From a virus: a stretch of 64,000 bases of DNA. A model generated the notes under the pieces. The model made no database searches, was not told where the DNA came from, and saw only the letters and a program-made list of their open reading frames with translations. Each line of letters begins with the position of its first letter. Positions within the stretch are counted from its first letter, which is position 1. Of the stretch, positions 1 to 64,000 are shown piece after piece. The translations under genes and the position numbers were made by a program. Location of the stretch: IMG/VR virus record IMGVR_UViG_3300042477_000480, positions 62,001 through 126,000 of that record; one strand, 5' to 3'.

Positions 1-624
1 CGCGTCGTCCGCGCGTGTACTGCCCGGAATCATACTCGCGGTGTCGCCGCCGTAATTTTCTTCTGGGCCCACGTCGCGGGTAGTCATACCCTCCGCTACT
101 GGCTGATTGAACGCGCGAACTTTTCTGATGCGCCGAACAGACAAACCTGTTGCATCTGCTAGCTCGTCGTCAGAAGGATCTCTGCCGAGCTGGTCTCGCA
201 GTTCATTTTCGCTTTCGTTCAATCGTGAGAAATCTAAACTAACCTGCTCAGGAATTGATATGATGTTTTGCGTTTGCGCCGACACACGACGCAGACTCTG
301 CAACTGCGACAACAAATGAGTGCGTACGTTACCCTTTGCCGGGTCATACGTGTCTAGCGCTTTTAATGCCATTATTTTTGCCCGCGACTTTATAGTCGGG
401 CTGGCGGCTTGCCCGGCGTAGCTCATAACAGCGGTGTCTATAACCGGCTGTAAGCTTTTGATGACTGCGCTATTGTTTTGCGGCGTCTTAGCCGTTTGCC
501 ACTGCGAATAAACAGTGTCAAAGTCGTCGGCAACGCCCGTAGGCTTTTTGCTGGAAAACGGTGCGGGTACGTCACCCAGAATGGACGGCATACCGGTCGG
601 TTGTGGTGATAACTTGTCTGCCAT
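1..624 (-). CDS. Sigma-70-like factor, 3' end cut by window edge
   Basis: The reading frame opens with ATG at 624, one base after the TAA of the hub-like gene, and stays open for 208 codons to the window edge. Residues about 70-110 look like sigma region 2 (a YDPAKGNVRTHLLSQL stretch followed by LRR). Residues about 120-165 match sigma region 3: an IPEQ segment, then LGRDPSDDELADATGLS, the usual LGR-P-T-E-x-A-x-x-G helix pair. Region 4 would lie outside the window. The product probably directs RNA polymerase to phage promoters, and because this phage encodes its own polymerase it is a natural partner for it. An anti-sigma or structural adaptor derived from a sigma fold is the main alternative. 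No cysteine is seen in the visible part. Confidence 0.75.
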   Translation of the reverse strand, partial: MADKLSPQPTGMPSILGDVPAPFSSKKPTGVADDFDTVYSQWQTAKTPQNNSAVIKSLQPVIDTAVMSYAGQAASPTIKSRAKIMALKALDTYDPAKGNVRTHLLSQLQSLRRVSAQTQNIISIPEQVSLDFSRLNESENELRDQLGRDPSDDELADATGLSVRRIRKVRAFNQPVAEGMTTRDVGPEENYGGDTASMIPGSTRADDA

Positions 625-625
625 G

Positions 626-2260
626 TTATGCCTGCTTCTTTAACGGGCCGCCATGCCACTTTGTGCCTTCTTTGTATAGCGGCGCAAAATCGTGGCTAAT
701 TAATTCGTCTTGGTCTTCCTCTAAGGTCCGAATGTAGCCGAGCGTAAATGACGTGCCGGCAGCAGCGCGTTCAGCGTTAATCATGTATGTCACTGACGTT
801 ACTGCTGCCACCATGTGCCCGTCGGATTCAATCTCTGTTTTCGGTAACTCAATCCGCACGATGCTCCCGGGCGCGATGTCAAAACGCAACTTGCCGGACA
901 TTTCTCCGTAGCGTTGCCCAAGTAGTTCCATCTTGTACCAGTGATGTGCAAACCGTTCCGCGACTTTGTCGGTCATTTCGTCCGCGGCTTGCGGCGGTGG
1001 CAGCCAGTTAGGTGGCGGTTCTTCTTCGCCAGTTTGCGGCGCCAAGCAGTCGCCCGGCTGCTTGCCTTTAATGCCGGTCGTCGGTCCGGTATAAACGGGC
1101 CACGGCGAAATGTTGGCGAGCCACGGCGGAAGGTCTTTAAATATCTTCAACCCCGGCTTGTCGACGCCTTTTTGCCCCTTGGGATATTCGCCGACCGGGA
1201 AAGTAAACGCGTCGATAGTCTGTGTTTCGCCGCCAGTGCCAAGCATTGGATCTGTTTGTGACGGCCAAAACACCATAATGCTTTCCATCAACTGGTGCAT
1301 TGCCGAGTTAAAATTTGCGTAGCTGTATTCATCTGCATATATGGTCTTTGCGCCCGGCGCGCCCTCTTGCCAACGCAGCCCGCCGAAAAACGGGATCACG
1401 CACGCATGCTCGATCGCTGGCGACACTGCAAAGAAAAAAGACGATGCGTATTCGCCGACGAGCTTGCCCCAGAAAGATGTGTACGCGAACGAATCGAGCG
1501 AGTCCTTTGTCAGCGCTGTGCGAATCGACAGCTCGATGTCGTTTGCGTTTAAACCCTCTAGGTCAAGGCGCAACGGCGTATTAAACGGCGCGCCGTCTGG
1601 TATTCGCTTTAACGCTGCCTGTGCAGCTGTATTCGGCCCGTCATTTGGCAGCGGATAATTGGCGATTTTTTCAAAGATGGGTTTGATTACGTTCCCCCAC
1701 ATATCCTGTTCAATCTTGCCTTTGTTTATGTAATCGCCGTTGATGTCGATAGCCGGAACAGATGACCATTGGTCGCCGCCAGCGCCGCCACCCTCGCCGA
1801 GTTCGAGGGCGTAGAACGCCGCGTTTGTCGCCATGCTGTACGGCGCGTTTGGAAACCAGTTGCCGTTAAGCGCTGACGAGTTGTTAAGGTCGTCCAGCCA
1901 GTGGATAAGCTGCAGCGTAAAATTGGCATTGTTGCTAGACCGCTGATAACCAATGCCGGCCAGCATGCCCTCAAATATGATAAACTCGCCGCTCTCCATT
2001 TTTTCTGTATTACCGGCAGTCGGCGAAATCGTAAGCGTAACTACGGCTTTGTCGCGCGGCTTCAGCGTTTTGCGCGCTTTGTGGATTGTGGCTTGTTCTG
2101 TTTTGCCGGTATTGGCTTTATGTCCTACGGCAACAAGCAGTGTCGCGGTCGGAATATCGTTTAACGGAAAAGTAGCCGACATAGACACGACGTCGTTAAA
2201 CGTGTGCCCGCCAATCACCGCTTTGAGCTTAAAACGTGTATAAACGTAGGGATCAGGCAT
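626..2260 (-). CDS. Putative baseplate/tail hub protein
   Basis: This is a 544-residue protein. Its first 150 residues are beta-rich and include EFIIFEGMLAGIGYQR followed by FTLQLIHWLDDLN. That pattern resembles the first domain of gpD/gp27-type hub proteins, where a rotated-coordinate path and an oligomerising beta barrel precede the spike-binding region. The C-terminal third contains a loop rich in Pro and Glu (about residue 415) and then more beta structure. The ATG at 2260 overlaps the upstream stop by 8 bases. Placement at the end of the tail module, after spike and tape measure, supports a baseplate role. The exact subunit is an inference. Confidence 0.5.
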   Translation of the reverse strand: MPDPYVYTRFKLKAVIGGHTFNDVVSMSATFPLNDIPTATLLVAVGHKANTGKTEQATIHKARKTLKPRDKAVVTLTISPTAGNTEKMESGEFIIFEGMLAGIGYQRSSNNANFTLQLIHWLDDLNNSSALNGNWFPNAPYSMATNAAFYALELGEGGGAGGDQWSSVPAIDINGDYINKGKIEQDMWGNVIKPIFEKIANYPLPNDGPNTAAQAALKRIPDGAPFNTPLRLDLEGLNANDIELSIRTALTKDSLDSFAYTSFWGKLVGEYASSFFFAVSPAIEHACVIPFFGGLRWQEGAPGAKTIYADEYSYANFNSAMHQLMESIMVFWPSQTDPMLGTGGETQTIDAFTFPVGEYPKGQKGVDKPGLKIFKDLPPWLANISPWPVYTGPTTGIKGKQPGDCLAPQTGEEEPPPNWLPPPQAADEMTDKVAERFAHHWYKMELLGQRYGEMSGKLRFDIAPGSIVRIELPKTEIESDGHMVAAVTSVTYMINAERAAAGTSFTLGYIRTLEEDQDELISHDFAPLYKEGTKWHGGPLKKQA

Positions 2261-3122
2261 TTAAGTTCTTCCTGACTTCTTCGGCGCGGTAGATATAGGC
2301 CATTACAAGCCCGGCTATACGATACGCCGGTAGCGGGTGGTCAAACCATACGTTTTTAAACGTAGCATAAGGCTCGACGCTGTCTACACCGAACAGCTCT
2401 AGAAACACTGGTTCGCCAAGTAACTCTAACGTCGGTAATAGCGTCGTGATCGCGGCCGGCGGATTGGCCGCAAGCTTTACGTGCCACTTGGCTAGTTTTT
2501 CATCGTCGGTAAGTATTGCCGGCGCTTGTCCGTTATTTACGCGTAGCCGTATTTGTGTTTCCGGCAATTCGATCACCGGAAGATCTTTGAAATAGACCGT
2601 GGCGGTAGGCGGATCTCCTGTAAAGTCGTATACAAAGCCGTCTGCGCGAAACACGGGTACGCTGTCTTTTGTGTCTGTTACTGTCAGCACTAAACTATTT
2701 ACCGTACTAAGCGATAATATTACGTCATATTCACGTAGTGCTTTTCCACCAGAGTTGCTAACTACAAACTCGCCGCTAAAAGATAGGGTGCACGGCGTAC
2801 CGTAGACTTGCTGAACCGTAACGCTAGGCTGATATTTGAACTCAGTCGATGTTTCTTCTGGCCAGTACGTCACGCGCGGATCTAATGCGTGCACATAACT
2901 AACTAGCTCTGTTTGATGCACATAGCTCAGCAGTTCTCGCACACGCAGATTTAAAAACCGCTGATCGGGACGAGAGCCGAACAACACGCCACGAATAACG
3001 CGCAGAGTATTCGGCAGCGTTAGCGGTCGAAACGAGTCTGGTATGTACTCGTAGCCAGCGTCCTGTTTGTTGGCGCTCTGGGCAAAGATATTCAGTAGTA
3101 GTGTGCGCGCGTGATTAATCAT
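2253..3122 (-). CDS. Baseplate-region structural protein, unknown
   Basis: A 289-residue protein of mixed alpha/beta character. I do not recognise the family. The middle (about residues 95-200) is a beta-sandwich-like region with alternating hydrophobic residues and PETQIRLRV. The N- and C-terminal parts are helical. It starts one base after the end of the next upstream gene and overlaps the hub-like gene, so the three are clearly co-translated. A wedge or hub accessory role is plausible from position only. Confidence 0.5.
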   Translation of the reverse strand: MINHARTLLLNIFAQSANKQDAGYEYIPDSFRPLTLPNTLRVIRGVLFGSRPDQRFLNLRVRELLSYVHQTELVSYVHALDPRVTYWPEETSTEFKYQPSVTVQQVYGTPCTLSFSGEFVVSNSGGKALREYDVILSLSTVNSLVLTVTDTKDSVPVFRADGFVYDFTGDPPTATVYFKDLPVIELPETQIRLRVNNGQAPAILTDDEKLAKWHVKLAANPPAAITTLLPTLELLGEPVFLELFGVDSVEPYATFKNVWFDHPLPAYRIAGLVMAYIYRAEEVRKNLNA

Positions 3123-3123
3123 G

Positions 3124-3576
3124 TTAATTTTTTGGCACTATGCTGAAGCGCAACGACCATTGACCAACTAATGTTGTGGGGTCTTGCATTTCAAGTCGCA
3201 TGCCGGTTAAAAACGCAAAAAACGTGGCGTCTTGGCAGTCGCCGATCGTAACTGTGAGGTCGCCTCGTTTTGATATCTTGTTTTCTTGATAGAACGAAAA
3301 TACTGTGCACAGCTTTGCGGAATCTGCGCCGGGACAGGCTTTCACGAAACCAAGCCCAGAGATCAGCAGTTCTCCGACGCGATCGCCGAAGGCGTATACG
3401 TAAATGAAATCATTTACCGTGTGCAGAAACTGATAGTTGCCGTTTTGCTCCAACACAAAACCGGTCATCGGGGCTGTGAGCGTGGCTCCGCCGAAACTGA
3501 TTGAAAACGCAGCTTCGCCCTCGCAGCCGGGGACTTTGGCGATTGCGCCCAAGCACGGACTAAATATTGTTGGCAT
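3124..3576 (-). CDS. Small tube-like baseplate protein
   Basis: A 150-residue beta-rich protein. The ATG at 3576 is preferred over a start 57 bases upstream because an AGGTG ribosome site sits 7 bases before it and this avoids overlap with the tape measure gene (gap 4 bases). The pattern YQFLHTVNDFIYVYAFGDRV and the size recall phage tube-fold proteins, and it loosely resembles the main tube protein encoded at 12424-12867. Proteins of this fold near the tape measure often cap or initiate the tube at the baseplate. The fold assignment is inference. Confidence 0.5.
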   Translation of the reverse strand: MPTIFSPCLGAIAKVPGCEGEAAFSISFGGATLTAPMTGFVLEQNGNYQFLHTVNDFIYVYAFGDRVGELLISGLGFVKACPGADSAKLCTVFSFYQENKISKRGDLTVTIGDCQDATFFAFLTGMRLEMQDPTTLVGQWSLRFSIVPKN

Positions 3577-3580
3577 GTGA

Positions 3581-6500
3581 TCACCTACCGTGATATGCGG
3601 TGTTACCGGGCGCCATGTCGATCGGCGCGCCACCGTCTGGCGATTCTTCCATTCGCCGGCCAGCCGCCGCCAGCACAGCTTCAGACAAGCCGCTCAGCGT
3701 TAACGTACCGTTAATTGTCATTTCTTTCCCGCCGCTTTGCCCGCCGCCCATTTGCGGATCGCCGCGGTCGCGGTGATAGTCAAGCTGACGTACGACCTGA
3801 TCGCTACGCATCAACGTAGATCTTTGCCCGTCTGTAATAGACTCCCGACTTGCCTGTACCGCGTCCATGCCCTCACGCCGATCTTTGCCTAAAATGTCGT
3901 CGCGACGCTTGGTGAGAAAATCTAGTTGTTCTTTGTCTTCGCTGGATAACGTTTTCTCGCTGGTGAACCAGCCTGACTTTCCGCGCGACTGCACATCCGC
4001 AATTTGGCTATCTACTAGGCCCAGCGGGTTGCCAGACTCCAACTCCATTCTGCGCTGGCTTAGATCGCGATAGCGAATCTTGTCGGATTCTTCTGAAAAT
4101 GTCCGTTCGTTAGTAAACCAGCCAGACTTTGCTTTTGTATCGTAAAGCTTGGTCATTTCCTGCGTGATAGCGTCTAGCTCTCCCGCAGCGGCTGGCATAG
4201 ACGGCCGCCCGCCGACGTTCTGCGACGAAACACCGCCCGGCGTCTTAGTGCCGACGGCGTCGCGGAGACGCGACAGGTTTTGTACGTCCTTTTTGTCCAT
4301 GCCGAGATACGACTGCGTAATACCGCTCGCGAGCACGCCGTCGATAGCTTCGATTCCCTGCTGTTGCGCTTCTGGCGTAAATTTGCCGAACAGGTCAACC
4401 GCAGCGCTGTCTGGAATTGTAAGTAATACTTTGCGTTGCTTTTCGTCCTGCATCGCGCGCTTCATAGCGGCGCCGCTTTGATCCTTGCCGATCTCATCAA
4501 CCAGTTTTTTCTGTTCTGCCGTCAGCGACTTTGTTACGCCAAGTTTTTCGTAGTCGTAGGCGGCTTTTCCTGACGCAGCATCTACGGCCACAGCGTTGAA
4601 CGCCGCACCTTCTGTATCTGCACCACGAGCCTCAGCCGCTTGCTTTGTCGCGTCGTACACCGCGTTCATGCGGCGTGTAACAGTTTCTTTATCGGTACCG
4701 AACGCGGCGCCAAAGTGCGACTCAGCCATTTCTTTGGCGCGGGCCGGTACCATTCCTTTGCGCTCAAAGTGTTTTGTAAATTCTTCGGTTGTGCGGCGCT
4801 TCATGTAGTCCGCGCGCTCTTCAGGCGACATATTTGTCGTGCCGCCCATTTCGTTAACGGTGATGCCGGCAACAGTCTCACTGGCGCGGCGCACAAACTC
4901 TTTGCGCTGCACTTCTTTTTGTTGCGGATCTAAACCAGACGGCTGCAGCCGATCAAACGCTTTACTGTCTAGTCCTTTTTCAATTTGCGGCGCGAGACGA
5001 TCACGTATCTCGCGTGTAAGTTCGTTTGCTTTGGCGGTAGACCGGTCTTGCGCCGACTCTACTGCCGCCGGTGACTGGCCTAACCCCGCGGCGTCTAAAC
5101 CGCCCATGGCACTAGATGCGCGTAACGCACGCGCAATGCCGCGGGCGCGATCCTGATCTTCATCGCTCAGGCCGCTGCCAAATAAACCACGCTGCATACT
5201 TTTTTCAAATGTCGTGGTGTCATCGTTGATCGCGGATTTTGCAAACGCCTCCACCTGCTTTGGGTCTGCATCAGCGCCAAGTATTTCTTGCGCCATAGCG
5301 CGCGCACCCGCCATAACGTCTTCTTTTTTGCCGGTGTTAAACGCTTTGAACATGATCGCAGCGCGCTTCTTTGTCGCTTCGCTTTTGGCTTTTTCGGCTT
5401 CTGTGTTGCCCTTAGCTGTTTCGCCCGACCGCATCATGGCGCGCTGACCTAGGCTGGCTGTTTCTTCTTCAGTTAGCTGCTGATCAGGTTTGAAGCCCGC
5501 CAGTTGCTTCAATGTCTTAGCCGCGGCGCCGTTAGGATCTTGCGCGGCTTGTTCTGTTAATTTATTAATTTCTTCGGGCGTGGTTGTAGCGCCGCGGTCC
5601 ATCTTGGCGACAGCAACTAAACCTTCTTGCATGTCCGGCGCATACTTCTGCAGAATGCTGTCTTCGGATACCACATTAAATACGCGCTTTAACGCGTCAC
5701 TAGTCTGCCCCGCGTTACCAGAGCCGAGATTTTCTAGCTCATCGCCCACGCGCTGCAAAATAGTCGACTCGTGCCCCATGGTTGAGTCTTTTAGGCGTTC
5801 TGCCCGGCGCTCGTTTACTGTGCGTTGCGTATCGGCGTTGTCGATCGCGCGCTGATTGTACATCTGCTTATTCGCCTCAATGCTGACGTTTGTACGATCA
5901 GCAGAGACTGCGCTTACTTCGGCGTATGTGGCAGCAAGGTTGGACTTCCGTTCTTTGGCGTCGCCGCCGTACATGGCCTCGAAATACTTCTCGGCTTCGG
6001 CCGATGCGGCTTTCGCGCTCATGCCGCCGCCACGGGCACTGCGGAAGTATTTTGTTAACTCTTCTTTGCCGCGCTTTTCCATGTGGGCTAGCCGCTGCTC
6101 AGACGTCATGTCCGCGGTTTCGTCCATGATGATGCCGGTCATCGCATAGCTGAAGCCCTTAGATAGATCGTCTTTTCGCTGCTGGAAGTCTTTGTCCGAC
6201 ATGCCAGACGGGCGCAGCTTCTCAAATTCTGCCGACGACATCTTGTCTCGGATTGCGCCTTCGTTTGCGCGCGAGAAATTACGCTGCAGCTCGTAACGTT
6301 GCGATTTGTACGCGTAACCTTCGTTTAAATATTCTTCTGTTCCGATTTTGTCGCGGGTGTACGCATACAGCGTACGATTATCCGCGCCAGACTCGCGCGC
6401 AAGGCTGTAGACGCCAGCTACACCTTGTCGGCCTGCTAGCTCCGCCAAGTTGGTCGTCTGACCATCGTGCGAAAACGTCGTCTGCCCTGCCCGGTAAGCT

Positions 6501-8029
6501 TTTACAGCGGCCTCAAGCTTTGTGCCTTTATACTTTTCCGGATCTTCCGAAACGAGGCGGTTCAACACGGCGAGCGATCGACCGACCGACGACGCGTCAC
6601 CGCGCAAGCTCATTTGACGTTGCCGCTGCTCAGCTTCTCCGCGCTGCAGCTTGCCGAAACCAGACTTTTCAAAAACGCCGGCGTCGGACATTGCCTGCCC
6701 ATGGATAAGCCGACCGGCCATGCCTTGTTCGACAGTGGCTTCTTGTAAGCCCAGTTGCCTACCAGTGGCTTTGTCCTCGTACATCATCGTCGTCAGAGCA
6801 CTGAGATCAGTGTTTGTGTCCCGGGCTGCTAGGCGCATCTGCCGCACCATGCCCTCGACCTTGCCCTGCGAAAAGCTGCCCTGCGAGCCGTTAGTTAACT
6901 GCTGCAGGCTGCCCATTAACGCTTGAATTGGCGCGTTTGACTGTCCGTTGTCGCCGAAGATTTCACGAATAGCCGCAATGGCGCCGTTGTACTCTTTGAT
7001 AGCTTTAGACGTACGCTGCGCGTCTACCGCGCCGGCGGCACCGCCGAAACCAGTAAGTTGCTCAATCTCTTCCGCTGACTTTGCGCCAGCAGCTCCGGTC
7101 GAGAACTTGTCAATTTCAGAGAACGTCGCGTCAAGCTTGCCGCGGTATTCTTTGTGCTTGTCCGACCGCATTATTTTTTGTTCTTCAGCGGTGGCGTTCG
7201 CGTAGTCGTAGTCGCGCTCCATAAGATCAGAATGCGCGAACTGCTCCGTCAACCGGTCCATCGACTTGTCGTCTCGTTGCGCTTTGCTAATAGTGCGCAC
7301 CCGATCTGCCGCCGACATGGCGCCAAGGCTTTGCGGTAACTTGCCTTTCTGGAACAGATCCTCCATCATCTCGCCCGCAGCCACGGCGCCGAAACCGTGC
7401 ATCTCGTTTATGTTGGCGTCCGGGCCGTACAGGTTCTGATAGACGTTTTGCGAAAAACTCTCCAGAGACCGCTCCGACATCTGTCGCCCGCCGCCAGCCG
7501 AGTCCGGGCGGAAAAAGCCGATACGGTTAGATGCGGCGGCAATAGCCGTCGGATCACCACGGCGGCCGAACATTATCCCCTCTAAGTTTTCTGCGCCGAT
7601 TTGACTGGCGGCAAAAGACTTAAAGATCGGATTGTTAAGTACCTGCGCTCCGATTTGTGCCTGCTCTCGGTCAAGCTGTGTCGGGGGTTTTCCGCCTGTT
7701 GCGATAGCCTGCGCGCCCAGCAGCTTCGTGGCTACCTGTTCGTTGCCGGCCATGTTCGCGGCCTGTATGGCTCGCGCGCCCTGCTGCTGGTAGCGAGAAG
7801 CAGCGTACTGGTCTGCCAGCGCCTGTCCGGGCATCTGGTGCGCTAAAAACGCGTCTGGGCCGGCTGCGCCCTTTACAAGCATCGGGCCGTACATATTGGC
7901 CAGATAGCCAAACGCGTCGTCTACGTTATTGGCGTTTTGGAACGGCGAGTAAACCGGCGGCGCGTATCGGTATGCCCGATCGGTTTGGTTTTGCGCATAT
8001 CCGGTATTGTTAAAATCTATGCCGTTCAT
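3581..8029 (-). CDS. Tail tape measure protein
   Basis: A 1482-residue, mostly helical, Ala/Gln/Glu/Lys-rich protein, the longest in the tail module, placed between small chaperone-like genes and baseplate genes. The ATG at 8029 has a GAGG site 6 bases upstream; an in-frame TTG at 8041 is less likely. The C-terminus has a short beta segment, MTINGTLTLSGLSEAVLAAA, that is typical of tape measure ends. Two internal duplications are visible: about 110 residues each near 593-705 and 1016-1127, and a short KSGWFT motif repeated 50 residues apart. By the usual 0.15 nm per residue rule the tail would be about 220 nm long. Confidence 0.85.
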   Translation of the reverse strand: MNGIDFNNTGYAQNQTDRAYRYAPPVYSPFQNANNVDDAFGYLANMYGPMLVKGAAGPDAFLAHQMPGQALADQYAASRYQQQGARAIQAANMAGNEQVATKLLGAQAIATGGKPPTQLDREQAQIGAQVLNNPIFKSFAASQIGAENLEGIMFGRRGDPTAIAAASNRIGFFRPDSAGGGRQMSERSLESFSQNVYQNLYGPDANINEMHGFGAVAAGEMMEDLFQKGKLPQSLGAMSAADRVRTISKAQRDDKSMDRLTEQFAHSDLMERDYDYANATAEEQKIMRSDKHKEYRGKLDATFSEIDKFSTGAAGAKSAEEIEQLTGFGGAAGAVDAQRTSKAIKEYNGAIAAIREIFGDNGQSNAPIQALMGSLQQLTNGSQGSFSQGKVEGMVRQMRLAARDTNTDLSALTTMMYEDKATGRQLGLQEATVEQGMAGRLIHGQAMSDAGVFEKSGFGKLQRGEAEQRQRQMSLRGDASSVGRSLAVLNRLVSEDPEKYKGTKLEAAVKAYRAGQTTFSHDGQTTNLAELAGRQGVAGVYSLARESGADNRTLYAYTRDKIGTEEYLNEGYAYKSQRYELQRNFSRANEGAIRDKMSSAEFEKLRPSGMSDKDFQQRKDDLSKGFSYAMTGIIMDETADMTSEQRLAHMEKRGKEELTKYFRSARGGGMSAKAASAEAEKYFEAMYGGDAKERKSNLAATYAEVSAVSADRTNVSIEANKQMYNQRAIDNADTQRTVNERRAERLKDSTMGHESTILQRVGDELENLGSGNAGQTSDALKRVFNVVSEDSILQKYAPDMQEGLVAVAKMDRGATTTPEEINKLTEQAAQDPNGAAAKTLKQLAGFKPDQQLTEEETASLGQRAMMRSGETAKGNTEAEKAKSEATKKRAAIMFKAFNTGKKEDVMAGARAMAQEILGADADPKQVEAFAKSAINDDTTTFEKSMQRGLFGSGLSDEDQDRARGIARALRASSAMGGLDAAGLGQSPAAVESAQDRSTAKANELTREIRDRLAPQIEKGLDSKAFDRLQPSGLDPQQKEVQRKEFVRRASETVAGITVNEMGGTTNMSPEERADYMKRRTTEEFTKHFERKGMVPARAKEMAESHFGAAFGTDKETVTRRMNAVYDATKQAAEARGADTEGAAFNAVAVDAASGKAAYDYEKLGVTKSLTAEQKKLVDEIGKDQSGAAMKRAMQDEKQRKVLLTIPDSAAVDLFGKFTPEAQQQGIEAIDGVLASGITQSYLGMDKKDVQNLSRLRDAVGTKTPGGVSSQNVGGRPSMPAAAGELDAITQEMTKLYDTKAKSGWFTNERTFSEESDKIRYRDLSQRRMELESGNPLGLVDSQIADVQSRGKSGWFTSEKTLSSEDKEQLDFLTKRRDDILGKDRREGMDAVQASRESITDGQRSTLMRSDQVVRQLDYHRDRGDPQMGGGQSGGKEMTINGTLTLSGLSEAVLAAAGRRMEESPDGGAPIDMAPGNTAYHGR
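3944..3979 (-). repeat. KSGWFT short repeat, copy 2
   Basis: Encodes KSGWFTSEKTLS near tape measure residue 1351-1362, the second copy of the motif at 4094-4129. Confidence 0.6.
4094..4129 (-). repeat. KSGWFT short repeat, copy 1
   Basis: Encodes KSGWFTNERTFS near tape measure residue 1301-1312. An almost identical motif occurs about 50 residues later (3944-3979), each followed by a short charged helix. Confidence 0.6.
4649..4984 (-). repeat. Internal repeat copy 2 in tape measure
   Basis: Encodes FDRLQPSGLD, QRKEFVRR, MSPEERADYMKRRTTEEF, then SHFGAAFG and a helix ending in VYDAT. Each block has its partner in the same order in the copy at 5915-6253. This indicates an old tandem or dispersed duplication that lengthened the ruler protein. 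Confidence 0.65.
5915..6253 (-). repeat. Internal repeat copy 1 in tape measure
   Basis: Encodes about 113 residues that align with the segment at 4649-4984. Shared order: an F(E/D)-x-L-(R/Q)PSG start, QQRK-type basic stretch, a MTSEQRLAHMEKR-like helix, EELTKYF, an acidic helix ending in a KYFEAMYG-type motif, then a helix with a Tyr. It is diverged at DNA level, so it is best seen in the protein. Confidence 0.65.
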
Positions 8030-8037
8030 GCGCCGCC

Positions 8038-8400
8038 TCAACCGGTTTTATTCTGCATCGTTTGTTTATAGCGCTCAATTAATGATTGTGTTTCGCTATC
8101 AACTATTGTATCTTTTTGCGGGCCTTCTTCGGCCTTTTTCGCCTCAAGCCATGGAAATGTTGTTTTTTGGATTACGCCCATGACCTCGTTGGCGTGCTTT
8201 TTAACTGCTTTGAAGCTCTCTTCCGTTAAATTGCCGTGCGACAACAGCGCGAGCCAGTGCCGGTGAGCAATTGTCAGGAGTTCGTAATCTTCGCGTCGTT
8301 CTACCTCGTCTAGAAGTAACCGGTGCTTTAATCGCCAGTGTCTGTCTCGGGGATCGGCTCCGGCGTAGTTAATTGCGCCGGACACAGCAGCCCGCACCAT
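8038..8400 (-). CDS. Small pre-tape-measure protein, tail chaperone candidate
   Basis: The ATG at 8400 gives 120 residues of charged, helical protein. The same frame is open upstream to a TTG at 8427, which overlaps the end of the preceding gene by 19 bases. Position directly before the tape measure, small size and overlap with the upstream gene are the hallmarks of tail assembly chaperone pairs. In those pairs the second protein is often made by -1 frameshifting. The overlap contains AAGTTTTTGGGAAGGG, which is not a perfect slippery heptamer. No family was recognised from sequence. Confidence 0.5.
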   Translation of the reverse strand: MVRAAVSGAINYAGADPRDRHWRLKHRLLLDEVERREDYELLTIAHRHWLALLSHGNLTEESFKAVKKHANEVMGVIQKTTFPWLEAKKAEEGPQKDTIVDSETQSLIERYKQTMQNKTG

Positions 8401-8408
8401 TAAGGCCG

Positions 8409-9401
8409 CTATTCGATCCCTTCCCAAAAACTTGGTTCAAGCGCCATGGCCTCCAGCGCCTCTACAAGACGCTGAAACTTTCTGAGGTGCATCGACACCA
8501 GTCGCCGCGTTACTTCGGCCGACAGGGGCTTTGTGTTGATTGTGTGACGCACGGCGGCCAGCACCGTCTGCGTCGGCTTGTCTTCCGGCGGCGTAAACGG
8601 CACATCTTGGATTTCTGGGTTGGCAAAAATAACTTTTCCGCTGGCGTCAAAGATGGCCTCTAGCGAGCACGCCATACGATATTCCGCCATGCGCAAAAAC
8701 CACTCTGCCTCCGATAAAATCTCCCCCGCGTTCTGGTCAAGTAAAAGCTGCCGCTGCACGAGAAAGTTTTCGTCGGCAAGCATGCTGCGTAACCGAATGC
8801 GCATTCGTCCGCCTGCGATTTCGTAATCTCGCCGGAAACGCTCGCCGCCGAGCAGCGTGGCCAAAAAATCTTCTTTGTCGCGATCCGTAGTTTCGACGTC
8901 GTATTGCTGCCGCATGTCCCAGCCACATCGCGGGCAAAACGGCAGTACCGGCATAGCCGAGCTGACGCCAGTGTCCATTCTGTTTTCAATTGTCGGGTCT
9001 AGCGGCACGTCTTCTTTCGGCTCTTCTTTTACTTCCTCTTTTGCGGCCTGCTCACGGTCGTCGACGATTTGCGGCGCGTCTTCGGCCATCATTTTTTCGT
9101 AAGCTTCTCGCACACTTGGCGACATGTTTTCCGTCGCTTTGTCGATCTCCGCGGCCTTCTCTTTCTTGTTTAAAACATCCTTGGCTTTTTTAAGTAACTG
9201 CGCGACGGCCTCAACGTCCGCTTCTGTCATCGATTCCTTGTCGATAAGCACGTCTGTCCGCACCGTCGCCGGCATACGATCTTTGATCTTTATCATTAGA
9301 TCGCCAAGGTCTGCTGGAATCGGATCGTTCGCCTTCCAGCCAAACTGCTCAAGCGTTTTCTTTGTAAAGTCAGAGACGTACGGGTTCTCAACCAGATCCA
9401 T
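8409..9401 (-). CDS. Pre-tape-measure protein with CPRCG motif
   Basis: A 330-residue protein with a good AAGGAG ribosome site. The first 140 residues are acidic and helical and contain EEVKEEPKED. A single CPRCGWDMRQQY knuckle lies at Cys156/Cys159. The following region (FLATLLGGERFRRDY and on) is a compact helical domain. Proteins of this shape, with one CxxC and an FL-x-x-LLGGERF-type segment, are found just upstream of tape measures as assembly chaperones or gp26-like baseplate factors. Here that is inferred from order, not proven. Confidence 0.5.
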   Translation of the reverse strand: MDLVENPYVSDFTKKTLEQFGWKANDPIPADLGDLMIKIKDRMPATVRTDVLIDKESMTEADVEAVAQLLKKAKDVLNKKEKAAEIDKATENMSPSVREAYEKMMAEDAPQIVDDREQAAKEEVKEEPKEDVPLDPTIENRMDTGVSSAMPVLPFCPRCGWDMRQQYDVETTDRDKEDFLATLLGGERFRRDYEIAGGRMRIRLRSMLADENFLVQRQLLLDQNAGEILSEAEWFLRMAEYRMACSLEAIFDASGKVIFANPEIQDVPFTPPEDKPTQTVLAAVRHTINTKPLSAEVTRRLVSMHLRKFQRLVEALEAMALEPSFWEGIE

Positions 9402-9416
9402 AAATAGCTCCTTCGG

Positions 9417-12305
9417 TTATCGACCAACAATCGGGTAGTAGCCGTTGATAATTTTCTTGTCGTTACTTTTGAACTCTGGTTCAGCGTATTCGCCGGCAAG
9501 GCCGGGTGCGTCGCCGCGGTCTTTATCGCGCAAACCGCCACCAGACAGCTGCACGATATTGAAATCTTGCTCCACGTACGCGGGTTCGTCGTTAAGCCAC
9601 TTTTTGCCCGGGAACGGCCATGTCTCGTCGCATACCTTGGATTTAACAGGCTTTTCTGTCCATCGCTCTGGCACGTCGTTCATGAGCCGCGCCATTTGTT
9701 GCCACCGGTCTTCGTACAGCAAGAAGTCGGGTATTTGATATTGCGGATCTGTGCGAAATGTAAACTCCATGATGTCCATGAGGCGCGGATGCCCCGGGCG
9801 CTTATCGGCGTACCACAGCTGCTCCAGCATTTCGTCGTCGATCTGGTCGCCGATTCTTGGCAGCTCTTCTTCAATTAGCTGGCGCACAGTTTCCAGCGCA
9901 GGCAATGCTTGGTCGGCGCAGTCGGCATCGCACGGCGCCACGAAGATGTTGCCCTTGGCGGCTTGGCCTGTAAATATGTGCGCATTTTCTTTTGCGCACA
10001 GGACGCTGCCGTGAAATATCGCGTTGCCGTCAGCGATGATGTCCGCGTCAGTCATTATTGGCCCGATTAGCAGCGTATTTTGGCTGCTAAACATATTGGC
10101 TTTTTTCGTTTCGTCGTCGGCACCGGCGCGGAAGAAGTGCAGAATTTTGCCCTCTTTGCCGACGTAGTTGTAGATGTTGTTGGACTTTGTAACTAGTTCG
10201 GCTTCGCCCTTACCGGCGTCGATAGTGATGTTGCCCGGCTTAATAGAGCTACCGCCGCCGCCAGTGCGCATGTAAATGCGATGGCCAATGCTAACGACTT
10301 CAGATTTAGGCGCGCGCAATACGATGCCGCCAAAGATTACATCGTCGCCGCATTGCTCAAACTCGTAGATCGGGTTGTTTGCACGGCTTTCAATAAGTAC
10401 GCCGCCCTCGCGCTTCGAGCTGTCGTTGCCGGCGAGGATTAGAACGTTTTGTTCGCTCTTTAGGCGGATGTTCTTGTCAGTCGTTGAAATATCGACGCCT
10501 TCTTTGGCGCGGATGATGCAGTCGCCGCCGCTCCAAGCCTGCGTGTGCCGCCCCGACTTCATCCACACGTCGCCCGGCGCCGAGAGAATAAGACAGCCGC
10601 CAGACATGCGAATTTCAGCGCCATACCCGTCGCCGATTACCACGCCGCCGTCTTCCAACAGCGAGATCGAGCATTCCGTCTCATAAAACTTTTGCGTGTT
10701 ATACCGGTGGTCAATTTTGAGCATTCGCGGCGATTGCTCTTTGATATACATGGAGCCTTTAAGCTGGCTGAAGTTCGGTATGCGGTGATTGAATTGCGCG
10801 TACTGCAGTTCAGACTGCTCCCATGTTTTGAAATCTTTTTCGTGCCAGTAGAACGGGTGAATACCGGCGTAGTTAAACAGGTAGCCGTGCAGGTCGAGTA
10901 CAGCGGCCGCGCGCTGCATATTCGGAAACTGCGTATCGGTTGTTTTGATATCGCCAGTGATTTTGTGGTCCGGCCCCGAGCCGTATTTACTGGCGGCTTT
11001 ATAGTTGATATCCGCGTCGTCGCCGTCGCCAGCTTCTGGGCGCTTAGTGCGCTGGGGCATTGGCAGCAGCATGCGCTTTGACAGCACGATGCCTTTAGCC
11101 GACGCGATAAACCGCCGCCCGTCCATTGCGACGTTATCTTCGTGTAGGCCCTTGACTGGCTTTTCTTGATAGTCGCGGTCTTTGCTTGGACCGCCGCCGC
11201 AATCAGGCGACAAGCCGTCCTTACCCTTTACAGACGACTCGAACGGCGGCGAAGGCGAACCGCTGCTGCCCGGCTTATACGTGAACCGCTGCAGCCCGTC
11301 AGGTGGCGCGTGTAACACCGATCGCTGACCTTGGCCGAGATAGCCAAAGAACTTTTGTGTGCGATGGTAGGGCTGCTGAAACTCGTGCTTGTTTTCCCAA
11401 TGCGAGTAGTACGGTTTAGCGCGCGCGCACTGATAGTCTTTCGGCTCGTATTCGTTAATCATCGGCAGGCCCGGCTCGATTAACCCGACGGCTTCCCACG
11501 GATACGGCGAGTAGCCTTGGAGATCGTTGCATTCCGCTTGATCCATGTAGGCGTCGCGTTCGCTGCCGGCGGTCCAGACCTGCATGTTGTAGCCGGCAAC
11601 ACGCAGTAACGAATCGTGATAGAACCCGTAAATACCGCAGAACTCGTTTACCGACATGCGCATCATGAAGTCGTCGATGCTGATGCCAATGCCGGTAGTC
11701 GAGACGGCGCCCCATTCGCTGGCTAGTGTCGCATCCCACGGCCGCCAGCTGCTCCAGTCCACCATTTGGCCGTTCATCGGCTCTTTGATGTACTTCTTAT
11801 GGCAGTCGTCTACGCGCTTTCTGGACGCCTGAGAGATGTAGTCGTGATAGGCGCGCTTGCCAACGTCGAGAACGTTAGGTACGGCGCCGAGAATATACGC
11901 CTGCCCAACTTTGTCGTGGATCATCAGAATAACTGATGTTCCGGGCGCGTACGTGTTAACAGTACTGGCGCCAAAGCAGACGTGGCTCGACTGCGATAGC
12001 GTCGCCGCGATAATAGGAGCGCGCGATTTTTCTACGAATACTTTATAGCAGTTGGCAATCGCCGTACCGTCGACGATCCACCCGGTGCAAAGTCGCCCGG
12101 TGTCTTGAAAACCCTGCTTGAAGCCGGCTAACTTTGTGTTAGGGTCGGCTACGGCCTGCAACTGGGCGCCATACGCAGCCGTGCCTGTCCGGCTAGAAAA
12201 CTGCGTATTATTTTGAAGTCGCCTTGTTGCCTGAGTCGGGTCGTATGCGTGCTGATGGCCGGAAGACGGAGTAATGCCCACCGGCTTCGGGGGCTGTTGC
12301 GACAT
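9417..12305 (-). CDS. Tail central spike/baseplate protein with beta-helix
   Basis: A 962-residue protein. The N-terminal half has an OB-like region, with PGTSVILMIHDKVGQAYILG near residue 125 as in VgrG/gp5 spikes. From about residue 540 come repeated short strands: GDGYGAEIRMSGGCLILS, then GVDISTTDKNIRLKSEQNVL, then GNITIDAGKGEAEL. These are typical of a trimeric beta-helix such as gp5 or VgrG. A charged C-terminal tail follows. It probably forms the cell-puncturing device with the hub protein. No lysozyme motif was recognised. The next gene upstream in transcription is the tube gene, and a 13-bp hairpin lies in between. Confidence 0.7.
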   Translation of the reverse strand: MSQQPPKPVGITPSSGHQHAYDPTQATRRLQNNTQFSSRTGTAAYGAQLQAVADPNTKLAGFKQGFQDTGRLCTGWIVDGTAIANCYKVFVEKSRAPIIAATLSQSSHVCFGASTVNTYAPGTSVILMIHDKVGQAYILGAVPNVLDVGKRAYHDYISQASRKRVDDCHKKYIKEPMNGQMVDWSSWRPWDATLASEWGAVSTTGIGISIDDFMMRMSVNEFCGIYGFYHDSLLRVAGYNMQVWTAGSERDAYMDQAECNDLQGYSPYPWEAVGLIEPGLPMINEYEPKDYQCARAKPYYSHWENKHEFQQPYHRTQKFFGYLGQGQRSVLHAPPDGLQRFTYKPGSSGSPSPPFESSVKGKDGLSPDCGGGPSKDRDYQEKPVKGLHEDNVAMDGRRFIASAKGIVLSKRMLLPMPQRTKRPEAGDGDDADINYKAASKYGSGPDHKITGDIKTTDTQFPNMQRAAAVLDLHGYLFNYAGIHPFYWHEKDFKTWEQSELQYAQFNHRIPNFSQLKGSMYIKEQSPRMLKIDHRYNTQKFYETECSISLLEDGGVVIGDGYGAEIRMSGGCLILSAPGDVWMKSGRHTQAWSGGDCIIRAKEGVDISTTDKNIRLKSEQNVLILAGNDSSKREGGVLIESRANNPIYEFEQCGDDVIFGGIVLRAPKSEVVSIGHRIYMRTGGGGSSIKPGNITIDAGKGEAELVTKSNNIYNYVGKEGKILHFFRAGADDETKKANMFSSQNTLLIGPIMTDADIIADGNAIFHGSVLCAKENAHIFTGQAAKGNIFVAPCDADCADQALPALETVRQLIEEELPRIGDQIDDEMLEQLWYADKRPGHPRLMDIMEFTFRTDPQYQIPDFLLYEDRWQQMARLMNDVPERWTEKPVKSKVCDETWPFPGKKWLNDEPAYVEQDFNIVQLSGGGLRDKDRGDAPGLAGEYAEPEFKSNDKKIINGYYPIVGR

Positions 12306-12364
12306 TTATCCACCAAACGGTGAGGTTACGGGCGAAAAGCCCAAGGCGTATAGCCTAATACCAT

Positions 12365-12397
12365 AAGCGGCGGTTGCGTTTTCAGCAACCGCCGCTT
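12365..12397 (-). terminator. Strong 13-bp hairpin between tube and spike genes
   Basis: AAGCGGCGGTTGC at 12365-12377 pairs perfectly with 12385-12397 around a 7-base loop. It lies in the 118-base gap after the tube gene. No U-run follows on the minus strand, so it may be an attenuator, a processing site or a 3' end stabiliser that keeps tube mRNA abundant, rather than a complete intrinsic terminator. Confidence 0.55.
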
Positions 12398-12423
12398 ACT
12401 TAAATACCAATAACGCGTGAAAA

Positions 12424-12867
12424 TCAGGCGTAATCGATATCCGAGCAGATAAAGCCCAGATTCTCGTTAATCACGATTTCCTGCGCGGTCACGCTCGCCC
12501 CAATCGAGGTTAGCGTGGCCTTCTTGAGCGTGTAGGTCACGTTTACAGTCACGCCACCGCAACCACCGCTACCCTCAAGCGTGAGGTCAGCGGGGTTACA
12601 CATGTCGCCGTACTTCGTCACCATCGTCTTAAACGTCGCCGAGCCGCCCACAACGCGGACAAGCTGCGCCTGACCTTGCCGACGATTACCGACATAGTAA
12701 ATGTTATTGGAGCCGATCTCATACAGGAAGTTCACAGTCCGGTTGACCGTGAAATTCGCCTGCTGCACTAGCGCCCCGTCACCGGACCCGCCGGCAAAGG
12801 TCATTTTCAGATCCTCTGCCCGGAACGTGCCCTTGTGCTGCTGTTCTTTGCCGAAAGGACTTGCCAT
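12424..12867 (-). CDS. Tail tube protein
   Basis: A 147-residue beta-rich protein directly downstream of the sheath gene, the standard place for the tube. The features NFTVNRTVNFLYEIGSNN and IYYVGNRRQGQAQLVRVVGG match the gp19-type tube fold, and the size is right. The ATG at 12867 has an AGGGTG site 6 bases before it. The gene is followed by a strong hairpin, consistent with separate control of a highly expressed protein. The family call rests on order, size and strand pattern. Confidence 0.75.
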   Translation of the reverse strand: MASPFGKEQQHKGTFRAEDLKMTFAGGSGDGALVQQANFTVNRTVNFLYEIGSNNIYYVGNRRQGQAQLVRVVGGSATFKTMVTKYGDMCNPADLTLEGSGGCGGVTVNVTYTLKKATLTSIGASVTAQEIVINENLGFICSDIDYA

Positions 12868-12913
12868 AGTTCACCCTATGATTGTTAAGTTGACCCAGTT
12901 ACAGTTTGAGCAA

Positions 12914-15900
12914 TTAGACCACTAAGTGCAGCTCAATGTTATTGAGCGGCGCCGGGACAACGAGATCGAGAACAATTTCGATTCGGTCCTTTAACAGCGG
13001 GTGGATTTGCAGTCTGCGAATCGTGCCGTCAACCAGCTGCGAACCCAGCTCTTCGGTGAAGCCGTTGGCCTTGAGGAAGTCGATGATCGCCGTGACTTCG
13101 AACCGCAGACGTCGCACCATACCTTCTTGCGCGTTGGTGCGGCCGATGAACGGACGCAGGCGGCGCAGGAACAGGTAGGACATCGAGTCCACGTTGCGGC
13201 GGATCATCTCTTCCCGACGATTCAGGTCGAGGTTGTCCGTCGTCAGCGCGTGCCGCGTGTGCGGCGTGCCGTCCTTGTCTTCTGTCACGATCCACACTCC
13301 GGCCTCAGCCATACGGTTGAGCTGAGTTTCGTTGAAGTACTTATACGACCGCGTGTAATCATCAAAACCGGCAACCTCGACGTTGGTCAGCGGCTGGTGG
13401 GGGACAACGCCGCTCACCAGACCAGCCAGCGCTGAAGCCAGATAGAAACCGGGCTGCAGTGTGCCAGCTTCGCCAACCTGATCCGGCCACACGGCGCAAA
13501 CCCGGCGATTCGACAGCGAGCCACCCTGCTGCGCAATGTCTTCCGCGACCTCGTTGCGGTTACGGTTGTGATAGATCTCTACGCGTTGCGGCTGCGTTAC
13601 CGCGGCATCAGCGCCGGAGTACAGCAGCAGCGTCGACTCAGACAGTACCTGATCGACAACGTACTCTTCATACTGCTCGTCGCCGAAACCGTCGACCGAG
13701 AAGTTGTAACGGACGATGTCGCCGGGGCGAACGTCGTTCGTGATGAAGTAACCGTTGCCCGATGTGACCGTCAGCTTTGTGTACTGCGTGTTGGTCGCAT
13801 TCGGATCGTCGGCCAGTGTCGCGAGAACGGGCGAGTCGATTTCTGTACCGAGCACGCCGTTAACCGGCACGCCTTCGCCAGCCACCTTGACGACCGGGTG
13901 CGCCTTGAGGCTGAAGAAACCGGCCTTCCAGTTATTGGCGTACTCATTCGATTCGGCGCCGATGTGCGCAGCCCACAGATTTTGAATCTGCCGCTCGAAC
14001 GTCAGCGGAACGAGGTTGTACATGTCGTCACGACCCTTGATGCGCTCAAGCACCTGCACCCAGCTGTCGAGGTTCGGGCCGATGTAGCGATTTTCCGAAT
14101 CAAAACGATCCGGCTCGCCGACGGCCGTGTACTTCACAACTGTACCGTTGCTGTTAGAGAGCGCCTTATAGACGCCCCACTTCAGCGGGTTATCCGGGTG
14201 CAGCTGGCCCTTGATCACGTCGAGATCAGCAACGTCGCTGATCGAGTTGACCTGATCGGCCAGCTCGCTGAGCCACTCGCGGTACTCGACGTAAACCTTG
14301 CCGCCCATGACGGGCAGCGGCTGTTCAGCACCAGCGCTTGTCCACTCAGGGTGGTAAGCGATGATGCCTTCCTGCACGCAGACTTGCGTATCTTCAAGCC
14401 AGTAGTTGGTCTCCGGCGCGTAACCGATACGATTACGCGAGACCTGAATGTCGTCCTTGATGTACAGCATGAGGTCCATGTCCTCGCCGCTGATCAGGCT
14501 GACAGTCGCGCCGGTGGCTGTTGTACCGCCCACAGGTGCGGCAGCAAACGTTACCGTCGGCGCTGTGACGTAACCCGAGCCGCGGTTCGTCACCGTTACG
14601 GCTACAACCTTGCCGGCTGTCGAACCCGTGCCGAGCACCGCGGTACCGGTCGCCGTTGTGGCGCCAATATTACCGCTTGTCGGGGCCGAGAACGTGACGG
14701 TCGGGGCTGTGACGTAACCGGAGCCGATACCGCCGGCCGGAATGTTCACGAAGCCAACCTTATCAACGGGCAGGCCGTCTTCAGACAGCAGGCTGGTCGG
14801 CAGGTCATCGCGAAGGATGAGCTTGCGCACCGGGCCAGCTTGGCTGGAGTTAACCGTGATGTACCACTTGTCGCCCTTGCGGAGGCCAGCAACAGCGTCC
14901 GAGCTGCCGCCAGTCGCGCCGAGAAACTTAACCTTTACGCCGTTCGTGCCAATCGCCACCGAGATGGCGTTGGAACCTTCACCGTCGCCGACAACCTCGG
15001 TCGGACCAGAGAAGTCGAGGCCCTTGGCCGTCTTCACGGTGATTTCCGGAAGCTGCGCGAAGGTGCCGCCCTTTGTGCACTCGATGATGTAAACGTCGTT
15101 CTTAGCGCCGGCATACTTGCCGAGAATGTCAAGCTGACCAGCGACGCCGTTGACAGAGTCTTCAGTCGCGTAAACGCCGTCGGCATCCGAAACGGCGATC
15201 GCCGGCTCGAACGTCTGCTTTACAATGAACTGCCATTTCTGACCAACAACAAAGTTGTCGCTCGTCGAGCCGTTCGAGAAGCGGACCGACAGGCCGCGGG
15301 TGCCGATGAACGTAACGCCCGAAGCGGCATCAATTTCATTCGGCGTGATTTCCGCTTGATCGTCCGTTCCGCTGGCCGACGTTACGCGCAGCCGCGCAGC
15401 GTTGCAGCCAGAGATTGTGCTTTTGATAACTTCAACGGTATAGGTTTCGTTGACGTAGCCGTCAACAAGACCGCTGTAGGTGTTGGCGCCGGCGTCTCCG
15501 CCGTCCAGAACAGTAACGGCAACAGCGTTGTCCGTACCGGCAATCTGAAAATTCGACGCGCCTGCCGCTGCAGTGACGTCTACGCCGCTAAGATCTGTTG
15601 CGGTGTAAGCGTCTTCATTATTAACGTCGGCTACGGCCGGAAGAATGCGCGACGGGACGAGGTCGCTGGCAAAGCCAGTAACGTATGTCTCAAGCACAGT
15701 CTCTTCGCAGTCGTTGTCGGCGCTCACAACGCGCAGCTTGACAACGTCACCGAGCTGAACGTCGCGGTCATAAAACACGCCGCTACGCGGGTACGAACCG
15801 CCGTTCGCTTTGAACGACAGGTTCGACGATTGAATCCAATTCGATTTGCCGGGCACAGCCGTAACAGTTGTCGCGTTGTCGCCGACCGTGTGCGAGTAGT

Positions 15901-16165
15901 ACTGCAGCATGGCGTCGTCGATGTAGACCTTTACATACGACGGATCGACGCGCGAGCCAGCAAGACGCTGCGGCCACGGATAGCATGTGTCGTTTAAACG
16001 ATCGTAGACGCCGAGTAAGCAATCGGGCTTCTCATTCGCGTCGCCATAACGATGAAGAACAGCGTGCGGGCCAGCAATGTGGGCGCGCAGCGGTTCCGTG
16101 ATCTCCGTCGGGACGATCCGGAACTCTTGAAAAACAAGAACTTGGGGTTTTACGTAGCTCGACAT
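12914..16165 (-). CDS. Tail sheath protein with large inserted domains
   Basis: A 1083-residue protein, against about 660 for the T4 sheath. The C-terminal 250 residues carry the sheath signature: GVWIVTEDKDGTPHTRHALT, then an R-x-E-x-x-x-R helix, FLRRLRPFIGR, and an EIVLDLVVPAPLNNIELHL end that makes the intersubunit handshake strand. Residues about 200-560 are an insertion made of two similar beta domains (about 225-315 and 345-440) plus two copies of a GYVTAPTVTF motif. These probably project from the contracted or extended tail surface. A GGAGG site lies 8 bases before ATG 16165, and a candidate promoter lies about 50 bases upstream. Confidence 0.85.
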   Translation of the reverse strand: MSSYVKPQVLVFQEFRIVPTEITEPLRAHIAGPHAVLHRYGDANEKPDCLLGVYDRLNDTCYPWPQRLAGSRVDPSYVKVYIDDAMLQYYSHTVGDNATTVTAVPGKSNWIQSSNLSFKANGGSYPRSGVFYDRDVQLGDVVKLRVVSADNDCEETVLETYVTGFASDLVPSRILPAVADVNNEDAYTATDLSGVDVTAAAGASNFQIAGTDNAVAVTVLDGGDAGANTYSGLVDGYVNETYTVEVIKSTISGCNAARLRVTSASGTDDQAEITPNEIDAASGVTFIGTRGLSVRFSNGSTSDNFVVGQKWQFIVKQTFEPAIAVSDADGVYATEDSVNGVAGQLDILGKYAGAKNDVYIIECTKGGTFAQLPEITVKTAKGLDFSGPTEVVGDGEGSNAISVAIGTNGVKVKFLGATGGSSDAVAGLRKGDKWYITVNSSQAGPVRKLILRDDLPTSLLSEDGLPVDKVGFVNIPAGGIGSGYVTAPTVTFSAPTSGNIGATTATGTAVLGTGSTAGKVVAVTVTNRGSGYVTAPTVTFAAAPVGGTTATGATVSLISGEDMDLMLYIKDDIQVSRNRIGYAPETNYWLEDTQVCVQEGIIAYHPEWTSAGAEQPLPVMGGKVYVEYREWLSELADQVNSISDVADLDVIKGQLHPDNPLKWGVYKALSNSNGTVVKYTAVGEPDRFDSENRYIGPNLDSWVQVLERIKGRDDMYNLVPLTFERQIQNLWAAHIGAESNEYANNWKAGFFSLKAHPVVKVAGEGVPVNGVLGTEIDSPVLATLADDPNATNTQYTKLTVTSGNGYFITNDVRPGDIVRYNFSVDGFGDEQYEEYVVDQVLSESTLLLYSGADAAVTQPQRVEIYHNRNRNEVAEDIAQQGGSLSNRRVCAVWPDQVGEAGTLQPGFYLASALAGLVSGVVPHQPLTNVEVAGFDDYTRSYKYFNETQLNRMAEAGVWIVTEDKDGTPHTRHALTTDNLDLNRREEMIRRNVDSMSYLFLRRLRPFIGRTNAQEGMVRRLRFEVTAIIDFLKANGFTEELGSQLVDGTIRRLQIHPLLKDRIEIVLDLVVPAPLNNIELHLVV
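14543..14584 (-). repeat. GYVTAPTVTF repeat, copy 2 in sheath
   Basis: Encodes RGSGYVTAPTVTF at sheath residues about 528-541, 49 residues after copy 1. The intervening segments (TTATGTAVL against TTATGATVS) are also alike, so the unit is a true tandem repeat. Confidence 0.75.
14690..14731 (-). repeat. GYVTAPTVTF repeat, copy 1 in sheath
   Basis: Encodes GIGSGYVTAPTVTF at sheath residues about 479-492, followed by a Thr/Gly-rich strand. It is part of a small tandem beta module. Confidence 0.75.
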
Positions 16166-16211
16166 GCGTCAGGCCTCCGTGCCTAAAATTTGTGTGCGGT
16201 ATGGCGTTCAG

Positions 16212-16245
16212 AGCGTAGTATACACAACTCCGCAGTCAACAAAAA
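16212..16245 (-). promoter_or_regulatory. Candidate promoter upstream of sheath gene
   Basis: On the minus strand TATACT (16217-16222) lies in the context TGTGTATACTACGCTC. A TTTTTG at 16240-16245 is 17 bases upstream; a TTGACT is only 11 bases upstream and therefore badly spaced. The core TGTATACT plus ACGCT recurs at 19468-19481 before another structural gene. It may be a -10-type late element read by the phage's own sigma factor and polymerase. Confidence 0.4.
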
Positions 16246-16264
16246 AACACCTACCGTAAATTTG

Positions 16265-16975
16265 TTAACAAGACAGTAAATCCGATGCCTTGAAGACAAT
16301 CCGCTTTAGGCGCGGCGCATACGGCTGGAGCGACCAAGCTTCCTCGGCAACGTATGCAACAGTCACAGGGACGGCATATCCCTGAACGACCTCTTGAATT
16401 TCTCCTATGCCGCCTACTTCGGCGACGTAAAATCGAAACAAATCCATCTGTTCCCGAATTAGGGGCGAGAACTGCATCAAAAACTTGATGACTTCCGTCG
16501 CCATGAATTCGGTTTCGGCGCCGTTTTGTGCGAGACAGAACAGTGTGTGGCTGCCCTCCCACATTCCGGCATAAGTTACAGCTCCAGTATAGTCATTCTG
16601 ACTTATCTTGTCACCAATACCCTGCCGTTGCCATTTCCACCCGTTTCTTTTTATTAACACTGATGGGCGCTTATCGGCTGTGTTTGGTGACCAGCGGGTA
16701 ATGCTTTCGATAAGAATTCCGCCGCGATTATCGCCTGTGTCAGTGGGTTTCCATGCGCCAAGCGTCTCTACATGGCGGCGGATGCGCGGCTCTTCAATAT
16801 TGTTTGGGTCTGAAAAGTGGCCGATTAAAAGTTGCCGTAACAACCCGGTCATTACGTGCGGCCGCATACCGTACGAGCACAGTGCGCTAACTTTATCGAC
16901 ACGATTTTCTGGTGCACTCCCAGCGGGAAATTGCGCTTCAACTTCCGGCGGGTTTGGCTCTTCGCAGGTACTCAC
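16265..16975 (-). CDS. Neck/tail terminator candidate
   Basis: A 236-residue protein starting with GTG at 16975. It is placed directly before the sheath promoter, where contractile-tail phages usually keep a tail terminator or neck protein. The sequence shows GILIESITRW, then a basic SVLIKRNGWKWQRQ strand, a Phe-rich helix (EVIKFLMQFSPLIREQMDLF) and a beta end. This alternation fits the gpU/gp15 terminator fold, but I cannot prove it. The 5' end overlaps a short upstream frame by 38 bases. Confidence 0.5.
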   Translation of the reverse strand: MSTCEEPNPPEVEAQFPAGSAPENRVDKVSALCSYGMRPHVMTGLLRQLLIGHFSDPNNIEEPRIRRHVETLGAWKPTDTGDNRGGILIESITRWSPNTADKRPSVLIKRNGWKWQRQGIGDKISQNDYTGAVTYAGMWEGSHTLFCLAQNGAETEFMATEVIKFLMQFSPLIREQMDLFRFYVAEVGGIGEIQEVVQGYAVPVTVAYVAEEAWSLQPYAPRLKRIVFKASDLLSC

Positions 16976-17093
16976 GTAAATGATCCTTTTTGTTATCTGG
17001 GAACAGTTTATGCACTGTCCGCAGCCGTATCTTATCGAGCGTAACCTTTACTTTATCTAATACGGGCTCAGCTGCATTCTTTTTTTTAGCCAC
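16938..17093 (-). CDS. Small basic protein between neck genes
   Basis: A 51-codon frame starting with GTG at 17093, just after the TGA of the upstream gene, and running into the next gene by 38 bases. It begins MAKKKNAAEPVLDKVKVTL and contains LRTVHKLFPDNKKDHL. The protein-like composition and the coupled stop/start (TGAGGTGG) support it. The long overlap with the following gene argues for caution. Confidence 0.4.
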   Translation of the reverse strand: MAKKKNAAEPVLDKVKVTLDKIRLRTVHKLFPDNKKDHLREYLRRAKPAGS

Positions 17094-17094
17094 C

Positions 17095-18396
17095 TCAAAT
17101 CTCCCAGAAATCATCGGGGCTGTCGTTATTGCAGACTTTAAACTCGTCTACCGTATTTAATACTTTGCCGTCTTCCGTTGTAAGTACGAGCGGATCGCCG
17201 GTTTCGTCGGTGTCACCAAGCGGGAGTGACGGCGCCCACACACAGTCTAACGGCGCGCCCGGAGCGACGACATTTACAAAATCGTAGTCCGGGCCGTAAT
17301 CGCCAAGCTTTTCGTAAACAATAGCGTAATCGCCCGGATCTAAGTTAATAGACGTTGTCCACCGCCCGTTAGCCGTCGTAGTCGTTTTACCGAGCGCTAA
17401 GCTTTTAGACGTAGTTGTGCCGGTCTGATCGAAAACGGCTTTTGAAAATATGTAGACGCTCGCGCCGGTTATTGGGCAACCGCTTTCGTCTTTGTACGCG
17501 TAACGATCTAGCCCGCCGTAATTCTGATCAACGGGTACGGCGCCGCAACCCTCTATCGGCAACGTCGGCCCTACGCGCTCCGCAGGCTCGCCGCCAACTT
17601 CTAGCGCGTACGCCGTATTGCTGAACGGTATTAAACCCATCTTAATCTGGTAAACGATTGGGACATTTCGGATTGCGGCTGCAACCTGAATTGTTTCTAC
17701 AAGCCAGCGCTCGTCGCTAGACCCGTTCACCCATATATCGTCTTTATTAATCGCGGGAAAACCAATTACGCGCGCGGTGATATACGGGTTTTCACGCGTT
17801 ACACCTTTGACCTGCGTATCTACGTCTTCCTGTATCGTTTGCGGCGAAATATCCCAGCACTGCAGCGCTAACGGCGGATGATAGCCAATTTCAAACCCGG
17901 TGCCGCTGCAGATAGGGCAGTCGGCGTCGAGTACTTCTTGCGTTAACTCGTCGCGGCAGCGGCGGCATGGCTTTCCAAACCTAAAAGGCTTTATTAGATA
18001 GCCCGGCACGGCAACATATTTAAACCGCAGCTGCTCCTTGCGAATGATTTCTCGCGCTATCACCCAGTCCCGTTCTGGGAGGTCGCCGTAGCAGTTGGCG
18101 GCCTGCGAAACATATACGTCTGTCGGCGTGGTCAGCACGACGCGGTAATGATCTAGCAGGTCGTAGCCCGCTTCTCGCCACGCCGGGTCATACGCTGCGT
18201 AACCGTTTACAACAGGCGGGCCGATATTCACCCAATCAGCAGCGTCGCGTAACCCGGTTTTGCCGAGCTGCAACTGAAACACATACGGACCCGGCGCGTT
18301 AAATTTTCGATCTAGCTGCCACCAGACGCGCGTTGAGCCGCGGACCATATGATCCACGGAAACACGGCGGAACGGGAAAACAGAAGATTGCGGCAT
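17095..18396 (-). CDS. Neck/connector protein with zinc ribbon and Ig-like C-terminus
   Basis: A 433-residue protein. The first 130 residues include several beta strands with aromatic residues. A four-cysteine ribbon follows (Cys144, 147, 160, 163: KPCRRC and DCPICSGTGF). Residues about 310-390 form a carboxypeptidase-regulatory or transthyretin-like beta sandwich, with GASVYIFSKAVFD, then TTTANGRWTTSINLDPGDYA. Such domains are common as decoration on phage neck and tail proteins. It lies between the capsid block and the sheath, so a neck role is likely. The family name is not recognised. Confidence 0.55.
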   Translation of the reverse strand: MPQSSVFPFRRVSVDHMVRGSTRVWWQLDRKFNAPGPYVFQLQLGKTGLRDAADWVNIGPPVVNGYAAYDPAWREAGYDLLDHYRVVLTTPTDVYVSQAANCYGDLPERDWVIAREIIRKEQLRFKYVAVPGYLIKPFRFGKPCRRCRDELTQEVLDADCPICSGTGFEIGYHPPLALQCWDISPQTIQEDVDTQVKGVTRENPYITARVIGFPAINKDDIWVNGSSDERWLVETIQVAAAIRNVPIVYQIKMGLIPFSNTAYALEVGGEPAERVGPTLPIEGCGAVPVDQNYGGLDRYAYKDESGCPITGASVYIFSKAVFDQTGTTTSKSLALGKTTTTANGRWTTSINLDPGDYAIVYEKLGDYGPDYDFVNVVAPGAPLDCVWAPSLPLGDTDETGDPLVLTTEDGKVLNTVDEFKVCNNDSPDDFWEI

Positions 18397-18457
18397 GGTT
18401 ATTTTTGACGTTCAGATGGGTTGAACATAACAAAATCGTGCTGATCCACACGAAACG

Positions 18458-19450
18458 TCAATAACGAATTCTGAGCGCGTCTGTATACGCCGAGTACTTG
18501 TAGGTCGAAGAAACCTCGCCGTAGCAGTTTTCAAGGTTGATGCTGGCTTTTGTCGCGCGCACCCATTCTCGATACGCTTGCCAGCGAGCCTGTCCGGCGC
18601 GCTCGTAGCTGGACTCTTTGTTTTGATCGTTAATCGCTATTCCGGCCGCGTTGTAGTCGAGCTGATTGCGGCGGAACTGTTCCGCAACCATTAAAAACAG
18701 GTTGGCGCAAATGCCCTCTAACCAGTGATAGCGGAATGGGAACGTCTGCGTGTTGTACATCGCGTCTAGCGGCGGCGGGATCTCATTCCAGTACATAACC
18801 GGCCGAGAAATAGCCAACGCGATCTCGGCGTCATCAAACATTAAGTTATCAAGCAAAAAGCTTTCGTTCGGCGCTGAGTCGCGCAGGTGTAGCCGAATCT
18901 CGGCGATGCTGGGCGGACCACCGTATTGGTTTACGTCGCCAAATGTGCTGCGCGCAATAACGAGCGAAAACGTATTAGAAAAGATGACGCACGGCTGCTG
19001 GCTCGTTAGCGCCGGCACACTAACCATGGCCATCTCAGCGTAGTAAACGCCCGGAACGCCCGTCATCGCAGGCGTAAGCGCCGCAGACACCTGCCCGGTT
19101 TCCGCGTTTACAATTGTCGCATCAACCTGTACCGGCGCGTTTTGATTACCTAGCGATAGCTGCTCTTTTAGCCGTAAAACGATTTTAAAGTCGTTGTCGT
19201 CAACGCAAGGCGCAAGATTTACAGGGCGACCTTCGCGGTCGTGCATTTGCCACGCAATTGTGGCGCACTGCCCCTGCGTCACCGTGACGGCCCGCATACG
19301 TGTAAGAATGGGCTGGCCATTTACTGCCGAAACTGGCGCGCTGATAACGTTTTGCGTTGCGCACGGTACGGGCATAACTTGTTGCGCGGTAGTATTACCG
19401 TTGCAACACGGGACAATTGGATGCGCGGCAGGTGAAGCGATGACGACCAT
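18458..19450 (-). CDS. Head-tail connector candidate with BppU-like N-terminus
   Basis: A 330-residue protein with a GGAGG site before ATG 19450. Residues about 50-175 form a beta sandwich of the kind seen at the start of BppU-like proteins (CATIAWQMHDREGRPVNL, VYYAEMAMVSV). The C-terminal half is helical: IAEIRLHLRDSAPNESFLLD, then ALAISRPVMYWNEIPPP, then a long helix with WQAYREWVRATKASI. The latter looks like the helical connector fold of gp6/gp15-type adaptors. Location after the capsid genes agrees. It is preceded by a terminator and a candidate promoter, so it begins a new transcription unit. Confidence 0.55.
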   Translation of the reverse strand: MVVIASPAAHPIVPCCNGNTTAQQVMPVPCATQNVISAPVSAVNGQPILTRMRAVTVTQGQCATIAWQMHDREGRPVNLAPCVDDNDFKIVLRLKEQLSLGNQNAPVQVDATIVNAETGQVSAALTPAMTGVPGVYYAEMAMVSVPALTSQQPCVIFSNTFSLVIARSTFGDVNQYGGPPSIAEIRLHLRDSAPNESFLLDNLMFDDAEIALAISRPVMYWNEIPPPLDAMYNTQTFPFRYHWLEGICANLFLMVAEQFRRNQLDYNAAGIAINDQNKESSYERAGQARWQAYREWVRATKASINLENCYGEVSSTYKYSAYTDALRIRY

Positions 19451-19467
19451 GTAAACCTCCGTATTAC

Positions 19468-19481
19468 AGCGTAAGTATACA
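19468..19481 (-). promoter_or_regulatory. Candidate promoter, TGTATACT core
   Basis: On the minus strand TGTATACTTACGCT lies 23 bases before the start of the connector gene and immediately after the terminator hairpin. It shares TGTATACT and ACGCT with the element at 16212-16224. No good -35 hexamer can exist, because the upstream bases belong to the hairpin, as expected for a -10-only late promoter. Confidence 0.4.
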
Positions 19482-19518
19482 AATAAAAACGGCTGGCCGC
19501 TTACGCAGCCAGCCGTTT
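19481..19518 (-). terminator. Intrinsic terminator after capsid operon
   Basis: On the minus strand AAACGGCTGG (19509-19518) pairs with CCAGCCGTTT (19487-19496) around a loop that can pair further, followed by TTTTTATTTG. This is a canonical rho-independent terminator, 25 bases beyond the stop of the 106-residue protein gene, and it closes the capsid block. Confidence 0.85.
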
Positions 19519-19543
19519 AGGAGAGTTTGACGAGGTTTAACGC

Positions 19544-19864
19544 TCAGTCCCAACCTTCCGGGGTTTTTGTGCCCAGAGTGTCGGCGTCGAGGTTCACCTG
19601 ATCGATGCTGCCATCGTCTTCGTCGGTGAGGTAAACGGCCGGCGACTTCGTGATAACCAGCGTGCCGTCTTCAAGAGCGCGCTCAAGCGCCTTGAACTGC
19701 CGCTGACCACCGCGACCACCAGCGCCTACCGCGGCCACGAGATCGCCGGGAACGGTGTACGTTCCGTTGTTGGCGAGTCGCTTGCCGTGGGCACCGAGAA
19801 AACCGAACACGCGGGCGGCGCCCGACGTGTTCTTAACTGTCGTGTATAGACCGGGTACTGCCAT
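19544..19864 (-). CDS. Small capsid-region protein, unknown
   Basis: A 106-residue protein: a beta-rich start (VPGLYTTVKNTSGAARVFGF), a GAGGRGGQRQFKALERALED helix and an acidic C-terminus. It is the last gene of the capsid operon before the terminator. Size and position would fit a decoration or head-tail joining protein, but I see no family signature. Confidence 0.5.
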   Translation of the reverse strand: MAVPGLYTTVKNTSGAARVFGFLGAHGKRLANNGTYTVPGDLVAAVGAGGRGGQRQFKALERALEDGTLVITKSPAVYLTDEDDGSIDQVNLDADTLGTKTPEGWD

Positions 19865-19882
19865 TGTTATTTACTCCATTCT

Positions 19883-20269
19883 TCAAGATGCGCTTTGCAG
19901 AGCCGCAGCGGCAGCCGCTTGCAGAGTCAGAACAGCCTGCGCGATCGCAGGTTGCTCAGCCGCAATGCCAGCTACGTCGCTGTAGGCAGCCGCTTTTTCA
20001 ACTGTGCCGCCAAGGCCCGCGGCCGCAAGCATCGCGTCCAGCTGCTTGTTAGCAGCCGAGAGACCCGACACTTGCGCGGCCGCGGCCTTTTCTTGCTCCG
20101 CCGTGTAGAGCACATGAAGCTTGGAAGCAGCAGTCCACATCTCTGTGGCCTCGCTCTCCGAGCGCGGAGCAATTCCGTGCGCGGCAAGCTTCTCGAAGAA
20201 ATACGGCGCGGCAAGTTCCGCCACGATGGTGGCATACGCTTGCTCTGCCGCCTCTTTAACGTTGTCCAT
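19883..20269 (-). CDS. Small Ala-rich helical protein
   Basis: A 128-residue helical protein with an AAAAGGAG ribosome site, downstream of the major capsid gene. It is rich in Ala and Glu, with predicted amphipathic helices and no membrane segment. The function is not recognised; a minor head or completion protein is possible from context. Confidence 0.5.
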   Translation of the reverse strand: MDNVKEAAEQAYATIVAELAAPYFFEKLAAHGIAPRSESEATEMWTAASKLHVLYTAEQEKAAAAQVSGLSAANKQLDAMLAAAGLGGTVEKAAAYSDVAGIAAEQPAIAQAVLTLQAAAAAALQSAS

Positions 20270-20303
20270 AACGTGCTCCTTTTGGTTTAAACCTTACACG
20301 GCA

Positions 20304-21230
20304 TCACTTGAAGTCGACGCGGGCGAGACCGTTCGTATGGCCGAACGAGCCGCCGGACGTCTGATACGCAAAGTACTCAAGCATGTAAGCCTCACGACGG
20401 ATGTACATCGTGGTGGGCTCCAGCTCGTAGTTCTTACCGATGAACTTCGGGCTGGCGAACATGAAGAGCGAATCGTCGGGGATCAGGTTGCGCTTGATCG
20501 TGACGATCCAACGGCAGTTGAGGAAGTTAGTTTCCGCCCAGCCGTTCTTGATGATGTCTTGCGAGAAGTCACCACCCATTTCGTCGCGACCAAACTTGAG
20601 GAGTTCCTTGATCGTGATGTTATTCACGAGGCAGGTTTCAACCTCAAAGTGACTCGGTGTCCGCGGCATGACCTTCAGCGCGTCGACGAGCGTCTCACGG
20701 GTGATGCCACCCGAGATCTCTTCGTACTGCACCGTGTCCGACAGGGTCACTATCTGGCCGGGAGCCGTAAGAACCGCATTGAACGCCGCGATAAACTTCG
20801 AGTCCTCTTCGGCAAGCATGTCCTTGATCATGTTGTCGCTGAGAACCTGACGGATGTCGATCACGTACGTACGCAGCTCGTCGACGTCCTTCACAGCGCG
20901 GGGCGACACGATCCGGTCAAACATGACGCGGTAGCGCGGGCCACGGATGTAGAAGTTAATCGGGAGCGTCGCGAACGGAAGCGACACAGCCGCCGGGGAA
21001 TCGGGTTCTTTGTCCACAACCTTAACGGGCTTGTCAGTATCAACCTGACGGTCAAGCTCGTCGTTGGTGATGGTCAGCGGCGGCATGATCCGCCGGTAGA
21101 ACCCGTCTTCACGCATCTTGGTGCGCGTGAAGTCGTTAACCGCATCGATGGCCTGCTTCTGCATGCCGGGGGTATCAAGCTGCTCAAAAAGCGTCTCGTT
21201 AAGCAGCTGGATTTCTTGCTGAGTGGGCAT
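20304..21230 (-). CDS. Major capsid protein
   Basis: A 308-residue protein. I choose the ATG at 21230 because a perfect GGAGG lies 8 bases upstream; an ATG at 21245 would place that GGAGG inside the coding region. Features fit an HK97-fold shell protein: an N-terminal helical arm, IMPPLTITNDELDRQV, an E-loop-like beta stretch, a long spine-helix candidate (YVIDIRQVLSDNMIKDML) and a beta-rich C-terminus ending RVDFK. It lies downstream of protease and scaffold candidates and is surrounded by small decoration-like genes, the typical order. Confident on role, less on fold. Confidence 0.75.
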   Translation of the reverse strand: MPTQQEIQLLNETLFEQLDTPGMQKQAIDAVNDFTRTKMREDGFYRRIMPPLTITNDELDRQVDTDKPVKVVDKEPDSPAAVSLPFATLPINFYIRGPRYRVMFDRIVSPRAVKDVDELRTYVIDIRQVLSDNMIKDMLAEEDSKFIAAFNAVLTAPGQIVTLSDTVQYEEISGGITRETLVDALKVMPRTPSHFEVETCLVNNITIKELLKFGRDEMGGDFSQDIIKNGWAETNFLNCRWIVTIKRNLIPDDSLFMFASPKFIGKNYELEPTTMYIRREAYMLEYFAYQTSGGSFGHTNGLARVDFK

Positions 21231-21270
21231 TTTGGGAACCTCCATGTTCCTGAATTAGTTAGGGATTAGA

Positions 21271-21858
21271 TCACGGATCAATGGTGGCTGCAGTGCCAGC
21301 CGGCAGGTACACGCACCAGAACGATAGCGTGGCCACACCGTTGTGATTCTTCGCTGCGCCGCTGGAAACGACACCGCAAACCGGATTCACGTACTGGACA
21401 GCGTTGCTCTTGGTCAGCACACCCTCGACGGCAGCGCCGCCGGAAGTGGGAGCCGTAAGCAGGTCGCCCGGGTTATAAACCACGGCCACAGCAGGACTGC
21501 CGGACGTCTTCACGTACTCGGTGGTGGCAATTTCATAACCACCGGTAGCAACAAGACCCGACAGCTTGCCCGAGGGCGAAACCGCTTGGTGCATGAAGTT
21601 ACCAGCCGCTGTGGTGCCGGGATTGCTGACGTCAGCATCCGACGAGCCGTTCAGCAAGAAAATCGCGACGCCCGTGTTAGAAAGGCCCGGAACGAAAACG
21701 TCCTTGCCGCCCTCTTTCGAGAGATGCACGACGCGGCCGCGCGGGACATCATAAGTGACTGTGCTCAGCAGCTTGGCTGAGTAGTCGAGCGACGCCATAT
21801 CGAACCAGCCCTTTTTGACGTCAAGGCCGTGTTCAAACATAAGATCGGGAGCAGGCAT
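21271..21858 (-). CDS. Capsid decoration/stabilisation protein candidate
   Basis: A 195-residue, beta-rich, Gly/Ser/Thr/Val-rich protein with a GGAGG site, directly upstream of the capsid gene. The ATYDVPRGRVVHL-like start, the many small residues and the absence of charge-rich helices resemble beta-tulip or beta-barrel head decoration proteins. The gene pair layout (decoration then capsid) supports this. No named family was recognised. Confidence 0.55.
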   Translation of the reverse strand: MPAPDLMFEHGLDVKKGWFDMASLDYSAKLLSTVTYDVPRGRVVHLSKEGGKDVFVPGLSNTGVAIFLLNGSSDADVSNPGTTAAGNFMHQAVSPSGKLSGLVATGGYEIATTEYVKTSGSPAVAVVYNPGDLLTAPTSGGAAVEGVLTKSNAVQYVNPVCGVVSSGAAKNHNGVATLSFWCVYLPAGTAATIDP

Positions 21859-21914
21859 TGTTAGACCTCCGTGTCTTTAATCAATTGGAAACGTGTTCCG
21901 TGAAGGGGACGAAA

Positions 21915-22337
21915 TCAGGCAGTGGGCGGATTGAGACCAAGGCCAGTGAACAACTTCACATCGGAAGCCTTGAGGCGACCATCGCGGGCACCCACATACC
22001 CGCTCGTCAGACTGTTCGTCGGATCATAACCAGCGGTCTTTGTGGCCACCGGCGTACCGAGACGCGCCATTTCAGCGGCGTTACGATGCGACGCTAATTT
22101 GACGACAAGTTCCATAGTGCGCACCGGATCTTGAAGCGCCGCAGCGAGCGCTTCCTTCTGGTGAGCTTCAATCCGCTCGTTATCCACGCACGCCTTTACG
22201 GCTTCGGGGATCAGGTGAGCGAGCTTTTCAGCAGCCTCATCCTGCGCCTTTTGGGCGGCGGCGGCTTTGGTCATCGCGGCATCGGAGTAACCGATGTAGT
22301 CGATGATTTTCTGTACGAGCGCGTTAGTTTCGGCCAT
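21915..22337 (-). CDS. Helical capsid-region protein
   Basis: A 140-residue protein whose first 95 residues are helical and charged (AAAAQKAQDEAAEKLAHLI), followed by a Gly-rich tail. It lies between scaffold-like and decoration-like genes. It could be a second scaffold, or a core protein trimmed by the maturation protease. Unknown family. Confidence 0.5.
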   Translation of the reverse strand: MAETNALVQKIIDYIGYSDAAMTKAAAAQKAQDEAAEKLAHLIPEAVKACVDNERIEAHQKEALAAALQDPVRTMELVVKLASHRNAAEMARLGTPVATKTAGYDPTNSLTSGYVGARDGRLKASDVKLFTGLGLNPPTA

Positions 22338-22357
22338 AGTAAAAAACCTCCGTGTAA

Positions 22358-23707
22358 TCAGCGATTCACAAGTTCAAGCACATGCTGCTTCATCATGTCC
22401 CGCAGTTCGCGCGAACGCTTTGTGCGGGCCTCTTTAACTTGAAACCGACCAGCGCGCTTGAAGTTGACAACAGCACGACCAATCGCGTCTAAGTCTTTAG
22501 CAGCGGCAGTCTTCGGGGCTTCGGGCATCGGGGCAGCTTCGGGAGCGGGGCCGGCTTCGCCGCCCATACCGCCACCCATGCCGCCTTCTTGCACAGCTTG
22601 CAGCAAGGCTTCGGGCGGGATGCCAAGCTCTTCAAGAGCCATCGCTAGCTCTTGCACAGCCTCGTCTTCCGACGGCTCGCCACCTTCACCAGCAGCTTCG
22701 GGCGCCATCTCGCCGCCTTCGCCGCCCATCATGGCTTCAAGACCAGCCGGAGCGCCACCAGCTTCGGCAGCCGGGGCGTCACTCATACCAGACGCAGCAT
22801 CGCCCGGGGCAGAATGATCTTCGCCCTCAGCGGCTTCTTCAGTCGGATCAGCACCGGCTGTCTTAGCGTTTAAAAAACCGATGAACAGGTCAGCCATTTC
22901 ATCGGCGTCGCGGAGCGTGTTAGCGCACACCTCGCGAACCGAGGCTTCAGCAGCAGCCTTGTCCATGCCAAGAGCAGCGGCAAGTTCATAGCCGGCTTTG
23001 AAAGCAGCTTCTTTGCCCGACCGCAGCGCAGCGAGATCAGAACCCTCGATCTTACCGTCGTTGTCCGTGTCGAGCTTGTGCTGATCACCCTTTAAACCGC
23101 TGCCGGAGTGCTCGGCTTTCTCCTCAGCGGGAGACTCTTTTTTTTCTTCGGCCTTTTCTTTCAGGAAAGCCGGCATCTCAGCCGCCTTCTCGTTTACAAG
23201 CTTGCCGGTACCGAAATTGATCAGGTTGGCAAGAATATCGTTACCAAGCGAAGCAGCGCGGTCACGAGCTTCCTTGAACGAGACAGACGAGTACTTCTCG
23301 CCGTCATCCGCCTTCACCGGCGAAGAAGTGCCGGGATCGTCTTTCGTGCCCTTAAAGTCTTTTTCATTGGACGGGTCTTCGCCGGTCGCCTTAGCAGTCA
23401 CGCCGATGTTTGTCTGCACATCGTCTTGACGACCTTCTTGCGACATCTCCGGTGTGTTGTCGACAGAGAGAGCACCTTGCTGCTTCTTGATGTCGGACTC
23501 GTACTCAGAAGCGCGCGCACCGGTGTTAGCGTTTTGAACGCCGTTGTCGGCGCTAGTAGTCGGGTGCGAGGAGGCGCCTTGATAACCGCCCGGATCGGCA
23601 GGCACGGGGCCAGCAGATTTTTCGGCCGCCGTCTTCACGGGGCTCTGCGAGATCTCTTCGGCGAGAGCGTTAAGTTGAGCGAACAGTGAACGTTGCATCC
23701 GTGCCAT
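22358..23707 (-). CDS. Scaffold/core-like protein with EF-hand-type loop
   Basis: A 449-residue, acidic, low-complexity protein. Residues 1-200 are polar and disordered-looking. An EF-hand/dockerin-type loop, DTDNDGKIEGSDL, occurs near residue 215, followed by a helical segment. A Gly/Glu/Ala/Met-rich stretch (MMGGEGGEMAPEAAGEGGEP) then leads to a basic C-terminal helix (RSRELRDMMKQHVLELV). A basic C-terminal helix that binds the shell and an acidic disordered body are typical of scaffold proteins. The location between protease and capsid genes agrees. Confidence 0.6.
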   Translation of the reverse strand: MARMQRSLFAQLNALAEEISQSPVKTAAEKSAGPVPADPGGYQGASSHPTTSADNGVQNANTGARASEYESDIKKQQGALSVDNTPEMSQEGRQDDVQTNIGVTAKATGEDPSNEKDFKGTKDDPGTSSPVKADDGEKYSSVSFKEARDRAASLGNDILANLINFGTGKLVNEKAAEMPAFLKEKAEEKKESPAEEKAEHSGSGLKGDQHKLDTDNDGKIEGSDLAALRSGKEAAFKAGYELAAALGMDKAAAEASVREVCANTLRDADEMADLFIGFLNAKTAGADPTEEAAEGEDHSAPGDAASGMSDAPAAEAGGAPAGLEAMMGGEGGEMAPEAAGEGGEPSEDEAVQELAMALEELGIPPEALLQAVQEGGMGGGMGGEAGPAPEAAPMPEAPKTAAAKDLDAIGRAVVNFKRAGRFQVKEARTKRSRELRDMMKQHVLELVNR

Positions 23708-23750
23708 GACTTTCTCCTTTAGGGCCTAACCGTTTCCGATTAGCTTCCGT

Positions 23751-25202
23751 TCATGTGACATAATTTTGCAATACACAGTGGTTTGCTGTCAACCAATGAT
23801 TCCCGTGTTTTTCACAAATGGCAGCATAAGCAGCAATCTTATACAGCGCGTAGTGTTGTGCAAGAGCTGTTTCAGCTGCTCCACTGGCTTGTTTATACGA
23901 CGGAAACTCATCAGACTGAACACCGCGAAGAACCGCTAAATAAGCACGTTTCTCTACGTTGGTCAGTAATACGCTATGGGTGTGTGCTAGTTTTTCTGCC
24001 CATACACGTGCACTTGGCGACGCAGCAGGAGCAGGATAGTAGGCGTTGTTTTCTAGTAGCTTAACGACATCCGCGTCGTTGGCTAACTTCGAAAATATGT
24101 TAGGCAGCGCATTAACCACTGCACTAACAAGTCTCGCATCGGCGGTCTTTACTGTCAACGCTAAAAAGTCCCGCACAGGCAGAACTACTCCGGCGTCGGC
24201 AAGGCCGCGCAACACTTCGGATATTTTAACAGAATAGCAGGCATTTACATCAATAGGTGTTTGCACAGCCGGCGATGACGCCAGCGCCACCTGCGCCCAG
24301 CTATGCCCGGCAGTCGCTGTTTTCTCAGCCGCCGCCAGTTGTGTTAACGCCTCTAACTGCTGCTGTACCCGCGGTAAAAGCGGCTCGCCGCTGAAGTTAA
24401 TAGGCGCGGTTACACCCAGCTGCTCGGCGAGTTCGGACCCGGATAGACAACCTGCTGCGGCAGCCTTGAGCTGCCCAGAGACATAAGCGATCCTGTCAGC
24501 CGGCCGGAAAACGTGAGAAATATCAAAAAACGTGGGGTTTGGGTTGTCGGCGTGCAGGACGTGCCCGTCTTCAAGCACGCGCCCCATGTTGTGCCGCAAG
24601 CCGCCGGCTTTACAGTGGCCGCCGCGCTCAACAGAGTCGCAGTACTCTGCGCGCGTCTTGGCTTTGTTTCCGCACGACGAGCACTTATCGAATGGAATCT
24701 TGCAGGCCATGGACACAGCGATGTCGTCGCCCTTAGCCAGCTTTTCTAGTTCCTTGTCGGCAATAAGTCCGCCGTTTCGATCCGCCGCTTCTTTACTTCC
24801 GTTTAGAGCGACGACTAACTCAATTCGCTTCATCGGCTCGTGGTACGCCGACGCTTTTACTAAGCCGAAAGACTTCGCCGGGTTCTTATTGGCGTGGTCG
24901 CGATAAAACCGCGCAAACTTCTCAAACGTTTGGTGGTAGTTACGGCAACAATCGCGCGTAAATCCGTCACCGTTTCGGTTCGGTCCGTAGTCCTCAGTAG
25001 CGCCGATGGCGATCATATGCACCGGCACTTCGTCTTTGGCAAACTTGATGTTCTCAAGTTTATGCGCAAATTCAGCGCCGGCGCGCTTAACAAGCTCTTG
25101 GCGATCAGTGCCGATAATGCCGCGGCTTGATACTTTTATCAAAGCGGCTACGGGCTCGCTAAAATCCTGCGCATGCGGTTGAATGACTTTAATCATGCTC
25201 AT
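23751..25202 (-). CDS. Prohead maturation protease candidate with zinc insert
   Basis: A 483-residue protein. The N-terminal 170 residues fit the prohead protease pattern: strands leading to YGPNRNGDGF, a His in YRDHANKNP (His103), VKASAYHEPMKRIELVVAL, and a Ser in IAVSMACKIP (Ser164) at the place of the GLSIGF serine of HK97-type proteases. A four-cysteine insertion (Cys174, 177, 188, 197) follows directly, probably a zinc knuckle. The rest is helical and may be a core/scaffold part. It lies upstream of the scaffold-like and capsid genes. The catalytic assignment is by pattern only. Confidence 0.65.
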   Translation of the reverse strand: MSMIKVIQPHAQDFSEPVAALIKVSSRGIIGTDRQELVKRAGAEFAHKLENIKFAKDEVPVHMIAIGATEDYGPNRNGDGFTRDCCRNYHQTFEKFARFYRDHANKNPAKSFGLVKASAYHEPMKRIELVVALNGSKEAADRNGGLIADKELEKLAKGDDIAVSMACKIPFDKCSSCGNKAKTRAEYCDSVERGGHCKAGGLRHNMGRVLEDGHVLHADNPNPTFFDISHVFRPADRIAYVSGQLKAAAAGCLSGSELAEQLGVTAPINFSGEPLLPRVQQQLEALTQLAAAEKTATAGHSWAQVALASSPAVQTPIDVNACYSVKISEVLRGLADAGVVLPVRDFLALTVKTADARLVSAVVNALPNIFSKLANDADVVKLLENNAYYPAPAASPSARVWAEKLAHTHSVLLTNVEKRAYLAVLRGVQSDEFPSYKQASGAAETALAQHYALYKIAAYAAICEKHGNHWLTANHCVLQNYVT

Positions 25203-25204
25203 AG

Positions 25205-26185
25205 TTATTCACCTGCGGCTGCGCCGCTGCTAAAGCTGTTCAATGCCGCCGGCCCGGCCAGCGCGCCTAGCAGCGGCAGACCTAAACCCACAAGACCGCC
25301 GCCGCGACGGGGTAACCGGCGCAGCGCCTGTCGCAGCTGCGCGCCCGTTAGCTTGCGGCCGGCAGTGCCGACGCCAGCAGCCGGTTCGGCGGCGATGGCA
25401 GTTAAAACGTTTGCCGCGTCATCTGCGTTGCGTCCAAAAAGGCCGCCAAAGAAGTTACCGCGAGCAGTATTTCTCGCGGACTGTACGCGCCCCGCTACGG
25501 CAGACGGCGACGTAATACCGGCATCTTCTAGGTGCATGCCGACGTCGCGGGCAAGATGATCTTGTCCGCGCGCCAATGCCTGCAACCGGCCCATTAACGT
25601 TGGGTTGTTTACTGGCGGAGCGGCGCGGAGCCGATCTGTTAAATTTTCTGTGATTTTTGTAGCGCCGCTGGTTGAACGCAGGCTGTCAACGGTTGGCTGC
25701 AGTTGTTTGGCAATGGCTGGATCAGCTGCGAGCAGACGGTCTAACTTGCCGTGCGCGTCGATTGCATTGGCCACTTGCCGGCCGCCGTAAGCGCCAGCAC
25801 CGGATGCCGCAAGGCCGGCGACTGCGTTAGCCGGGTTATTGTCGTACTTAGCTTCCGCTACAGCTGCAGGCGGTGTTGCCGGCGTTAGCAGCATGTTCTT
25901 TGCCGCCGTAGCCCCGAGTCCGCCGAGGCCGCCCATGAGTGCGTAGTCCAGCGTGGCGCGGCGCTTCTTCTTACCCTGCAGCATGCCAATAAGCCCACCA
26001 GCACCGGCGCCGATCAAGGCGTTTTGGGTGTACGGGCTGCTGAGCACGTCTTTCAGCTCAAGCGCCTCTTTTTCAAAGTGCAGATCAACTACAGCGGCAG
26101 CAAGTTTACTGCGTTCGGGCACCGGTTCGCCCAGCGCAATGCCGGACAGGCCACGAGCAAGTTGTTTTGCGTCATCTGTGTGCAT
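25205..26185 (-). CDS. Gly/Ala-rich virion or membrane protein
   Basis: A 326-residue protein with glycine-zipper segments (LIGAGAGGLIGMLQGKKKRR near residue 58, YALMGGLGGLGATAA near 80, GAGAYGG near 132, and GLVGLGLPLLGALAG at the end) between helical polar parts. It is one of several such proteins in this genome. They may be packaged in the head and insert into the host membrane on infection. No specific family was recognised. Confidence 0.5.
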   Translation of the reverse strand: MHTDDAKQLARGLSGIALGEPVPERSKLAAAVVDLHFEKEALELKDVLSSPYTQNALIGAGAGGLIGMLQGKKKRRATLDYALMGGLGGLGATAAKNMLLTPATPPAAVAEAKYDNNPANAVAGLAASGAGAYGGRQVANAIDAHGKLDRLLAADPAIAKQLQPTVDSLRSTSGATKITENLTDRLRAAPPVNNPTLMGRLQALARGQDHLARDVGMHLEDAGITSPSAVAGRVQSARNTARGNFFGGLFGRNADDAANVLTAIAAEPAAGVGTAGRKLTGAQLRQALRRLPRRGGGLVGLGLPLLGALAGPAALNSFSSGAAAGE

Positions 26186-26194
26186 GGCTAAATC

Positions 26195-27574
26195 CTAGAT
26201 CAGTTCGCGCGCCTTGGTTTGCGCTTCGAGGTTGGCCTTTAGACTTTCAGCGCGCAGCTTTTCCATCTCAATCATCTGCTTAACGTCGAAATCGGCGAGC
26301 TGACCAGCTTCTAACCGCTTGCGCAAAAGAGCCTGCATAGCCGCGCTAGATCCTGTGAAATTTGGCGCCATCTCGGCAATTTGGTTATACGCGCTGGCCA
26401 CTTCGTGCGGATCGTAACCCGAGATAACTGGGTCGTTTAAAATCAGATCATTTAACACGCCGCGCGACTTTATCTGCTGCAACCTGTTCTCATGATCAGA
26501 GTCCGAAATGCGCATGTATGCTTTTTCTTTTTGCGCTTTCGGGTCGCCTGCCGCATCCGCTTTCGCGAGGGCAGCTTGAGGGCCCATGATTTTGCCCATG
26601 TGCGAAATTACACCGCTATACGAGCCTAGCGGGGCCGGTTCGGGTTGCTCAGGTTTTTTTTTACCTTTAGCGGCGACGGCGGCCACTTTTAGGGCCAACG
26701 GCGCAGTTTTAGCGTCGTATAGAATTGAGCCAGTTACTACTTCCGGCGCAGCCTTCGGGGTTTGCGCAGAAGCCGTTTTTTGCGAAACGTTGCGCTGGGC
26801 GTCGTTGTACGCTGTAACGTCGCGCACTACCTGCTCGACTAACGTCACAACAGGCAACGTACCGAAGTAGTCGTTTTTCGTCGTAGCCTGTTTTGCTAGG
26901 TGCGGATAAACAGCCGCAACTTTCTGCAACACCGATACGCCGGTCTCGCCAAGACGCAAGCCGACTTCGCGCAGCGCATCGTTAAACGACATGTTGCCGG
27001 GCACACGGAAATACTCGCAGAGCTTTTCCATGCTCGCAGCAGCTTTCGAGTGCGCGGCGGTGGCCTGTCGCCGCAGTTCTTCAGCGGCGCGCTTTTCCGC
27101 GACGCGCTGGCTGTACTCGCGGCGAGCTGCGGACAGCTCATCACGCGGCGCGGGCGTCCACGTGCTGGCGGGCAACTCATACTTAGCCGCAGCCGCTTTT
27201 TGCTGCGCGGCAGCGCGACGACCAATAAAGCCGGCCGGCGACACAGCGTATTCTGTTGAAACTGTCGTGTCTTGGCGCAGCTCTGCTGACGTTTTAACTT
27301 GCGCCGGATACAGAGCAGCCATTACCTTATTCGCGTCGGCTAACTGAAAATCAGCCGCCTTCTCTACTGCGTCTTCGCCCTGTTCGCGCTGTTTGTTTGT
27401 GCGGCCTGTGTTGTACGCGTGCACCATAAGATTAATGTGCCCGGCGGGAACATTAGCGTCGCTGGCGCTTTTGATGATGGCGTCATTCGGCGACGCGCCA
27501 TCGTTTACAAGTGACGCCGCGCGCTCAATTGCGCTGATCAGTTTCTGCTCAGCTTCTTTACTTAATGCCCGCAT
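26195..27574 (-). CDS. Helical head-region protein, unknown
   Basis: A 459-residue, Ala/Lys/Glu-rich, mostly helical protein. The ATG at 27574 has a GGAG site 8 bases upstream and overlaps the preceding gene by 17 bases. A long coiled-coil-prone stretch (about residues 130-190) is followed by a compact part and a C-terminal helical segment (QMIEMEKLRAESLKANLEAQ). Internal head or core protein is a reasonable guess. Confidence 0.5.
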   Translation of the reverse strand: MRALSKEAEQKLISAIERAASLVNDGASPNDAIIKSASDANVPAGHINLMVHAYNTGRTNKQREQGEDAVEKAADFQLADANKVMAALYPAQVKTSAELRQDTTVSTEYAVSPAGFIGRRAAAQQKAAAAKYELPASTWTPAPRDELSAARREYSQRVAEKRAAEELRRQATAAHSKAAASMEKLCEYFRVPGNMSFNDALREVGLRLGETGVSVLQKVAAVYPHLAKQATTKNDYFGTLPVVTLVEQVVRDVTAYNDAQRNVSQKTASAQTPKAAPEVVTGSILYDAKTAPLALKVAAVAAKGKKKPEQPEPAPLGSYSGVISHMGKIMGPQAALAKADAAGDPKAQKEKAYMRISDSDHENRLQQIKSRGVLNDLILNDPVISGYDPHEVASAYNQIAEMAPNFTGSSAAMQALLRKRLEAGQLADFDVKQMIEMEKLRAESLKANLEAQTKARELI

Positions 27575-28505
27575 TGTTAATCTCCGGATAATGCAAAGCT
27601 TCGATGGTTGTTTGGTTATCCAACTTCCCGCCGACAGCCACAACCATTAGTTCATCGTTTCTTAATTCAGCGGCGTTATTATCATAAGGTAACATTTTTC
27701 TGGCTTCGGAATCTAGCTTTGTACCGACGCCAAACGGCAGCGACGAGAGCATTGCGCCTATATTTTCAACAATTGTGGTGTGGGCTTTGCTCGCGTTGTC
27801 CGTGTTCCGCTCGATCTCGACATATTTTACAAAAGAATCGATTAGCGGTAACTGGGTATGAGTATTAACTGGCACGCTGAGGCTGGCAAGGGCGGCTTTG
27901 TACTTCATGCAGCTAACCGCCATGTCCTGAAAGTAACTAGAAACGCCGTCCGGCCCTTCTGGCCGCGGAATTGCGCCAAATTTATTTATCACCGCATCAA
28001 TGACATGCGTGCCGCCACGAAACCCCAGCAATTTCCACAGTAAGTCGTAGTGCCGCTCCTGAAGCCCGCGCGTCACCGCCTCAGCCATGATTACATTTTG
28101 CACGTAATCCATGTTGTCGAGCTTTTCGCGCACGTCGAAAAACGTGTTGATATAAGCGGCGATTACCTCTGTTTTTGTGCCAACGCGTTGAGCGATTTCT
28201 TCGTCCGTCTGCCCCGCCAAAACACGCGCCTCGATTCCCCAGCGTGTTGGCGTTTTATCTTCACTCCAAATTGTGTGCGCCCAGTACAGGTCGGGGTCTC
28301 GGTGAAGGATGGCGTAAAGAGACTGCGGGCGATTGTTTGCGCGCTCAAAGTGCCGTTTAAGCGTCACGGCACGGCGAATCCATTTAAAACCGTCCGGCCC
28401 GTCGATTGTCCGTGACGCGCGAAAACCACCGCTATCAATTTCAATCGCGCGCAGCCACCTCCAGTTTGGCGCGCGGCGCGGACTGTCGCGTAACGAGTTG
28501 TTCAT
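27558..28505 (-). CDS. HTH protein in head gene block
   Basis: A 315-residue protein with a clear helix-turn-helix-like segment at about residues 91-128: IEARVLAGQTDEEIAQRVG, then TEVIAAYINTFFDVREKL. The A-G-x-T-D-E-E-I-A-x-x-x-G unit resembles LuxR/sigma region 4-type helices, and the Y-x-x-x-FFDVR-x-x-L extension occurs in other phage proteins. The remainder is helical. It could be a small-terminase-like DNA binder or a transcription regulator. The position between head genes favours a packaging or virion role. Confidence 0.5.
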   Translation of the reverse strand: MNNSLRDSPRRAPNWRWLRAIEIDSGGFRASRTIDGPDGFKWIRRAVTLKRHFERANNRPQSLYAILHRDPDLYWAHTIWSEDKTPTRWGIEARVLAGQTDEEIAQRVGTKTEVIAAYINTFFDVREKLDNMDYVQNVIMAEAVTRGLQERHYDLLWKLLGFRGGTHVIDAVINKFGAIPRPEGPDGVSSYFQDMAVSCMKYKAALASLSVPVNTHTQLPLIDSFVKYVEIERNTDNASKAHTTIVENIGAMLSSLPFGVGTKLDSEARKMLPYDNNAAELRNDELMVVAVGGKLDNQTTIEALHYPEINNAGIK

Positions 28506-28889
28506 TTAGCGCAGCGTCGGGGTGTCGACCGTGACCGAAAACACGAGCGTCTTCGTGGCGGCCGGAGTAATTTTCAAATACAAATAACGCTGCGGATTTG
28601 TCGGCGTGCCGTCTCGGTTTAAATACGATACGTCTAAGTCGTTTTTGAACGGCGTCGACTGATCAAACGACAGCACTTTAAAAGTGTCTGCGGGTAATGT
28701 GCTATTTGGCGCCTTATCTTGCTTGCTCGAATACAGCGTCGCAGAGAAGTTGCCAGTAGCCCCGCCGGCAGCCTCAACAAGGCTATACCCGCGCAATACG
28801 GCGCGATGCGGCATCGGCACGGCAATTGTGTTAGCTTGCCCGCCAGTGGCTTCAAATGTAACGCTGCCAGACCAAACTGTACTTGGCAT
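28506..28889 (-). CDS. Small beta-sandwich head protein
   Basis: A 127-residue protein of about ten short strands (VWSGSVTFEATGGQ, YLYLKITPAATKTLVFSVTV), with no cysteine and a compact size. It fits a decoration or fibre-base protein. It abuts the HTH gene with no gap. Confidence 0.5.
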   Translation of the reverse strand: MPSTVWSGSVTFEATGGQANTIAVPMPHRAVLRGYSLVEAAGGATGNFSATLYSSKQDKAPNSTLPADTFKVLSFDQSTPFKNDLDVSYLNRDGTPTNPQRYLYLKITPAATKTLVFSVTVDTPTLR

Positions 28890-28898
28890 ATTTCACCT

Positions 28899-31277
28899 TT
28901 AGACGTTTGCAACAGCGCTAAGATCAACGTTTTGCGCCGCTTCTTCGGGATACGGTTCAACGGTTTTTTGCTTAAGGAACAGGATCACGTCGCCCAGCAT
29001 TTCAAACGCGTTGCGCAGCGAATCCTCAAGCTCGGGCATGTCGGCTTTGCCGTAACGCTCAGCAAACCGATCGCCGTGCCAGTAAAACATAAACAGGATA
29101 CGGCCCAGCTTGTCGAGCCCCTTTGTCAGTTCGCCCATATACCGATCGACCAACGAGTCATCGCGGACGGCGCGCAGCATCGAACCGACCATGGCCGTGT
29201 CAAACACTTCACGCTGCCCGCTCTGCGCGGCGTCGATGACGGACCGCACATCCTTTTGGTCAAACATCGGGTTGGGGTTGTAAATCTGCCGATCCGTGTT
29301 GCTGGCGCTCATGCCAGATACCGGCAAGCCAACGTCGATGCCAAGCTGCGTCGGCACGCTTGTACCCATGATGCTTTCGCCGCCCATAACGGCACCCGGA
29401 TCAGACGGCGCGTTCGGCGCGCTGTTCACAAGCATCGGCCCGCCATACGGATCAGCGTACTTCACGCGGCACTCAAACTTACGTTTCGCGGAAGCCTGCT
29501 TTAAGATCTCGCGGGCAGCTTCTTCACGCAGACCGTGATGCTCAACAAGCGTAACGAGCGCTTTGATCGGGCTGACCGCCGCGGCTTTGTTAATCGTGAC
29601 TTCGGTGCCGGTGTGGTACACCGTCAGCGACGCTGTCTTCTGGAACAACGCCAGTTGCGCGTCAACAAGATTGCCGGGCTGCAGAGCCGGCGGATCACTC
29701 TCGCCGCAACCGCAGGCGCTTTGATCTTCGGCTGTTTCCTTGTCGTCTTCTCCGCGGCTGACGTTCAACAGCTTAAAGCCTTCGGGGACAAAGATGTCGC
29801 CCATGCTCGCCCGCAGGCTGGAGCCCTTCTTGCCGTTTAAATGCAGACGGACACCGTCGCGCCACTTGTCGTAGTTTAACGGGTCGTTGTAGCAGCAGGG
29901 CGAAATCGTGCCTTTCGGCGGATACTTGGAGTGATCTTCTAGATGCACTTCGTAGCATGTATCGCCGTCGCCTTTGCCGTATTCTTTGATAACACGAAAC
30001 GGCGCGGTTGTGTCACCGCGTCGGCTCAGCGCTACATAACGGCTCGACTTGTTCGGAACACTGTTGGCGTCGGGCAGGCCATCAAACCACTTGTCGAACT
30101 CTTCGCCTTCGATCCGCGATAGCGCAAAGACCTGATCGGCACGGGTGTTAAGCCAGTTACGCGCGCCCTCGACGCGAATAACGGTCACAAAGTTTTCGCG
30201 CTTTGCGGCACCCTGCGGATGAACGGCGACATAGCAGCGCTCAACTCCACCCGGCTTGACCAGAATCTCGTACAGCCCGCTCTCGGTCGGGTTAAACAGT
30301 TTCTTTTCGACTTGGATATGATACGGTACCGATACGTTATCACGATCACGCTGGTCGAGAATCAGTACGCCGTCGCGCAGCAGCTTTTCTTGATCTTCTT
30401 CCGTATGGCCAGCCGGCAGCTTGGTCTGCACTGTGGCGTCATACGTGATAACTTTCAGTCCCGTTGCCGATTCGGGCTTTTCGGGTGCTTCTGAAAGTAC
30501 GCTCGCTACTTTCGGCTGATTTTCGCGCGCCTTGGCCGACGCGATAGCTTGCTTAATAACATCTAGCCCGTGGAACTCGTCGATAGCCGCGGCAATTTGC
30601 GGCGCATGCTTGCAGGTGTTAACAAGCGTGCTGATCATTTGCAGACCAGCTTCTTTGAGCAAAAACGTTTTTAGATTCAGCGCGTCGCCAATTTCTTTAA
30701 ACGTCTGTTCGGTGTTCAGGGTTGCCGACTTCGCAAACGCACCGATGGCGGCGGCCATCATCTCTTTGAGCGTCGGCTGCGCCGATCCAAACTTTGCCGG
30801 GCTCCGCGACAGCTGCGTAAAGTCTGGCTGGCGCTGACCAAGCCGCGACAACGACCGGTCGACGCCGCTACCGAGAATGTTCGGCTTGCGGTTGATTAGA
30901 TAATTAATCCAGTTTTCCTTGAGCGGCACGAACATGTCCTGATTCTTGATGTACAGGAGTTCGTGGCCCTTGAGGTCGCCATTGAGGAAGAATACCGGCG
31001 CATACAGCCAGTTAGAGCCGACCTTAAACGCAAAGACGCCAACGGCCTTTGTGTTTTCTTTGTTGCGGTCGAGAAGCTGGAAACCGATTTCGTGGTCGAG
31101 CAGTTTGGGCGCTGAGTCGCGCAGATAGGCGTGCGCCAAGTTGCTAAACGACTGCTCAAAGGACGTGTCGTCGCCTTTTCCGCCGAGATCAGCATATTTG
31201 GTTTGCGTGCGATCGTACGACCGCATTACGTTTAACCAATGCTTTACAGACGACTCTTTAGCTTTTTTGTTGTACAC
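28899..31277 (-). CDS. Large virion-associated protein, unknown
   Basis: A 792-residue protein. The GTG at 31277 has a full GGAGG 8 bases upstream, so an ATG 24 bases earlier is rejected. The N-terminal domain (residues 30-140) has VGVFAFKVGSNWLYAPVFFL and an IKNQDMFVPLKENWINYL helix. The middle is mixed, with a CGCGES knuckle near 535. The C-terminal 100 residues are helical with an FYWHGDRFAERYGKADMPEL motif and end in FLKQKTVEPYPEE, a pattern I associate with phage proteins near portals. It could be a portal-ring or ejection protein; I cannot decide. Confidence 0.5.
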   Translation of the reverse strand: MYNKKAKESSVKHWLNVMRSYDRTQTKYADLGGKGDDTSFEQSFSNLAHAYLRDSAPKLLDHEIGFQLLDRNKENTKAVGVFAFKVGSNWLYAPVFFLNGDLKGHELLYIKNQDMFVPLKENWINYLINRKPNILGSGVDRSLSRLGQRQPDFTQLSRSPAKFGSAQPTLKEMMAAAIGAFAKSATLNTEQTFKEIGDALNLKTFLLKEAGLQMISTLVNTCKHAPQIAAAIDEFHGLDVIKQAIASAKARENQPKVASVLSEAPEKPESATGLKVITYDATVQTKLPAGHTEEDQEKLLRDGVLILDQRDRDNVSVPYHIQVEKKLFNPTESGLYEILVKPGGVERCYVAVHPQGAAKRENFVTVIRVEGARNWLNTRADQVFALSRIEGEEFDKWFDGLPDANSVPNKSSRYVALSRRGDTTAPFRVIKEYGKGDGDTCYEVHLEDHSKYPPKGTISPCCYNDPLNYDKWRDGVRLHLNGKKGSSLRASMGDIFVPEGFKLLNVSRGEDDKETAEDQSACGCGESDPPALQPGNLVDAQLALFQKTASLTVYHTGTEVTINKAAAVSPIKALVTLVEHHGLREEAAREILKQASAKRKFECRVKYADPYGGPMLVNSAPNAPSDPGAVMGGESIMGTSVPTQLGIDVGLPVSGMSASNTDRQIYNPNPMFDQKDVRSVIDAAQSGQREVFDTAMVGSMLRAVRDDSLVDRYMGELTKGLDKLGRILFMFYWHGDRFAERYGKADMPELEDSLRNAFEMLGDVILFLKQKTVEPYPEEAAQNVDLSAVANV

Positions 31278-31357
31278 GGCCAGCCTCCATGCGGCACACA
31301 ATTAACAAACCGCTGTAATTTACCGACTTGCGGTCCCTATATCGTACAAAAACTAGC
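31278..31357 (-). other. 80-base gap after RNAP beta-prime C-terminal gene
   Basis: No gene. It holds the GGAGG site of the following gene and an AT-rich stretch with TTTTTGTACGATATAGGG on the minus strand. That stretch could be a -10-like element for the head operon, but it lacks a matching -35. Confidence 0.3.
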
Positions 31358-33238
31358 TCAGGGCTTCCACCCGCTAGTTGTACCCGTCACGCCAAACTGC
31401 TCGCCTTGGGCTAAAGACGGCACATAACTGCTGCCGGCTGTATCGCTACTTAACCCCCGGTGAACGCTATTCATAAGCCCCTTTTCCTGATATGAGCCCA
31501 GCATTCGGGTCATCCAGTCAGGGTCGTTCGAAATGTTTGCCATGCCGCGCACCATTTCGGGTTGGAACGGCGGCGGCTCTTTGTGGGCTTGTATGTTTTT
31601 AATTCCGTACTTATTCAGGTTGTTCAATACCCCGCGCCCGATTTTTGTGCCGATCGAGTAGTGCAGCACCGGTTTTTCGAGGTAATGGCCTGTTAGCGTT
31701 TGCGGGGCGCCAGCCACACTACCTTCACGCGGCGTCCAGTTTCTCTCCAACATCGCGTACGGCACAATGTCGTCCGGCGCATAATTCCCGTACTCGTCTG
31801 TGAGGCGCACGTGATTTACAAGTCCGCGGGATAGCAGCTCAATATTGCGGCGATGCGCTCCGATGCCGCTATTACCCATAACTTGGCGCATAGCTTGCAC
31901 AAAATAGCGCCGCCCTTCGCCGATACCCTTGTGCTTTACGATTTCCGACGGATTCGGCATTCCGTCAGATAGAACGTCGCCAGCCTCCAGATCATCACCC
32001 TTTTTGATCGCCAACGATCTTTCCGTCGGCACATAATGATCTTGGCCGTTAATTTGCACGTAGTATCCGCCCTGCGGAGCCGGCCTGATTTCTTGCACGC
32101 GGCCATCAGTTTGGGCGTGTGCGGCGCCGTCCGGGTATTTCTTCGGGACCTGTACAAGGGCGTTGAGCGCTTTAAAACCCGAGATTGCGCCAGCGCCTCC
32201 GACGCCGCCAGAGTGTTTCGAGCTAATCTGGCTCTGTGTGACAGGTTCAGACAGCGCTTGGGCCGCAGCGATACCCACATAATCTCCAGCCGGCGGTAAA
32301 CGGCCTTTTTCTCTAAAACCGACATCGCGCGCGTATACGCCGCCATCAGCCGGGCCTCCTACGATTGGGCTACGCACAAGAATATCTTTTGTGCCCATCT
32401 CTTTGATGTCGCGCAGGATCTTGGGCGTTAATACGGTGTTGCGCTTGTACGGCCCGACAGGACGCGCAAGTAACGCGCCTTCGTTGTCCGGGTCGTCAAC
32501 ATCGGTCGGATAACCACGCTCTAGCGCATCAGCTTTTCGGTCTTCATCATCGTCGTCATCGTCGTCGGCCGTGACCAGCAAACGATGCGTCATCTGCGCG
32601 AGCTGTTTACCGTAGAAACCAGCGTCCGCAGTCGCCGTCTTAAGATCGATAACACCTTTGCGCGTGCCGAAAGCGCCGGCAAAATACTCGACAGGTCGTA
32701 GCCCCTGCCCGTAGCCGCGAAGAACGGGAATTGGAATTGGATCGCCGCGGTGATCCAGATACTGCATGTCTGCGCCGATCAGCGAATTCAATTGATATTT
32801 ATTGCCAACGCCAGAGCCAGTGATTTGATGCACAAGCGGATTGTCTTGCGACTCGGCTTCTTTGTACACCTTGTCGAGTAGTTCCGACTGCGTGTTAGCG
32901 GCTAATTCCAGCAGTTTTACTTGCTTTTCTTTGTCGCCCAATTTCTTGTTCGACAAGATTTCTTGCATTGCGTGCTGCGTGCGGATCTGCGCCGCTTTAA
33001 CGGCCAATGTCGGCCGAATGTGCTTCAGGCTAAACGACAGCCCTGCGCTAGAATATCCCGCGTCCTTGCCGACGTCGTGCAGCCGCTTCATTACATCCCG
33101 GTACTTGTCGGGATGCTTTTGTGCTAGCTCAGTGGCTAGCGCGCCCATGCTTTTCTTGGTTAATACCCGATCGTAATCCCGCATTTCTGGCGGGAGCGCG
33201 TCGTTAATCAGGATTTGACCAAGCGTTGTTTTAAGCAT
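31358..33238 (-). CDS. RNA polymerase beta-prime C-terminal subunit
   Basis: A 626-residue protein starting at ATG 33238. MLKTTLGQILINDALPPEM matches the TT-x-GR-x-LFN-x-x-LP segment that follows the active site in beta-prime. RPVEYFAGAFGTRKGVIDLK (181-200) and TATADAGFYG match the bridge-helix region. VGIAAAQALSEPVTQSQISS (321-340) matches the trigger-loop helix. The region that carries the second zinc site in cellular beta-prime is replaced by an Asp-rich loop (about 224-233) and GVYARDVGFREKGRL, with no cysteines in the whole protein. It completes the beta-prime begun in the gene at 34220-38647. The split point resembles the rpoC1/rpoC2 division of cyanobacteria. Confidence 0.92.
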   Translation of the reverse strand: MLKTTLGQILINDALPPEMRDYDRVLTKKSMGALATELAQKHPDKYRDVMKRLHDVGKDAGYSSAGLSFSLKHIRPTLAVKAAQIRTQHAMQEILSNKKLGDKEKQVKLLELAANTQSELLDKVYKEAESQDNPLVHQITGSGVGNKYQLNSLIGADMQYLDHRGDPIPIPVLRGYGQGLRPVEYFAGAFGTRKGVIDLKTATADAGFYGKQLAQMTHRLLVTADDDDDDDEDRKADALERGYPTDVDDPDNEGALLARPVGPYKRNTVLTPKILRDIKEMGTKDILVRSPIVGGPADGGVYARDVGFREKGRLPPAGDYVGIAAAQALSEPVTQSQISSKHSGGVGGAGAISGFKALNALVQVPKKYPDGAAHAQTDGRVQEIRPAPQGGYYVQINGQDHYVPTERSLAIKKGDDLEAGDVLSDGMPNPSEIVKHKGIGEGRRYFVQAMRQVMGNSGIGAHRRNIELLSRGLVNHVRLTDEYGNYAPDDIVPYAMLERNWTPREGSVAGAPQTLTGHYLEKPVLHYSIGTKIGRGVLNNLNKYGIKNIQAHKEPPPFQPEMVRGMANISNDPDWMTRMLGSYQEKGLMNSVHRGLSSDTAGSSYVPSLAQGEQFGVTGTTSGWKP

Positions 33239-33239
33239 G

Positions 33240-33479
33240 TTACTTTGGCCAGATAATTTGCTGCATTGGCTTTGGCTTGAAATCAGATACGACAACCGTT
33301 TTTTCGATGCCAAGCGCCCGCAACATCGAATGGAAATCTGGCTCACCCGGCGTGGAATACACGATCGCTTCGTCTACTTGAATAGCGACGAAGATCGGAT
33401 TGCCCAGATCGTCTTCAACTACAACACTGTGCGCTTTCTGCTCAGTAGGTTGTAATTTGTGCTGCGTTTTAACGAGCAT
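33240..33479 (-). CDS. Small protein between the RNAP genes
   Basis: A 79-residue, beta-rich protein (SVVVEDDLGNPIFVAIQVDE) with a C-terminal basic strand (VVVSDFKPKPMQQIIWPK). Its stop lies one base before the start of the beta-prime C-terminal gene, and its start overlaps the previous gene by 11 bases. No family was recognised. Tight linkage makes an RNAP-associated role possible. Confidence 0.55.
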   Translation of the reverse strand: MLVKTQHKLQPTEQKAHSVVVEDDLGNPIFVAIQVDEAIVYSTPGEPDFHSMLRALGIEKTVVVSDFKPKPMQQIIWPK

Positions 33480-34197
33480 TGCCGTTGAGACTCCGAACCA
33501 TTGCAGCTATAGCGTTTGCTTTAATCTGCATGTCGGTCGGCTCATCGGGATTTTGCCGGTCAACGGGATGCCCGATATACGACGCCGACTTTGTTTCAGT
33601 CTGCTGCCACCACGCAGCCTTCGCGTTGGGATCGGGTTGTGGCGCATTGGGCGGAAGCGGACCGCCGGGAGGAAGCGGACCACCGGGCGGCTGCATACCG
33701 CCGCCTTGTGCGTTCGGGTCTTGCGGCGGCGGTGCCATCGGTCCGCCGGGCAGCGCTGTCTCAGCCGGCGGGGCACCTGTCGTTCCCGGGGGCAGCACAA
33801 GTGACTCCGGCGGAACTTGAACACCCATCGCGTTCATAATCGCGGTGAGCTGCTGCTGCATGTTGTAAAGCCGGTAGTCGAGCATCTGCATCATTTGCTC
33901 GGGCTTGAGTTTCTGCTGAGTGGCTGGAGCCATCCCCGGTGCCGCCGGGGCGGCAGGCGCAGCTGGCATCGCGGGAGGAGCGGCACCCATCGCAGCCGGA
34001 TCTACCGGCGCGGCACCACCAGCCATCATGGCCGGATCGGCAGGGGGCGCAGCTGCGGCTGCCGCGGGATCAGCCGCCGGATCTACCGGCGGTGCACCAC
34101 CTGCGGCGGCCGGATCAACGGCGGCACCGGGGACGAAAGCGGCTTTTTCAAATCGCGCTTTTGCAAGCGCAATTAATTCTGGATTGACTGTAAACAT
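33469..34197 (-). CDS. Pro/Ala-rich low-complexity protein between RNAP genes
   Basis: A 242-residue protein; the ATG at 34197 has GGAGG 8 bases upstream. Residues 20-95 are Ala/Pro/Asp/Met repeats of the type VDPAAAGGAPPVDPAADPAA. A helix follows (KPEQMMQMLDYRLYNMQQQL, about 98-117), then a Gly/Pro linker and a polar helical end. The single ordered helix flanked by flexible arms suggests a tether or virion linker. Position between the two polymerase subunits is notable. Confidence 0.6.
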   Translation of the reverse strand: MFTVNPELIALAKARFEKAAFVPGAAVDPAAAGGAPPVDPAADPAAAAAAPPADPAMMAGGAAPVDPAAMGAAPPAMPAAPAAPAAPGMAPATQQKLKPEQMMQMLDYRLYNMQQQLTAIMNAMGVQVPPESLVLPPGTTGAPPAETALPGGPMAPPPQDPNAQGGGMQPPGGPLPPGGPLPPNAPQPDPNAKAAWWQQTETKSASYIGHPVDRQNPDEPTDMQIKANAIAAMVRSLNGNAR

Positions 34198-34219
34198 GTG
34201 ACCTCCGTGTGCGCCAAAG

Positions 34220-37200
34220 TTACTTATTATCTTCCACAATATGAACCGGGGTGTCTACCTCTATTTCGCCGCGCCGATACGCCAGCACGGCGTCTTGCCG
34301 GTTTCTAAACACGCGCGGCTTGGCTTTGTTATTGATGCGGCTAGACGCCACGTATAAGCCAGTTTGATAGTCTTTATTGGGCACGTAGTGCGCCCGGAAG
34401 CTCGACGCCGCGAACAGATTTTTACTCGGCAGCATCTTGTCGACAGCTTCTTTTGCTGCATCTTCAGTCGACGGCACGTGATACTGCATAGCGTCGCCGT
34501 CAAAGTCGGCGCCGAATCCCTTTGTGATAACGGGGTTTACTTCCATGACCTTGTTCTTTGTTAGCCGCGGGTAGAACGCCATCATTCCATAGCGATGCAG
34601 AACCGGCGCGCGATTGATGATAATTGGCCGGGAATTCATTTGCTTGTCTAGCTCGGCCGCTGCTTCTTTGTTCTTTTTCTCAACCGCTTCCAATGCTTGC
34701 ATGCGCGGTAACCCACGGCGCACTAGCCCGCGCACCACAAACGGCTTGTAGATATCCCACGCCTTTTCTTCGGGCAAGGCCACCTGATCCATGTCTAGAT
34801 CGGGGTTTGGCGTAATTACCGCGCGGCCGACGAGGTCGACCGTCGAGCTTAATAATTTGCGCTGCACAGTGCCGTACTTTGGTGACGCCCCAAAAATGTG
34901 GCGTAAAAACCCTTTTACGTTTCGTTCAGCGTTTTTGGGCTGCTGCGGTTCGCCTAGGCCAGTCACGCCCTTCATTGCGTCGTACACACTGAGTCGCTCG
35001 TCGCCGTACTCAGCTAGTGCGCCGGACGTATCTTTCAGCGTGTTGTTGGCGTCCAGCAACTCCTTGTATAAGTAATTTGCGTCAGCTACGAGCGGCAGCT
35101 TTTTGCTGCCCATCGTACTAACGGGCCGAAACAGAGGCGGCAGCACCGGCACGCGTGTTAGCATCCAGTCTTTTGGATGCACGCCGGTAGACTCCGCACT
35201 CTTTAAAAAGCCAAGCCGTCGTACCGCTGCGTCGCGTAACGTTTTTCGGCCGGATTTGATATCTTCGCGCGCCTGTTCAATGGCCTTTGGCAAATTGATT
35301 TTGGCTAGCGCGTCTGCAATCGCTTTTGGGCCGGTTTGGTCGCCAAGCTGGTCCGTACCCGCTAACACGCCGCGAAATTTTTTCTCCGTCAAGCCCAGCA
35401 CGCGGCGGATCGGATCTTCCATCACCGGATTCGGCATGGGCTCGTGTAATGTTATTTTTGACCATCGGTTACCGCCGTGGCCGCCAGTAAGTGACTCGTC
35501 GAACAGGCCGCCCTTGATCGGCTTAAGCCTGCCCTTCCAGTCAACCGTCTCGGCGTTTTCGATTTCACGTGCGCCGGCTAATCCGTCGACGTCTTTGTCT
35601 GTAAGCGCCATAACGTTTGTGCGTGTACCGCTGCGCACAACGTTAATGCCAGACGCCTTCAGCTGCCCGACAAACTTTTCGTATACGTGTGGGACGCGCG
35701 GAAGCGGCGGCGTGTAACCGGCCATGAACTGCGACCAGTACTCTGGATTAGCTTGGCCGCGCACCATCTTGGCGTCACGAATTACTTTGCCAGCGCCGTG
35801 CGACAGCAAGGCGCCAAGATCCAACATGCCAACCCGCTTAGCGCCTTCTGATCCACCCTTCGCCGGAGTGCCTTCCGCGGTGTATGCGCCCGTTGCACGC
35901 CCCTGCGCTTTGGACTCGCTGGTGTGATGCAGTTTCATAAAAAAGCGCGAGCCGGTAAGCACACCCGGAATCTTTCGACCTGTCTCCGGGTCGGTTAAGT
36001 CTTCTGTATCAGATAACCCGTTCCTGTCTAATTCTTTCTGCGCAAACTCGACAAGATCTTTCTGGTCATCGAAGTCTTTGATCTTAAACGGCTTGCCAGT
36101 CTTTGCGGCAACTTTGCCCAACGCCGCCTCAATAACCTGCGCCGGATTAACACGCGAAATTAAACCTAGCGGGCTAACCAGCACCTCGAACGGATTGCCG
36201 TCTTTGTCTTGCGGCATCTGGTCATCGGGGATGATGTCTGCCACAACGCCTTTATCGCCAAAGCGGCCTGTAAGCTTGTCGCCAACGTCCATCGCGGCTT
36301 GGTTTTTAACAACGACGCTCACGCCCTTTTTTGTGTGCACAACGTCCGTAACGACTCCGGGCGCATGGTGTTCCCACGTCACCGTCTCGTTGGTGAAGCT
36401 GCCCGCGCGGCCGCGATGCACTTTGCCGTAAACCGTGTCTTTTTTCTTAGCTACCAGCACCAGCGGATCGCCAAAGTTAACTGTGGTGCCCTTTTTAATT
36501 GCGCCCTGATCGTCAAAGTTGTCCAGCATCTTGCGCTCGTATTCGCGGGGGAAAAGACTCACGAACGCCTTTTTGCCAACGTGAGTGTTATCGTCCCATT
36601 CCGCTTCGTGCTGGTACATGTGCTCTGACGTAAGCCGCTTGGCCGCAGACTCGGAGATCACTACGGCGTCTTCGTAGTTTTTGCCGCGAAAGGGCAGATA
36701 AGCTACGCGCATGTTCAGACCCAGCGCGGCGCTCCCTTGATCGTCCGTAAAGTTCGACTTGGCAAGCAGCTGTCCCGGCTTTACGTAATCGCCCGGTTTA
36801 ACCAGCGGCGTTTGATGTAAAAACGTTTTTCGGTTGTACGGCATCTCGTTGTACAGCTCGATCGTTTTCTTTTCGCCGTTCTTGTCGCGCAGCACGATCG
36901 CATCTGGCGTAACGTCGACAACCTGCCCGGCTTCAGCCGCTCTCGCCGCGCCAAGCTTTTCGCCCATCTCGTCTTCGTGCGATACGTTTTCATCGTCAAA
37001 CTTGGCCGACTGCACAAGCGGCGTTTGGGCGCCAACGAGCGGAAGCGCCTGCGTAAACATGCGACTACCCATGATCACGCGCTGCCCTTTAACCATGGCT
37101 TTCATCGGCACCATGTTTGTGAGCGCAGAAAACGTCGAATCCATGTTTGACAGGCTGTACTGCGCATCTTTGCGGTCGACGTACTTCATCTTGCCGTTTA

Positions 37201-38647
37201 CAAGCGCAGCCACTACCGGCATTTTGTTATTTGTCTCGCCCGGGAACACGAGCGGCGTATCCGCTAGTTCCTGCGGCGTCTTGTATTCCGTCTCACCTGT
37301 TTTCATGTTGATCACAGGCGTGTACACCTTCCCATCGGCGCCCTTCATAGCGCCCCGCGCAAACCGCATATCAACGCCAACTTTGCCGGACTCAGGCGTG
37401 CGCAGATAGTCGATAAAGCCCAGATGGCTGGGCTGCACACTGCGCGACTCTGCCGGCACGGCGTCGAGTGACGCGATGCCGCCTTCGCCCATTCGCGTAA
37501 CGCGTGTTTGGTGGTCAAAAATTTCGGCGGGGTTGATCTCTTCAAGACTCGATCCAAGACCAGACCCGATCAGCGCAGCAGAAATCGCTTTATCGAAGAC
37601 GCCGCTCGGAATGTGATCAATCGACTTCTTCGCCGTGGCTTTCCACAGCAACTTGTTTAAACCCTGCCGATCTTTGGTGAAGCGCTCAGAGATGAGATCC
37701 TCTGGCCCGACGACAGATTGAAACACCATGTTGTCGCGGTCGTCACTCTCGGCTTCGCGTCGGTTAACAGCTAGCAGCTTTTTTGTAATTGCCAGAATGG
37801 TGTCTGGCGTCATGTTTTTGTATTCGCTACCTAGCGTGCGGCGTGTGACTTCAGGATCAAGCTCTGTTTTGGCAAACTCTTCAAGCAACGCCTTGGCTTT
37901 GATCGTGGCGTCTGCTCCGGCGACTGGTTTATTCACAAAGCGACTGTACAGCTTGTCGAGCGTACCGGCGTCGCCTTTTTCCATATTGACGGCCGTTATC
38001 TCGTTGCCCCACGCCTCGCGGATCTGGCTGTCCGTAACGCCCATGGTTTTCAGCAGCGGCATTAGCGGAATCTGCGCCTGTCCGACGCTGATTTTAAACA
38101 CGCCCGTTTTCGGATCTAAAAAGTAACGGTGCGAGCGGCCTTTGCCCGGCAGTGTGTTTACGTGCGCTTCGATTTCGCCGTTGTCTTTTTCGCGGGTGAA
38201 GACGCCGGACTTAAGCCGCATCTGATGCGCCAGCGTGTACTCGACACCGCCGTTGACGAACGTGCCAGCATCTGTCAGATAAGGCACATGCGCGATAGTT
38301 GCACGCTTCTGCCCAAGCGGCTGTCCGGTTTTGTTATCAACTAGCGCCCACGTACCCTGTAAACGACGCGACAGCGAGCCGCGCGAGAGCACTGCCTTTT
38401 TTTGGTCGGCCCGCGTAAATCGTTCGGGCCCCGTGTAGCCGACGTCTTGCAGCTGCAGCGTATACAAATCGTTTTGCAGCGGGCGCAAACCCTGCGCGCT
38501 TGTCAGCGCCTGATTGAAGATGTTGTCGCGCATCGAGCCGATGTCGCCAAACGTCCGCATTGGTGGCGGCGTTGTCGGCGGCGCTGTCGGCACCGCGGGC
38601 GGCTGGCTGCTGAACTGCTTCAGCGGCGGCAATTCAGGCGCTGGCAT
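34220..38647 (-). CDS. RNA polymerase beta / beta-prime N-terminal fusion
   Basis: A 1475-residue protein. Beta motifs: TFVNGGVEYTLAHQMRLKSG (129-148, lobe/protrusion), FRGKNYEDAVVISESAAKRL (653-672), GDKLTGRFGDKGVV (789-802), DGNPFEVLVSPLGLISRVNP (816-835), and the C-terminal clamp region to about 1000. Beta-prime motifs: ENAETVDWKG and GGLFDESLTGG (1030-1056), VPVLPPLFRPV (1166-1176), KLLSSTVDLVGRAVI (1264-1278), IIINRAPVLHRYGMMAFYP (1342-1360) and the catalytic GADFDGDAMQ (1379-1388, three Asp for Mg). It ends before the TT-x-GR segment, which starts the second subunit. No cysteine occurs, so the first zinc site of beta-prime is missing too. Confidence 0.95.
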   Translation of the reverse strand: MPAPELPPLKQFSSQPPAVPTAPPTTPPPMRTFGDIGSMRDNIFNQALTSAQGLRPLQNDLYTLQLQDVGYTGPERFTRADQKKAVLSRGSLSRRLQGTWALVDNKTGQPLGQKRATIAHVPYLTDAGTFVNGGVEYTLAHQMRLKSGVFTREKDNGEIEAHVNTLPGKGRSHRYFLDPKTGVFKISVGQAQIPLMPLLKTMGVTDSQIREAWGNEITAVNMEKGDAGTLDKLYSRFVNKPVAGADATIKAKALLEEFAKTELDPEVTRRTLGSEYKNMTPDTILAITKKLLAVNRREAESDDRDNMVFQSVVGPEDLISERFTKDRQGLNKLLWKATAKKSIDHIPSGVFDKAISAALIGSGLGSSLEEINPAEIFDHQTRVTRMGEGGIASLDAVPAESRSVQPSHLGFIDYLRTPESGKVGVDMRFARGAMKGADGKVYTPVINMKTGETEYKTPQELADTPLVFPGETNNKMPVVAALVNGKMKYVDRKDAQYSLSNMDSTFSALTNMVPMKAMVKGQRVIMGSRMFTQALPLVGAQTPLVQSAKFDDENVSHEDEMGEKLGAARAAEAGQVVDVTPDAIVLRDKNGEKKTIELYNEMPYNRKTFLHQTPLVKPGDYVKPGQLLAKSNFTDDQGSAALGLNMRVAYLPFRGKNYEDAVVISESAAKRLTSEHMYQHEAEWDDNTHVGKKAFVSLFPREYERKMLDNFDDQGAIKKGTTVNFGDPLVLVAKKKDTVYGKVHRGRAGSFTNETVTWEHHAPGVVTDVVHTKKGVSVVVKNQAAMDVGDKLTGRFGDKGVVADIIPDDQMPQDKDGNPFEVLVSPLGLISRVNPAQVIEAALGKVAAKTGKPFKIKDFDDQKDLVEFAQKELDRNGLSDTEDLTDPETGRKIPGVLTGSRFFMKLHHTSESKAQGRATGAYTAEGTPAKGGSEGAKRVGMLDLGALLSHGAGKVIRDAKMVRGQANPEYWSQFMAGYTPPLPRVPHVYEKFVGQLKASGINVVRSGTRTNVMALTDKDVDGLAGAREIENAETVDWKGRLKPIKGGLFDESLTGGHGGNRWSKITLHEPMPNPVMEDPIRRVLGLTEKKFRGVLAGTDQLGDQTGPKAIADALAKINLPKAIEQAREDIKSGRKTLRDAAVRRLGFLKSAESTGVHPKDWMLTRVPVLPPLFRPVSTMGSKKLPLVADANYLYKELLDANNTLKDTSGALAEYGDERLSVYDAMKGVTGLGEPQQPKNAERNVKGFLRHIFGASPKYGTVQRKLLSSTVDLVGRAVITPNPDLDMDQVALPEEKAWDIYKPFVVRGLVRRGLPRMQALEAVEKKNKEAAAELDKQMNSRPIIINRAPVLHRYGMMAFYPRLTKNKVMEVNPVITKGFGADFDGDAMQYHVPSTEDAAKEAVDKMLPSKNLFAASSFRAHYVPNKDYQTGLYVASSRINNKAKPRVFRNRQDAVLAYRRGEIEVDTPVHIVEDNK

Positions 38648-38651
38648 ATAA

Positions 38652-39524
38652 CTACCCCGCCTGCGCTTGTTCGGCTCGCTGCTTCAGGGCGACAATCTCG
38701 TCGGGATCTACGTACGTCGGCAGAATACCGGCGATACGCGCCTTGGATTGCGCCGCCTCTTCTACAGCCTTGGCACGAGAACGCTCGCGGGCCCGGTCGT
38801 ACATTAACTTGGCCGCAAGTCCGCCCAGTCCTAAACCAGTGGCCACATAGGCGCCACCCACGGCCGACGGAACACGTTTGGCGGTGTCCCACATGCTCGT
38901 CAGCATCTCTAGCGGGTTCGCCTGCTTCTCCGCAGCGGCCTTTTGCCCGGCGAGGTCATACACACCGTCTAGTTTGTTCGCCGACGGGCCGACCAGCGCG
39001 GCATAGTACTCTTTTTCGGCCGCATCAATCTCGGCCTGCCGATCGCGTTTCTTCTTACGGTTGTGCAGCGCTTGAATAAGTTTATAGCCGCCGTATGTGC
39101 CTAGTGCACCGGCGCCCAGCGTAGCAGCCGTACCAAACGACGAACGAATAACGTTTGGATCGTACGAGTTCGGCGCTTTGGGTGTAACCGCCGGCGTAAA
39201 CGGCTTTAGAAAATCAACAACGGAGTCGGGCAGTGCGCGGCCAATACCGCCAGCGACGTCGTCGTAGGCACCGGCCATTTTGTTGCCCGGCACTACAGCT
39301 TCCGCTGGGTTTTCGTCTTCTTCGACTTCGGGCTTGCGGTCGCGAATCGCTTGCGACAAGCCGCGGGCAAGATAATAAAGCCCTGCAGCGCCAGCGCCGA
39401 GACCGAGACCACCAACACCAGTGCGCAAAATGCGATCACCCCAAAAACGCTGGAAGTCTTGGGGCGTAGGTTTGCCAGCAACGGCGGGTTGAACGTCATT
39501 TGCGAGCTTTGCGGTAGTCGTCAT
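38652..39524 (-). CDS. Membrane-associated Gly-rich protein
   Basis: A 290-residue protein with three glycine-rich hydrophobic segments: GVGGLGLGAGAAGLYYLARG (36-55), AATLGAGALGTYGGYKLI (about 132-149) and GGAYVATGLGLGGLAAKLMY (about 225-244), each followed by basic residues. Long charged helices lie between them. It starts the block just upstream of the RNAP fusion (gap 4 bases). It could be a virion protein that enters the host membrane. Family unknown. Confidence 0.5.
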   Translation of the reverse strand: MTTTAKLANDVQPAVAGKPTPQDFQRFWGDRILRTGVGGLGLGAGAAGLYYLARGLSQAIRDRKPEVEEDENPAEAVVPGNKMAGAYDDVAGGIGRALPDSVVDFLKPFTPAVTPKAPNSYDPNVIRSSFGTAATLGAGALGTYGGYKLIQALHNRKKKRDRQAEIDAAEKEYYAALVGPSANKLDGVYDLAGQKAAAEKQANPLEMLTSMWDTAKRVPSAVGGAYVATGLGLGGLAAKLMYDRARERSRAKAVEEAAQSKARIAGILPTYVDPDEIVALKQRAEQAQAG

Positions 39525-39536
39525 TTTAGCCCCTCA

Positions 39537-39884
39537 TTACAGTTTCGGCGGAAGCATGCCGTATACCTGCGCCCACTCCAACCAAACGCGAAAATGTTTT
39601 TTTTCGTCGTCCCAGTTGTCGCTGCGCTTCAACAGCCGATACCAGCCGTTCACTATCTTATCATTTATGTCGTCAAATTCTTGCTTTTGCTGCTCGTCCC
39701 ACAGGTCGAACATACGCGACTTGTAATCAAACCGCAGATCTATATTTTCCAGTTCGTCCTGCTTTAAATCAGCGCGAAACCCATTGCCGACGACGGGAAA
39801 ACCCTCCATCGTGCCCGGCCAGTTTAACTGATCGCCGCCGTGCTGCGGGCCGCCTAACTCAGCGTGATATTTGCGCAGGCTCAC
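39537..39884 (-). CDS. Small acidic/aromatic protein, unknown
   Basis: A 115-residue protein with a GTG start at 39884 (AAAGG site). It is rich in Trp, Asp and Lys, with KSRMFDLWDEQQKQEFDDIN and a WLEWAQVYGMLPPKL end. It is soluble and probably helical. No function was recognised. Confidence 0.5.
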   Translation of the reverse strand: MSLRKYHAELGGPQHGGDQLNWPGTMEGFPVVGNGFRADLKQDELENIDLRFDYKSRMFDLWDEQQKQEFDDINDKIVNGWYRLLKRSDNWDDEKKHFRVWLEWAQVYGMLPPKL

Positions 39885-39887
39885 AAA

Positions 39888-40244
39888 TTACCTTTCTGGT
39901 CGATACAGCCGTAACTTCCGATTTGTCTTGGCCCGGGCGGCGTAGGCTTTGTACGCCGCGGCTAGTTCTCGCGCCTTAAGGTCATCTTCATCGACATCGG
40001 GCTCGGTTAATTTCCCGGCCAGATGCCCCGCCAACCCGCCACCAGCCGTCGCTAAAAGCAGCGGGGCGTAGGCAATATTGCCCGCCCAGCTGCCCACATT
40101 GGACAGCGAATTCATGTCAAAGCCGCTTTTTGCGAAATCTTCTGCGGCCTTAATGCGCCCGTTTAACGCGTCGCCCGTCAGGGCTTCTTCGGCGCACCTG
40201 TGTAAAAAGCCCAGCCTAAAGGCTTCCTTTTCCGTGACATCCAT
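39888..40244 (-). CDS. Small membrane protein with KEAFRLGF N-terminus
   Basis: A 118-residue protein. The N-terminus (TEKEAFRLGFLHRCAEEAL) resembles the F-G-x-x-V-x-x-x-K-x-A starts of other glycine-rich proteins here (57498, 58141, 59783). One membrane segment (IAYAPLLLATAGGGLAGHLA, about 57-76) is followed by a charged C-terminus. Confidence 0.5.
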   Translation of the reverse strand: MDVTEKEAFRLGFLHRCAEEALTGDALNGRIKAAEDFAKSGFDMNSLSNVGSWAGNIAYAPLLLATAGGGLAGHLAGKLTEPDVDEDDLKARELAAAYKAYAARAKTNRKLRLYRPER

Positions 40245-40245
40245 G

Positions 40246-40737
40246 TCAAAAGTCTCCGGGCAGAATAAGTTTCTTTGGCTGCGACCCGACGCTAAAGTCG
40301 GGCGTTACGTGCTTACCGGTATCCTTTCCGATAGGCAGCGCACCGGGCAGCGAAGTTGCAAAATTCGCGCCGCTCGCCATGGATATCTTACTCTTTCGAC
40401 CCGGCCTGTGTCGCCTAAACCACGCGTCAACAGCCGGATCGTCCCGGTCGCCCTGCTCTTGGGCTTCTTTTGTTACCTCGATCATATTCTCGATCGCCCG
40501 CTGTAAGTCCATGCGGTCCGCGGCCATCCACGGCGCCTGCATCGGATTTTCAGCCGCCATGGTCCGTAAACGCCGCGCTTCTTCGCTGATAGCCTGCGCG
40601 CGCTGCAAAAATTCTTTACGCGTTAAAACAAAAAACTCGCCGGTCTGTTCGTCGTGCAGACAGACGAATCCATTTTTGGCGTAAAATTTGAGACCGCGAT
40701 AGCTGTAACATTTACCGGTTTTTTGGTAAGCCGACAT
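40246..40737 (-). CDS. Unknown protein, 163 residues
   Basis: The start is beta-rich (YSYRGLKFYAKNGFVCLHDE). A charged helix about residues 50-95 and a disordered Gly/Ser/Pro tail follow. Its stop overlaps no gene; the upstream and downstream spacers are 8 and 1 bases. Not recognised. Confidence 0.45.
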   Translation of the reverse strand: MSAYQKTGKCYSYRGLKFYAKNGFVCLHDEQTGEFFVLTRKEFLQRAQAISEEARRLRTMAAENPMQAPWMAADRMDLQRAIENMIEVTKEAQEQGDRDDPAVDAWFRRHRPGRKSKISMASGANFATSLPGALPIGKDTGKHVTPDFSVGSQPKKLILPGDF

Positions 40738-40745
40738 TCAACACC

Positions 40746-41099
40746 TTACGCGTGGGGAATCTCACAGCCGTTCTCGTCGCACTTGCTGGACTTCGCCGGC
40801 GGTACGGGCGGGAGCGGTTTGACCTGCAACTTCATCGACGGCATCGGGCCAGCCTCTTTCATGCCGCCCTCTTTCGGCTCGCACTCGGGGCAGTCCGTCC
40901 AGCCCTGACCGTCGCCCGTGCGAACCTTGCCGACGCCATTACACCGCGTGCAGTCTTTTGTGTCTACAAGCGGTTTGACTACCGGCGCAGCAGGAAGCAT
41001 AGAAGCGTAAGCAGCCTCTGCAGCGACCACACCGATATAGTCTTTTTTGGGCGGAGCTGCATGAGACGACGGAGCCATTAATAAAAGCCAATCGAGCAT
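40746..41099 (-). CDS. DnaJ-type zinc knuckle protein
   Basis: A 117-residue protein with CTRCNGVGKVRTGDGQ followed by DCPEC (Cys50, 53, 70, 73), the CxxCxGxG pattern of DnaJ-like zinc centres. Pro/Lys-rich flanks and a C-terminal CDENGCE give two more cysteines. The first seven residues are hydrophobic. A chaperone or adaptor role is possible but not shown. Confidence 0.5.
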   Translation of the reverse strand: MLDWLLLMAPSSHAAPPKKDYIGVVAAEAAYASMLPAAPVVKPLVDTKDCTRCNGVGKVRTGDGQGWTDCPECEPKEGGMKEAGPMPSMKLQVKPLPPVPPAKSSKCDENGCEIPHA

Positions 41100-41114
41100 G
41101 TTAACCCCACTGAT

Positions 41115-42140
41115 TTAGATATTACCAAGCGCGCCGAAACTACGCAGCTTCTTCGGCGGCCAACCGTTTACACCCGAAATCGCCACCATGTAACGATTTT
41201 TGATATCAGACCAGCGAGCCCAGAACGCACCAACTGGAATGTCAATGTTCGTGCCGAAGATGCGGCGACTTCCTTCATTCCACGCGCCCCAGCTGTTTTG
41301 GACCAACACCAGCGGCTCGCCGTATAGCTTTACTATTTCTGCGCGATCGTCAACACCAAGATAGGCGAGCGCATGCGCCCAACTGCCTTTGCGTTTACTT
41401 ACGCCGTTTGCATCGCGTTGATCGGAGAAGCCCTCGCTGCCGCACGAGCTAACGCAGTAACCGTTTGCTAGCAGGTCGCGAAGCGCCTCGTACTCTTCGA
41501 CTTCCGTAATTGTTTGCACGCGATGGTTTTCACCAATCTTGCGCCACGACTCAGGCGGCGTTCGAGAGCCGTATAGTCCGGCATTGCGCGCGCTGTATTG
41601 TGTAAAATCAACATCAATTTCGTCGTACTTCTTTCGCAGCCACAAGCCGGAATCGTTTAACGCGACCTGCGCCGCCTCTGCGCAGCTCCAGCCGTCCCCG
41701 CCGTGCCGCCGCCAATTGTAAAACGCTTCAGTGCTGAGCACGCCGTTCAGTCGCGCCGTATCACTGACGTCGGGCGCGCCCTCTAGACGACCACTGTTCG
41801 GGTCCGGCACACCGCTTGTGATCTCGCAGCACATCGTGCCGAGGCACGCGTTGCGCGTCGACCAACTTACGCAGTCGCCGCGTCCCTGCGCGCCACCCGG
41901 TAAGGAGTCGGGGTACAGCTTGAGTACTTCCAGCACGGGCAGGCTTAACTTGCCTTTGCCGGTTTCCTCAAGGCTGTACTCCGCGCACGCCATGGCGCCG
42001 TCGGGGATACCGCCGGCGTTTTTAATCTGATCTCGAAGTGCTGCGGCAGCTTCCGGGTTGCTGTAGGCGCCAACGAAGCCGCCTTCATAAGCTGCCACAA
42101 CGTCGTAAACGTTCGAGAAGAACTGTTCATTATCAGCCAT
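41115..42140 (-). CDS. Papain-like cysteine protease
   Basis: A 341-residue protein with a GGAGG site. The C1-type catalytic set is in the right order: QGRGDCVSWSTRNACLG (Cys90), GSWAHALAYLGV (His256) and LVLVQNSWGAWN (Asn282 in the NSWG motif). The oxyanion Gln is probably Gln85. There is no signal peptide. C1 proteases are rare in tailed phages. Possible roles are processing of virion or ejected proteins, or an attack on host proteins. The next genes downstream are small unknowns and then the RNAP block; upstream are exported proteins and a metalloprotease. Confidence 0.75.
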   Translation of the reverse strand: MADNEQFFSNVYDVVAAYEGGFVGAYSNPEAAAALRDQIKNAGGIPDGAMACAEYSLEETGKGKLSLPVLEVLKLYPDSLPGGAQGRGDCVSWSTRNACLGTMCCEITSGVPDPNSGRLEGAPDVSDTARLNGVLSTEAFYNWRRHGGDGWSCAEAAQVALNDSGLWLRKKYDEIDVDFTQYSARNAGLYGSRTPPESWRKIGENHRVQTITEVEEYEALRDLLANGYCVSSCGSEGFSDQRDANGVSKRKGSWAHALAYLGVDDRAEIVKLYGEPLVLVQNSWGAWNEGSRRIFGTNIDIPVGAFWARWSDIKNRYMVAISGVNGWPPKKLRSFGALGNI

Positions 42141-42160
42141 GACGTGCCTCCAAACTTAAC

Positions 42161-42634
42161 TCAAGCCGTCGGCTCTTCGGGCGTAACCGGAGCTTCAGGG
42201 GCCGGCGACTCGCTAACAAGCGTGACACCGAGGAACCCGGGCTGCGCCGGCGGAAGCGTGTCGACCGCTGTAAACTCATACTCAGCGGCCGGCGAAACGT
42301 TGCCGGCATCGTCGACGTCAACCAGCGAGAGCTTGACCACGGCGTCTTGCGGTACAACCACAACGCCGAGATCTTCGCTCACCGGGTAAGACGTCGAACC
42401 TTTTTCTTCACCATTCACGGTCACCGACAGAATACGCGACACGACATCGCTGTCGACGGGCGCACCGGCGGAAACACGATACGTAAGCACATCAGCCATA
42501 TTTACATTGCTCCTGATCTGCACTACTGTTAAGCCAACCGGCTCCGATGGCCCGTGCAGGGCAAGCCATTCGTGTAACACTACCAACAACCAAAAGACGA
42601 GACATACGAGCAGTACGGCAACGCTGAGCGCCAT
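42161..42634 (-). CDS. Membrane-anchored Ig/FN3-like protein
   Basis: The ATG at 42634 follows the upstream TAA by one base and gives 157 residues. It starts with a hydrophobic anchor (MALSVAVLLVCLVFWLLVVL), then carries a beta-sandwich domain with DVLTYRVSAGAPVDSD, VVKLSLVDVDDAGNVSPAAE and a Pro/Glu-rich tail. A second in-frame ATG at 42499 with a GGAG site could give a 112-residue soluble form, so two products from one frame are possible. Confidence 0.5.
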   Translation of the reverse strand: MALSVAVLLVCLVFWLLVVLHEWLALHGPSEPVGLTVVQIRSNVNMADVLTYRVSAGAPVDSDVVSRILSVTVNGEEKGSTSYPVSEDLGVVVVPQDAVVKLSLVDVDDAGNVSPAAEYEFTAVDTLPPAQPGFLGVTLVSESPAPEAPVTPEEPTA

Positions 42635-42635
42635 G

Positions 42636-43094
42636 TTATTTCTTACCATTAGCGGAATTGGCTACCGTGACACATGCTTCAATAAGTTTTGCGCGAGTGG
42701 CGTCGTTTGCAGGCACAACGTCGTCCGTACCAACAGCCCGCAAAAATACCGCCTCAATTGCCTTGTCGAGGTCGGGGTATTTGCCCGGAGTGTCGATAGC
42801 CATGTTGAGCGTACGCGCCTGTAACTCAGCCCATTGCTCTGTCGTAACAATACGCTTGACCGGCTGACCACCGTCGCGCCGCAGTACTTCCGCAAGGCCG
42901 TTGTACACGCCGTTAATTCGGTCGGTATCGACGGTGTCTGCGTCAACAAGCAGCTCGACAATCTTGGTGTCTGTTGGCCCCGCGGGCGTGACTGGCGCGA
43001 CAGGCTTTACCTGCGGAATTAACGACGGCACGCCGTTCGGAAACACGAACGACAAAGCGAGCAGCAAACCAAAGACCCAAACAAGCTTTTTCAT
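42636..43094 (-). CDS. Exported protein, unknown
   Basis: A 152-residue protein with a signal peptide (MKKLVWVFGLLLALSFVFPN). A Pro-rich linker follows, then a helical/beta domain with KIVELLVDADTVDTDRINGV and ends in a helix (AKLIEACVTVANSANGKK). It overlaps the upstream gene by ATGA. The products of this operon are likely to act in the cell envelope. Confidence 0.55.
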   Translation of the reverse strand: MKKLVWVFGLLLALSFVFPNGVPSLIPQVKPVAPVTPAGPTDTKIVELLVDADTVDTDRINGVYNGLAEVLRRDGGQPVKRIVTTEQWAELQARTLNMAIDTPGKYPDLDKAIEAVFLRAVGTDDVVPANDATRAKLIEACVTVANSANGKK

Positions 43095-43366
43095 ACAACA
43101 CCCTTTGACGGTTGCTCATACTCTACGATCACACGCAGTAGCGACGTGCAGGCTTCGACACCGGCCCCGCAGCCCTCCGCGGCAAGCTTGTCGCGCAGCT
43201 TGGTGACGGCAATGATATCGTCCACAAGCGGCACAGCGATCGACGCTGTCACGCCGCCCGTTACCGTTTTGTCGGCGCGGCGGATGAGGCTAAGCAGTTT
43301 GTCGCGGTATGTTACCGCCAGCGCAACTACGAACAGACCAGCCAGTACCAGTTGAACCGTATTCAT
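43091..43366 (-). CDS. Small membrane protein
   Basis: A 91-residue protein with GGAGG before ATG 43366. An N-terminal membrane segment (VQLVLAGLFVVALAVTY) is followed by a basic patch (RDKLLSLIRRADK) and a soluble helical part. It could be a spanin/holin accessory of the envelope cassette; no family was recognised. Confidence 0.5.
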   Translation of the reverse strand: MNTVQLVLAGLFVVALAVTYRDKLLSLIRRADKTVTGGVTASIAVPLVDDIIAVTKLRDKLAAEGCGAGVEACTSLLRVIVEYEQPSKGVV

Positions 43367-43399
43367 AGAACCTCCAATTGAAAGTAACACCCTAGTTTA

Positions 43400-44221
43400 T
43401 CAAGTTTGCGGCACCAGTACATACGGCCGACCGTTAATCACAATAGTGCCGTTAATTTGCAGTCCAGCATCTTTTGTAATCGGATAAACCGCGGTGCGCT
43501 TTCCGTAAAGTTTTATGATTTCGGCGATATCGCCTTCTTGCGGTTTTGTTACGTTCGGATCGTAGTAGGGCGCCATCAGGTTACCCGCGTTTAAATGCGG
43601 TAGCCCCAACGCGTGCCCCAGCTCGTGACAAATAACAGCAACAGCCATGTTGAACGACCAGTCTTCCGCTTCGTCGAACATCTGATCAAGCTGGACGTTT
43701 TCGGCTACACCGCACGGCAACTCGCTCCACGCCAGTGTGCCGCCCTTGTTATCTAAACCGTTTTTCTTTCCGACACCGGAGCGCGCATAAATGTTCGCCT
43801 TGGTGTGCGTATCGACGCGCTGCGGCTCCAGCGCACACACCTCTGCCCACTGCGAAAACGCAATGTCGTAGGCTTCGGCCACCTGCTGTTCTGTCAGCCC
43901 CGGCAAATGGATTTTGTGATAGTACGTCACATTCGGCATCGGCCACTTGCACGGATCGCCGCCCGGAGCGGTGATATTGAAGTCCGGCAGACCGCAGCGC
44001 CGCTTGTTGATGCGATGCGCTGTCTTGGGGCCCACAGTACCTGTGGGGTTTAAGCCGTTAAACGACTGGAAGGCGCGGATCGCTTTTTGCAACTCCGCGC
44101 CTTTAATCTTCTTGACCTGCGCCAGCGTTTTATCGCCGAAATACCCCAGCGCATGCAGCCGCGTGAGAATCTCGCTGATCGGTAAAACGTGGGTTTCGTG
44201 AGCGGTTGGCTTCCGTGCCAT
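43400..44221 (-). CDS. Matrixin-like zinc metalloprotease with PG-binding domain
   Basis: A 273-residue protein. Residues 14-72 form a peptidoglycan-binding type 1 domain (LHALGYFG ... LQKAIRAFQSFNGLNPTGTV). Then comes RRCGLPDF (74-81), matching the cysteine switch PRCGVPD of matrix metalloproteinases. The catalytic domain has AFSQWAEVCALEPQRV, the calcium-type loop MFDEAEDWSF (181-190), the zinc motif CHELGHALGLPHL (His199, Glu200, His203, His209) and the Met-turn NLMAPYY (Met216). Domain order is exactly that of MMP proenzymes. There is no signal peptide, so release would need lysis or a virion. It may cut cell-surface proteins. Confidence 0.88.
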   Translation of the reverse strand: MARKPTAHETHVLPISEILTRLHALGYFGDKTLAQVKKIKGAELQKAIRAFQSFNGLNPTGTVGPKTAHRINKRRCGLPDFNITAPGGDPCKWPMPNVTYYHKIHLPGLTEQQVAEAYDIAFSQWAEVCALEPQRVDTHTKANIYARSGVGKKNGLDNKGGTLAWSELPCGVAENVQLDQMFDEAEDWSFNMAVAVICHELGHALGLPHLNAGNLMAPYYDPNVTKPQEGDIAEIIKLYGKRTAVYPITKDAGLQINGTIVINGRPYVLVPQT

Positions 44222-44242
44222 CGTGCGCCTCCGTGCTTGATG

Positions 44243-44650
44243 TTAGCGCGCGGGAGCCAGTTCCATTAGCCCAGCAGCCGCGGCATCATCAATTGTATCA
44301 CTTAGGCTGTACACAGCACCCACAACTGGATTATCACGCGTATAGGTCGTGCCAGTCTTTGCGCAATGTTCTCGCCATAAATTATTTAACCGACGGCGCA
44401 AGCGCATTAACTTCCGCGGCGGCAACGTGCGAAGCTCACGCATGTTTTGCGCAATAGATTCGTCCGAGTTTTGCTCGCGGCAGTGAATGATTACCTGCAC
44501 CAACACCGAGATAATCATGATTACGAGAATCGGATCAAACTGGCAGTTCTCGTTATCTGCCTGCAGCACAAGCTCATCCGTGAGCTTGCGTTGCAGGTCT
44601 TGCAAAGCCGGAGACGCAGCGATCCGCTGCTGCAGTTCTTCGGTGGTCAT
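44243..44650 (-). CDS. Small membrane protein
   Basis: A 135-residue protein with one membrane segment (FDPILVIMIISVLVQVIIHC, about 38-57), flanked by helical charged regions. Its start overlaps the stop of the holin-like gene (TGATG). It could be a holin partner or antiholin in the envelope cassette. Confidence 0.5.
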   Translation of the reverse strand: MTTEELQQRIAASPALQDLQRKLTDELVLQADNENCQFDPILVIMIISVLVQVIIHCREQNSDESIAQNMRELRTLPPRKLMRLRRRLNNLWREHCAKTGTTYTRDNPVVGAVYSLSDTIDDAAAAGLMELAPAR

Positions 44651-45021
44651 CAGTTCGCAGTCCTTTCAGCGCGCATCTTCTCGACAGCCACGGCTTCCAT
44701 GTAGCGATACCGCGCATCAATCATCTGGGCACGCAGCTCAGTGCGACCAGCCAGATACTTCCAAATCAGCGCGCTATTGAGCACAACAATCTGCGTTGCG
44801 CCGACAATCGCCGTCACAGCCTTGGTCAGCGTCTCGGCCTGCGAGGTGTCAACCCATCCAACCAGAACGCCCACCGCGATCAGATTGCTGACAGCGCCCA
44901 CAGCCATGGTCCAGAATTCCGGCGTCAGCCAGTTTCCGGTATCTACGTTCACATCGTCAGCGGCGCTATTTAAAACGCGCAGCTCTTCGCGGACAGTTTC
45001 AACGCTTTTTTTGATCGCCAT
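44650..45021 (-). CDS. Two-helix membrane protein, holin candidate
   Basis: A 123-residue protein from ATG 45021 with AAGGAG upstream. Two hydrophobic segments (FWTMAVGAVSNLIAVGVLVG about 37-56 and VTAIVGATQIVVLNSALIWK about 68-89) are separated by a short polar turn. A charged C-terminal helix has ARYRYMEAVAVEKMRAER. This is a class II holin-like shape. It lies first in the operon that carries the metalloprotease, right after a sigma-70-like promoter. Confidence 0.5.
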   Translation of the reverse strand: MAIKKSVETVREELRVLNSAADDVNVDTGNWLTPEFWTMAVGAVSNLIAVGVLVGWVDTSQAETLTKAVTAIVGATQIVVLNSALIWKYLAGRTELRAQMIDARYRYMEAVAVEKMRAERTAN

Positions 45022-45051
45022 AACACGCTCCTTAAGTAACGAGGAAAGCAC

Positions 45052-45080
45052 ATTATGCCCCGGATATGTTCCGGCTGCAA
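45052..45080 (-). promoter_or_regulatory. Sigma-70-like promoter with palindrome in spacer
   Basis: On the minus strand TTGCAG (45075-45080), 17 bases, CATAAT (45052-45057). The spacer contains CCGGA-ACATA-TCCGG, a 5-bp inverted repeat that could be an operator. It lies 31 bases before the ATG of the holin-like gene and would start the envelope/protease operon. It would be read by host-type polymerase. Confidence 0.5.
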
Positions 45081-45087
45081 TACGTTT

Positions 45088-46122
45088 TTATCGCCCAAAC
45101 AGACTGGGTACGACGGCGTGCATCATACCGCCCCATAACCCCAGATCTTGTAACTTTGCTTGCCCAGCTGGTGTTAATCCGGCCATGGCTGACAGCGCTT
45201 TACCCGCCAGCGTCGCCGTGGCAAGCCCGACGCCCGCCGAGGCAATACCGTGAATAACGTCAATGGGCCGGATAATCGGGGATTGCATACTAGTGCTGAT
45301 GCCACTCATTAAACCGGTCGTGGCCGCGGCGTAAGCTGGCGGCGTGTAATTGCTGAAGTTACCCGCCCGCATGCCGCGATTTACGTCTTGCCACGCGGCC
45401 TGATTAAACTGCGGCACGCTTACAATGGGGCTGTAGAGCGCTGGCGGCTGCCCCGGAAACATGCTGCTTTTTTCGCGCTCTTGCATCTTTTTTTCATACG
45501 GGTACACAACCGCCGTATTGTTATTTGTGATCAGGCCACGCGGAAAGCTTGTACGCAGCGCGCGGGCATTGGCATAGCCGCCAAGCCCCGCCACGGCAGC
45601 GCCGCTCAGCGCGCCGAGTAAACCCAGCGTGCGGCGCAGTTTTCCGCGCTCGATATAGCGCTCTGGAAACAGCTGCTCCGCGAGCATACCGGCGCCGTAT
45701 CCAGTTCCGCCGGCAAGTAAGCCGGTCATAATGCCGTTCGACAGCGGCGATGGTCCCGCCAGCAGGGTGTTGCCCGTGTTCCACACCGCTGGCAAGCCGG
45801 GAACCAAGGAACCACGTTTGACGACGACCTGCTGCGCAAAATCGGGTGTTGCAGAAGACAACAAATGCGCCGCGCAGCTATATCCGCGTTCCGCCATAAC
45901 CGCGGCGTACTTTTCGCGGGCATCGGCGGCGATCTCAATCGGGCTGTATAGCGTAACGGCGTTTGTGGTGGGATTCCAAGCCGCTACGGTATGCGACAGC
46001 ACGTGCGTAGCTGCGCCTGCCTGCTCGTGCGCAACTTTGACCGCATGCGCACACGGCAACAGCTCTGCTACTCGCGCCGGCACACGCTGCCAGTCCTCGA
46101 CGGTGTAGATACTGGTTGTCAT
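45088..46122 (-). CDS. Gly-rich membrane protein
   Basis: A 344-residue protein; ATG 46122 sits one base after the previous gene. Residues 1-120 are soluble. Hydrophobic glycine-rich segments follow (IMTGLLAGGTGYGAGMLAEQ about 131-150, LGLLGALSGAAVAGLGGYAN about 167-186), then a Pro/Tyr-rich part and another Gly/Ala segment near 300. It belongs with the other glycine-zipper proteins of this genome, which are candidates for membrane penetration. Confidence 0.5.
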   Translation of the reverse strand: MTTSIYTVEDWQRVPARVAELLPCAHAVKVAHEQAGAATHVLSHTVAAWNPTTNAVTLYSPIEIAADAREKYAAVMAERGYSCAAHLLSSATPDFAQQVVVKRGSLVPGLPAVWNTGNTLLAGPSPLSNGIMTGLLAGGTGYGAGMLAEQLFPERYIERGKLRRTLGLLGALSGAAVAGLGGYANARALRTSFPRGLITNNNTAVVYPYEKKMQEREKSSMFPGQPPALYSPIVSVPQFNQAAWQDVNRGMRAGNFSNYTPPAYAAATTGLMSGISTSMQSPIIRPIDVIHGIASAGVGLATATLAGKALSAMAGLTPAGQAKLQDLGLWGGMMHAVVPSLFGR

Positions 46123-46123
46123 A

Positions 46124-46387
46124 TTAGTGCGCAACTGAAAAAACGAAGCGAAGTGCCAGCGAAATCCACGCAAGAAGTCCGCTGATAGCTAAAAAAACAA
46201 TAATCGCAGTCAGCAGCGCCACGCTACCCAGTTTTTCGAACGGAATTTTTTTAAACAGGTTCCACGCGCGCAGGTAATCAATCGCGTTTGGGGGTTTAGG
46301 CGGCGGTGCGGGCGCAGGTACAGGCTCGGGTTTTTTGGTATCGATCCCTAGAGCTTTTTTGATCATGTCGAGCAGCGGTGTGGCCAT
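46124..46387 (-). CDS. Small proline-rich membrane protein
   Basis: An 87-residue protein: an N-terminal helix (LLDMIKKALGI), a proline stretch (PEPVPAPAPPPKPPN), then a C-terminal membrane segment (SVALLTAIIVFLAISGLLAW). The start overlaps the upstream stop (TAATG). The layout resembles spanin-like proteins turned around, but that is not secure. Confidence 0.5.
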   Translation of the reverse strand: MATPLLDMIKKALGIDTKKPEPVPAPAPPPKPPNAIDYLRAWNLFKKIPFEKLGSVALLTAIIVFLAISGLLAWISLALRFVFSVAH

Positions 46388-47694
46388 TATTTCTTCCCCC
46401 AACGAGAGATAGTGTCAAAAATATCATTGCCGTAAAGCTGCACAATCTTGTCCGTGGGGTTCATTTGCGGCAGCGTGCCGTTAATCGCCATCTGCGCCAC
46501 TTGATAACGATAGTTTGGGTCAAGCTGCGACCGGTACAAGTGTGATTTATGCCGCGCCGCCATAATAAAGTCGCCGCGCTGTTTGGCCTTGAGCAAATGA
46601 TCGGTCACGTTTTGAAAAACGGGCTTACTGTGGTCGTAGATAAGCGGCTCGCGGAAGTTCAATAGGTTGCGAAACTGTTGCCCGTACACGCTAGCGCCAG
46701 CTTTCTCTATTTTTTGGACTTTTTTGTAGTAGTCGGGGTCTTCGGACAAGTGATCCTTGGCAATTTCTTTGGCAACTTGACCATTGTCTGTGTGTTCGCG
46801 CTCATGTTTAGCTCCTTCAGCTAAAGCAGGTTCAGAAAAATCCCGATCGGGTAAATTATCGGCTTCACCGCCCGGTAACAGGTCTTTTTGTCCCGAACGG
46901 GAAAGTGCGTTTGGCTGCTGTTTTTCTGCGGCAGATACCTTCTCGGCGGCGCAGCGGCCGGATTTTTTACACACGCACGTTTCAGGGCACATGCACGGAC
47001 CGGAGCAGCCACAGTCGTACGTGGTCTTATCATCCGCGGCGGCTTTGAGTTCTCCCCTGCTGATGGGGTTACTAAACCTATGCTCGTCGGCGCTTTCGGC
47101 CGAGGTTTCGGAACCCTTGGCCGTGCCGTTGTCGCGTAAAACGCCTTTGCGCCGGACAGCGAATGTGATGTGAAACGGTTGATCGTCCTTGGGCAGCGCC
47201 GAAAGGCCGTAACTCTTGCGCAAGGCAGACAGCGCCGGACTGAGCACATGTAGCGCCCATACTTTGCTGACGCCGCGCACGTTTTTGACGTCAATTTCTT
47301 TTAGGCCGCCCAGCGTATAGCCGAACATGTGACCGCGTTCGTTAATCTTGTCGCCGCCGATTGCTTCTACTTCAGCCGCCGTCATCACCGAGATGTGCGC
47401 ATTGACCAACTCGCCATCGACGTTTGGTACATTCATCACGCCGGCAGTCGGCAGCTCAGTGCCGGGCTCGGTAAGGGCGTCAAATACACCGCGGACGAGC
47501 GCGTTGGGCACCGCCAGCAGCAACCAGCCGCTTTTTGCGAGATATAGCCGACCCGAAAGCGGGTAGCTCGTGGCGGCGTTCTTGTCGCCGCTCATATACA
47601 GCCAGCCTAGCGCGTTGCCAGCAGCGTAGGCGGGGTGCTCGCGGAAGTATTCCGAGTCCCACGCGAGCGGATCTAAAGCGGATAGCGTATCCAT
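46387..47694 (-). CDS. 2H phosphoesterase-like protein with Cys-rich and DUF5661-like parts
   Basis: A 435-residue protein. The first 190 residues carry two H-x-T/S motifs: VNAHISVMT (His100, Ser102) and FHITFAVRRKGVL (His175, Thr177), spaced as in 2H phosphoesterases (LigT, AKAP18, Acb1). A dense cysteine cluster follows (about 225-246; CGCSGPCMCPETCVCKKSG). A helical motif of DUF5661 type comes next (VAKEIAKDHLSEDPDYYKKV), and then a helical C-terminus. Viral 2H enzymes degrade cyclic or 2'-5' nucleotides. An anti-CBASS role is possible but untested. The tRNA gene lies 16 bases upstream. Confidence 0.6.
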   Translation of the reverse strand: MDTLSALDPLAWDSEYFREHPAYAAGNALGWLYMSGDKNAATSYPLSGRLYLAKSGWLLLAVPNALVRGVFDALTEPGTELPTAGVMNVPNVDGELVNAHISVMTAAEVEAIGGDKINERGHMFGYTLGGLKEIDVKNVRGVSKVWALHVLSPALSALRKSYGLSALPKDDQPFHITFAVRRKGVLRDNGTAKGSETSAESADEHRFSNPISRGELKAAADDKTTYDCGCSGPCMCPETCVCKKSGRCAAEKVSAAEKQQPNALSRSGQKDLLPGGEADNLPDRDFSEPALAEGAKHEREHTDNGQVAKEIAKDHLSEDPDYYKKVQKIEKAGASVYGQQFRNLLNFREPLIYDHSKPVFQNVTDHLLKAKQRGDFIMAARHKSHLYRSQLDPNYRYQVAQMAINGTLPQMNPTDKIVQLYGNDIFDTISRWGKK

Positions 47695-47710
47695 GCGGGA
47701 CTCGTCCTTA

Positions 47711-47786
47711 TGGCTGCCTGAGTAGGACTCGAACCTACGACCCGGCGGTTAACAGCCGCCTGCTCTACCAACTGAGCTATCAGGCA
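47711..47786 (-). tRNA. tRNA-Asn (GTT)
   Basis: A complete 76-base cloverleaf with encoded CCA. Acceptor TGCCTGA pairs with TCAGGCA, and discriminator G precedes CCA. The anticodon stem GGCGG/CCGCC encloses CTGTTAA with anticodon GTT at 47751-47753. The T arm is GTAGG-TTCGAGT-CCTAC. It is the only tRNA in the window, inserted between two phage genes on the same strand. Confidence 0.97.
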
Positions 47787-47792
47787 ATTTTG

Positions 47793-47939
47793 TCACGGGT
47801 GCGTAGTCATCGTTGGCATGTCAGTATGCCCGTGACTGTGCGCTACTGCGGCTAGCGCAGACACGAACAGAAGCAGACAAAACATAGCGGACGCGCCCCA
47901 CGCCGCTACGCTCAATTGTTTACGAATTGTCATTGTCAT
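47793..47939 (-). CDS. Tiny membrane/exported peptide
   Basis: A 48-codon frame with an AAGGAG site upstream of ATG 47939. It has a basic start (TIRKQ), one hydrophobic segment (AMFCLLLFVSALAAVAH) and a His-rich end (SHGHTD). It overlaps the upstream gene by 20 bases. It may be a small lysis or export protein. Confidence 0.45.
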   Translation of the reverse strand: MTMTIRKQLSVAAWGASAMFCLLLFVSALAAVAHSHGHTDMPTMTTHP

Positions 47940-48276
47940 GCTCGTGATCTCCTTGACGATCGCGCTCGTGCACAATAGTGACTTTGATACCAGCTCCGGC
48001 TAGCAAAGATATCACAAGATCGGTCATTGTGGAGCCGCCCATACCGGCGAGCACACAGATTCCGATCAAACCGTAAACGTTCTCTGCTTTTCGGTAGTTT
48101 TGGTACCAAATCAGCGCAATGGCCAAACCCAGAAAACCGGCGTTGAGCATGGCGCTGACAACAGCTAGTTTAGATAACTTCTTGGCAAACCGCAAAAAGG
48201 TCGCCAAGCCTGCAAAAGCAGCAGCGCCAAATGCGCTAAAAAGCACCGACAACGAATGTAGTGTTTCGTCGCCCAT
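47920..48276 (-). CDS. Three-helix membrane protein, holin candidate
   Basis: A 118-residue protein from ATG 48276. Three membrane segments are seen: LSVLFSAFGAAAFAGLATFL (8-27), VVSAMLNAGFLGLAIALIWY (about 38-57) and YGLIGICVLAGMGGSTMTDL (about 66-85) with LVISLLAGAG. An acidic/His tail (QGDHEHDNDNS) follows. The class I holin shape and the charged C-terminus make it the best holin candidate. It is preceded by a 325-base structured leader. Confidence 0.6.
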   Translation of the reverse strand: MGDETLHSLSVLFSAFGAAAFAGLATFLRFAKKLSKLAVVSAMLNAGFLGLAIALIWYQNYRKAENVYGLIGICVLAGMGGSTMTDLVISLLAGAGIKVTIVHERDRQGDHEHDNDNS

Positions 48277-48601
48277 GTTTAATAACTGCCGACTGTGTAA
48301 CGATTTGTGAAATGTGAATGTACGCCAAAAGCCCCTGCGATCCCCTGTCCGCAGGTCCGTGTCCCGACCGAAGTCAGGACTCCGCAGCAACTTTCAAGGA
48401 CAAAATTTATCCTGTGTGGCATTTGCTGCTCCTCCGCCCGCGTGCCCGACAGAATCTGACCGCGGAACCTGTAACCCCGTTGGCATCCATGCCGCCGAAG
48501 AAACGCCTAACCAGCCGGCCACCACGACTAACTTTTGACGCACATACAGTAATTTTAACACTCGCGGTATGCAGTAACTACAGACCGCTAAACAGATTTT
48601 C
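48277..48601 (-). ncRNA. Structured leader/non-coding region upstream of holin-like gene
   Basis: There is no secure gene in this 325-base stretch. On the minus strand it holds GTCCTGAC-TTCG-GTCGGGAC (48361-48380), an 8-bp stem with a UUCG tetraloop. Next comes CCTGCG-N10-CGCAGG (48334-48355), and a mismatched hairpin lies at 48564-48588. A weak promoter-like pair, TAGTTA-N17-TAAAAT, lies downstream of the terminator. It could be a small RNA or a regulated 5' leader. A 49-codon GTG frame within it (MRQKLVVVAGWLGV...) has a signal-peptide look but no ribosome site. Confidence 0.4.
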
Positions 48602-48643
48602 AAAGAACAAAAATACCGGCGCAATTTAGATATAACGCGCCGG
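48602..48643 (-). terminator. Intrinsic terminator overlapping GDPD-like stop codon
   Basis: On the minus strand CCGGCGC (48637-48643) pairs perfectly with GCGCCGG (48616-48622) around a 14-base loop that contains the TAA stop, followed by TATTTTTGTTCTTTG. This is a standard rho-independent terminator closing the block that begins with the ferritin-like or actin-like genes. Confidence 0.85.
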
Positions 48644-49084
48644 TTCGTTACTGCATAGCCCGGCTGGCTCGTAATTATCCAGCCAGCTGGGCTCGGCCAG
48701 CTCGGGAAACGCCGCGATTGAGCGCGGCGAAAGTTCGCGCGGCGGCATCGTCCAGATAAATTGCGCCGTGGTCAGCGACAGCGGAATTTCGCCGCCCATA
48801 AACGCGTGCGCGCCAATTGTGCACAGCGCGTCGAGCGTTTCGGCGTTGTAACAGCGCGACCAGACCCGCTGCTGGGAAAAGAAACTGGGCGGCGCGACAC
48901 TGAAACCATTTTCGTTGGGCAGCACAAATCCGCCATTTAAAAGCTGCACATCGACGCAAACATGCCAGCCAGCTTTCAAACTCGCCTGCACATATTTCAG
49001 CGTATTTTCCAGCTCTGGTTGCCGGCCGTCGATGTTGCCCAAGTGCGAAATGATAATCCCGTCGAAGCGCGCCCTGCGTCCCAT
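48626..49084 (-). CDS. GDPD-like protein with degenerate active site
   Basis: A 152-residue protein that follows the short glycerophosphodiester phosphodiesterase-like layout: IIISHLGNIDGRQPELEN, a helix, AGWHVCVDVQLLNGGFVLP, then ETLDALCTIGAHAFMGGEIP and FIWTMPPRELSPRSIA. In active members the first motif is H-R-G-N, the second has E-x-D and the third H-D. Here they read H-L-G-N, C-V-D and P-N-E, so most metal and catalytic residues are gone. It may bind rather than cut its ligand. It is expressed from a promoter at 49132-49160. Confidence 0.6.
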   Translation of the reverse strand: MGRRARFDGIIISHLGNIDGRQPELENTLKYVQASLKAGWHVCVDVQLLNGGFVLPNENGFSVAPPSFFSQQRVWSRCYNAETLDALCTIGAHAFMGGEIPLSLTTAQFIWTMPPRELSPRSIAAFPELAEPSWLDNYEPAGLCSNEPARYI

Positions 49085-49131
49085 ACACTGGCCTTTTTTT
49101 TGTTAACAGCCGCCACAATTGCATGTGACGT

Positions 49132-49160
49132 ATCGTACCGACGTTCGTGACCTATGTCCA
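49132..49160 (-). promoter_or_regulatory. Sigma-70-like promoter with overlapping palindrome
   Basis: On the minus strand TGGACA (49155-49160), 17 bases, TACGAT (49132-49137). A 7-bp inverted repeat, GTTCGTG/CACGAAC (49143-49149 and 49159-49165), overlaps the -35 and could be an operator. It lies in the 86-base gap before the GDPD-like gene, 48 bases from its ATG. Confidence 0.45.
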
Positions 49161-49170
49161 CGAACCTGTG

Positions 49171-50187
49171 TCACAAAATCTTGGCCGCAATGAGACAACC
49201 GCGCGCGACCGCATGCAGCGGATCATTGGCGTGACGTACTTCTTTGACCGGCAGCGGAAAACCATGCTCGTCAAGTTTCTTTTGAAACATTTCAACGAAG
49301 CCTTTAGCGCGTGTCGTGCCGCCGGCCAATGTTATCAGAATCGGCTCTTTGAACTTGGGCAGAGCTTTGTGGCCCTGTAACGCGTGCGCAAGCATCTTCA
49401 CGGTGTAATCGATCAGACGCTCGTAGTACACGCTAACAGCAGACAAAATTGCGCTGTCACTCTGCTCGCCAATCACAAACGTGCCGTGCTCTTTCTCTGC
49501 CTGCACAACTGAATCCGGCTCATTTGTGGCAACGGCCGTCATGCGGTCAATCCAGTCGCCGGACTTCGTTGTCGAAAACAGCACGGTGGGTTCGCCGTTG
49601 AGCATGACACAGCAATTCACCATGCCCGCGCCCCACGACAAGCCAATGCCGGTGTAATCATCGTTTTCCAGCTCCGAGTAGCACAGCGCTTCGGCTTCGT
49701 TAATCGCCCGGGCCGTGTAACCCTGCTCCGCCAGCACCGTGCGCACAACGTCTTCGTGATACGCGACGTCAAAATCATCGTCTTCCTGATCGACGGGCTG
49801 GGCCGGCACGCAAAAGATCAGCTTTTCGTGCGGCTCGCTGGCGGTGCCGACAACTTCCTTGAGGATAAACGCCAGCACGCGCTTGGCTTCTTTTTCCTTG
49901 GGGCTAACCACGCCGCGATACATGGGGCGCTTGGCCGAGTCATTGCGCTCAACGGCCTTTTCGATGGCGTCTTGGCCGAGAATAATAAACGTGCCGTCGG
50001 CGTCGCGCACAAATACCTTACCCTGTAGACCTTTTTCGATCATCTTGGTGGCCACGGGGGTCGTCGGCTTGATGACGTAAAACGCATCGCGGAAATCTTT
50101 GTATTGAACGCTGGCCGCGACGGCAGAGTCCAGCGCGTCTTGCGCCAGCACGATAAACGATGTTCCGACGTCTAAACCCTTAGCCAT
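49171..50187 (-). CDS. Actin-like ATPase
   Basis: A 338-residue protein of the actin/Hsp70/ParM superfamily. Phosphate 1 is GLDVGTSFIVLAQ (4-16). Connect 1 is EQGYTARAINEAEALCYSEL, phosphate 2 is YTGIGLSWGAGMVNCCVMLN, and the adenosine motif is PILITLAGGTTRAKGFVEMF. Length fits bacterial MreB/ParM. In phages such proteins form filaments for genome or particle positioning. A Lys-rich 38-residue protein is encoded just upstream, with the same AAAGGTAAGT ribosome site. The filament role is inferred. Confidence 0.8.
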   Translation of the reverse strand: MAKGLDVGTSFIVLAQDALDSAVAASVQYKDFRDAFYVIKPTTPVATKMIEKGLQGKVFVRDADGTFIILGQDAIEKAVERNDSAKRPMYRGVVSPKEKEAKRVLAFILKEVVGTASEPHEKLIFCVPAQPVDQEDDDFDVAYHEDVVRTVLAEQGYTARAINEAEALCYSELENDDYTGIGLSWGAGMVNCCVMLNGEPTVLFSTTKSGDWIDRMTAVATNEPDSVVQAEKEHGTFVIGEQSDSAILSAVSVYYERLIDYTVKMLAHALQGHKALPKFKEPILITLAGGTTRAKGFVEMFQKKLDEHGFPLPVKEVRHANDPLHAVARGCLIAAKIL

Positions 50188-50189
50188 AA

Positions 50190-50306
50190 CTACTTACCTT
50201 TCTTCTTGAGTTTCTTTTCCAGCTGCTTAATGTACTTGTTTTGCTTCTGCAGCTTATCGCACTGTTTTTTAATCTTTTTTTTCGTCCACTTGTCCCAAAA
50301 CGACAT
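50190..50306 (-). CDS. 38-residue Lys-rich coiled-coil peptide
   Basis: The ATG at 50306 overlaps the upstream TGA (TGATG) and has AAAGG upstream. The peptide is MSFWDKWTKKKIKKQCDKLQ and continues as a heptad-like Lys/Gln helix. It sits 2 bases before the actin-like gene, so it may be a filament or DNA adaptor for it, as small partner proteins often are. Confidence 0.55.
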   Translation of the reverse strand: MSFWDKWTKKKIKKQCDKLQKQNKYIKQLEKKLKKKGK

Positions 50307-50638
50307 CACTTACCTTTCAACTGCGCCAGCTTTGACACTGACGAATTAATATCATCTTGCGTCTGCGTGGTTTTGCCAAGCGTGACATCCTGTGTTTTTT
50401 GCATGCTGGACGTGTTAATCTCGCCCACGTACTTGCCGGCGTTGATTTCTATTTTAGCTTTTTCAGCCGCAGGATTGTCGCGGAGCGCCGCCCGTAACGT
50501 ATTGGCCGCGGGCGCCACGTTCTCAGCGCGCTGAACTAGCGTAACGTACAGTAAATTCAGCCGCCCGGTCAGATAGCCCAGCGCAAACCCGGTAAAGAGC
50601 AGCACCAATGCGTTGGTATACAGCGAATACAATTCCAT
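50306..50638 (-). CDS. Small membrane protein with helical cytoplasmic part
   Basis: A 110-residue protein from ATG 50638, overlapping neither neighbour except by TGATG downstream. The N-terminal membrane segment (NALVLLFTGFALGYLTGRLN) is followed by a helix (AENVAPAANTLRAALRDNPA) and a polar tail. Function unknown. Confidence 0.5.
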   Translation of the reverse strand: MELYSLYTNALVLLFTGFALGYLTGRLNLLYVTLVQRAENVAPAANTLRAALRDNPAAEKAKIEINAGKYVGEINTSSMQKTQDVTLGKTTQTQDDINSSVSKLAQLKGK

Positions 50639-50646
50639 GACTTTGC

Positions 50647-51084
50647 TCACTGTGCGTCCTGATCTGCAAATGTTTTGGGCTGCCACACAGTATACGGGTT
50701 TACGGCCTTGGGCGTGAAGATCGGCAGCGTCTCGCACACATCGAACTGGTCTTCGAGTTTTTTAAACACTTTTGGATCAGTCGCGCCGACGCCCTCTGGC
50801 AAATCGTCAATCCAGATGTCTATCTTGTAGCCCAGCTGCTGCGTTTTTTCGCGCTTTGGAGAGTGGTTGCAGAAGATACACGCGCTGAGCAGTTTGTACG
50901 TCTCCTCGCCAAAGACCTGCGCCAACTGCAGACGATTAGCCGTCGAGTCCGTGCGGCCAGTCACGCACAACACACGATGCCCACGGGCTGTAAATAACTT
51001 AATCGCCATGCGCCACATATCGACGTCGCTGGTGAACGTGCGATCGAAGTCGATGGCGATTGTGGTCGTGCGGTATGGGTTCAT
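50647..51084 (-). CDS. HAD-like phosphatase
   Basis: A 145-residue protein from ATG 51084 (ATGA overlap with the upstream stop). HAD motifs: [15 protein letters not shown] (DxD nucleophile pair Asp/Asp), [10 protein letters not shown] (motif II Thr-Gly-Arg) and [12 protein letters not shown] (motif III/IV acidic pair). There is no large cap, so substrates may be nucleotides or polynucleotide ends. Phages use small HAD enzymes for nucleotide or RNA/DNA end repair. Confidence 0.7.
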
Positions 51085-51524
51085 GCTGTCTTGAGCACGT
51101 GCCACGCGTTGGCCCATTTGCTGGCGCGATCAAACGTGATCCAGTGCCGGCGGAAATCCAACTCAGCCGCGGGCACAATAAAAAACCGCTTGAGCCGCAC
51201 GTGTACAAAAATAAACACGTCTACGTCAGTGGGCCGATACGCCCGCCGTTTGGTCATAGCCGCTGAACCACGCCGCGTCTTGCACGCCTTGCTTTTGCAT
51301 AGCGAAAACCGTGTGGAATCCGGTCGCGCGGTATTAATCGTCGTGGTCGCTTTAACTTGAATGCGTTTCACCACATCGTCATAGCCAGATACGAGATCGT
51401 ACCCGATGTCGATCAGCGGCACGCACGGCACGATCTTATGCCGTAACAACTTTGCAATCGCCAGCGAAACGCCTTCGGCGCCGATGGCAATCGCGTTTGG
51501 CCATGTTTCTTCTTGTATTCGCAC
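51081..51524 (-). CDS. PD-(D/E)XK nuclease-like protein
   Basis: About 147 residues from GTG 51524; an AGGAG lies 10 bases upstream. In-frame TTG 51530 or GTG 51548 are alternatives. The pattern [15 protein letters not shown] (Glu), [12 protein letters not shown] (Asp) and [12 protein letters not shown] (Q-x-K) is the PDDEXK core, as in small phage or resolvase-like nucleases. A late strand, [10 protein letters not shown], agrees. The target is unknown. Confidence 0.6.
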
Positions 51525-51544
51525 GGGCAAACAACTCCTTTTGT

Positions 51545-51832
51545 TCACTCGTCAAAAAAGTCATCGGACAAGATTTTTCCGCCAGAACCAATCCACGCCA
51601 GCGTGACAAGAAAACCGAGCCCCGCCGCGACGGCGCCAGCGATTTTGCCGCAAAGTATCGCGACCGTCAGAATTGCTTGCCAGTTCTGCTCGTTAGCCGC
51701 AAACGGCAAAGCGTGCCAGATTACAACACCGATAAACCAAAACATTAGCGTGCGCAGGAATAAACGTTCCAAAAAACGCTCTCGCGCCCACTCACGATCG
51801 AGCCGCTGTCGTGTTTCTTCGTCAATCGCCAC
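51545..51832 (-). CDS. Two-helix small membrane protein
   Basis: A 95-residue protein from GTG 51832 (the upstream TTG is less likely). The start is charged and helical. Two membrane segments follow (LRTLMFWFIGVVIWHALPFA and ILCGKIAGAVAAGLGFLVTL), and the tail is acidic. Unknown; it could be a second holin or an envelope protein. Confidence 0.5.
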   Translation of the reverse strand: MAIDEETRQRLDREWARERFLERLFLRTLMFWFIGVVIWHALPFAANEQNWQAILTVAILCGKIAGAVAAGLGFLVTLAWIGSGGKILSDDFFDE

Positions 51833-52160
51833 GGCTCGACTCCAGCGCGGCAATGCGGTCTTTTAACTTGTCGTTCTCTGTCCGTAACGCCTGCACGTTT
51901 GCAGCCGACGTCACAGTTAAATTCGCGAGCGTGGCTTGCAGCTCTGTAATTTGTGCATCTAGTCCGGGCGTTGAGACTGGCTGCACCGCAGGAGGCGGCG
52001 TAAACCGCGGCGCTGCGTTTGCCAGCATTTGCGTTAAATCAGCCACGTGGAGCACGAGCCGGTCTAACTCGTCGGCGGCAGCGGTGTTGAGCCGCGCATC
52101 GACTAATCCTGTCGCGTCGCGGAGCGCCTGACTGAGGGGATGTAGCATCGGATGTTCCAT
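51822..52160 (-). CDS. Small coiled-coil protein
   Basis: A 112-residue protein from ATG 52160. Helical heptads run through LDRLVLHVADLTQMLANAA, and again in the C-terminal 45 residues (ITELQATLANLTVTSA, ENDKLKDRIAALESS). A Pro-rich hinge lies between. It is probably an oligomeric adaptor. The stop overlaps the next gene by 11 bases. Confidence 0.5.
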   Translation of the reverse strand: MEHPMLHPLSQALRDATGLVDARLNTAAADELDRLVLHVADLTQMLANAAPRFTPPPAVQPVSTPGLDAQITELQATLANLTVTSAANVQALRTENDKLKDRIAALESSRGD

Positions 52161-52420
52161 AAAGTGCGGGCTGGATACTGGCAACAAAGCCGCTCGTGCT
52201 CTGTTTGTGCTCGTATGACGTAGGGGCGAAGGAGGCGCTTGGACACGTTTAAAACCCAGCCACCAGTATCCGGCACCACGGCTATCCAAGTGTGGTGCGA
52301 ACGCTGTTGGGACAGACAACGTTCTGCGGCGTCACTGCCTGACCGGCGCTGTGTAAGTGGGAGTGCCTTACACGCGGCCAATATCAAACCACCATGCCGC
52401 AACTTTCCCGCACAAGACGT
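52161..52420 (-). ncRNA. Structured non-coding gap, candidate small RNA
   Basis: A 260-base gap without a convincing gene. It contains successive hairpins: GTGTAAG/CTTACAC (52351-52357 with 52367-52373, extended by CGC/GCG). Then GTCA/TGAC (52331-52343), GAAC-GTTG stems (52299-52324) and GCACCAC/GTGGTGC (52273-52279 with 52292-52298). A 12-bp long-range pairing joins 52170-52181 with 52263-52274. The regular succession suggests a folded RNA or a long leader for the coiled-coil gene. No known ribozyme core was recognised. Confidence 0.4.
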
Positions 52421-52954
52421 TCACCTATCCATAATGTTTAGTTTACGCAGCTGACGTTTGTCAACATCAGCCAGAATTCTTTGAATGTGTTGCGCGTCTT
52501 CATAACTGTCTTGCAGTTGATTTTCGTAAAACACTTCGAGGTACTTGGCGGCCACTTGATCGTCTAGCGATCCGGCCTGCTCAATCCGCTTGGCGTAATT
52601 AACAACTACTTGGCGCTCCAGCGTATGCGCCTCAATCAGAATGTCTTCCACGCGCGTATAAGTCGCAAACGTGTGCCCGCCCGCTGCCGGCAAGACAAAG
52701 TTAAAGCCATGCAGGCAGTCGAGAAACTGCTGCACGTGCTCCAGCTCTCCCTTGGCCGCGTCGGTCAGGAACTCCTTGTATTCCTCGGCGTGCAGGCCTG
52801 TGACAGCGCTGGAGTGATACAAGTAAAACGCGAGATGGGTCCACTCGTTCTGCAGGTCCGCGTTCATCAGGGTTAAGAACTGCGGCAGCGTAAAACGGCC
52901 GGGTTCGCCTTCAGGACCGGGCAGCCCCGGATCGTCGATGTGTTCGTTTGTCAT
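52421..52954 (-). CDS. Ferritin-like di-iron protein
   Basis: A 177-residue four-helix protein. Metal ligands in order: Glu37 (LQNEWTHLAFYLYH), Glu70-x-x-His73 (KGELEHVQQF), Glu108/Glu113 (IEAHTLERQVVVNYA) and Glu152-x-x-x-His156 (SYEDAQHIQRIL), the bacterioferritin/Dps-like set. A short GLPGPEGEPG segment precedes helix A. It may store iron or protect phage DNA from oxidation. The gene follows the nuclease gene with one base between and stops just before the structured gap. Confidence 0.75.
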   Translation of the reverse strand: MTNEHIDDPGLPGPEGEPGRFTLPQFLTLMNADLQNEWTHLAFYLYHSSAVTGLHAEEYKEFLTDAAKGELEHVQQFLDCLHGFNFVLPAAGGHTFATYTRVEDILIEAHTLERQVVVNYAKRIEQAGSLDDQVAAKYLEVFYENQLQDSYEDAQHIQRILADVDKRQLRKLNIMDR

Positions 52955-52955
52955 A

Positions 52956-53585
52956 TCAACTGCTCCTACCTTCTGGGAAATGGGTTAACTGCAACGCGTG
53001 TAGCTCAGCCGCACTCGCCGGCGGAGCTATTATGTCCTTGACTGCTAAATTCCAGCAATCCTCTTTGAAACACCAGCCGTTGTGACTTGTCGGATCAAGC
53101 TCGCCCTTTAGATATTTTTGCGCCGAGCTAAAAAACAGTGGCTTGGGCATAAAGCCAAGAATCCACGCTTTTTCGCACAGGTGATGCACGCGCACGAAAC
53201 AATACCAGTCGCAATCTTGGTGAATGTTTTTGTCGCACACGGTTACGAAATAGTGTGCCTGCGGCGGCTTGGGATATGTCTGCGACTTTGTTTTTACGTC
53301 AATGCGGCCGTGCGCTGTATTAATCAGCCGCAGATCCCAGTGATAGGGATTGTCGGCCGGCGTGCGCTCAAACTGCCCCGGATAGTAGTCGTACAGCACC
53401 TCTTCGCCGAGCATGCCGATAAAGTCACCGGAGCCGCTCCGAATCGAGTTTTTTAGGTGTGACCGCCCACGCCGCTGCAGCATGTGCTTGAACTCATCGT
53501 CGCGAGCCAGTGCGCGCTCCAGCTGATCGGAGGTAACAGCCACCTCGATCAGCCCGGTATTGGGCTCGACGCCGCAAACGTCCAT
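52956..53585 (-). CDS. PD-(D/E)XK endonuclease-like protein
   Basis: A 209-residue protein. Core: FIGMLGEEVLYDYYPG (Glu), YHWDLRLINTAHGRIDVKTK (Asp and D-x-K) and a following strand, AHYFVTVCDKN. The rest includes several Cys/His but no clear zinc site. This layout occurs in phage endonucleases of the restriction fold that act on host or phage DNA. It lies between the glycosyltransferase-like and ferritin-like genes. Confidence 0.65.
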   Translation of the reverse strand: MDVCGVEPNTGLIEVAVTSDQLERALARDDEFKHMLQRRGRSHLKNSIRSGSGDFIGMLGEEVLYDYYPGQFERTPADNPYHWDLRLINTAHGRIDVKTKSQTYPKPPQAHYFVTVCDKNIHQDCDWYCFVRVHHLCEKAWILGFMPKPLFFSSAQKYLKGELDPTSHNGWCFKEDCWNLAVKDIIAPPASAAELHALQLTHFPEGRSS

Positions 53586-53600
53586 GTCGCACTCCTGTAA

Positions 53601-54317
53601 TTAAGCCACATACGGTTCTAGGACAGCCGGGTCGAACTCCGCGTCGTAATACCGTTTGTCGTGGTGATCAAAGGCCGCGTCGCGCATAACACACCACTCC
53701 AGCCGGGGCCATGTCAGCTCTGATACTTCTGCCCATTCGCTGTACTGATAGCCGTGCATGAGAAACAAGCACGTAAGAAACACGTCCGGCGCGTAGTACA
53801 CGTTGTCGTCGAGAATGTTCAGCAGGCGCATGTCCGTGCCGCGACGACAACAATCCAGAAACAACTCACGACTAAAGCAGCCGCCACCACACAGACCGTA
53901 GCAGTACTGTTTTGTCGTGCCGTGAATCAAATTGAAATACTTGTTCAACTGCGCGGATACGGGATTTGACCGGGCGCCAGCGCATGCGGTCGGCGGAAAT
54001 TGCAGCGCGCGACGTTTAGTCATCACGTCTTCTTCGAGCAGCACCACCCAGTCGCTTGTGACTGTCTCGCAGTGGGTCCGCATGCGATTTAGATATGTGT
54101 CCGCCGCAGCTTTGCCCGTGAAATAGCCGCCGGGAGCCACCTGCTCAGCAGCATGCGTATAGCGCAGGTTGAACTTCCGGGCAAAAGCCGAGAAGTCCTG
54201 CCCATTGTCTGACACAAAAGAAATGTCAGCCTCGGGGTAATGCGCGCGAAACGAGCTGAGCGCCTCGTATACCGCGCGCGGCCGGGCATAACATTGCATG
54301 AAAGCCGACAGCGTCAT
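53601..54317 (-). CDS. Glycosyltransferase-like protein (GT-A type)
   Basis: A 238-residue protein from ATG 54317. MTLSAFMQCYARPRAVYEAL is followed by ADISFVSDNGQDF and then SDWVVLLEEDVMTKRR, where EED is the acidic metal-binding triad of GT-A enzymes. Later CYGLCGGGCFSRELF and DVFLTCLFLMHGYQYSEW supply the acceptor side. It could modify DNA bases, virion proteins or host surface sugars. Exact family not recognised. Confidence 0.6.
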   Translation of the reverse strand: MTLSAFMQCYARPRAVYEALSSFRAHYPEADISFVSDNGQDFSAFARKFNLRYTHAAEQVAPGGYFTGKAAADTYLNRMRTHCETVTSDWVVLLEEDVMTKRRALQFPPTACAGARSNPVSAQLNKYFNLIHGTTKQYCYGLCGGGCFSRELFLDCCRRGTDMRLLNILDDNVYYAPDVFLTCLFLMHGYQYSEWAEVSELTWPRLEWCVMRDAAFDHHDKRYYDAEFDPAVLEPYVA

Positions 54318-54360
54318 GCCGCAAAGTGTAACCGCGCTTATTATCGCTGGCAATACACTT

Positions 54361-55065
54361 TTACAGTTTTTTGAGCACCGCGCTTACGATGGGATGGCGT
54401 ACAACGTCACTATGGGCAAAATGCACAGTATCAATACCCGCCACACCTTTTAACTTCTGCACAACTTCGTTTATTGGCGGAGGTGAAAACGGTAAATCAC
54501 TCTGATGCGGGTCGCCGGTAATAACCATCTGCGTGTTCTGCCCAAAACGCGACAACAACAGTTTGAGCTGCATATACGTCGCATTCTGGGCTTCGTCAAA
54601 TACAACGACTGAATCGTTAAACGTACGGCCGCGCATATAACACAGCGGCGCCAACACGATGGCTTTATTTACAAATTCGCGCTTGGGATTAAATTTGCCC
54701 AGCAGCGTGTCCATCGTGTCGTACAGCGGTTGCATGTACGGATTGACTTTTTCGCCAAATGAGCCGGGAAGATAGCCGAGTTTTTCACCGGCATCAACGA
54801 TCGGCCGCGTAAGAATGATCTGGCTTTTGCGCTTGGCGAGGATCTCATTGATCGCATACGCCATCGCCAAAAAAGTCTTGCCAGACCCCGCTGACCCAAG
54901 CAGAAATGTGACGTGGTTATCCAGTAACGTTTGCCACGCGCGTTTTTGACTGTCGGTGCGCCATTCGATTTCACACGGCGCTAATGCGACTTTTGCCCGC
55001 TCCTGTTGATCTTGTTTTTTCTTTGCCTTTTTCTCCGCTCTGTTAGACGAGCGCGATGTAGCCAT
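54361..55065 (-). CDS. phoH: PhoH-like ATPase
   Basis: A 234-residue protein with a Lys-rich start. Walker A is FLLGSAGSGKTFLAMAYA (57-64 core), TRPIVDAGEKLGYLPG is the PhoH signature, and Walker B is SVVVFDEAQNATYMQLK (Asp157, Glu158). Motif TGDPHQSDLP is also present. PhoH is widespread in phages. It is linked to RNA metabolism as an RNA helicase or nuclease partner, but its role in infection is unsettled. It is followed by the glycosyltransferase-like gene. Confidence 0.92.
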   Translation of the reverse strand: MATSRSSNRAEKKAKKKQDQQERAKVALAPCEIEWRTDSQKRAWQTLLDNHVTFLLGSAGSGKTFLAMAYAINEILAKRKSQIILTRPIVDAGEKLGYLPGSFGEKVNPYMQPLYDTMDTLLGKFNPKREFVNKAIVLAPLCYMRGRTFNDSVVVFDEAQNATYMQLKLLLSRFGQNTQMVITGDPHQSDLPFSPPPINEVVQKLKGVAGIDTVHFAHSDVVRHPIVSAVLKKL

Positions 55066-55123
55066 ACAATCCTACCTTCCTTGGTGTGGATCTAGCGGCC
55101 GATGTTTTGTTATTTAGACGCGA

Positions 55124-57337
55124 TCAATTCCCCCACTTAATCGGAGACTGAAGTTGGGGCATACCCTTCGGCATCATGCCGCCCAGCTGCGACGCGCCGT
55201 AGATACCAGCTGCCGCCGTCGGAACTGCGGTGTACGGGCTCTTGGCGGCCATGGAGAGCGCTTTGCCAGCCATGTTGACGCCACTGCCGAGTCCTTGCGC
55301 CACGGCACCTGCGCCGCCGACCATACCTTGCGCCAGCGGAGCCACGCCACGGGCAATGTTCATACCAGCTTGGCCAGCGCTTTGTAATCCGCGGGCAATG
55401 TTCTGCCCTGCGCTATAGGCACGCGAAGCGCCTTCCGACACGCCGCCAACAACGCGCTGACCCAACGACTGCGGAATATCTGCGCCGCCGCGACCAGCCA
55501 TGGCGGGGTTATACGGCGCGTTCCAACCCGGCGGATCAGGCAGCGGCGGACGACCAGCCGCACCAGCAGTCGCAGCGGGACGAGGCGCAGCAGCCGCGGC
55601 CGGGCGAGCAGCACCAGCGCCAGCCTGCGCACCACCAGCCGGAGCAGCAGCCGGAGCGACACGATACTGCCGCGTCATGCCCGGATACTGCACAGTGGCC
55701 ATACCGTCAGCAACGTTTTGCACCGTGCCCGAGCCGTAACGATTGTGCTGCAACGTCTTCCCAGCCTGAATGTTCGACGGCAGCACTGTGCGGCCCTGTG
55801 TCATCGGCGCCGCTTTCTGCGCCATCTGCGCCGCGTTATCAGCAGCGCCGGCGACGGCACCCGTAGCTTTCTGCGCAACGTTATCAGCGGCACCCGCGAC
55901 AGCACGACCAGCGCCTTGCGCGACACGACCGACAAGCTTGCCCAGAAACGCAGCTTTTTCGGCGCTGCTCTGTTGCGCGTTAGTCGCATCAGTCGGCACG
56001 GGGCAGCATGTTTCACGCTGCTTGTCGTCCACGAGGCGCTGACTTCCGCGGCTAGACGGCGTGTCGTTCATCGTGGTCTTGCCCTGTCCCGCCACACCAG
56101 CTTTCTTGACTTCTTTCTTTTTCTTCTTGCCCACAGGCCGGCACGAGTCGTTGCTGTAGGGCTTCTTGCCCGGAACCGGCTCATAGCCTTCCCAGCAGCG
56201 CGCCATCTTGTAGGCAAACGCCGCGCCAGCTTTTACAGCCGATGTGCTGTTCGCCTGTAGTTGTGGCATCAGTCGTTCGATCGCGTCTTGGTTGTTTGTT
56301 AGAAAGTCGTACATGCCGCGTGCCTGTTGTGAACTCATGTTAGGATCACGACCCATCAGCGCCGTAGTACCGAACTCCGGGCTCAGGCCGCGCAATGTAT
56401 TCATCTGCGAGCGAATATCGCCACCACCGCCACCGGCCAGCCCGTAGAGCGCATTCGCACCCTGACCAACCAGCCGACGCGGGCCATCGCCAAACATGCC
56501 GGCTCCAGCAGCACCTAAGCCAGCCGCGCCGAGACCAAGCGCGCCGAGCGTGCCGCCCAGTGCACCTTGACCGCGACCACCCATAAACGCGCCAGCAAGC
56601 GCCAGCGGAACACCAGCGCCAATTGCGTACCGAGCTTCAATCGGCAGGCTGTTCCACGCGCCCATCAGACCACCACCGCCAGCCGGTTGGCCGCTTTGGG
56701 TGTCCATGCTGTGCTGCATACCCGACGCCATCTGCGTCTGCTGATTAATACCAGCCGCCGAGGGTTCGTCGCCACTGCCGATAAGCCCAGTCGCCCGGGC
56801 TCCGCCGTACAGCGTACCGCCGCCAACGGCTAAGTTCAGCGGGTTGAGCTTGTCGCCGACGGGGCTTGTACCGAAGGCGCGGCCAGCTTCTGTTTGAATG
56901 GGGCGCACTACCTTGTCGCCGAGCTTGTTGCCGGCCGGCGCTGCTTTGCCCGGCCCGCTCATGGCCCATCGGCCGGCGTCATCGGCTGTGTTCAGTAGAT
57001 TACGCGCGGTGTTGGTCGTAAACTGCCCAACGCTACCTACACCCTCGCCGACCGATCGCGCGGCGCCTACTACGCGGTCTTTCGCGCCCTGCACAAACTT
57101 GTTGCCGCCGACGCGCGACGCCACATCGTCCATCACGCCTTTCGCCTGCGTCGCGTACGGCGTGGCTTTCTGCACGACGTTATCAACCATGGGCGCGGCT
57201 TTTTCGACAGCTTTCGTCGCGGCGCCACGGATCGCCGGGATGGCGCGCGTCGTGGCGTAATTAACAAACTTGCCCAGATACGCGTCTTTTTCCATTGCTT
57301 CGCGGGCAGCAGCGCCGAATGCTTGTACGTCGTTCAT
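55124..57337 (-). CDS. Large Gly/Ala-rich virion/membrane protein with CWEGYEPVPGKK motif
   Basis: A 737-residue protein. The N-terminal segment (FGAAAREAMEKDAYLGKFVN) fits the shared start motif of other Gly-rich proteins here. Gly/Ala-rich zipper regions occur near 230-290 and 660-730. A motif CWEGYEPVPGKKPYSNDSC, followed by a Lys run (PVGKKKKKEVKK), occurs near residue 390. I have seen similar CW-x-GY-x-x-VPG-x-K-x-Y-x-x-x-SC elements in viral proteins. Two VGAADN-type repeats (GAVAGAADN, RAVAGAADN) lie near 495-520. A membrane-penetrating or ejection role is possible. Confidence 0.5.
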   Translation of the reverse strand: MNDVQAFGAAAREAMEKDAYLGKFVNYATTRAIPAIRGAATKAVEKAAPMVDNVVQKATPYATQAKGVMDDVASRVGGNKFVQGAKDRVVGAARSVGEGVGSVGQFTTNTARNLLNTADDAGRWAMSGPGKAAPAGNKLGDKVVRPIQTEAGRAFGTSPVGDKLNPLNLAVGGGTLYGGARATGLIGSGDEPSAAGINQQTQMASGMQHSMDTQSGQPAGGGGLMGAWNSLPIEARYAIGAGVPLALAGAFMGGRGQGALGGTLGALGLGAAGLGAAGAGMFGDGPRRLVGQGANALYGLAGGGGGDIRSQMNTLRGLSPEFGTTALMGRDPNMSSQQARGMYDFLTNNQDAIERLMPQLQANSTSAVKAGAAFAYKMARCWEGYEPVPGKKPYSNDSCRPVGKKKKKEVKKAGVAGQGKTTMNDTPSSRGSQRLVDDKQRETCCPVPTDATNAQQSSAEKAAFLGKLVGRVAQGAGRAVAGAADNVAQKATGAVAGAADNAAQMAQKAAPMTQGRTVLPSNIQAGKTLQHNRYGSGTVQNVADGMATVQYPGMTRQYRVAPAAAPAGGAQAGAGAARPAAAAAPRPAATAGAAGRPPLPDPPGWNAPYNPAMAGRGGADIPQSLGQRVVGGVSEGASRAYSAGQNIARGLQSAGQAGMNIARGVAPLAQGMVGGAGAVAQGLGSGVNMAGKALSMAAKSPYTAVPTAAAGIYGASQLGGMMPKGMPQLQSPIKWGN

Positions 57338-57498
57338 GGTTTGTCTTCCGTTTTGTTATCTAGTGGTTTGGGTTGTGGTTTTGAGTAATCGCAGCGGCCG
57401 CCTTCACAGCACGTCTCGATGATGATGTGGCAAAAGGGGCAGACAGCTTTCCCGCGTATCTCCACCGACGGGCTTTCGCACACCGGGCAGACACTCAT
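57334..57498 (-). CDS. 54-residue zinc mini-protein
   Basis: The ATG at 57498 overlaps the upstream stop (TGATG) and its TGA overlaps the next ATG. MSVCPVCESPSVEIRGKAVC continues with PFCHIIIETCCEGGRC, giving two C-x-x-C pairs (Cys4/7 and 20/23) plus a C-terminal Cys group. It is a typical zinc-ribbon mini-protein. The overlaps at both ends give good support for it being a real gene. Confidence 0.7.
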   Translation of the reverse strand: MSVCPVCESPSVEIRGKAVCPFCHIIIETCCEGGRCDYSKPQPKPLDNKTEDKP

Positions 57499-58130
57499 CA
57501 CCAATTGACCTCAATGGGATTACGCGTCTTGTAGCTGAAGTCCAGATCGACGGGTGAGCGGAGTTTAACGTTAGGTAGCGGCAGCTTCGGCGCCACGGCC
57601 GCAGTTCCGCCCAGCAAACCAGCTGCTGCCAGCGTCGGCACACCGTACGATGTTTGCGACAGCGCATTAAGCCCGCGGCCAGCAGCTTGTAAACCTTCGC
57701 CGGCCATGTTGGTAGCGTGACCGACGCCACGGACAGCGCTGCCGCTGAGACGCGAGCCGTGGCCAACCATGCCATACAGATCTCGCAGCCAACGGGGATT
57801 TGTTCCCGGCACAGAATCAATCATCTTCTTGCCGCCCGTCTGCATGCCGCGGCCCAGACCCAAGAACAATCCGCCAAGACCTGTTGAGTTGCCAAGGCTT
57901 GTACCGGTTGTGGGCGAAAACGATGTGCGGGCTTTCGTGCCGACCATCTTGCCGATACCTTCGGTCAGGCCGCCAAAACCTTTCACGATGTGCTGCGAGC
58001 CGCGATCGAGCGTCTTCGCGCCGGAAGCAACGCCGCGCAACGCATTCATGATGCGCCCACCCACACTGGTAGGATTAATCGCGGCCTTTTCCATTTCACC
58101 GACGGCTAAGCCAAATTCATACGGATTCAT
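57498..58130 (-). CDS. Gly-rich protein with PYEFG N-terminus
   Basis: A 210-residue protein starting MNPYEFGLAVGEMEKAAINP, the same pattern as the neighbouring 58141 gene (MQPYEFGYAVGTYTKRASWG). The body is Gly/Ser/Thr-rich with GLGGLFLGLGRGMQTGGKK and a C-terminal AAAGLLGGTAAVAP segment. Paralogue of the adjacent genes, probably virion or membrane active. Confidence 0.55.
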   Translation of the reverse strand: MNPYEFGLAVGEMEKAAINPTSVGGRIMNALRGVASGAKTLDRGSQHIVKGFGGLTEGIGKMVGTKARTSFSPTTGTSLGNSTGLGGLFLGLGRGMQTGGKKMIDSVPGTNPRWLRDLYGMVGHGSRLSGSAVRGVGHATNMAGEGLQAAGRGLNALSQTSYGVPTLAAAGLLGGTAAVAPKLPLPNVKLRSPVDLDFSYKTRNPIEVNW

Positions 58131-58140
58131 GTATCACTCC

Positions 58141-58851
58141 TCAAAAGTTTGCGATCGGTTGCGGCCGGAACGCTGTCGGCGCCATCGGCCTGTTTAAGTT
58201 TGGCACTTGCGGGGCTGGCGTCGCCGGAAGCGCCTCTGCCGTAGCAGCAGCGGCGTTATGGGGCGCACCACCCGAGCCGTTTAATACCATCGGGCCAGCG
58301 ATCGTGGCCGTCGTGGCCGGATTGCGAATAGCAGCGTCGATTGTTGAACGGACCGGAGCAGCCTTGGTGATTGCGCCATATTGCTGCGGCACGATCTTCT
58401 GCAGACCCTTGGTGACAGCCTGCTGGCCCTGCGTGGCTGCCCGACCGCCAGCCTGCACGAACTTCTGCGCGGCCACACCGCCTTGTCGCAACGCTTGGTT
58501 GCCGACAGCTTTGCCAGTGGCGCTCAAGCCCTTGCCGATTGTTTTGCCAACCGCGCCACCCACACCGGGCAAGAAGCTCAGCGCGGTCATGCCCGCAGCG
58601 CCAAGCGCGCTTCCAAAACGACCGTTGTACAGATGTCGCGCCATGTCGTTCACACCGGTTGCGACGCCCGTAAACGGATTCGAGTACAGCGCGATGTCTT
58701 GTGCTAAGCCGCGCTGTGTGGGGTCGAGCTGATTCAGGCCGAGCGCCGGCCCGCTGCCTAGCGCGATTTCGCCCGCAACTTGTCCGACGTCACCCCAGCT
58801 GGCGCGCTTTGTGTACGTACCGACGGCGTAACCAAACTCGTACGGCTGCAT
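58141..58851 (-). CDS. Gly-rich protein with PYEFG N-terminus, paralogue
   Basis: A 236-residue protein; ATG 58851 begins MQPYEFGYAVGTYTKRAS. Gly/Ala-rich segments include GSALGAAGMTALSFLPGVGG and GTIAGPMVLNGSGG-like parts, with a Gln/Ala-rich middle and a Pro-rich end. It shares design with 57498 and 59783, so a small family was built by duplication. Confidence 0.55.
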   Translation of the reverse strand: MQPYEFGYAVGTYTKRASWGDVGQVAGEIALGSGPALGLNQLDPTQRGLAQDIALYSNPFTGVATGVNDMARHLYNGRFGSALGAAGMTALSFLPGVGGAVGKTIGKGLSATGKAVGNQALRQGGVAAQKFVQAGGRAATQGQQAVTKGLQKIVPQQYGAITKAAPVRSTIDAAIRNPATTATIAGPMVLNGSGGAPHNAAAATAEALPATPAPQVPNLNRPMAPTAFRPQPIANF

Positions 58852-58858
58852 AGTAAGC

Positions 58859-59236
58859 TCACTTTTTGTACTGCTGGCATTTACGCACCAGCATCTTTGC
58901 GCGGAAGCTTCTGGCCATCTTGCGAACGTCCTTATTGTAACAATGATAACTAAAAAAGTGCCCAAACATGAAGTGGCAGGGCGTATCGCAGAGTGTAATC
59001 AGGTTATTTTCCGTTAATTCCAGCTCCGGCGCAATGCTCACTGGAAAAATATGGTGCACGATAACATTGGCCGTGCGCCCGCAGACTTCACAGGCGGGAT
59101 GCGCTTTTAAATGCGCGGCGCGAACTTTCTTCCACGCCAAAGCACGTTCGCGATACGCCAGAATATGTCGCGGGCGTAACCATAGAGGAAGCCACGTGAT
59201 GCAAAACTGCCAGAATCGCGACAAGAAGTTTTGCAT
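58859..59236 (-). CDS. HNH endonuclease
   Basis: A 125-residue protein from ATG 59236 (AGGTGG site). HNH core: PACEVCGRTANVIVHHIFPV (Cys49, Cys52, His61/62), then ENNLITLCDTPCH (Asn77/78, Cys83, Cys87, His88). The N-terminal 45 residues overlap the frame of the DUF5522-like gene. The RALAWKKVRAAHLKAHPACE helix before the core is usual in phage HNH enzymes. It may nick DNA for packaging or act as a mobile intron-type nuclease. Confidence 0.8.
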   Translation of the reverse strand: MQNFLSRFWQFCITWLPLWLRPRHILAYRERALAWKKVRAAHLKAHPACEVCGRTANVIVHHIFPVSIAPELELTENNLITLCDTPCHFMFGHFFSYHCYNKDVRKMARSFRAKMLVRKCQQYKK

Positions 59237-59355
59237 GAGGCCACCTGCGTACTGCCGGCTGTGTGTCGCGGCAGATAGGGGCAATTAATACATCGCCGGC
59301 CGCAACATTGTTTTCTCGATAACAAAAACTCCCGCGACAGTGGTTCCGGCGTCAT
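59107..59355 (-). CDS. DUF5522-like cysteine mini-protein
   Basis: An 82-codon frame from ATG 59355, coupled to the upstream gene by ATGA. Residues 6-28 read LSREFLLSRKQCC then GRRCINCPYL, matching the CCG-x-x-C-x-x-CPY core of bacterial DUF5522 proteins. The rest of the frame runs 130 bases into the HNH gene in another frame. The core domain lies in the non-overlapping part, so it is probably real; the long overlap is odd and could reflect a recent HNH insertion or extended start. Confidence 0.55.
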   Translation of the reverse strand: MTPEPLSREFLLSRKQCCGRRCINCPYLPRHTAGSTQVASCKTSCRDSGSFASRGFLYGYARDIFWRIANVLWRGRKFAPRI

Positions 59356-59705
59356 AGCACAGTAGCGTGCTGCGTAAATAACTTCTCGTACACGACGTAG
59401 ATTTCAGCATACGCTACACCCCACGCAGCGTCGTGCGCTAACTTATTAAAATCCTCGTCGGTGACCGCGGCATCGAGGCGATGGTTCCACGCCCTCGCGT
59501 GTGCCCACTCATGGAGCAGCACATCCATGGCCCGGGACTCATCCAGACTCTTGTCAATCTGAATGTGAAAGCGCTTGCCGTGTTTCCAGCAGCGACCCTC
59601 TAACTTAGAAAGCTTGACCCGGCGAACTGTCACCGGAAAAGCAGCCGGACTGAGCTTTTTCAGCGTCCGGAGGAGGGCCTGATAATATTTAAACTGAGCC
59701 GCCAT
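59352..59705 (-). CDS. HExxH metallopeptidase-like protein
   Basis: A 117-residue protein; ATG 59705 has a strong AGGAGG site. After a basic strand region (VTVRRVKLSKLEGRCWKHGK) comes FHIQIDKSLDESRAMDVLLH and the zinc helix LLHEWAHARAWNHRLD (H-E-x-x-H). The third ligand may be a later His or Asp (about 90-95). Such small HEWAH proteins occur widely in phages and plasmids. Function unknown. Confidence 0.65.
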   Translation of the reverse strand: MAAQFKYYQALLRTLKKLSPAAFPVTVRRVKLSKLEGRCWKHGKRFHIQIDKSLDESRAMDVLLHEWAHARAWNHRLDAAVTDEDFNKLAHDAAWGVAYAEIYVVYEKLFTQHATVL

Positions 59706-59782
59706 GCTCCATCCTCCTGAAGGGCGTCCTTGCCACATCAGGCCGATTATACCGGGCGGCGCAACGTTTGCCTGCACGCTTT

Positions 59783-61225
59783 TTAAGCGTTTTTCTGTAG
59801 CTGCGCTAACACGCGGGCAGCGCTCTCTTTAATTTCTTCTTCTTCCTTTTTGTCGTCTTTTTCGTCGTCTTTTTTCTCGCTCTTTTCGTCGTCCGGCTTT
59901 TTCTTCTTGCCGATGCTGGAACCAATATTACCCCCCAGATGAGCGCCTGCCCCGAGCCCCAGCGCGCCGCCACTTAACAAACCCAGTCCGGCACCCGGAG
60001 CGCCGCCGAGCGCACCACCCGTCAGCGCACCCATCAGGCCGCCACCCACGCCGCCGGCCAAACCACCGACGCCAGAGCCCAGCACGCCGCCGAGCAGCGA
60101 CGCCTTCTTGCCTTCCCACGACGGAGCGCCCATCGCAGCATCAGCCATCGAATAGCCGGCGCCACCACCCAGCGCTGCACCGCCGACGCCGCCTGTAAAC
60201 AGCGTGTTCATAGCCTGTAAATGCGACGCCGGAGACGAACCGGGACCGCCGGCACGACGAACTAACTGCCCTCTACGCGCTAGTGATTTGAGGTAATCCC
60301 CGAGCTGGCGAGCTGACGGCGCAAAGAACTTTTTCGCCAGTCGCGGATTGGTCGACGCTAAAAGCAGCGTGCCGAGCGCGCCAATGGGCGCACCTACCAT
60401 CATGCCGGCGCCAGTTGCTGTGCCCTTGACCGCGCCGCGGCCGACACCTTCCATGCGGTGGCCAGACGGCGCTGTCGCCGCGCCAAGACCAGCGCCAATA
60501 CCGGCCGACGGCAGCATCAGCGCCGCCATCTTGTCGCCTGCAGCGGCTGCGGCTTCCTCTGGCGCAGGTGTCGCGGGCGTCTGCGGATTGCGGAACACGC
60601 CATCAGAGCCAATAAGATTGCTGCCGTGACCCTGCGCGGCGAGCATGGGATTGATAACGGCACGCTCCAACGGATTCATCGTTTTCTGCCCCTTAGCTTT
60701 TAACATTGCGTCGCCAAGCATGCCGCCAACCAGCGCTGATTGCTTCATCTGCTGGCCTGCCATCAAGCCAGCACCAGCAACACCACCGGTCACCGCAGCC
60801 CGAGTCGGCGTACCAAACATTGTCTTGCCCATGCGACCAGCAATGTCAGAGCCCATTTGATTTACCTCTTTCACAAGCGGTTGCGCCGCATTCTGCAGCC
60901 GATTCGTGGCCCGCTGCGCTTGAATTCCGAGTCCGCGCATCTGTGTGGTCGCGGTGTTCGCGACTTGATTGGCCGCGTTGCCGAGTTCACTGCCGACTTC
61001 ATTGACGGCGGCACCTAGCGCACGCTCGCCAGAACGGATACCGGCACCAACGCCGCGCATGCTGTTGCCGAGACCAGAGACAGCATTGCCGACCATATTG
61101 TTACCCAGATTCTTCGCGGCAAAGTTAGCAATACCTTTTCCAGCGGCGTTGACTGCGCGACCCAGAAACGCTTGCTTTGTCTGCTGACCAACTTGCATAC
61201 CAAATTGCTGGGGCGTAACGGCCAT
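59783..61225 (-). CDS. Gly-rich protein of the PYEFG family
   Basis: A 480-residue protein from ATG 61225 (AGGTGA site) beginning MAVTPQQFGMQVGQQTKQAF. Ala/Gly-rich helical parts are followed by long glycine-zipper stretches (SGVGGLAGGVGGGLMGALTG, AGLGLLSGGALGLGAGAHLG) and a Lys/Glu-rich tail (KKEEEEIKESAARVLAQL). It is the largest member of the family and probably inserts into membranes or is packed in the head. An in-frame upstream extension exists but has no good start. Confidence 0.55.
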   Translation of the reverse strand: MAVTPQQFGMQVGQQTKQAFLGRAVNAAGKGIANFAAKNLGNNMVGNAVSGLGNSMRGVGAGIRSGERALGAAVNEVGSELGNAANQVANTATTQMRGLGIQAQRATNRLQNAAQPLVKEVNQMGSDIAGRMGKTMFGTPTRAAVTGGVAGAGLMAGQQMKQSALVGGMLGDAMLKAKGQKTMNPLERAVINPMLAAQGHGSNLIGSDGVFRNPQTPATPAPEEAAAAAGDKMAALMLPSAGIGAGLGAATAPSGHRMEGVGRGAVKGTATGAGMMVGAPIGALGTLLLASTNPRLAKKFFAPSARQLGDYLKSLARRGQLVRRAGGPGSSPASHLQAMNTLFTGGVGGAALGGGAGYSMADAAMGAPSWEGKKASLLGGVLGSGVGGLAGGVGGGLMGALTGGALGGAPGAGLGLLSGGALGLGAGAHLGGNIGSSIGKKKKPDDEKSEKKDDEKDDKKEEEEIKESAARVLAQLQKNA

Positions 61226-61319
61226 ACGGTCACCTGTGGCTTGAATAGAGTTTTGGATCTTCTTTTTTGTAACGTGCTGTGCAATGCGCTCGAACAACTT
61301 GCGGCGAGATAGTAATAAC

Positions 61320-63824
61320 TCAGCCGCCCGGGCTCCCGGTTGCGTCGACAGTAAACTCGATATCGGAAACGTCGGCATCGCTGGGCCCCAAAATACTTCT
61401 AATTACCGGCTTGGTCGCGTTTAACACAGCCTTGTCGGGGAGCTGGTATTTTACAAGCTTGCGGCGCTTCCGTGAAAGCGGGCGTTTGGCTGTGCGCGTA
61501 ATGTGCTGCTGGAGCACACGCAGCAGATCATCGCCGGCACCCGTAATTCCAGCTTGTTTGTCACCGGCCTGCTCTTTGCGGCGGCGCTTTAGATATTTTT
61601 GCAGCTCTTGCTCTTGGTATTCCTGCAGCATGGTCTTAACATCGCCGGCCTGAACTTTAGAGACCAGCTTTTCGGGGTTAATCGCCCAGTGTCTAAGCGC
61701 CCAGCCACGACGAGGTGTAGGATTGCTGACAAACGGTCCGCCATGCCGCGCTTTGAAGCTCGCCCAGCGCTTGATCTGTCGCGTGTCTTCGTCGGGGATT
61801 CTCCGCCCAGAGTTATAGTTCTGATACCACTCCAGCCAGCCCTTGGGGTCATGCTCTGTCACCCACTCTGGCTTCCATTCGCCCAGACTGGCTAACCGCG
61901 GCCCGTCTTTCTCGTACAGCGACTTGTACACACCCATGGCATGCAACTGCCCGGGCGTATAGTCAGGCTGAAAGTCAGGAAGTTCCGCGCCGAGCTTTTC
62001 TTGTTGATAGCGCGAGCCCTCTTCTTTCAGGAGCTGCCGGAAGGCTTCGTTGAGCTGCTCTTTCTCAGCCGTGAGGCGTTCCAGCACTTCGTCGCCCGTG
62101 CGTTCGCGCTTGTAGCCCATGAGCTTGCCAACAATGCTGGGCTCTTCGCTGGCGCTTAGATATCTTTTGACGGCGACGTTTTTGAGTTCCTCTGGCAAAT
62201 CCCGGTGCGAGTCAAAACGCAGGCCACGGCCTTTGGCTTGCTGGCTGCGCGATTCATGCCAGTGCGGGTCGAGCAGCTGAATCAAGCTCGTGCCGCGGGT
62301 GGACAAGCCTTCAGCGCCAGCCGGGCCAATGAGCAGCGCCCGCAGCTTGCCTTGGTTGTACGCATCGACGGCCGCTTGGCGCGCCTTGGGTGTTACGCCG
62401 CCGTGGAAGAACGCATGCGGAACTTTGGCTTTCTCCAGCGCGGACGCATACGGCGCCAAGCCAGAGTCAATAAAGTTCGAGTAGATAATCGCCTTCTTGC
62501 GCTTGTCTTCCGCCAGCGTCTTCTGCAAGTCTTGAAACGCCTTTTGTAACTTAGCGCTTTGCGAAAACGCCTTAGACGGATCTTTATCGGCGCGAAACGG
62601 CTGCGTCGACAGGCTCACTTGGCGCAGGCCCGTCATAAAGCTATTTAATTTGGCCAGCTCATCGCGGGACAATGGAAACTCTTGGTCCAGCTTCCAGAGA
62701 AAGCCCGGCGGAATCTTCGTGCGGATGGCGTTCTGAATCTTCTTTTGTTCAGCACTGAGCGGGACTTTGACCTGCTCTTCTTGAACGTTCACGCCTTCGG
62801 GTGTCTTGCTGGGCTGATAATCGACTTTGCCCTTCAGCAGCTGGCGCAGTTCTTTCTCGTTCTTAACAATCGGCTTCACGCCGGGCTTCACCCCACGCAG
62901 CCAGCCAAATAAACCCGGCCGCACGGTCTTGTAGCCCACGTAGCGCTTCTCAAACTCTTCGGGCGACAGCTGCTTGTTGTGCAGCATGGCCAAGAGATTC
63001 GCCATGTCGCTGGGCGAGTTGGTAATCGGCGAGCCTGTTAATAACAACAGGCGCTGCGCTTTGGCCGCGGCTTCAGCAGCGCCGACAGAACTAGCGCTCC
63101 CGGGATTACGTAATCTATGCGCCTCGTCCATGATGAGCGTGCTGGGCTGCTGCTGGAACTTCTTGCCCAACGCCAAGCCGGTGTAGCTCATGATCTCCGG
63201 ATTGGAGTTGCGCGTGAACTTCTTGACTTCTTTGTCAAAGTTCCCACGCAAGCTCGCCGGCACAACCACGCCATAGTCTTCGCCGGTCTGCTTCTTGGCT
63301 TCTTCAGCAGCCGCGAGTGACGACAGCGATTTCCCAGAACCCAGTCCGTGATACACCAGTAGTCTGGGATCTTCGCCGGTAATGCGATCGGCAATGCGCT
63401 GCTGGTGCTCTTGCAGCTGCAGGTCGGGGATGAGTTCCGCGGTTTTGTCTGCTTCTATCTTTGCCCACGCATCGTCTTTGCTCATGCCGTTTTCTTGCAG
63501 CATCCACGCTTTATGGATTTGATCACGTTTTGCTGTTGGATAAAAGCTTAAATCTGTGTTGTTGCCAGAAGCGGTTAAAAACCCGCCCGGTCGTTGCTTG
63601 AGTTTATAGCCGTGTTTTTGCGCAAGGGTGTGCAAAAGTTTCCGAAAACGTTCTTGCTGCGCGACATCATCCGTAAACGCAATGTAATCATAGTCGCGCC
63701 CCTGCGGCGCCGGACGGCCGTACATTTTTGCGCGGCCCCGCGAACCCATAAGCTCGGCATCGCGCATAAAACTCGCTGCCGGCTTCGGTAATGTATCGTC
63801 GAGAATGCTGTTAATTTTGCTCAT
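61320..63824 (-). CDS. Nucleotidyltransferase-like/SNF2 helicase fusion
   Basis: An 834-residue protein. Residues 20-100 look like a minimal nucleotidyltransferase: MGSRGRAKMYG (GSRG), QGRDYDYIAFTDD (Asp44/Asp46) and NNTDLSFYP (Asp91). Helicase motifs follow: YHGLGSGKSLSSL (160-166), STLIMDEAHRLRN (233-236), LLLTGSPITNS, KKAIIYSNFIDSG, AFFHGGVTPKARQAAV, GAEGLSTRGTSLIQLLDP and QQAKGRGLRF (motif VI). A C-terminal part (GRRIPDEDTRQIKRWASFKA) is extra. It probably remodels DNA-protein complexes; the fused transferase is unusual. Confidence 0.85.
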   Translation of the reverse strand: MSKINSILDDTLPKPAASFMRDAELMGSRGRAKMYGRPAPQGRDYDYIAFTDDVAQQERFRKLLHTLAQKHGYKLKQRPGGFLTASGNNTDLSFYPTAKRDQIHKAWMLQENGMSKDDAWAKIEADKTAELIPDLQLQEHQQRIADRITGEDPRLLVYHGLGSGKSLSSLAAAEEAKKQTGEDYGVVVPASLRGNFDKEVKKFTRNSNPEIMSYTGLALGKKFQQQPSTLIMDEAHRLRNPGSASSVGAAEAAAKAQRLLLLTGSPITNSPSDMANLLAMLHNKQLSPEEFEKRYVGYKTVRPGLFGWLRGVKPGVKPIVKNEKELRQLLKGKVDYQPSKTPEGVNVQEEQVKVPLSAEQKKIQNAIRTKIPPGFLWKLDQEFPLSRDELAKLNSFMTGLRQVSLSTQPFRADKDPSKAFSQSAKLQKAFQDLQKTLAEDKRKKAIIYSNFIDSGLAPYASALEKAKVPHAFFHGGVTPKARQAAVDAYNQGKLRALLIGPAGAEGLSTRGTSLIQLLDPHWHESRSQQAKGRGLRFDSHRDLPEELKNVAVKRYLSASEEPSIVGKLMGYKRERTGDEVLERLTAEKEQLNEAFRQLLKEEGSRYQQEKLGAELPDFQPDYTPGQLHAMGVYKSLYEKDGPRLASLGEWKPEWVTEHDPKGWLEWYQNYNSGRRIPDEDTRQIKRWASFKARHGGPFVSNPTPRRGWALRHWAINPEKLVSKVQAGDVKTMLQEYQEQELQKYLKRRRKEQAGDKQAGITGAGDDLLRVLQQHITRTAKRPLSRKRRKLVKYQLPDKAVLNATKPVIRSILGPSDADVSDIEFTVDATGSPGG

Positions 63825-64000
63825 CAGCTCACCGTAATGTTGCGAGCTGTTTTATACATTGCCCAGAGGCCCAAACCAGCTGACACCAAGCCCAGATATT
63901 TAAACGACGTGTAGACCGTGACAAAGAAGTAAATCCCCAGCCAGCATGAAAGTGCGCCGATCACCACCGCCAGCACATGCCAGCGATTGATTGCGCATAG
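63824..64000 (-). CDS. Membrane protein, 5' part outside window
   Basis: The frame is open from the right edge (59 codons) and stops with TGA overlapping the helicase ATG. Two membrane segments are seen: VLAVVIGALSCWLGIYFFVT and LGLVSAGLGLWAMYK, with a short basic tail (KTARNITVS). The start is not in the window, so size and role are unknown. Confidence 0.55.
   Translation of the reverse strand, partial: LCAINRWHVLAVVIGALSCWLGIYFFVTVYTSFKYLGLVSAGLGLWAMYKTARNITVS

Follow-up and report, generated by a model that had tools for sequence, protein, structure and literature searches.

The locus studied here lies in a window of 64,000 nucleotides (the whole stretch analysed, positions 62,001 to 126,000 of the IMG/VR record IMGVR_UViG_3300042477_000480) and raises the question of what kind of RNA polymerase (RNAP) is made of two proteins without any cysteine, and when a phage would use it. 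Pfam and phmmer agree with the original prediction of a 1475-residue beta/beta-prime fusion and a separate 626-residue protein holding the rest of beta-prime. The fusion gene (34220..38647, minus strand, ATG start) encodes a complete beta in about residues 30-1005 of 1475, followed by a beta-prime part that runs through the catalytic double-psi barrel. It matched Rpb2_6 (E=2e-52) and Rpb1_2 (E=3e-24), more weakly also Rpb1_1 and Rpb2_3, and phmmer against the PDB aligned residues ~64-1025 with bacterial beta and 1078-1470 with beta-prime, reaching its residue ~540. At the junction (35558..35641, minus strand) the beta end VYEKFVGQLKASGINV is connected via a short linker to beta-prime (EIENAETVDW). 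The beta active-site lysine motif GDKLTGRFGDKG (K791, K799) was located by alignment at 36248..36283 (minus strand), and the catalytic DFDGD, residues 1381-1385 (34493..34507, minus strand), occurs in the form GADFDGD.

The second gene (31358..33238, minus strand) encodes the C-terminal part of beta-prime with bridge helix, trigger loop and clamp, 626 aa from its ATG, which matched Rpb1_5 (E=1e-22) and aligns with residues ~664-1187 of mycobacterial beta-prime. Its longest reading has a GTG start and comprises 662 aa, the extra 36 residues of which would bring three Cys; however, relatives begin at the same MLKTT methionine. The bridge helix GTRKGVIDLKTATADAGFYGKQLAQMTH was aligned at 32588..32671 and the trigger loop region is found at 32192..32287 (both minus strand). 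Loss of essential bridge or trigger residues in a structural model had been named beforehand as a possible refutation of the prediction. According to the alignment, the active-site lysines, DFDGD, bridge helix and trigger-loop His are all intact, but the equivalents of Met932/Arg933 in the trigger loop are gone (QISSKH). Changes at the rifampicin site (equivalents of D516E and S531T) permit no firm prediction. Structure models of the two pieces reached pLDDT values of 73 and 75, and Foldseek supports the fold, with low global TM-scores for these partnerless models. Taken together, the pair is a cellular-type, i.e. two-barrel and multisubunit, RNAP, in which beta/beta-prime homology, DPBB lysines, DxDGD, bridge helix and trigger loop are present.

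The complete absence of Cys, already claimed in the original prediction, was found again in both proteins (0 in 1475 and 0 in 626 aa). It exceeds chance, because the genome-wide Cys rate of 1.41% predicts approximately 30 Cys in the 2101 residues. The explanation that Cys is merely rare in this genome was rejected in view of this rate and of the Cys-rich inserts inside the same genes. Neither of the two beta-prime zinc sites of bacterial enzymes is kept, as predicted, but the assumed replacement of the second one by an Asp-rich loop needed correction. The first zinc domain (E. coli C70-C88) is deleted outright rather than stripped of Cys, since in the alignment about 40 residues are absent between GLFDESLTGG and RWSKITL (35468..35509, minus strand). 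The second zinc loop persists with all four ligands substituted; only the first one falls in an Asp-rich stretch (32531..32566, minus strand), and the other three are replaced within PIVGGPADGGVYARD (32321..32365, minus strand; both by alignment).

This loss of Cys extends beyond the window. Across 12 lineage members only two alignment columns contain Cys, compared to 115 in a set of 12 mReC-like enzymes with a comparable tree length, and in intein-bearing relatives nearly all Cys fall within the spliced-out parts, which confirms the purging. The sigma factor and the helicase described below are likewise nearly Cys-free across the lineage. Single-chain members retain exactly the four Zn2 Cys and almost no others; therefore, one structural zinc is evidently tolerated in them. 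Other virion-protein homologues of the genome have normal Cys contents (portal 7, gp222-like 11, gp218-like 8), hence a virion location alone does not empty a protein of Cys. In phiKZ, the virion RNAP pieces are poor in Cys but not free of it (8 in 1948 aa versus 18 in 1515 aa of the non-virion enzyme); AR9 was left out of this comparison, because introns spoil its counts.

The scan of IMG/VR revealed 556 relatives, and the same fusion occurs in the isolated Salmonella phage Arash and the Vibrio phages D69, D148 and D181. In the phylogenetic tree the fusion lineage is monophyletic (100/100) and stands apart from bacterial, mReC-like and Carin-5-like enzymes, which agrees with the predicted distinct lineage of phage multisubunit RNAPs; the mReC-like enzymes form a clade of their own (100/99). 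The outgroup consisted of only four bacterial sequences, which makes the basal order tentative, and phiKZ-type sequences were too diverged for inclusion. The mReC-like contigs were recognised by architecture and not by published accession; Carin-5 beta as bait gave no matches to them, but a mixed beta-prime alignment did find them. A position inside a described phage RNAP clade with the same fusion had been considered a possible refutation; the enzyme is placed outside the mReC-like clade, yet Arash, D69, D148 and D181 have the same fusion. The window RNAP is hence a member of a conserved Arash-type lineage characterized by the fusion, the missing first zinc domain and a homologous sigma factor.

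The original prediction had missed the fusion in isolated phages, its virion detection in one of them (Arash) and the unsplit single-chain beta-beta-prime form, which exists in the deepest lineage members. The tree orders the events as a full-length single-chain fusion with the first zinc domain already absent, a subsequent cut after the catalytic barrel, and finally, in the clade of the window, the disappearance of the second zinc site. Such a fused-then-split RNAP seems not to have been described before, and the fusion architecture is not mentioned in the consulted passages of the Arash paper (PMC10585845). A host could not be named, as the scan of genome contigs gave a single contig in a Lentisphaera MAG.

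Several partner genes were found. A sigma-70-like factor of 273 aa without Cys is encoded at 1..624 (minus strand), with its last 65 residues to the left of the window (whole gene G000 61806-62624), and an SNF2/SF2-type helicase of 834 aa, also with 0 Cys, at 61320..63824 (minus strand); they are homologues of the Arash virion proteins gp10 and gp217, respectively. The matches to Arash proteins reached E=3e-226 for the fusion, 2e-47 for beta-prime-C, 9e-21 for sigma and 4e-71 for the helicase, and a sigma homologue occurs in 14 of 14 fusion genomes, including the single-chain ones. Between the two RNAP genes, a Pro/Ala-rich, Cys-free protein of 242 aa (33469..34197, minus strand) is kept in relatives without an assigned function. 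In Arash and D69 the portal gene is the immediate upstream neighbour of the RNAP; in L053, L054, L143 and L256, the deepest member, it lies a short distance upstream, and in the window genome it is far from the RNAP. An alpha gene (PF01000), the basis of the alpha dimer as assembly platform, was not detectable in the window genome, six relatives, Arash and D69, but was matched in 13 of 14 control genomes; a highly diverged or a host alpha is beyond the reach of this search. No second multisubunit RNAP was found, with a single Rpb1_5 gene in the 203-kb, possibly incomplete record. The search for a T7-like RNAP gave no match, and neither did its control search; k-mer enrichment upstream of 92 genes yielded only weak GC-rich words as promoter candidates.

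The function is best approached through Arash. In its published mass-spectrometric virion proteome, the gp206 fusion is represented by 128 unique peptides and the most spectra of all proteins, followed by gp216 (beta-prime-C) with 40, helicase gp217 with 38 and sigma gp10 with 24 peptides (PMC10585845). The peptide density of gp206, as computed from these data, is near that of the capsid protein, and other replication enzymes have about two peptides each. RNAP presence in virions was published for Arash only, and packaging is predicted for the window phage. With good confidence, we regard the window pair as the core of an alpha-less, sigma-dependent virion RNAP that is ejected with the DNA for early-gene transcription. 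The 1475-aa and 626-aa proteins would reconstitute full beta plus beta-prime minus the first zinc domain, and alpha may be dispensable because the covalent fusion is proposed to take over part of its assembly work. Promoter recognition would fall to the small sigma-70-like protein. The genes lie among virion genes. The enzyme would be made late, packed with sigma and helicase, ejected with the DNA through the tail, and could then transcribe early genes without host polymerase. The stepwise loss of all Cys and both zinc sites most likely allows the chains to cross tail and envelope partly unfolded and to refold without disulphide or metal problems. The missing trigger-loop Arg933 and the phiKZ virion pieces, which are Cys-poor rather than Cys-free, count against this overall reading of the pair, as do the non-virion enzymes in the Arash proteome and the normal Cys contents of other virion-protein homologues.

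Alternatively, the enzyme could resemble the phiKZ or AR9 nvRNAP and be a non-virion RNAP that is synthesized in the infected cell to serve middle or late genes, and its detection in Arash virions could reflect carry-over of an abundant protein. The Arash authors allow carry-over, and clear non-virion enzymes occur in the proteome at low peptide counts (PMC10585845); moreover, as only one multisubunit RNAP was found in the window genome, it could serve late genes too. However, the dominance of gp206 over every other virion protein, its capsid-like peptide density next to the scarce replication enzymes, and the position of RNAP genes beside portal and other virion genes make this unlikely. The two Arash sigma factors point in the same direction: virion-located gp10 is Cys-free, but gp196, which is absent from virions, has Cys. 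Errors of assembly or annotation, or decay of the genes, can be regarded as ruled out: nothing speaks for them beyond the odd architecture, which recurs in dozens of separate contigs and in isolates, and the frames are open and the catalytic residues conserved.

Packaging may also be right and ejection not the cause of Cys and zinc loss, which could instead serve the oxidative stability of stored virions or reflect metal limitation or drift after the change in assembly. We consider this possible, though the weaker option: one structural zinc is tolerated in single-chain members and many virion proteins of the genome retain Cys, but the emptied set comprises RNAP, sigma and helicase, not the portal or other shell and tail homologues, and the unrelated N4-like virion RNAPs also contain no Cys (PMC3915230, PMC4837373). 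Very unlikely is an origin of the enzyme as a fused derivative within the described mReC clade. The two groups both branch deeply among the beta/beta-prime enzymes carried by phages, and the small outgroup makes their basal order tentative, but the mReC-like set is a separate clade with the order beta-prime then beta, retains NADFDGD as well as the first zinc domain, and is Cys-rich, averaging 25.5 per enzyme over the aligned columns.

Next to phiKZ and mReC, the fusion clade is another well-supported lineage of cellular-type RNAP in phages, and its living intermediates show in which order one chain became two and one zinc site became none. The enzyme suggests that sigma can be retained in a two-barrel RNAP that has given up alpha, all thiols and the two zinc sites; it therefore offers a natural minimal enzyme for structural work and engineering. 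The tailed phages that carry this streamlined, fused and re-cut RNAP form a group that is large but little known, and they probably pack it with its own sigma into the virion and inject it to start transcription in the host. We lean towards the view that these sigma-dependent virion RNAPs constitute a widespread lineage not described so far, in which a fusion (one chain in the deepest members) was cut again and afterwards lost all Cys and both zinc sites; it may be the first thiol-free cellular-type holoenzyme, free of metal sites apart from the catalytic Mg, and Cys absence would mark ejected phage proteins. A candidate rule for such proteins would be the lack of Cys in otherwise ordinary enzymes, with N4 as an unrelated precedent, and the cultured relative Arash makes the proposal directly testable.

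Among cellular enzymes, cyanobacterial rpoC1/rpoC2 is split after the barrel like the window RNAP, but without fusion to beta. Helicobacter and Wolbachia possess a fused rpoBC (beta-beta-prime) without the split after the barrel, and all these enzymes retain zinc sites, alpha and omega. Among phage enzymes, the N4-like virion RNAP is also huge and Cys-free, and it is virion-packed and injected, as proposed for the window RNAP, but has an unrelated T7-like fold (PMC3915230). The single-chain two-barrel RNAPs YonO, crAss-like, P23-45 gp64 and the TMP-fused gp96 carry both barrels in one chain like the single-chain members of our lineage, and gp96 of P23-45 is virion-located (PMC10770324), as predicted for the window RNAP; however, they belong to a second, RNAi-polymerase-like two-barrel clade, whereas the enzymes of the window lineage consist of complete beta and beta-prime subunits of the cellular type, including the clamp, and have a sigma factor.

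The RNAPs of phiKZ and AR9 also lack alpha and omega, and one form of them is virion-packaged (PMC7598289), as predicted for the window RNAP. The original prediction assumed that phiKZ-type enzymes are split in other places, which does not hold for beta-prime: in the virion and non-virion RNAPs of phiKZ its split follows the catalytic DPBB, the same place as in cyanobacteria (PMC7598289) and in the window RNAP, and only the beta splits differ. Unlike the window enzyme, these RNAPs occur as two enzymes per phage, their beta is itself split and unfused to beta-prime, a sigma-70 homologue is not recognisable, and their sequences are far more diverged. The mReC RNAP (PMC7481178) is phage-borne, alignable with cellular RNAP and branches deeply apart from cells, as the window RNAP does, but contigs of that architecture found here encode beta-prime and beta in separate genes, retain the two zinc sites and are rich in Cys. 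The mReC search required NADxDGD and subunits of at least 800 aa (Weinheimer and Aylward 2020; PMC7481178); the window RNAP is fused and split, reads GADFDGD and has a second piece of 626 aa, and thus differs on each point. Closest are Arash (gp206/gp216, sigma gp10; PMC10585845), D69, D148 and D181, which share the fusion, the separate beta-prime-C, the homologous sigma and the missing first zinc domain at ~33% identity for the fusion and 24% for beta-prime-C, but differ from the window in the kept second zinc Cys quartet, one to two Cys in the fusion and a portal gene that adjoins the RNAP.

The window carries a phage-borne RNA polymerase (RNAP) of cellular type, which has an apparently new architecture and forms its own lineage; the source is an IMG/VR virus record of 203,206 bases. 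As originally predicted, the enzyme is encoded by two reading frames, a beta/beta-prime fusion of 1475 aa (34220-38647(-)) and a beta-prime-C protein of 626 aa, counted from a conserved ATG (31358-33238(-)), and neither product contains a cysteine. Pfam and PDB-sequence searches assigned residues ~64-1025 of the fusion to beta, residues 1078-1470 to beta-prime and the 626-aa protein to the remainder of beta-prime. When residues 780-1475 were modelled with AlphaFold, the best Foldseek matches included cyanobacterial and plastid rpoC1 chains; the modelled 626-aa piece matched bacterial beta-prime.

With Salmonella beta and beta-prime as anatomy reference, the beta-barrel lysine pair, DFDGD and the NRAP motif are kept. 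The bridge helix is also conserved, as is the histidine of the trigger loop, but the equivalents of the trigger-loop residues Met932 and Arg933 are lost. A short linker joins the C-terminus of beta to beta-prime, where the first zinc domain has been excised (GLFDESLTGG-H-GGNRWSKITL in the window vs GLFCARIFGP...RMGHIEL in Salmonella). The claimed loss of both zinc sites is correct, but the loop of site 2 itself persists without its four cysteines, an Asp-rich run replacing the first ligand. The break in beta-prime falls within the linker that precedes the TTLGQILIN motif; therefore, nothing obviously essential is missing between the two pieces.

Using tblastn against GenBank phages, the same fusion with separate beta-prime-C was found in Salmonella phage Arash and the Vibrio phages D69, D148 and D181 (~31% identity over 96%). 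In D148 and D181 a homing endonuclease gene interrupts the fusion gene, so that in D181 (7845-13410) two ORFs, of 532 and 1006 aa, remain; the fusion gene of D69 is intact. Two scans of IMG/VR gave 45 and 80 loci, the 80 being listed among 556 relatives in all, and the largest relative contigs reach ~175-226 kb. A bait based on other beta-prime proteins of phages retrieved contigs of the described mReC architecture (beta-prime of ~900 aa, then beta of ~1000 aa, NADFDGD, Cys-rich). Unexpectedly, it also retrieved single-chain enzymes with full-length beta-beta-prime (2083-2241 aa; contigs L249, L250, L252 and L256; proteins P0004 and P0005). These also lack the zinc site 1 domain, and three of the four examined have no cysteines besides the quartet of zinc site 2; L252 has a fifth. 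Contig L251 encodes beta-beta-prime as two abutting ORFs (815 and 1302 aa), and beta-prime-C of L115, L120 and L139 bears a Cys-free C-terminal extension of 300-617 aa. Three records of the phage collection (OR844998, MT836236, CAKLQH020000005) consist of a bacterial rpoBC operon together with genes for ribosomal proteins and probably represent contamination; bacterial rpoB and rpoC are also present in OR846602.

In a tree of 42 enzymes (1601 columns, LG+C20+F+G4), every fusion enzyme fell into a single clade (100/100), and mReC-like (own clade, 100/99), Carin-5-like and bacterial enzymes were all placed outside, which agrees with the proposed distinct lineage. From the base, the single-chain L256 branches first, followed by the single-chain L250, L249 and L252 and then the two-piece enzymes (99/97), among them Arash and D69 first, then L053, L054 and L143, all of which retain zinc site 2, and last the window's clade without zinc (100/99). 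Removal of the longest branches did not change this outcome; the deep root is not claimed because the outgroup comprised only four bacterial RNAPs. Judged from this sequence tree, the apparent order of changes is fusion together with loss of zinc site 1, then the split, then loss of zinc site 2. In the open-licence literature covered (mReC 2020, jumbo-phage reviews 2020/2021/2026, P23-45 work) no phage beta-beta-prime fusion of this kind was found, and a description elsewhere is possible.

The cysteine loss extends over the clade, with only 2 Cys-bearing columns among 12 members compared to 115 among 12 mReC-like enzymes in trees of similar length. Where members carry large in-frame inserts, these hold all or nearly all cysteines of the gene. 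The inserts interrupt catalytic motifs, among them the trigger loop, DFDGD, RTPE|S and the bridge helix; most start with Cys and are followed by Ser. Of four insert-bearing genes scanned, three matched Hint or LAGLIDADG domains. The inserts look like inteins, and the enzyme after splicing would still be Cys-free. The same gene can therefore yield Cys-rich protein, the enzyme itself being kept clean. Probable inteins occur in the fusion of L032, L103, L134, L142, L143, L052, L053 and L054 and in beta-prime-C of L014, L137 and L054, the latter contig having one in beta-prime-C in addition to three in the fusion.

In the published data on purified Arash particles (PMC10585845), the fusion gp206 was the most-detected protein, and beta-prime-C (gp216), sigma (gp10) and helicase (gp217) were present. 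We computed 8.4 unique peptides per 100 aa for gp206, 9.8 for capsid, 10.3 for sigma, 8.1 for helicase and 6.6 for beta-prime-C, and a Cys content of 0.48% in well-detected virion proteins compared to 1.30% in others. A second, Cys-containing sigma, gp196 (OQ632216 120656-121693), is absent from the particle in these data, which suggests that genes expressed after entry use a sigma of their own. In the window genome, RNAP, sigma and helicase homologues are all Cys-free, whereas the portal and other virion homologues contain cysteine. A sigma homologue exists in 14 of 14 fusion genomes tested (Cys-free in 13 as called), and in three contigs it is located close to the gene for the single-chain RNAP; a search for an alpha subunit found none. 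The portal gene lies upstream of RNAP in Arash, D69, L053, L054, L143 and L256 and elsewhere in the window genome.

The fusion gene is flanked by Cys-free proteins of 242 aa (Pro/Ala-rich, 33469-34197) and 290 aa (38652-39524), both conserved and Cys-free in the related genome G004, whose fusion is ~53% identical. Two further Cys-free proteins without recognised families (1486 aa, 3584-8041; 531 aa, 59786-61378) are candidate ejected proteins if the lack of cysteine is taken as the marker. The window also encodes a matrixin peptidase with peptidoglycan-binding domain (43403-44221), tRNA-Asn (GTT) (47711-47786), a ferritin-like protein (52424-52954) and a PhoH-like protein (54364-55065).

Most economically, the enzyme can be read as a virion RNAP holoenzyme, i.e. 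the two-chain core with sigma and perhaps also the helicase, which would be packed in the virion, ejected and then start early transcription. The covalent fusion could make up for the absent alpha. We infer that the loss of cysteines and zinc may reflect the need to travel through the tail partly unfolded. A similar explanation was already offered for the Cys-free N4-like virion RNAPs (PMC3915230), and phiKZ agrees, if weakly.

Follow-up and report, generated by a model that had tools for sequence, protein, structure and literature searches.

Most virion proteins of jumbo phages have, to our knowledge, no known role. The T4 head protease recognizes the motif L/I-x-E, and the CxC-repeat metallothioneins (plant type 1 and fungal Cu-MT) have the spacing CxC-x3-CxC-x3-CxC with almost no other cysteines in the chain. 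Phage polyvalent proteins with a 2H domain have been proposed, in the available text of Iyer et al. 2017 (PMC5512222), to be delivered alongside the genome. In T4-like phages NUDIX domains are fused to head proteins (available portion of PMC9503650), and gp245 of SPN3US cuts after AXE and leaves N-terminal propeptides, a precedent for head proteins that are cut and ejected (accessible part of PMC10052503).

We analyzed a 64,000-nucleotide window from a virus record of 203,206 bp (positions 62001-126000). A gene at 46387..47694 (minus strand, as are all its features given below) encodes a 435-aa protein with the order 2H - Cys module - DUF5661 - C-terminal domain, as judged from the ORF, Pfam matches and relatives. 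Several domains are present in the chain, including a conflict-type enzyme, and relatives have NUDIX and other domains, as expected of a polyvalent protein. Like the 2H polyvalent proteins in the text available for PMC5512222, it is a multidomain phage protein with a 2H domain and no RNA ligase partner, but its layout is compact (2H-slot-DUF5661-C-terminal), its modules are swappable and bounded by a motif, and there is no MuF or portal domain in the chain. With the T4-like head fusions, as far as the available portion of PMC9503650 describes them, the family shares the occurrence of NUDIX beside virion-associated domains, but it has NUDIX as one cassette among several next to 2H.

Genomic setting and 2H domain

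The ORF at 46387-47694 is a real gene, with an ATG start and a ribosome-binding-like stretch (AAGGA) directly upstream. Because the window also encodes an RNA polymerase subunit of the Rpb1 type (31358-33346) and a phage homolog of Volactin-family actins (49171-50187; PF25216, E = 1.6e-63), the virus is most likely a jumbo phage. A tRNA gene had been noted beside the 2H gene in the initial annotation, and it is indeed there: a tRNA-Asn(GTT) at 47711..47786, on the same strand and detected by ARAGORN and Rfam (RF00005), ends 16 nt upstream. In 28 of 28 close loci both Volactin and tRNA-Asn are upstream of the 2H gene, the tRNA at distances from about 10 nt to 5.9 kb. On a single strand, and as far as their contigs reach, these loci keep the order Volactin - tRNA-Asn - 2H - Gly-rich protein - holin-like - lysin, and the downstream holin-like and matrixin/peptidoglycan-binding lysin genes are co-directional in every locus that has them. 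The lysin-like protein of the window (43400-44221) has a peptidoglycan-binding domain and a matrixin (M10) metallopeptidase domain, the latter unusual as the catalytic domain of a phage lysis gene. The 2H gene is part of a late lysis/virion region, a position that fits a protein made late and acting early in the next cell.

The conserved late gene order and the constant presence of an upstream tRNA-Asn would also suit an enzyme that is never packaged, but is expressed with the lysis genes and trims or heals RNA ends, for example those of the adjacent tRNA, with the K-x-A stretches described below serving only as flexible linkers. We regard this as improbable: the tRNA is several kb away in some relatives, and both the linker motif and the fusion partners of DUF5661 argue against it (see below).

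The two H-x-S/T motifs reported in the initial annotation, H100-I-S (motif 1, NAHIS; H100 at 47395..47397) and H175-I-T (motif 2, FHIT; H175 at 47170..47172), are 75 residues apart, and neither histidine varies across the 42 aligned 2H domains, which include two sequences at 53-54% identity. They lie in a 2H phosphoesterase (2H-SAK) domain at residues 46-186 (47137..47559). A profile search bears out the assignment, with residues 94-183 matching Pfam family 2H-SAK (PF22547; E = 1.8e-7) at 31.9 bits, over the curated cut-off of 27. The name of this family points to the Swiss Army Knife RNA repair proteins; our protein shares both of its catalytic motifs, without a ligase or kinase in the chain. 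Searches with the 435-aa protein gave no match in PHROGs or, by sequence, among solved structures, and three weak matches (E about 0.1) of the alignment to SHQ1 among solved structures were taken as chance. Relatives of the 2H domain were sought in isolated phages and plasmids, with none convincing, and the literature that we searched held no mention of 2H-SAK by name. On an alphaproteobacterial MAG contig (L307, 2689-3819 and 4887-6599) we observed a 2H-SAK relative and an integrase-like ORF, as judged by eye; the second motif of this relative is LHCT in place of FHIT.

AlphaFold2, using the 42-sequence alignment, modeled the 2H domain with a pLDDT of 84.1 and a pTM of 0.76, placing the His motifs on model strands 63-67 and 137-145. 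A full-length model of the 435-aa protein (17 close relatives) had a pLDDT of 48 and was set aside. Foldseek searches with the 2H model gave three matches with E ≤ 1e-3 in BFVD and none at this threshold in the PDB, where the best E-value was 0.085 and the top rows were Usb1 and Acb1. A second comparison with VIA-align, on the top chains from Foldseek, returned 39 entries with Z scores of 3.7-7.6, almost all of them named 2H enzymes or their relatives, plus three kinetoplastid mitoribosome chains. As modeled, the N-terminal domain has a 2H fold, in agreement with the initial annotation. The highest Z score was that of Acb1 (7t26; 7.6, rmsd 3.4 over 107 residues), followed by archaeal and bacterial LigT-like proteins and drCPDase (6.5), Usb1 (6.5), LigT (about 6) and CNPase (5.8). 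Since the scores of Acb1, LigT-like proteins, CPDase and Usb1 are nearly tied, the fold does not choose the substrate. AKAP18, a non-catalytic member of the 2H fold, is also among the VIA-align matches and invites the reading that the domain is structural and enzymatically inactive, binding nucleic acid inside the head. The retention of both motif histidines in all 42 domains, even in the two at 53-54% identity, makes this very hard to credit.

A specific kinship to Acb1, which the initial annotation had named among enzymes with such motifs, is not supported. Acb1 (T4 57B, PF23474) has the 2H fold in common with our protein and comes first in structure, but it is only about 1 Z unit ahead of other 2H enzymes, and sequence comparison links the two in neither direction. 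Each of the 12 members of alignment A3 matches 2H-SAK only, even at E ≤ 10, and none of the 12 matches the Acb1 family model at that threshold; T4 57B, which is a single 152-aa protein, matches Acb1 with 202.7 bits and does not match 2H-SAK. A profile comparison between 2H-SAK and Acb1 with hhalign gave a probability of 1%. On these results we rejected a kinship to Acb1 by sequence.

Modules exchanged between 2H and DUF5661

Searches for relatives found 68 loci with the full-length 435-aa query and 79 with a query consisting of the N-terminal alignment. The 79 loci yielded 55 distinct proteins; 47 of them are complete, with a length of at least 330 aa. Architectures were counted in 46 complete distinct relatives, with loci L184 and L307 left out, and 12 architectures are listed among them. 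Between 2H and DUF5661 lies a slot that is occupied by a Cys module in 16 relatives, by NUDIX in 11 and by a P-loop kinase-like domain in one (L139, AAA_18), and that otherwise contains other inserts or almost nothing. The inserts include a helical module in 2 of the 46 and, in 2 relatives, a module that matches acylphosphatase very weakly (L118, E = 0.07, below the cut-off). NUDIX slots contain one or two domains, with two in L159; the two kinds of NUDIX cross-match, so that a label with both need not mean two domains. DUF5661 is found in 45 of the 46 relatives, and a C-terminal helical domain (residues 335-432; 46399..46692), which matches no family in Pfam, in 46 of 46. Sequence comparison across the family indicates that the slot exchanges modules beside the 2H domain.

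The more distant L184 protein has 2H together with a C-terminus resembling HAD phosphatases (weak HAD_PNKP match, E = 0.0095) and has no DUF5661 match. A gene downstream of 2H in L184 seemed to resemble window 45088-46173, but tblastn at 1e-4 did not bear this out.

The Cys module is metallothionein-like. The initial annotation had drawn attention to a dense cysteine cluster directly after the 2H domain, and all seven cysteines of the 435-aa protein do fall within the 20 residues 228-247 (46954..47013), with the spacing C-x-C-x3-C-x-C-x3-C-x-C-x4-C. Among 16 modules with distinct DNA sequences, five of the Cys columns are conserved in 16/16, one in 15/16 and the last in 13/16, and both TGT and TGC are used in all but one column. 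This conservation, with both codons in use, implies that the Cys pattern has been kept by selection and is not due to chance. The 30 of 46 relatives that lack the module have 0-2 cysteines in total, whereas those with it have 121 cysteines inside the module and 10 outside. The cluster is, on this pattern, a swappable module separate from the 2H enzyme. Plant and fungal metallothioneins have a similar CxC spacing and, likewise, cysteines nearly confined to the module, but here the module is internal to a larger protein. A module of this type would be expected to bind Cu(I) or Zn(II). The 435-aa protein had no match to the Pfam metallothionein families at E ≤ 1, and a literature search for phage metallothioneins turned up nothing that we judged relevant from the titles in the search listing. 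A scan for the Cys pattern in DNA found at least 120 stretches, of which the 80 listed were translated. Among these listed matches nearly all were low-complexity or in unlikely frames, the exceptions being L209, which is a member of the 2H family, and L262, where positions 2351-2410 of a virus contig possibly encode a short standalone metallothionein-like peptide (CxCx3CxCx3CxC).

The contents of the slot bear on whether the protein is an anti-signaling effector, with a role like that of Acb1 played by a different 2H family. Its 2H domain would degrade the cyclic oligonucleotides of CBASS, type III CRISPR or related systems, or 2'-5' oligoadenylates, and NUDIX would remove ADP-ribose-type signals. 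In structure Acb1 comes closest (Z 7.6), NUDIX is present in 11 of the 46 relatives, and in the portion of PMC9503650 available NUDIX proteins are proposed as virion-packaged counters to ADPr signals; nucleotide degradation is likewise one role proposed for polyvalent-protein 2H domains in the accessible text of PMC5512222. However, sequence kinship to Acb1 is absent, its structural lead is nearly tied with LigT-like proteins, CPDase and Usb1, and partners of an RNA-processing type, the HAD phosphatase-like domain of L184 and the P-loop kinase-like domain of L139, suit RNA ends. We consider an anti-signaling role, the chief alternative to the reading favored below, rather unlikely.

K-x-A-[AS] motifs in linkers and head proteins

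We first noticed the motif K-x-A-[AS] in the 2H family and afterwards tested it on head genes. In the 46 relatives, the motif is absent from the modules (0 observed in 16,892 aa, against 16.2 ± 3.4 expected) and occurs 107 times in the linkers (6,165 aa; 14.1 ± 3.8 expected). Because the relatives are not independent and we set the module borders after the motif had been seen, the evidence lies in the size of this effect and not in a P value. In the window protein there are candidate maturation-protease sites before the 2H domain (K38-N-A-A, 47572..47583), where K38 and A40 are invariant in 17/17 sequences, and in the linker before the Cys module (K217-A-A-A, 47035..47046). K-x-A is present at the N-terminal boundary of 2H in 34 of 45 members of the wider family and missing in 11, and K-x(0-1)-A-[AS] lies ahead of the Cys module in 15 of 16.

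The head cluster of the window (16.0-31.4 kb, 13 minus-strand proteins) has 22 K-x-A-[AS] motifs, compared to 6.24 ± 2.42 expected, a number seen in 0 of 200 shuffles; the motif is not raised in the remaining four parts of the window. Of all three-residue patterns tested, the literal K.AA takes 5th place in the head cluster and 6391st place in the other proteins. KTA alone, which is also enriched in the head cluster, was rejected as less general than K-x-A-[AS]. Across 14 gene families of the relatives, using orthologs from 36 loci thinned to <85% identity, we counted 461 motifs versus 104 expected, with the excess concentrated in five genes (the protease, 21915, 22358, 26195 and 28899); the motif is not raised in RNA polymerase orthologs (3 vs 3.8 expected). 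The patterns E.A[AS] and D.A[AS] are mildly raised in head genes (191 vs 117, and 143 vs 103). The linker motif is specific, being K.A[AS] and not R.A[AS], and it recurs in head-assembly proteins but not in RNA polymerase, helicase or tail proteins, which argues against an unpackaged enzyme with merely flexible linkers.

A candidate for the protease that would cut these sites is encoded at 23751..25202 (minus strand). Its homologs in Gordonia phages Pupper and Stormageddon are annotated 'capsid maturation protease', that in the distant Salmonella phage Arash (gp222) is annotated 'structural protein', and most other matches are annotated as hypothetical. The major capsid protein (20304..21245, minus strand) is 29% identical to Arash gp226 (E = 1.3e-37). 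It has K30-Q-A near its N-terminus, K-Q-A is present in 24 of 24 orthologs, and the site aligns with K-E-A in Arash; the capsid proteins of the two phages have K-x-A-I and K-x-A-G, not K-x-A-[AS]. The head genes of Arash contain 23 K-x-A-[AS] motifs (4.3 ± 2.0 expected, 0/500), compared to 1 (1.9 expected) in six other Arash genes tested. We infer that K-x-A-[AS] is a recognition site of the maturation protease, Lys occupying P3 and Ala P1. The motif proposed here from sequence would differ from AXE (SPN3US) and L/I-x-E (T4). The arrangement resembles that of the cleaved head and ejection proteins of these phages, in which, according to the accessible part of PMC10052503, a protease motif of three residues comes after an N-terminal piece and is present in several head proteins. 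In Arash virions, the sequence coverage reported in the available text of PMC10585845 is 86.6% for the major capsid protein and reaches 100% in some proteins rich in K-x-A, gp223 among them, figures that do not demonstrate segment loss or cleavage. Should K-x-A-[AS] prove to be the site of maturation, it would provide a sequence rule for predicting the cut proteins of this phage group and the positions of their cuts. A 737-aa protein with four K-A-A stretches (window 55124-57337) is a candidate further virion protein.

DUF5661 and possible virion delivery

The DUF5661-like tail predicted in the initial annotation is confirmed by Pfam: residues 294-331 match PF18905 with E = 4.9e-9 and 36.8 bits (curated cut-off 27), within a domain that we place at residues 279-331 (46702..46860). 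Outside the 2H family DUF5661 matched 42 loci (the ORF extracted at L031 being without the domain), and we scanned 15 of the proteins. Nine of these have another Pfam family at E ≤ 1e-3 and six have none. The partners are portal (L034), portal with MuF (L033), DUF2213 (L071), ART-PolyVal (L050), GNAT (L040), mCpol (L030 and L046), InPase with RelA/SpoT (L052), and InPase with a 2'-5' RNA ligase-type 2H domain (2_5_RNA_ligase2; L070, Virus Rctr197k), so that in Virus Rctr197k DUF5661 is again beside a 2H domain, of another family than 2H-SAK. In the scanned proteins, therefore, DUF5661 is associated with head and polyvalent proteins; its fusion to portal, MuF and DUF2213 is a further point against a 2H enzyme that stays out of the particle. 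DUF5661 also forms small standalone ORFs of about 72-91 aa, which account for many of the remaining loci, and hence is not necessarily a tag for cargo. The literature searched did not mention DUF5661 by name.

Swappable modules bounded by K-x-A-[AS], a location in the late region, and the presence of DUF5661 on head and polyvalent proteins together suggest that the 435-aa protein is virion cargo. We give a probability of about 50% to the reading that it is cut in the head and that its 2H domain heals or trims 2',3'-cyclic RNA ends (or acts on cyclic nucleotides) at entry. A polyvalent-type effector made late would be taken into the prohead through DUF5661 and/or the terminal domains, the capsid maturation protease would cut it at K-x-A-[AS] into separate modules, and these would be ejected together with the DNA into the next cell. 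There the freed 2H domain would open 2',3'-cyclic phosphate (or related 3') RNA ends, most likely on tRNA or other RNA that host nucleases have broken at the onset of infection, ahead of phage gene expression. The slot would supply phage-specific helper modules, here the metallothionein-like module and elsewhere NUDIX or kinase-like domains. We found neither RNA_ligase (PF09414) nor RtcB (PF01139) in the phage record, which weakens the case for a complete repair pathway. RNA ligases were detected in purified Arash particles, according to the available text of PMC10585845, which also warns that enzymes in particles may be carry-over.

We put forward only tentatively the broader proposal of a capsid-processed cargo polyprotein with a cassette slot, from which the phage's own maturation protease would free RNA-end, nucleotide and metal-binding modules within the head, and in which DUF5661 would be a portable capsid-cargo domain in many unrelated phages, including on mCpol, ART and pyrophosphatase proteins. 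If it is true, phage particles would deliver a metal-sequestering peptide in the form of the metallothionein-like module, and the swapping of NUDIX, kinase-like and metal-binding modules at a single place would show how phages retool the enzymes that confront host defenses within the first minutes. If DUF5661 marks head cargo, it offers a means of detecting injected effectors in different phages.

The mCpol partners of DUF5661 form a separate observation. mCpol is the cyclic-nucleotide polymerase of the Panoptes defense. Two proteins on phage contigs (L046, 6993-9122; L030, 6747-9332) combine an N-terminal mCpol with DUF5661 according to Pfam, and a third (L064, 6963-9053) was assigned the same composition by likeness. 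An mCpol carried in the virion could feed a decoy signal to Panoptes. The L064 gene is four ORFs before a tail-sheath-like ORF, as judged by eye, and the GGDE motif kept in L046 and L030 is QGDE in L064.
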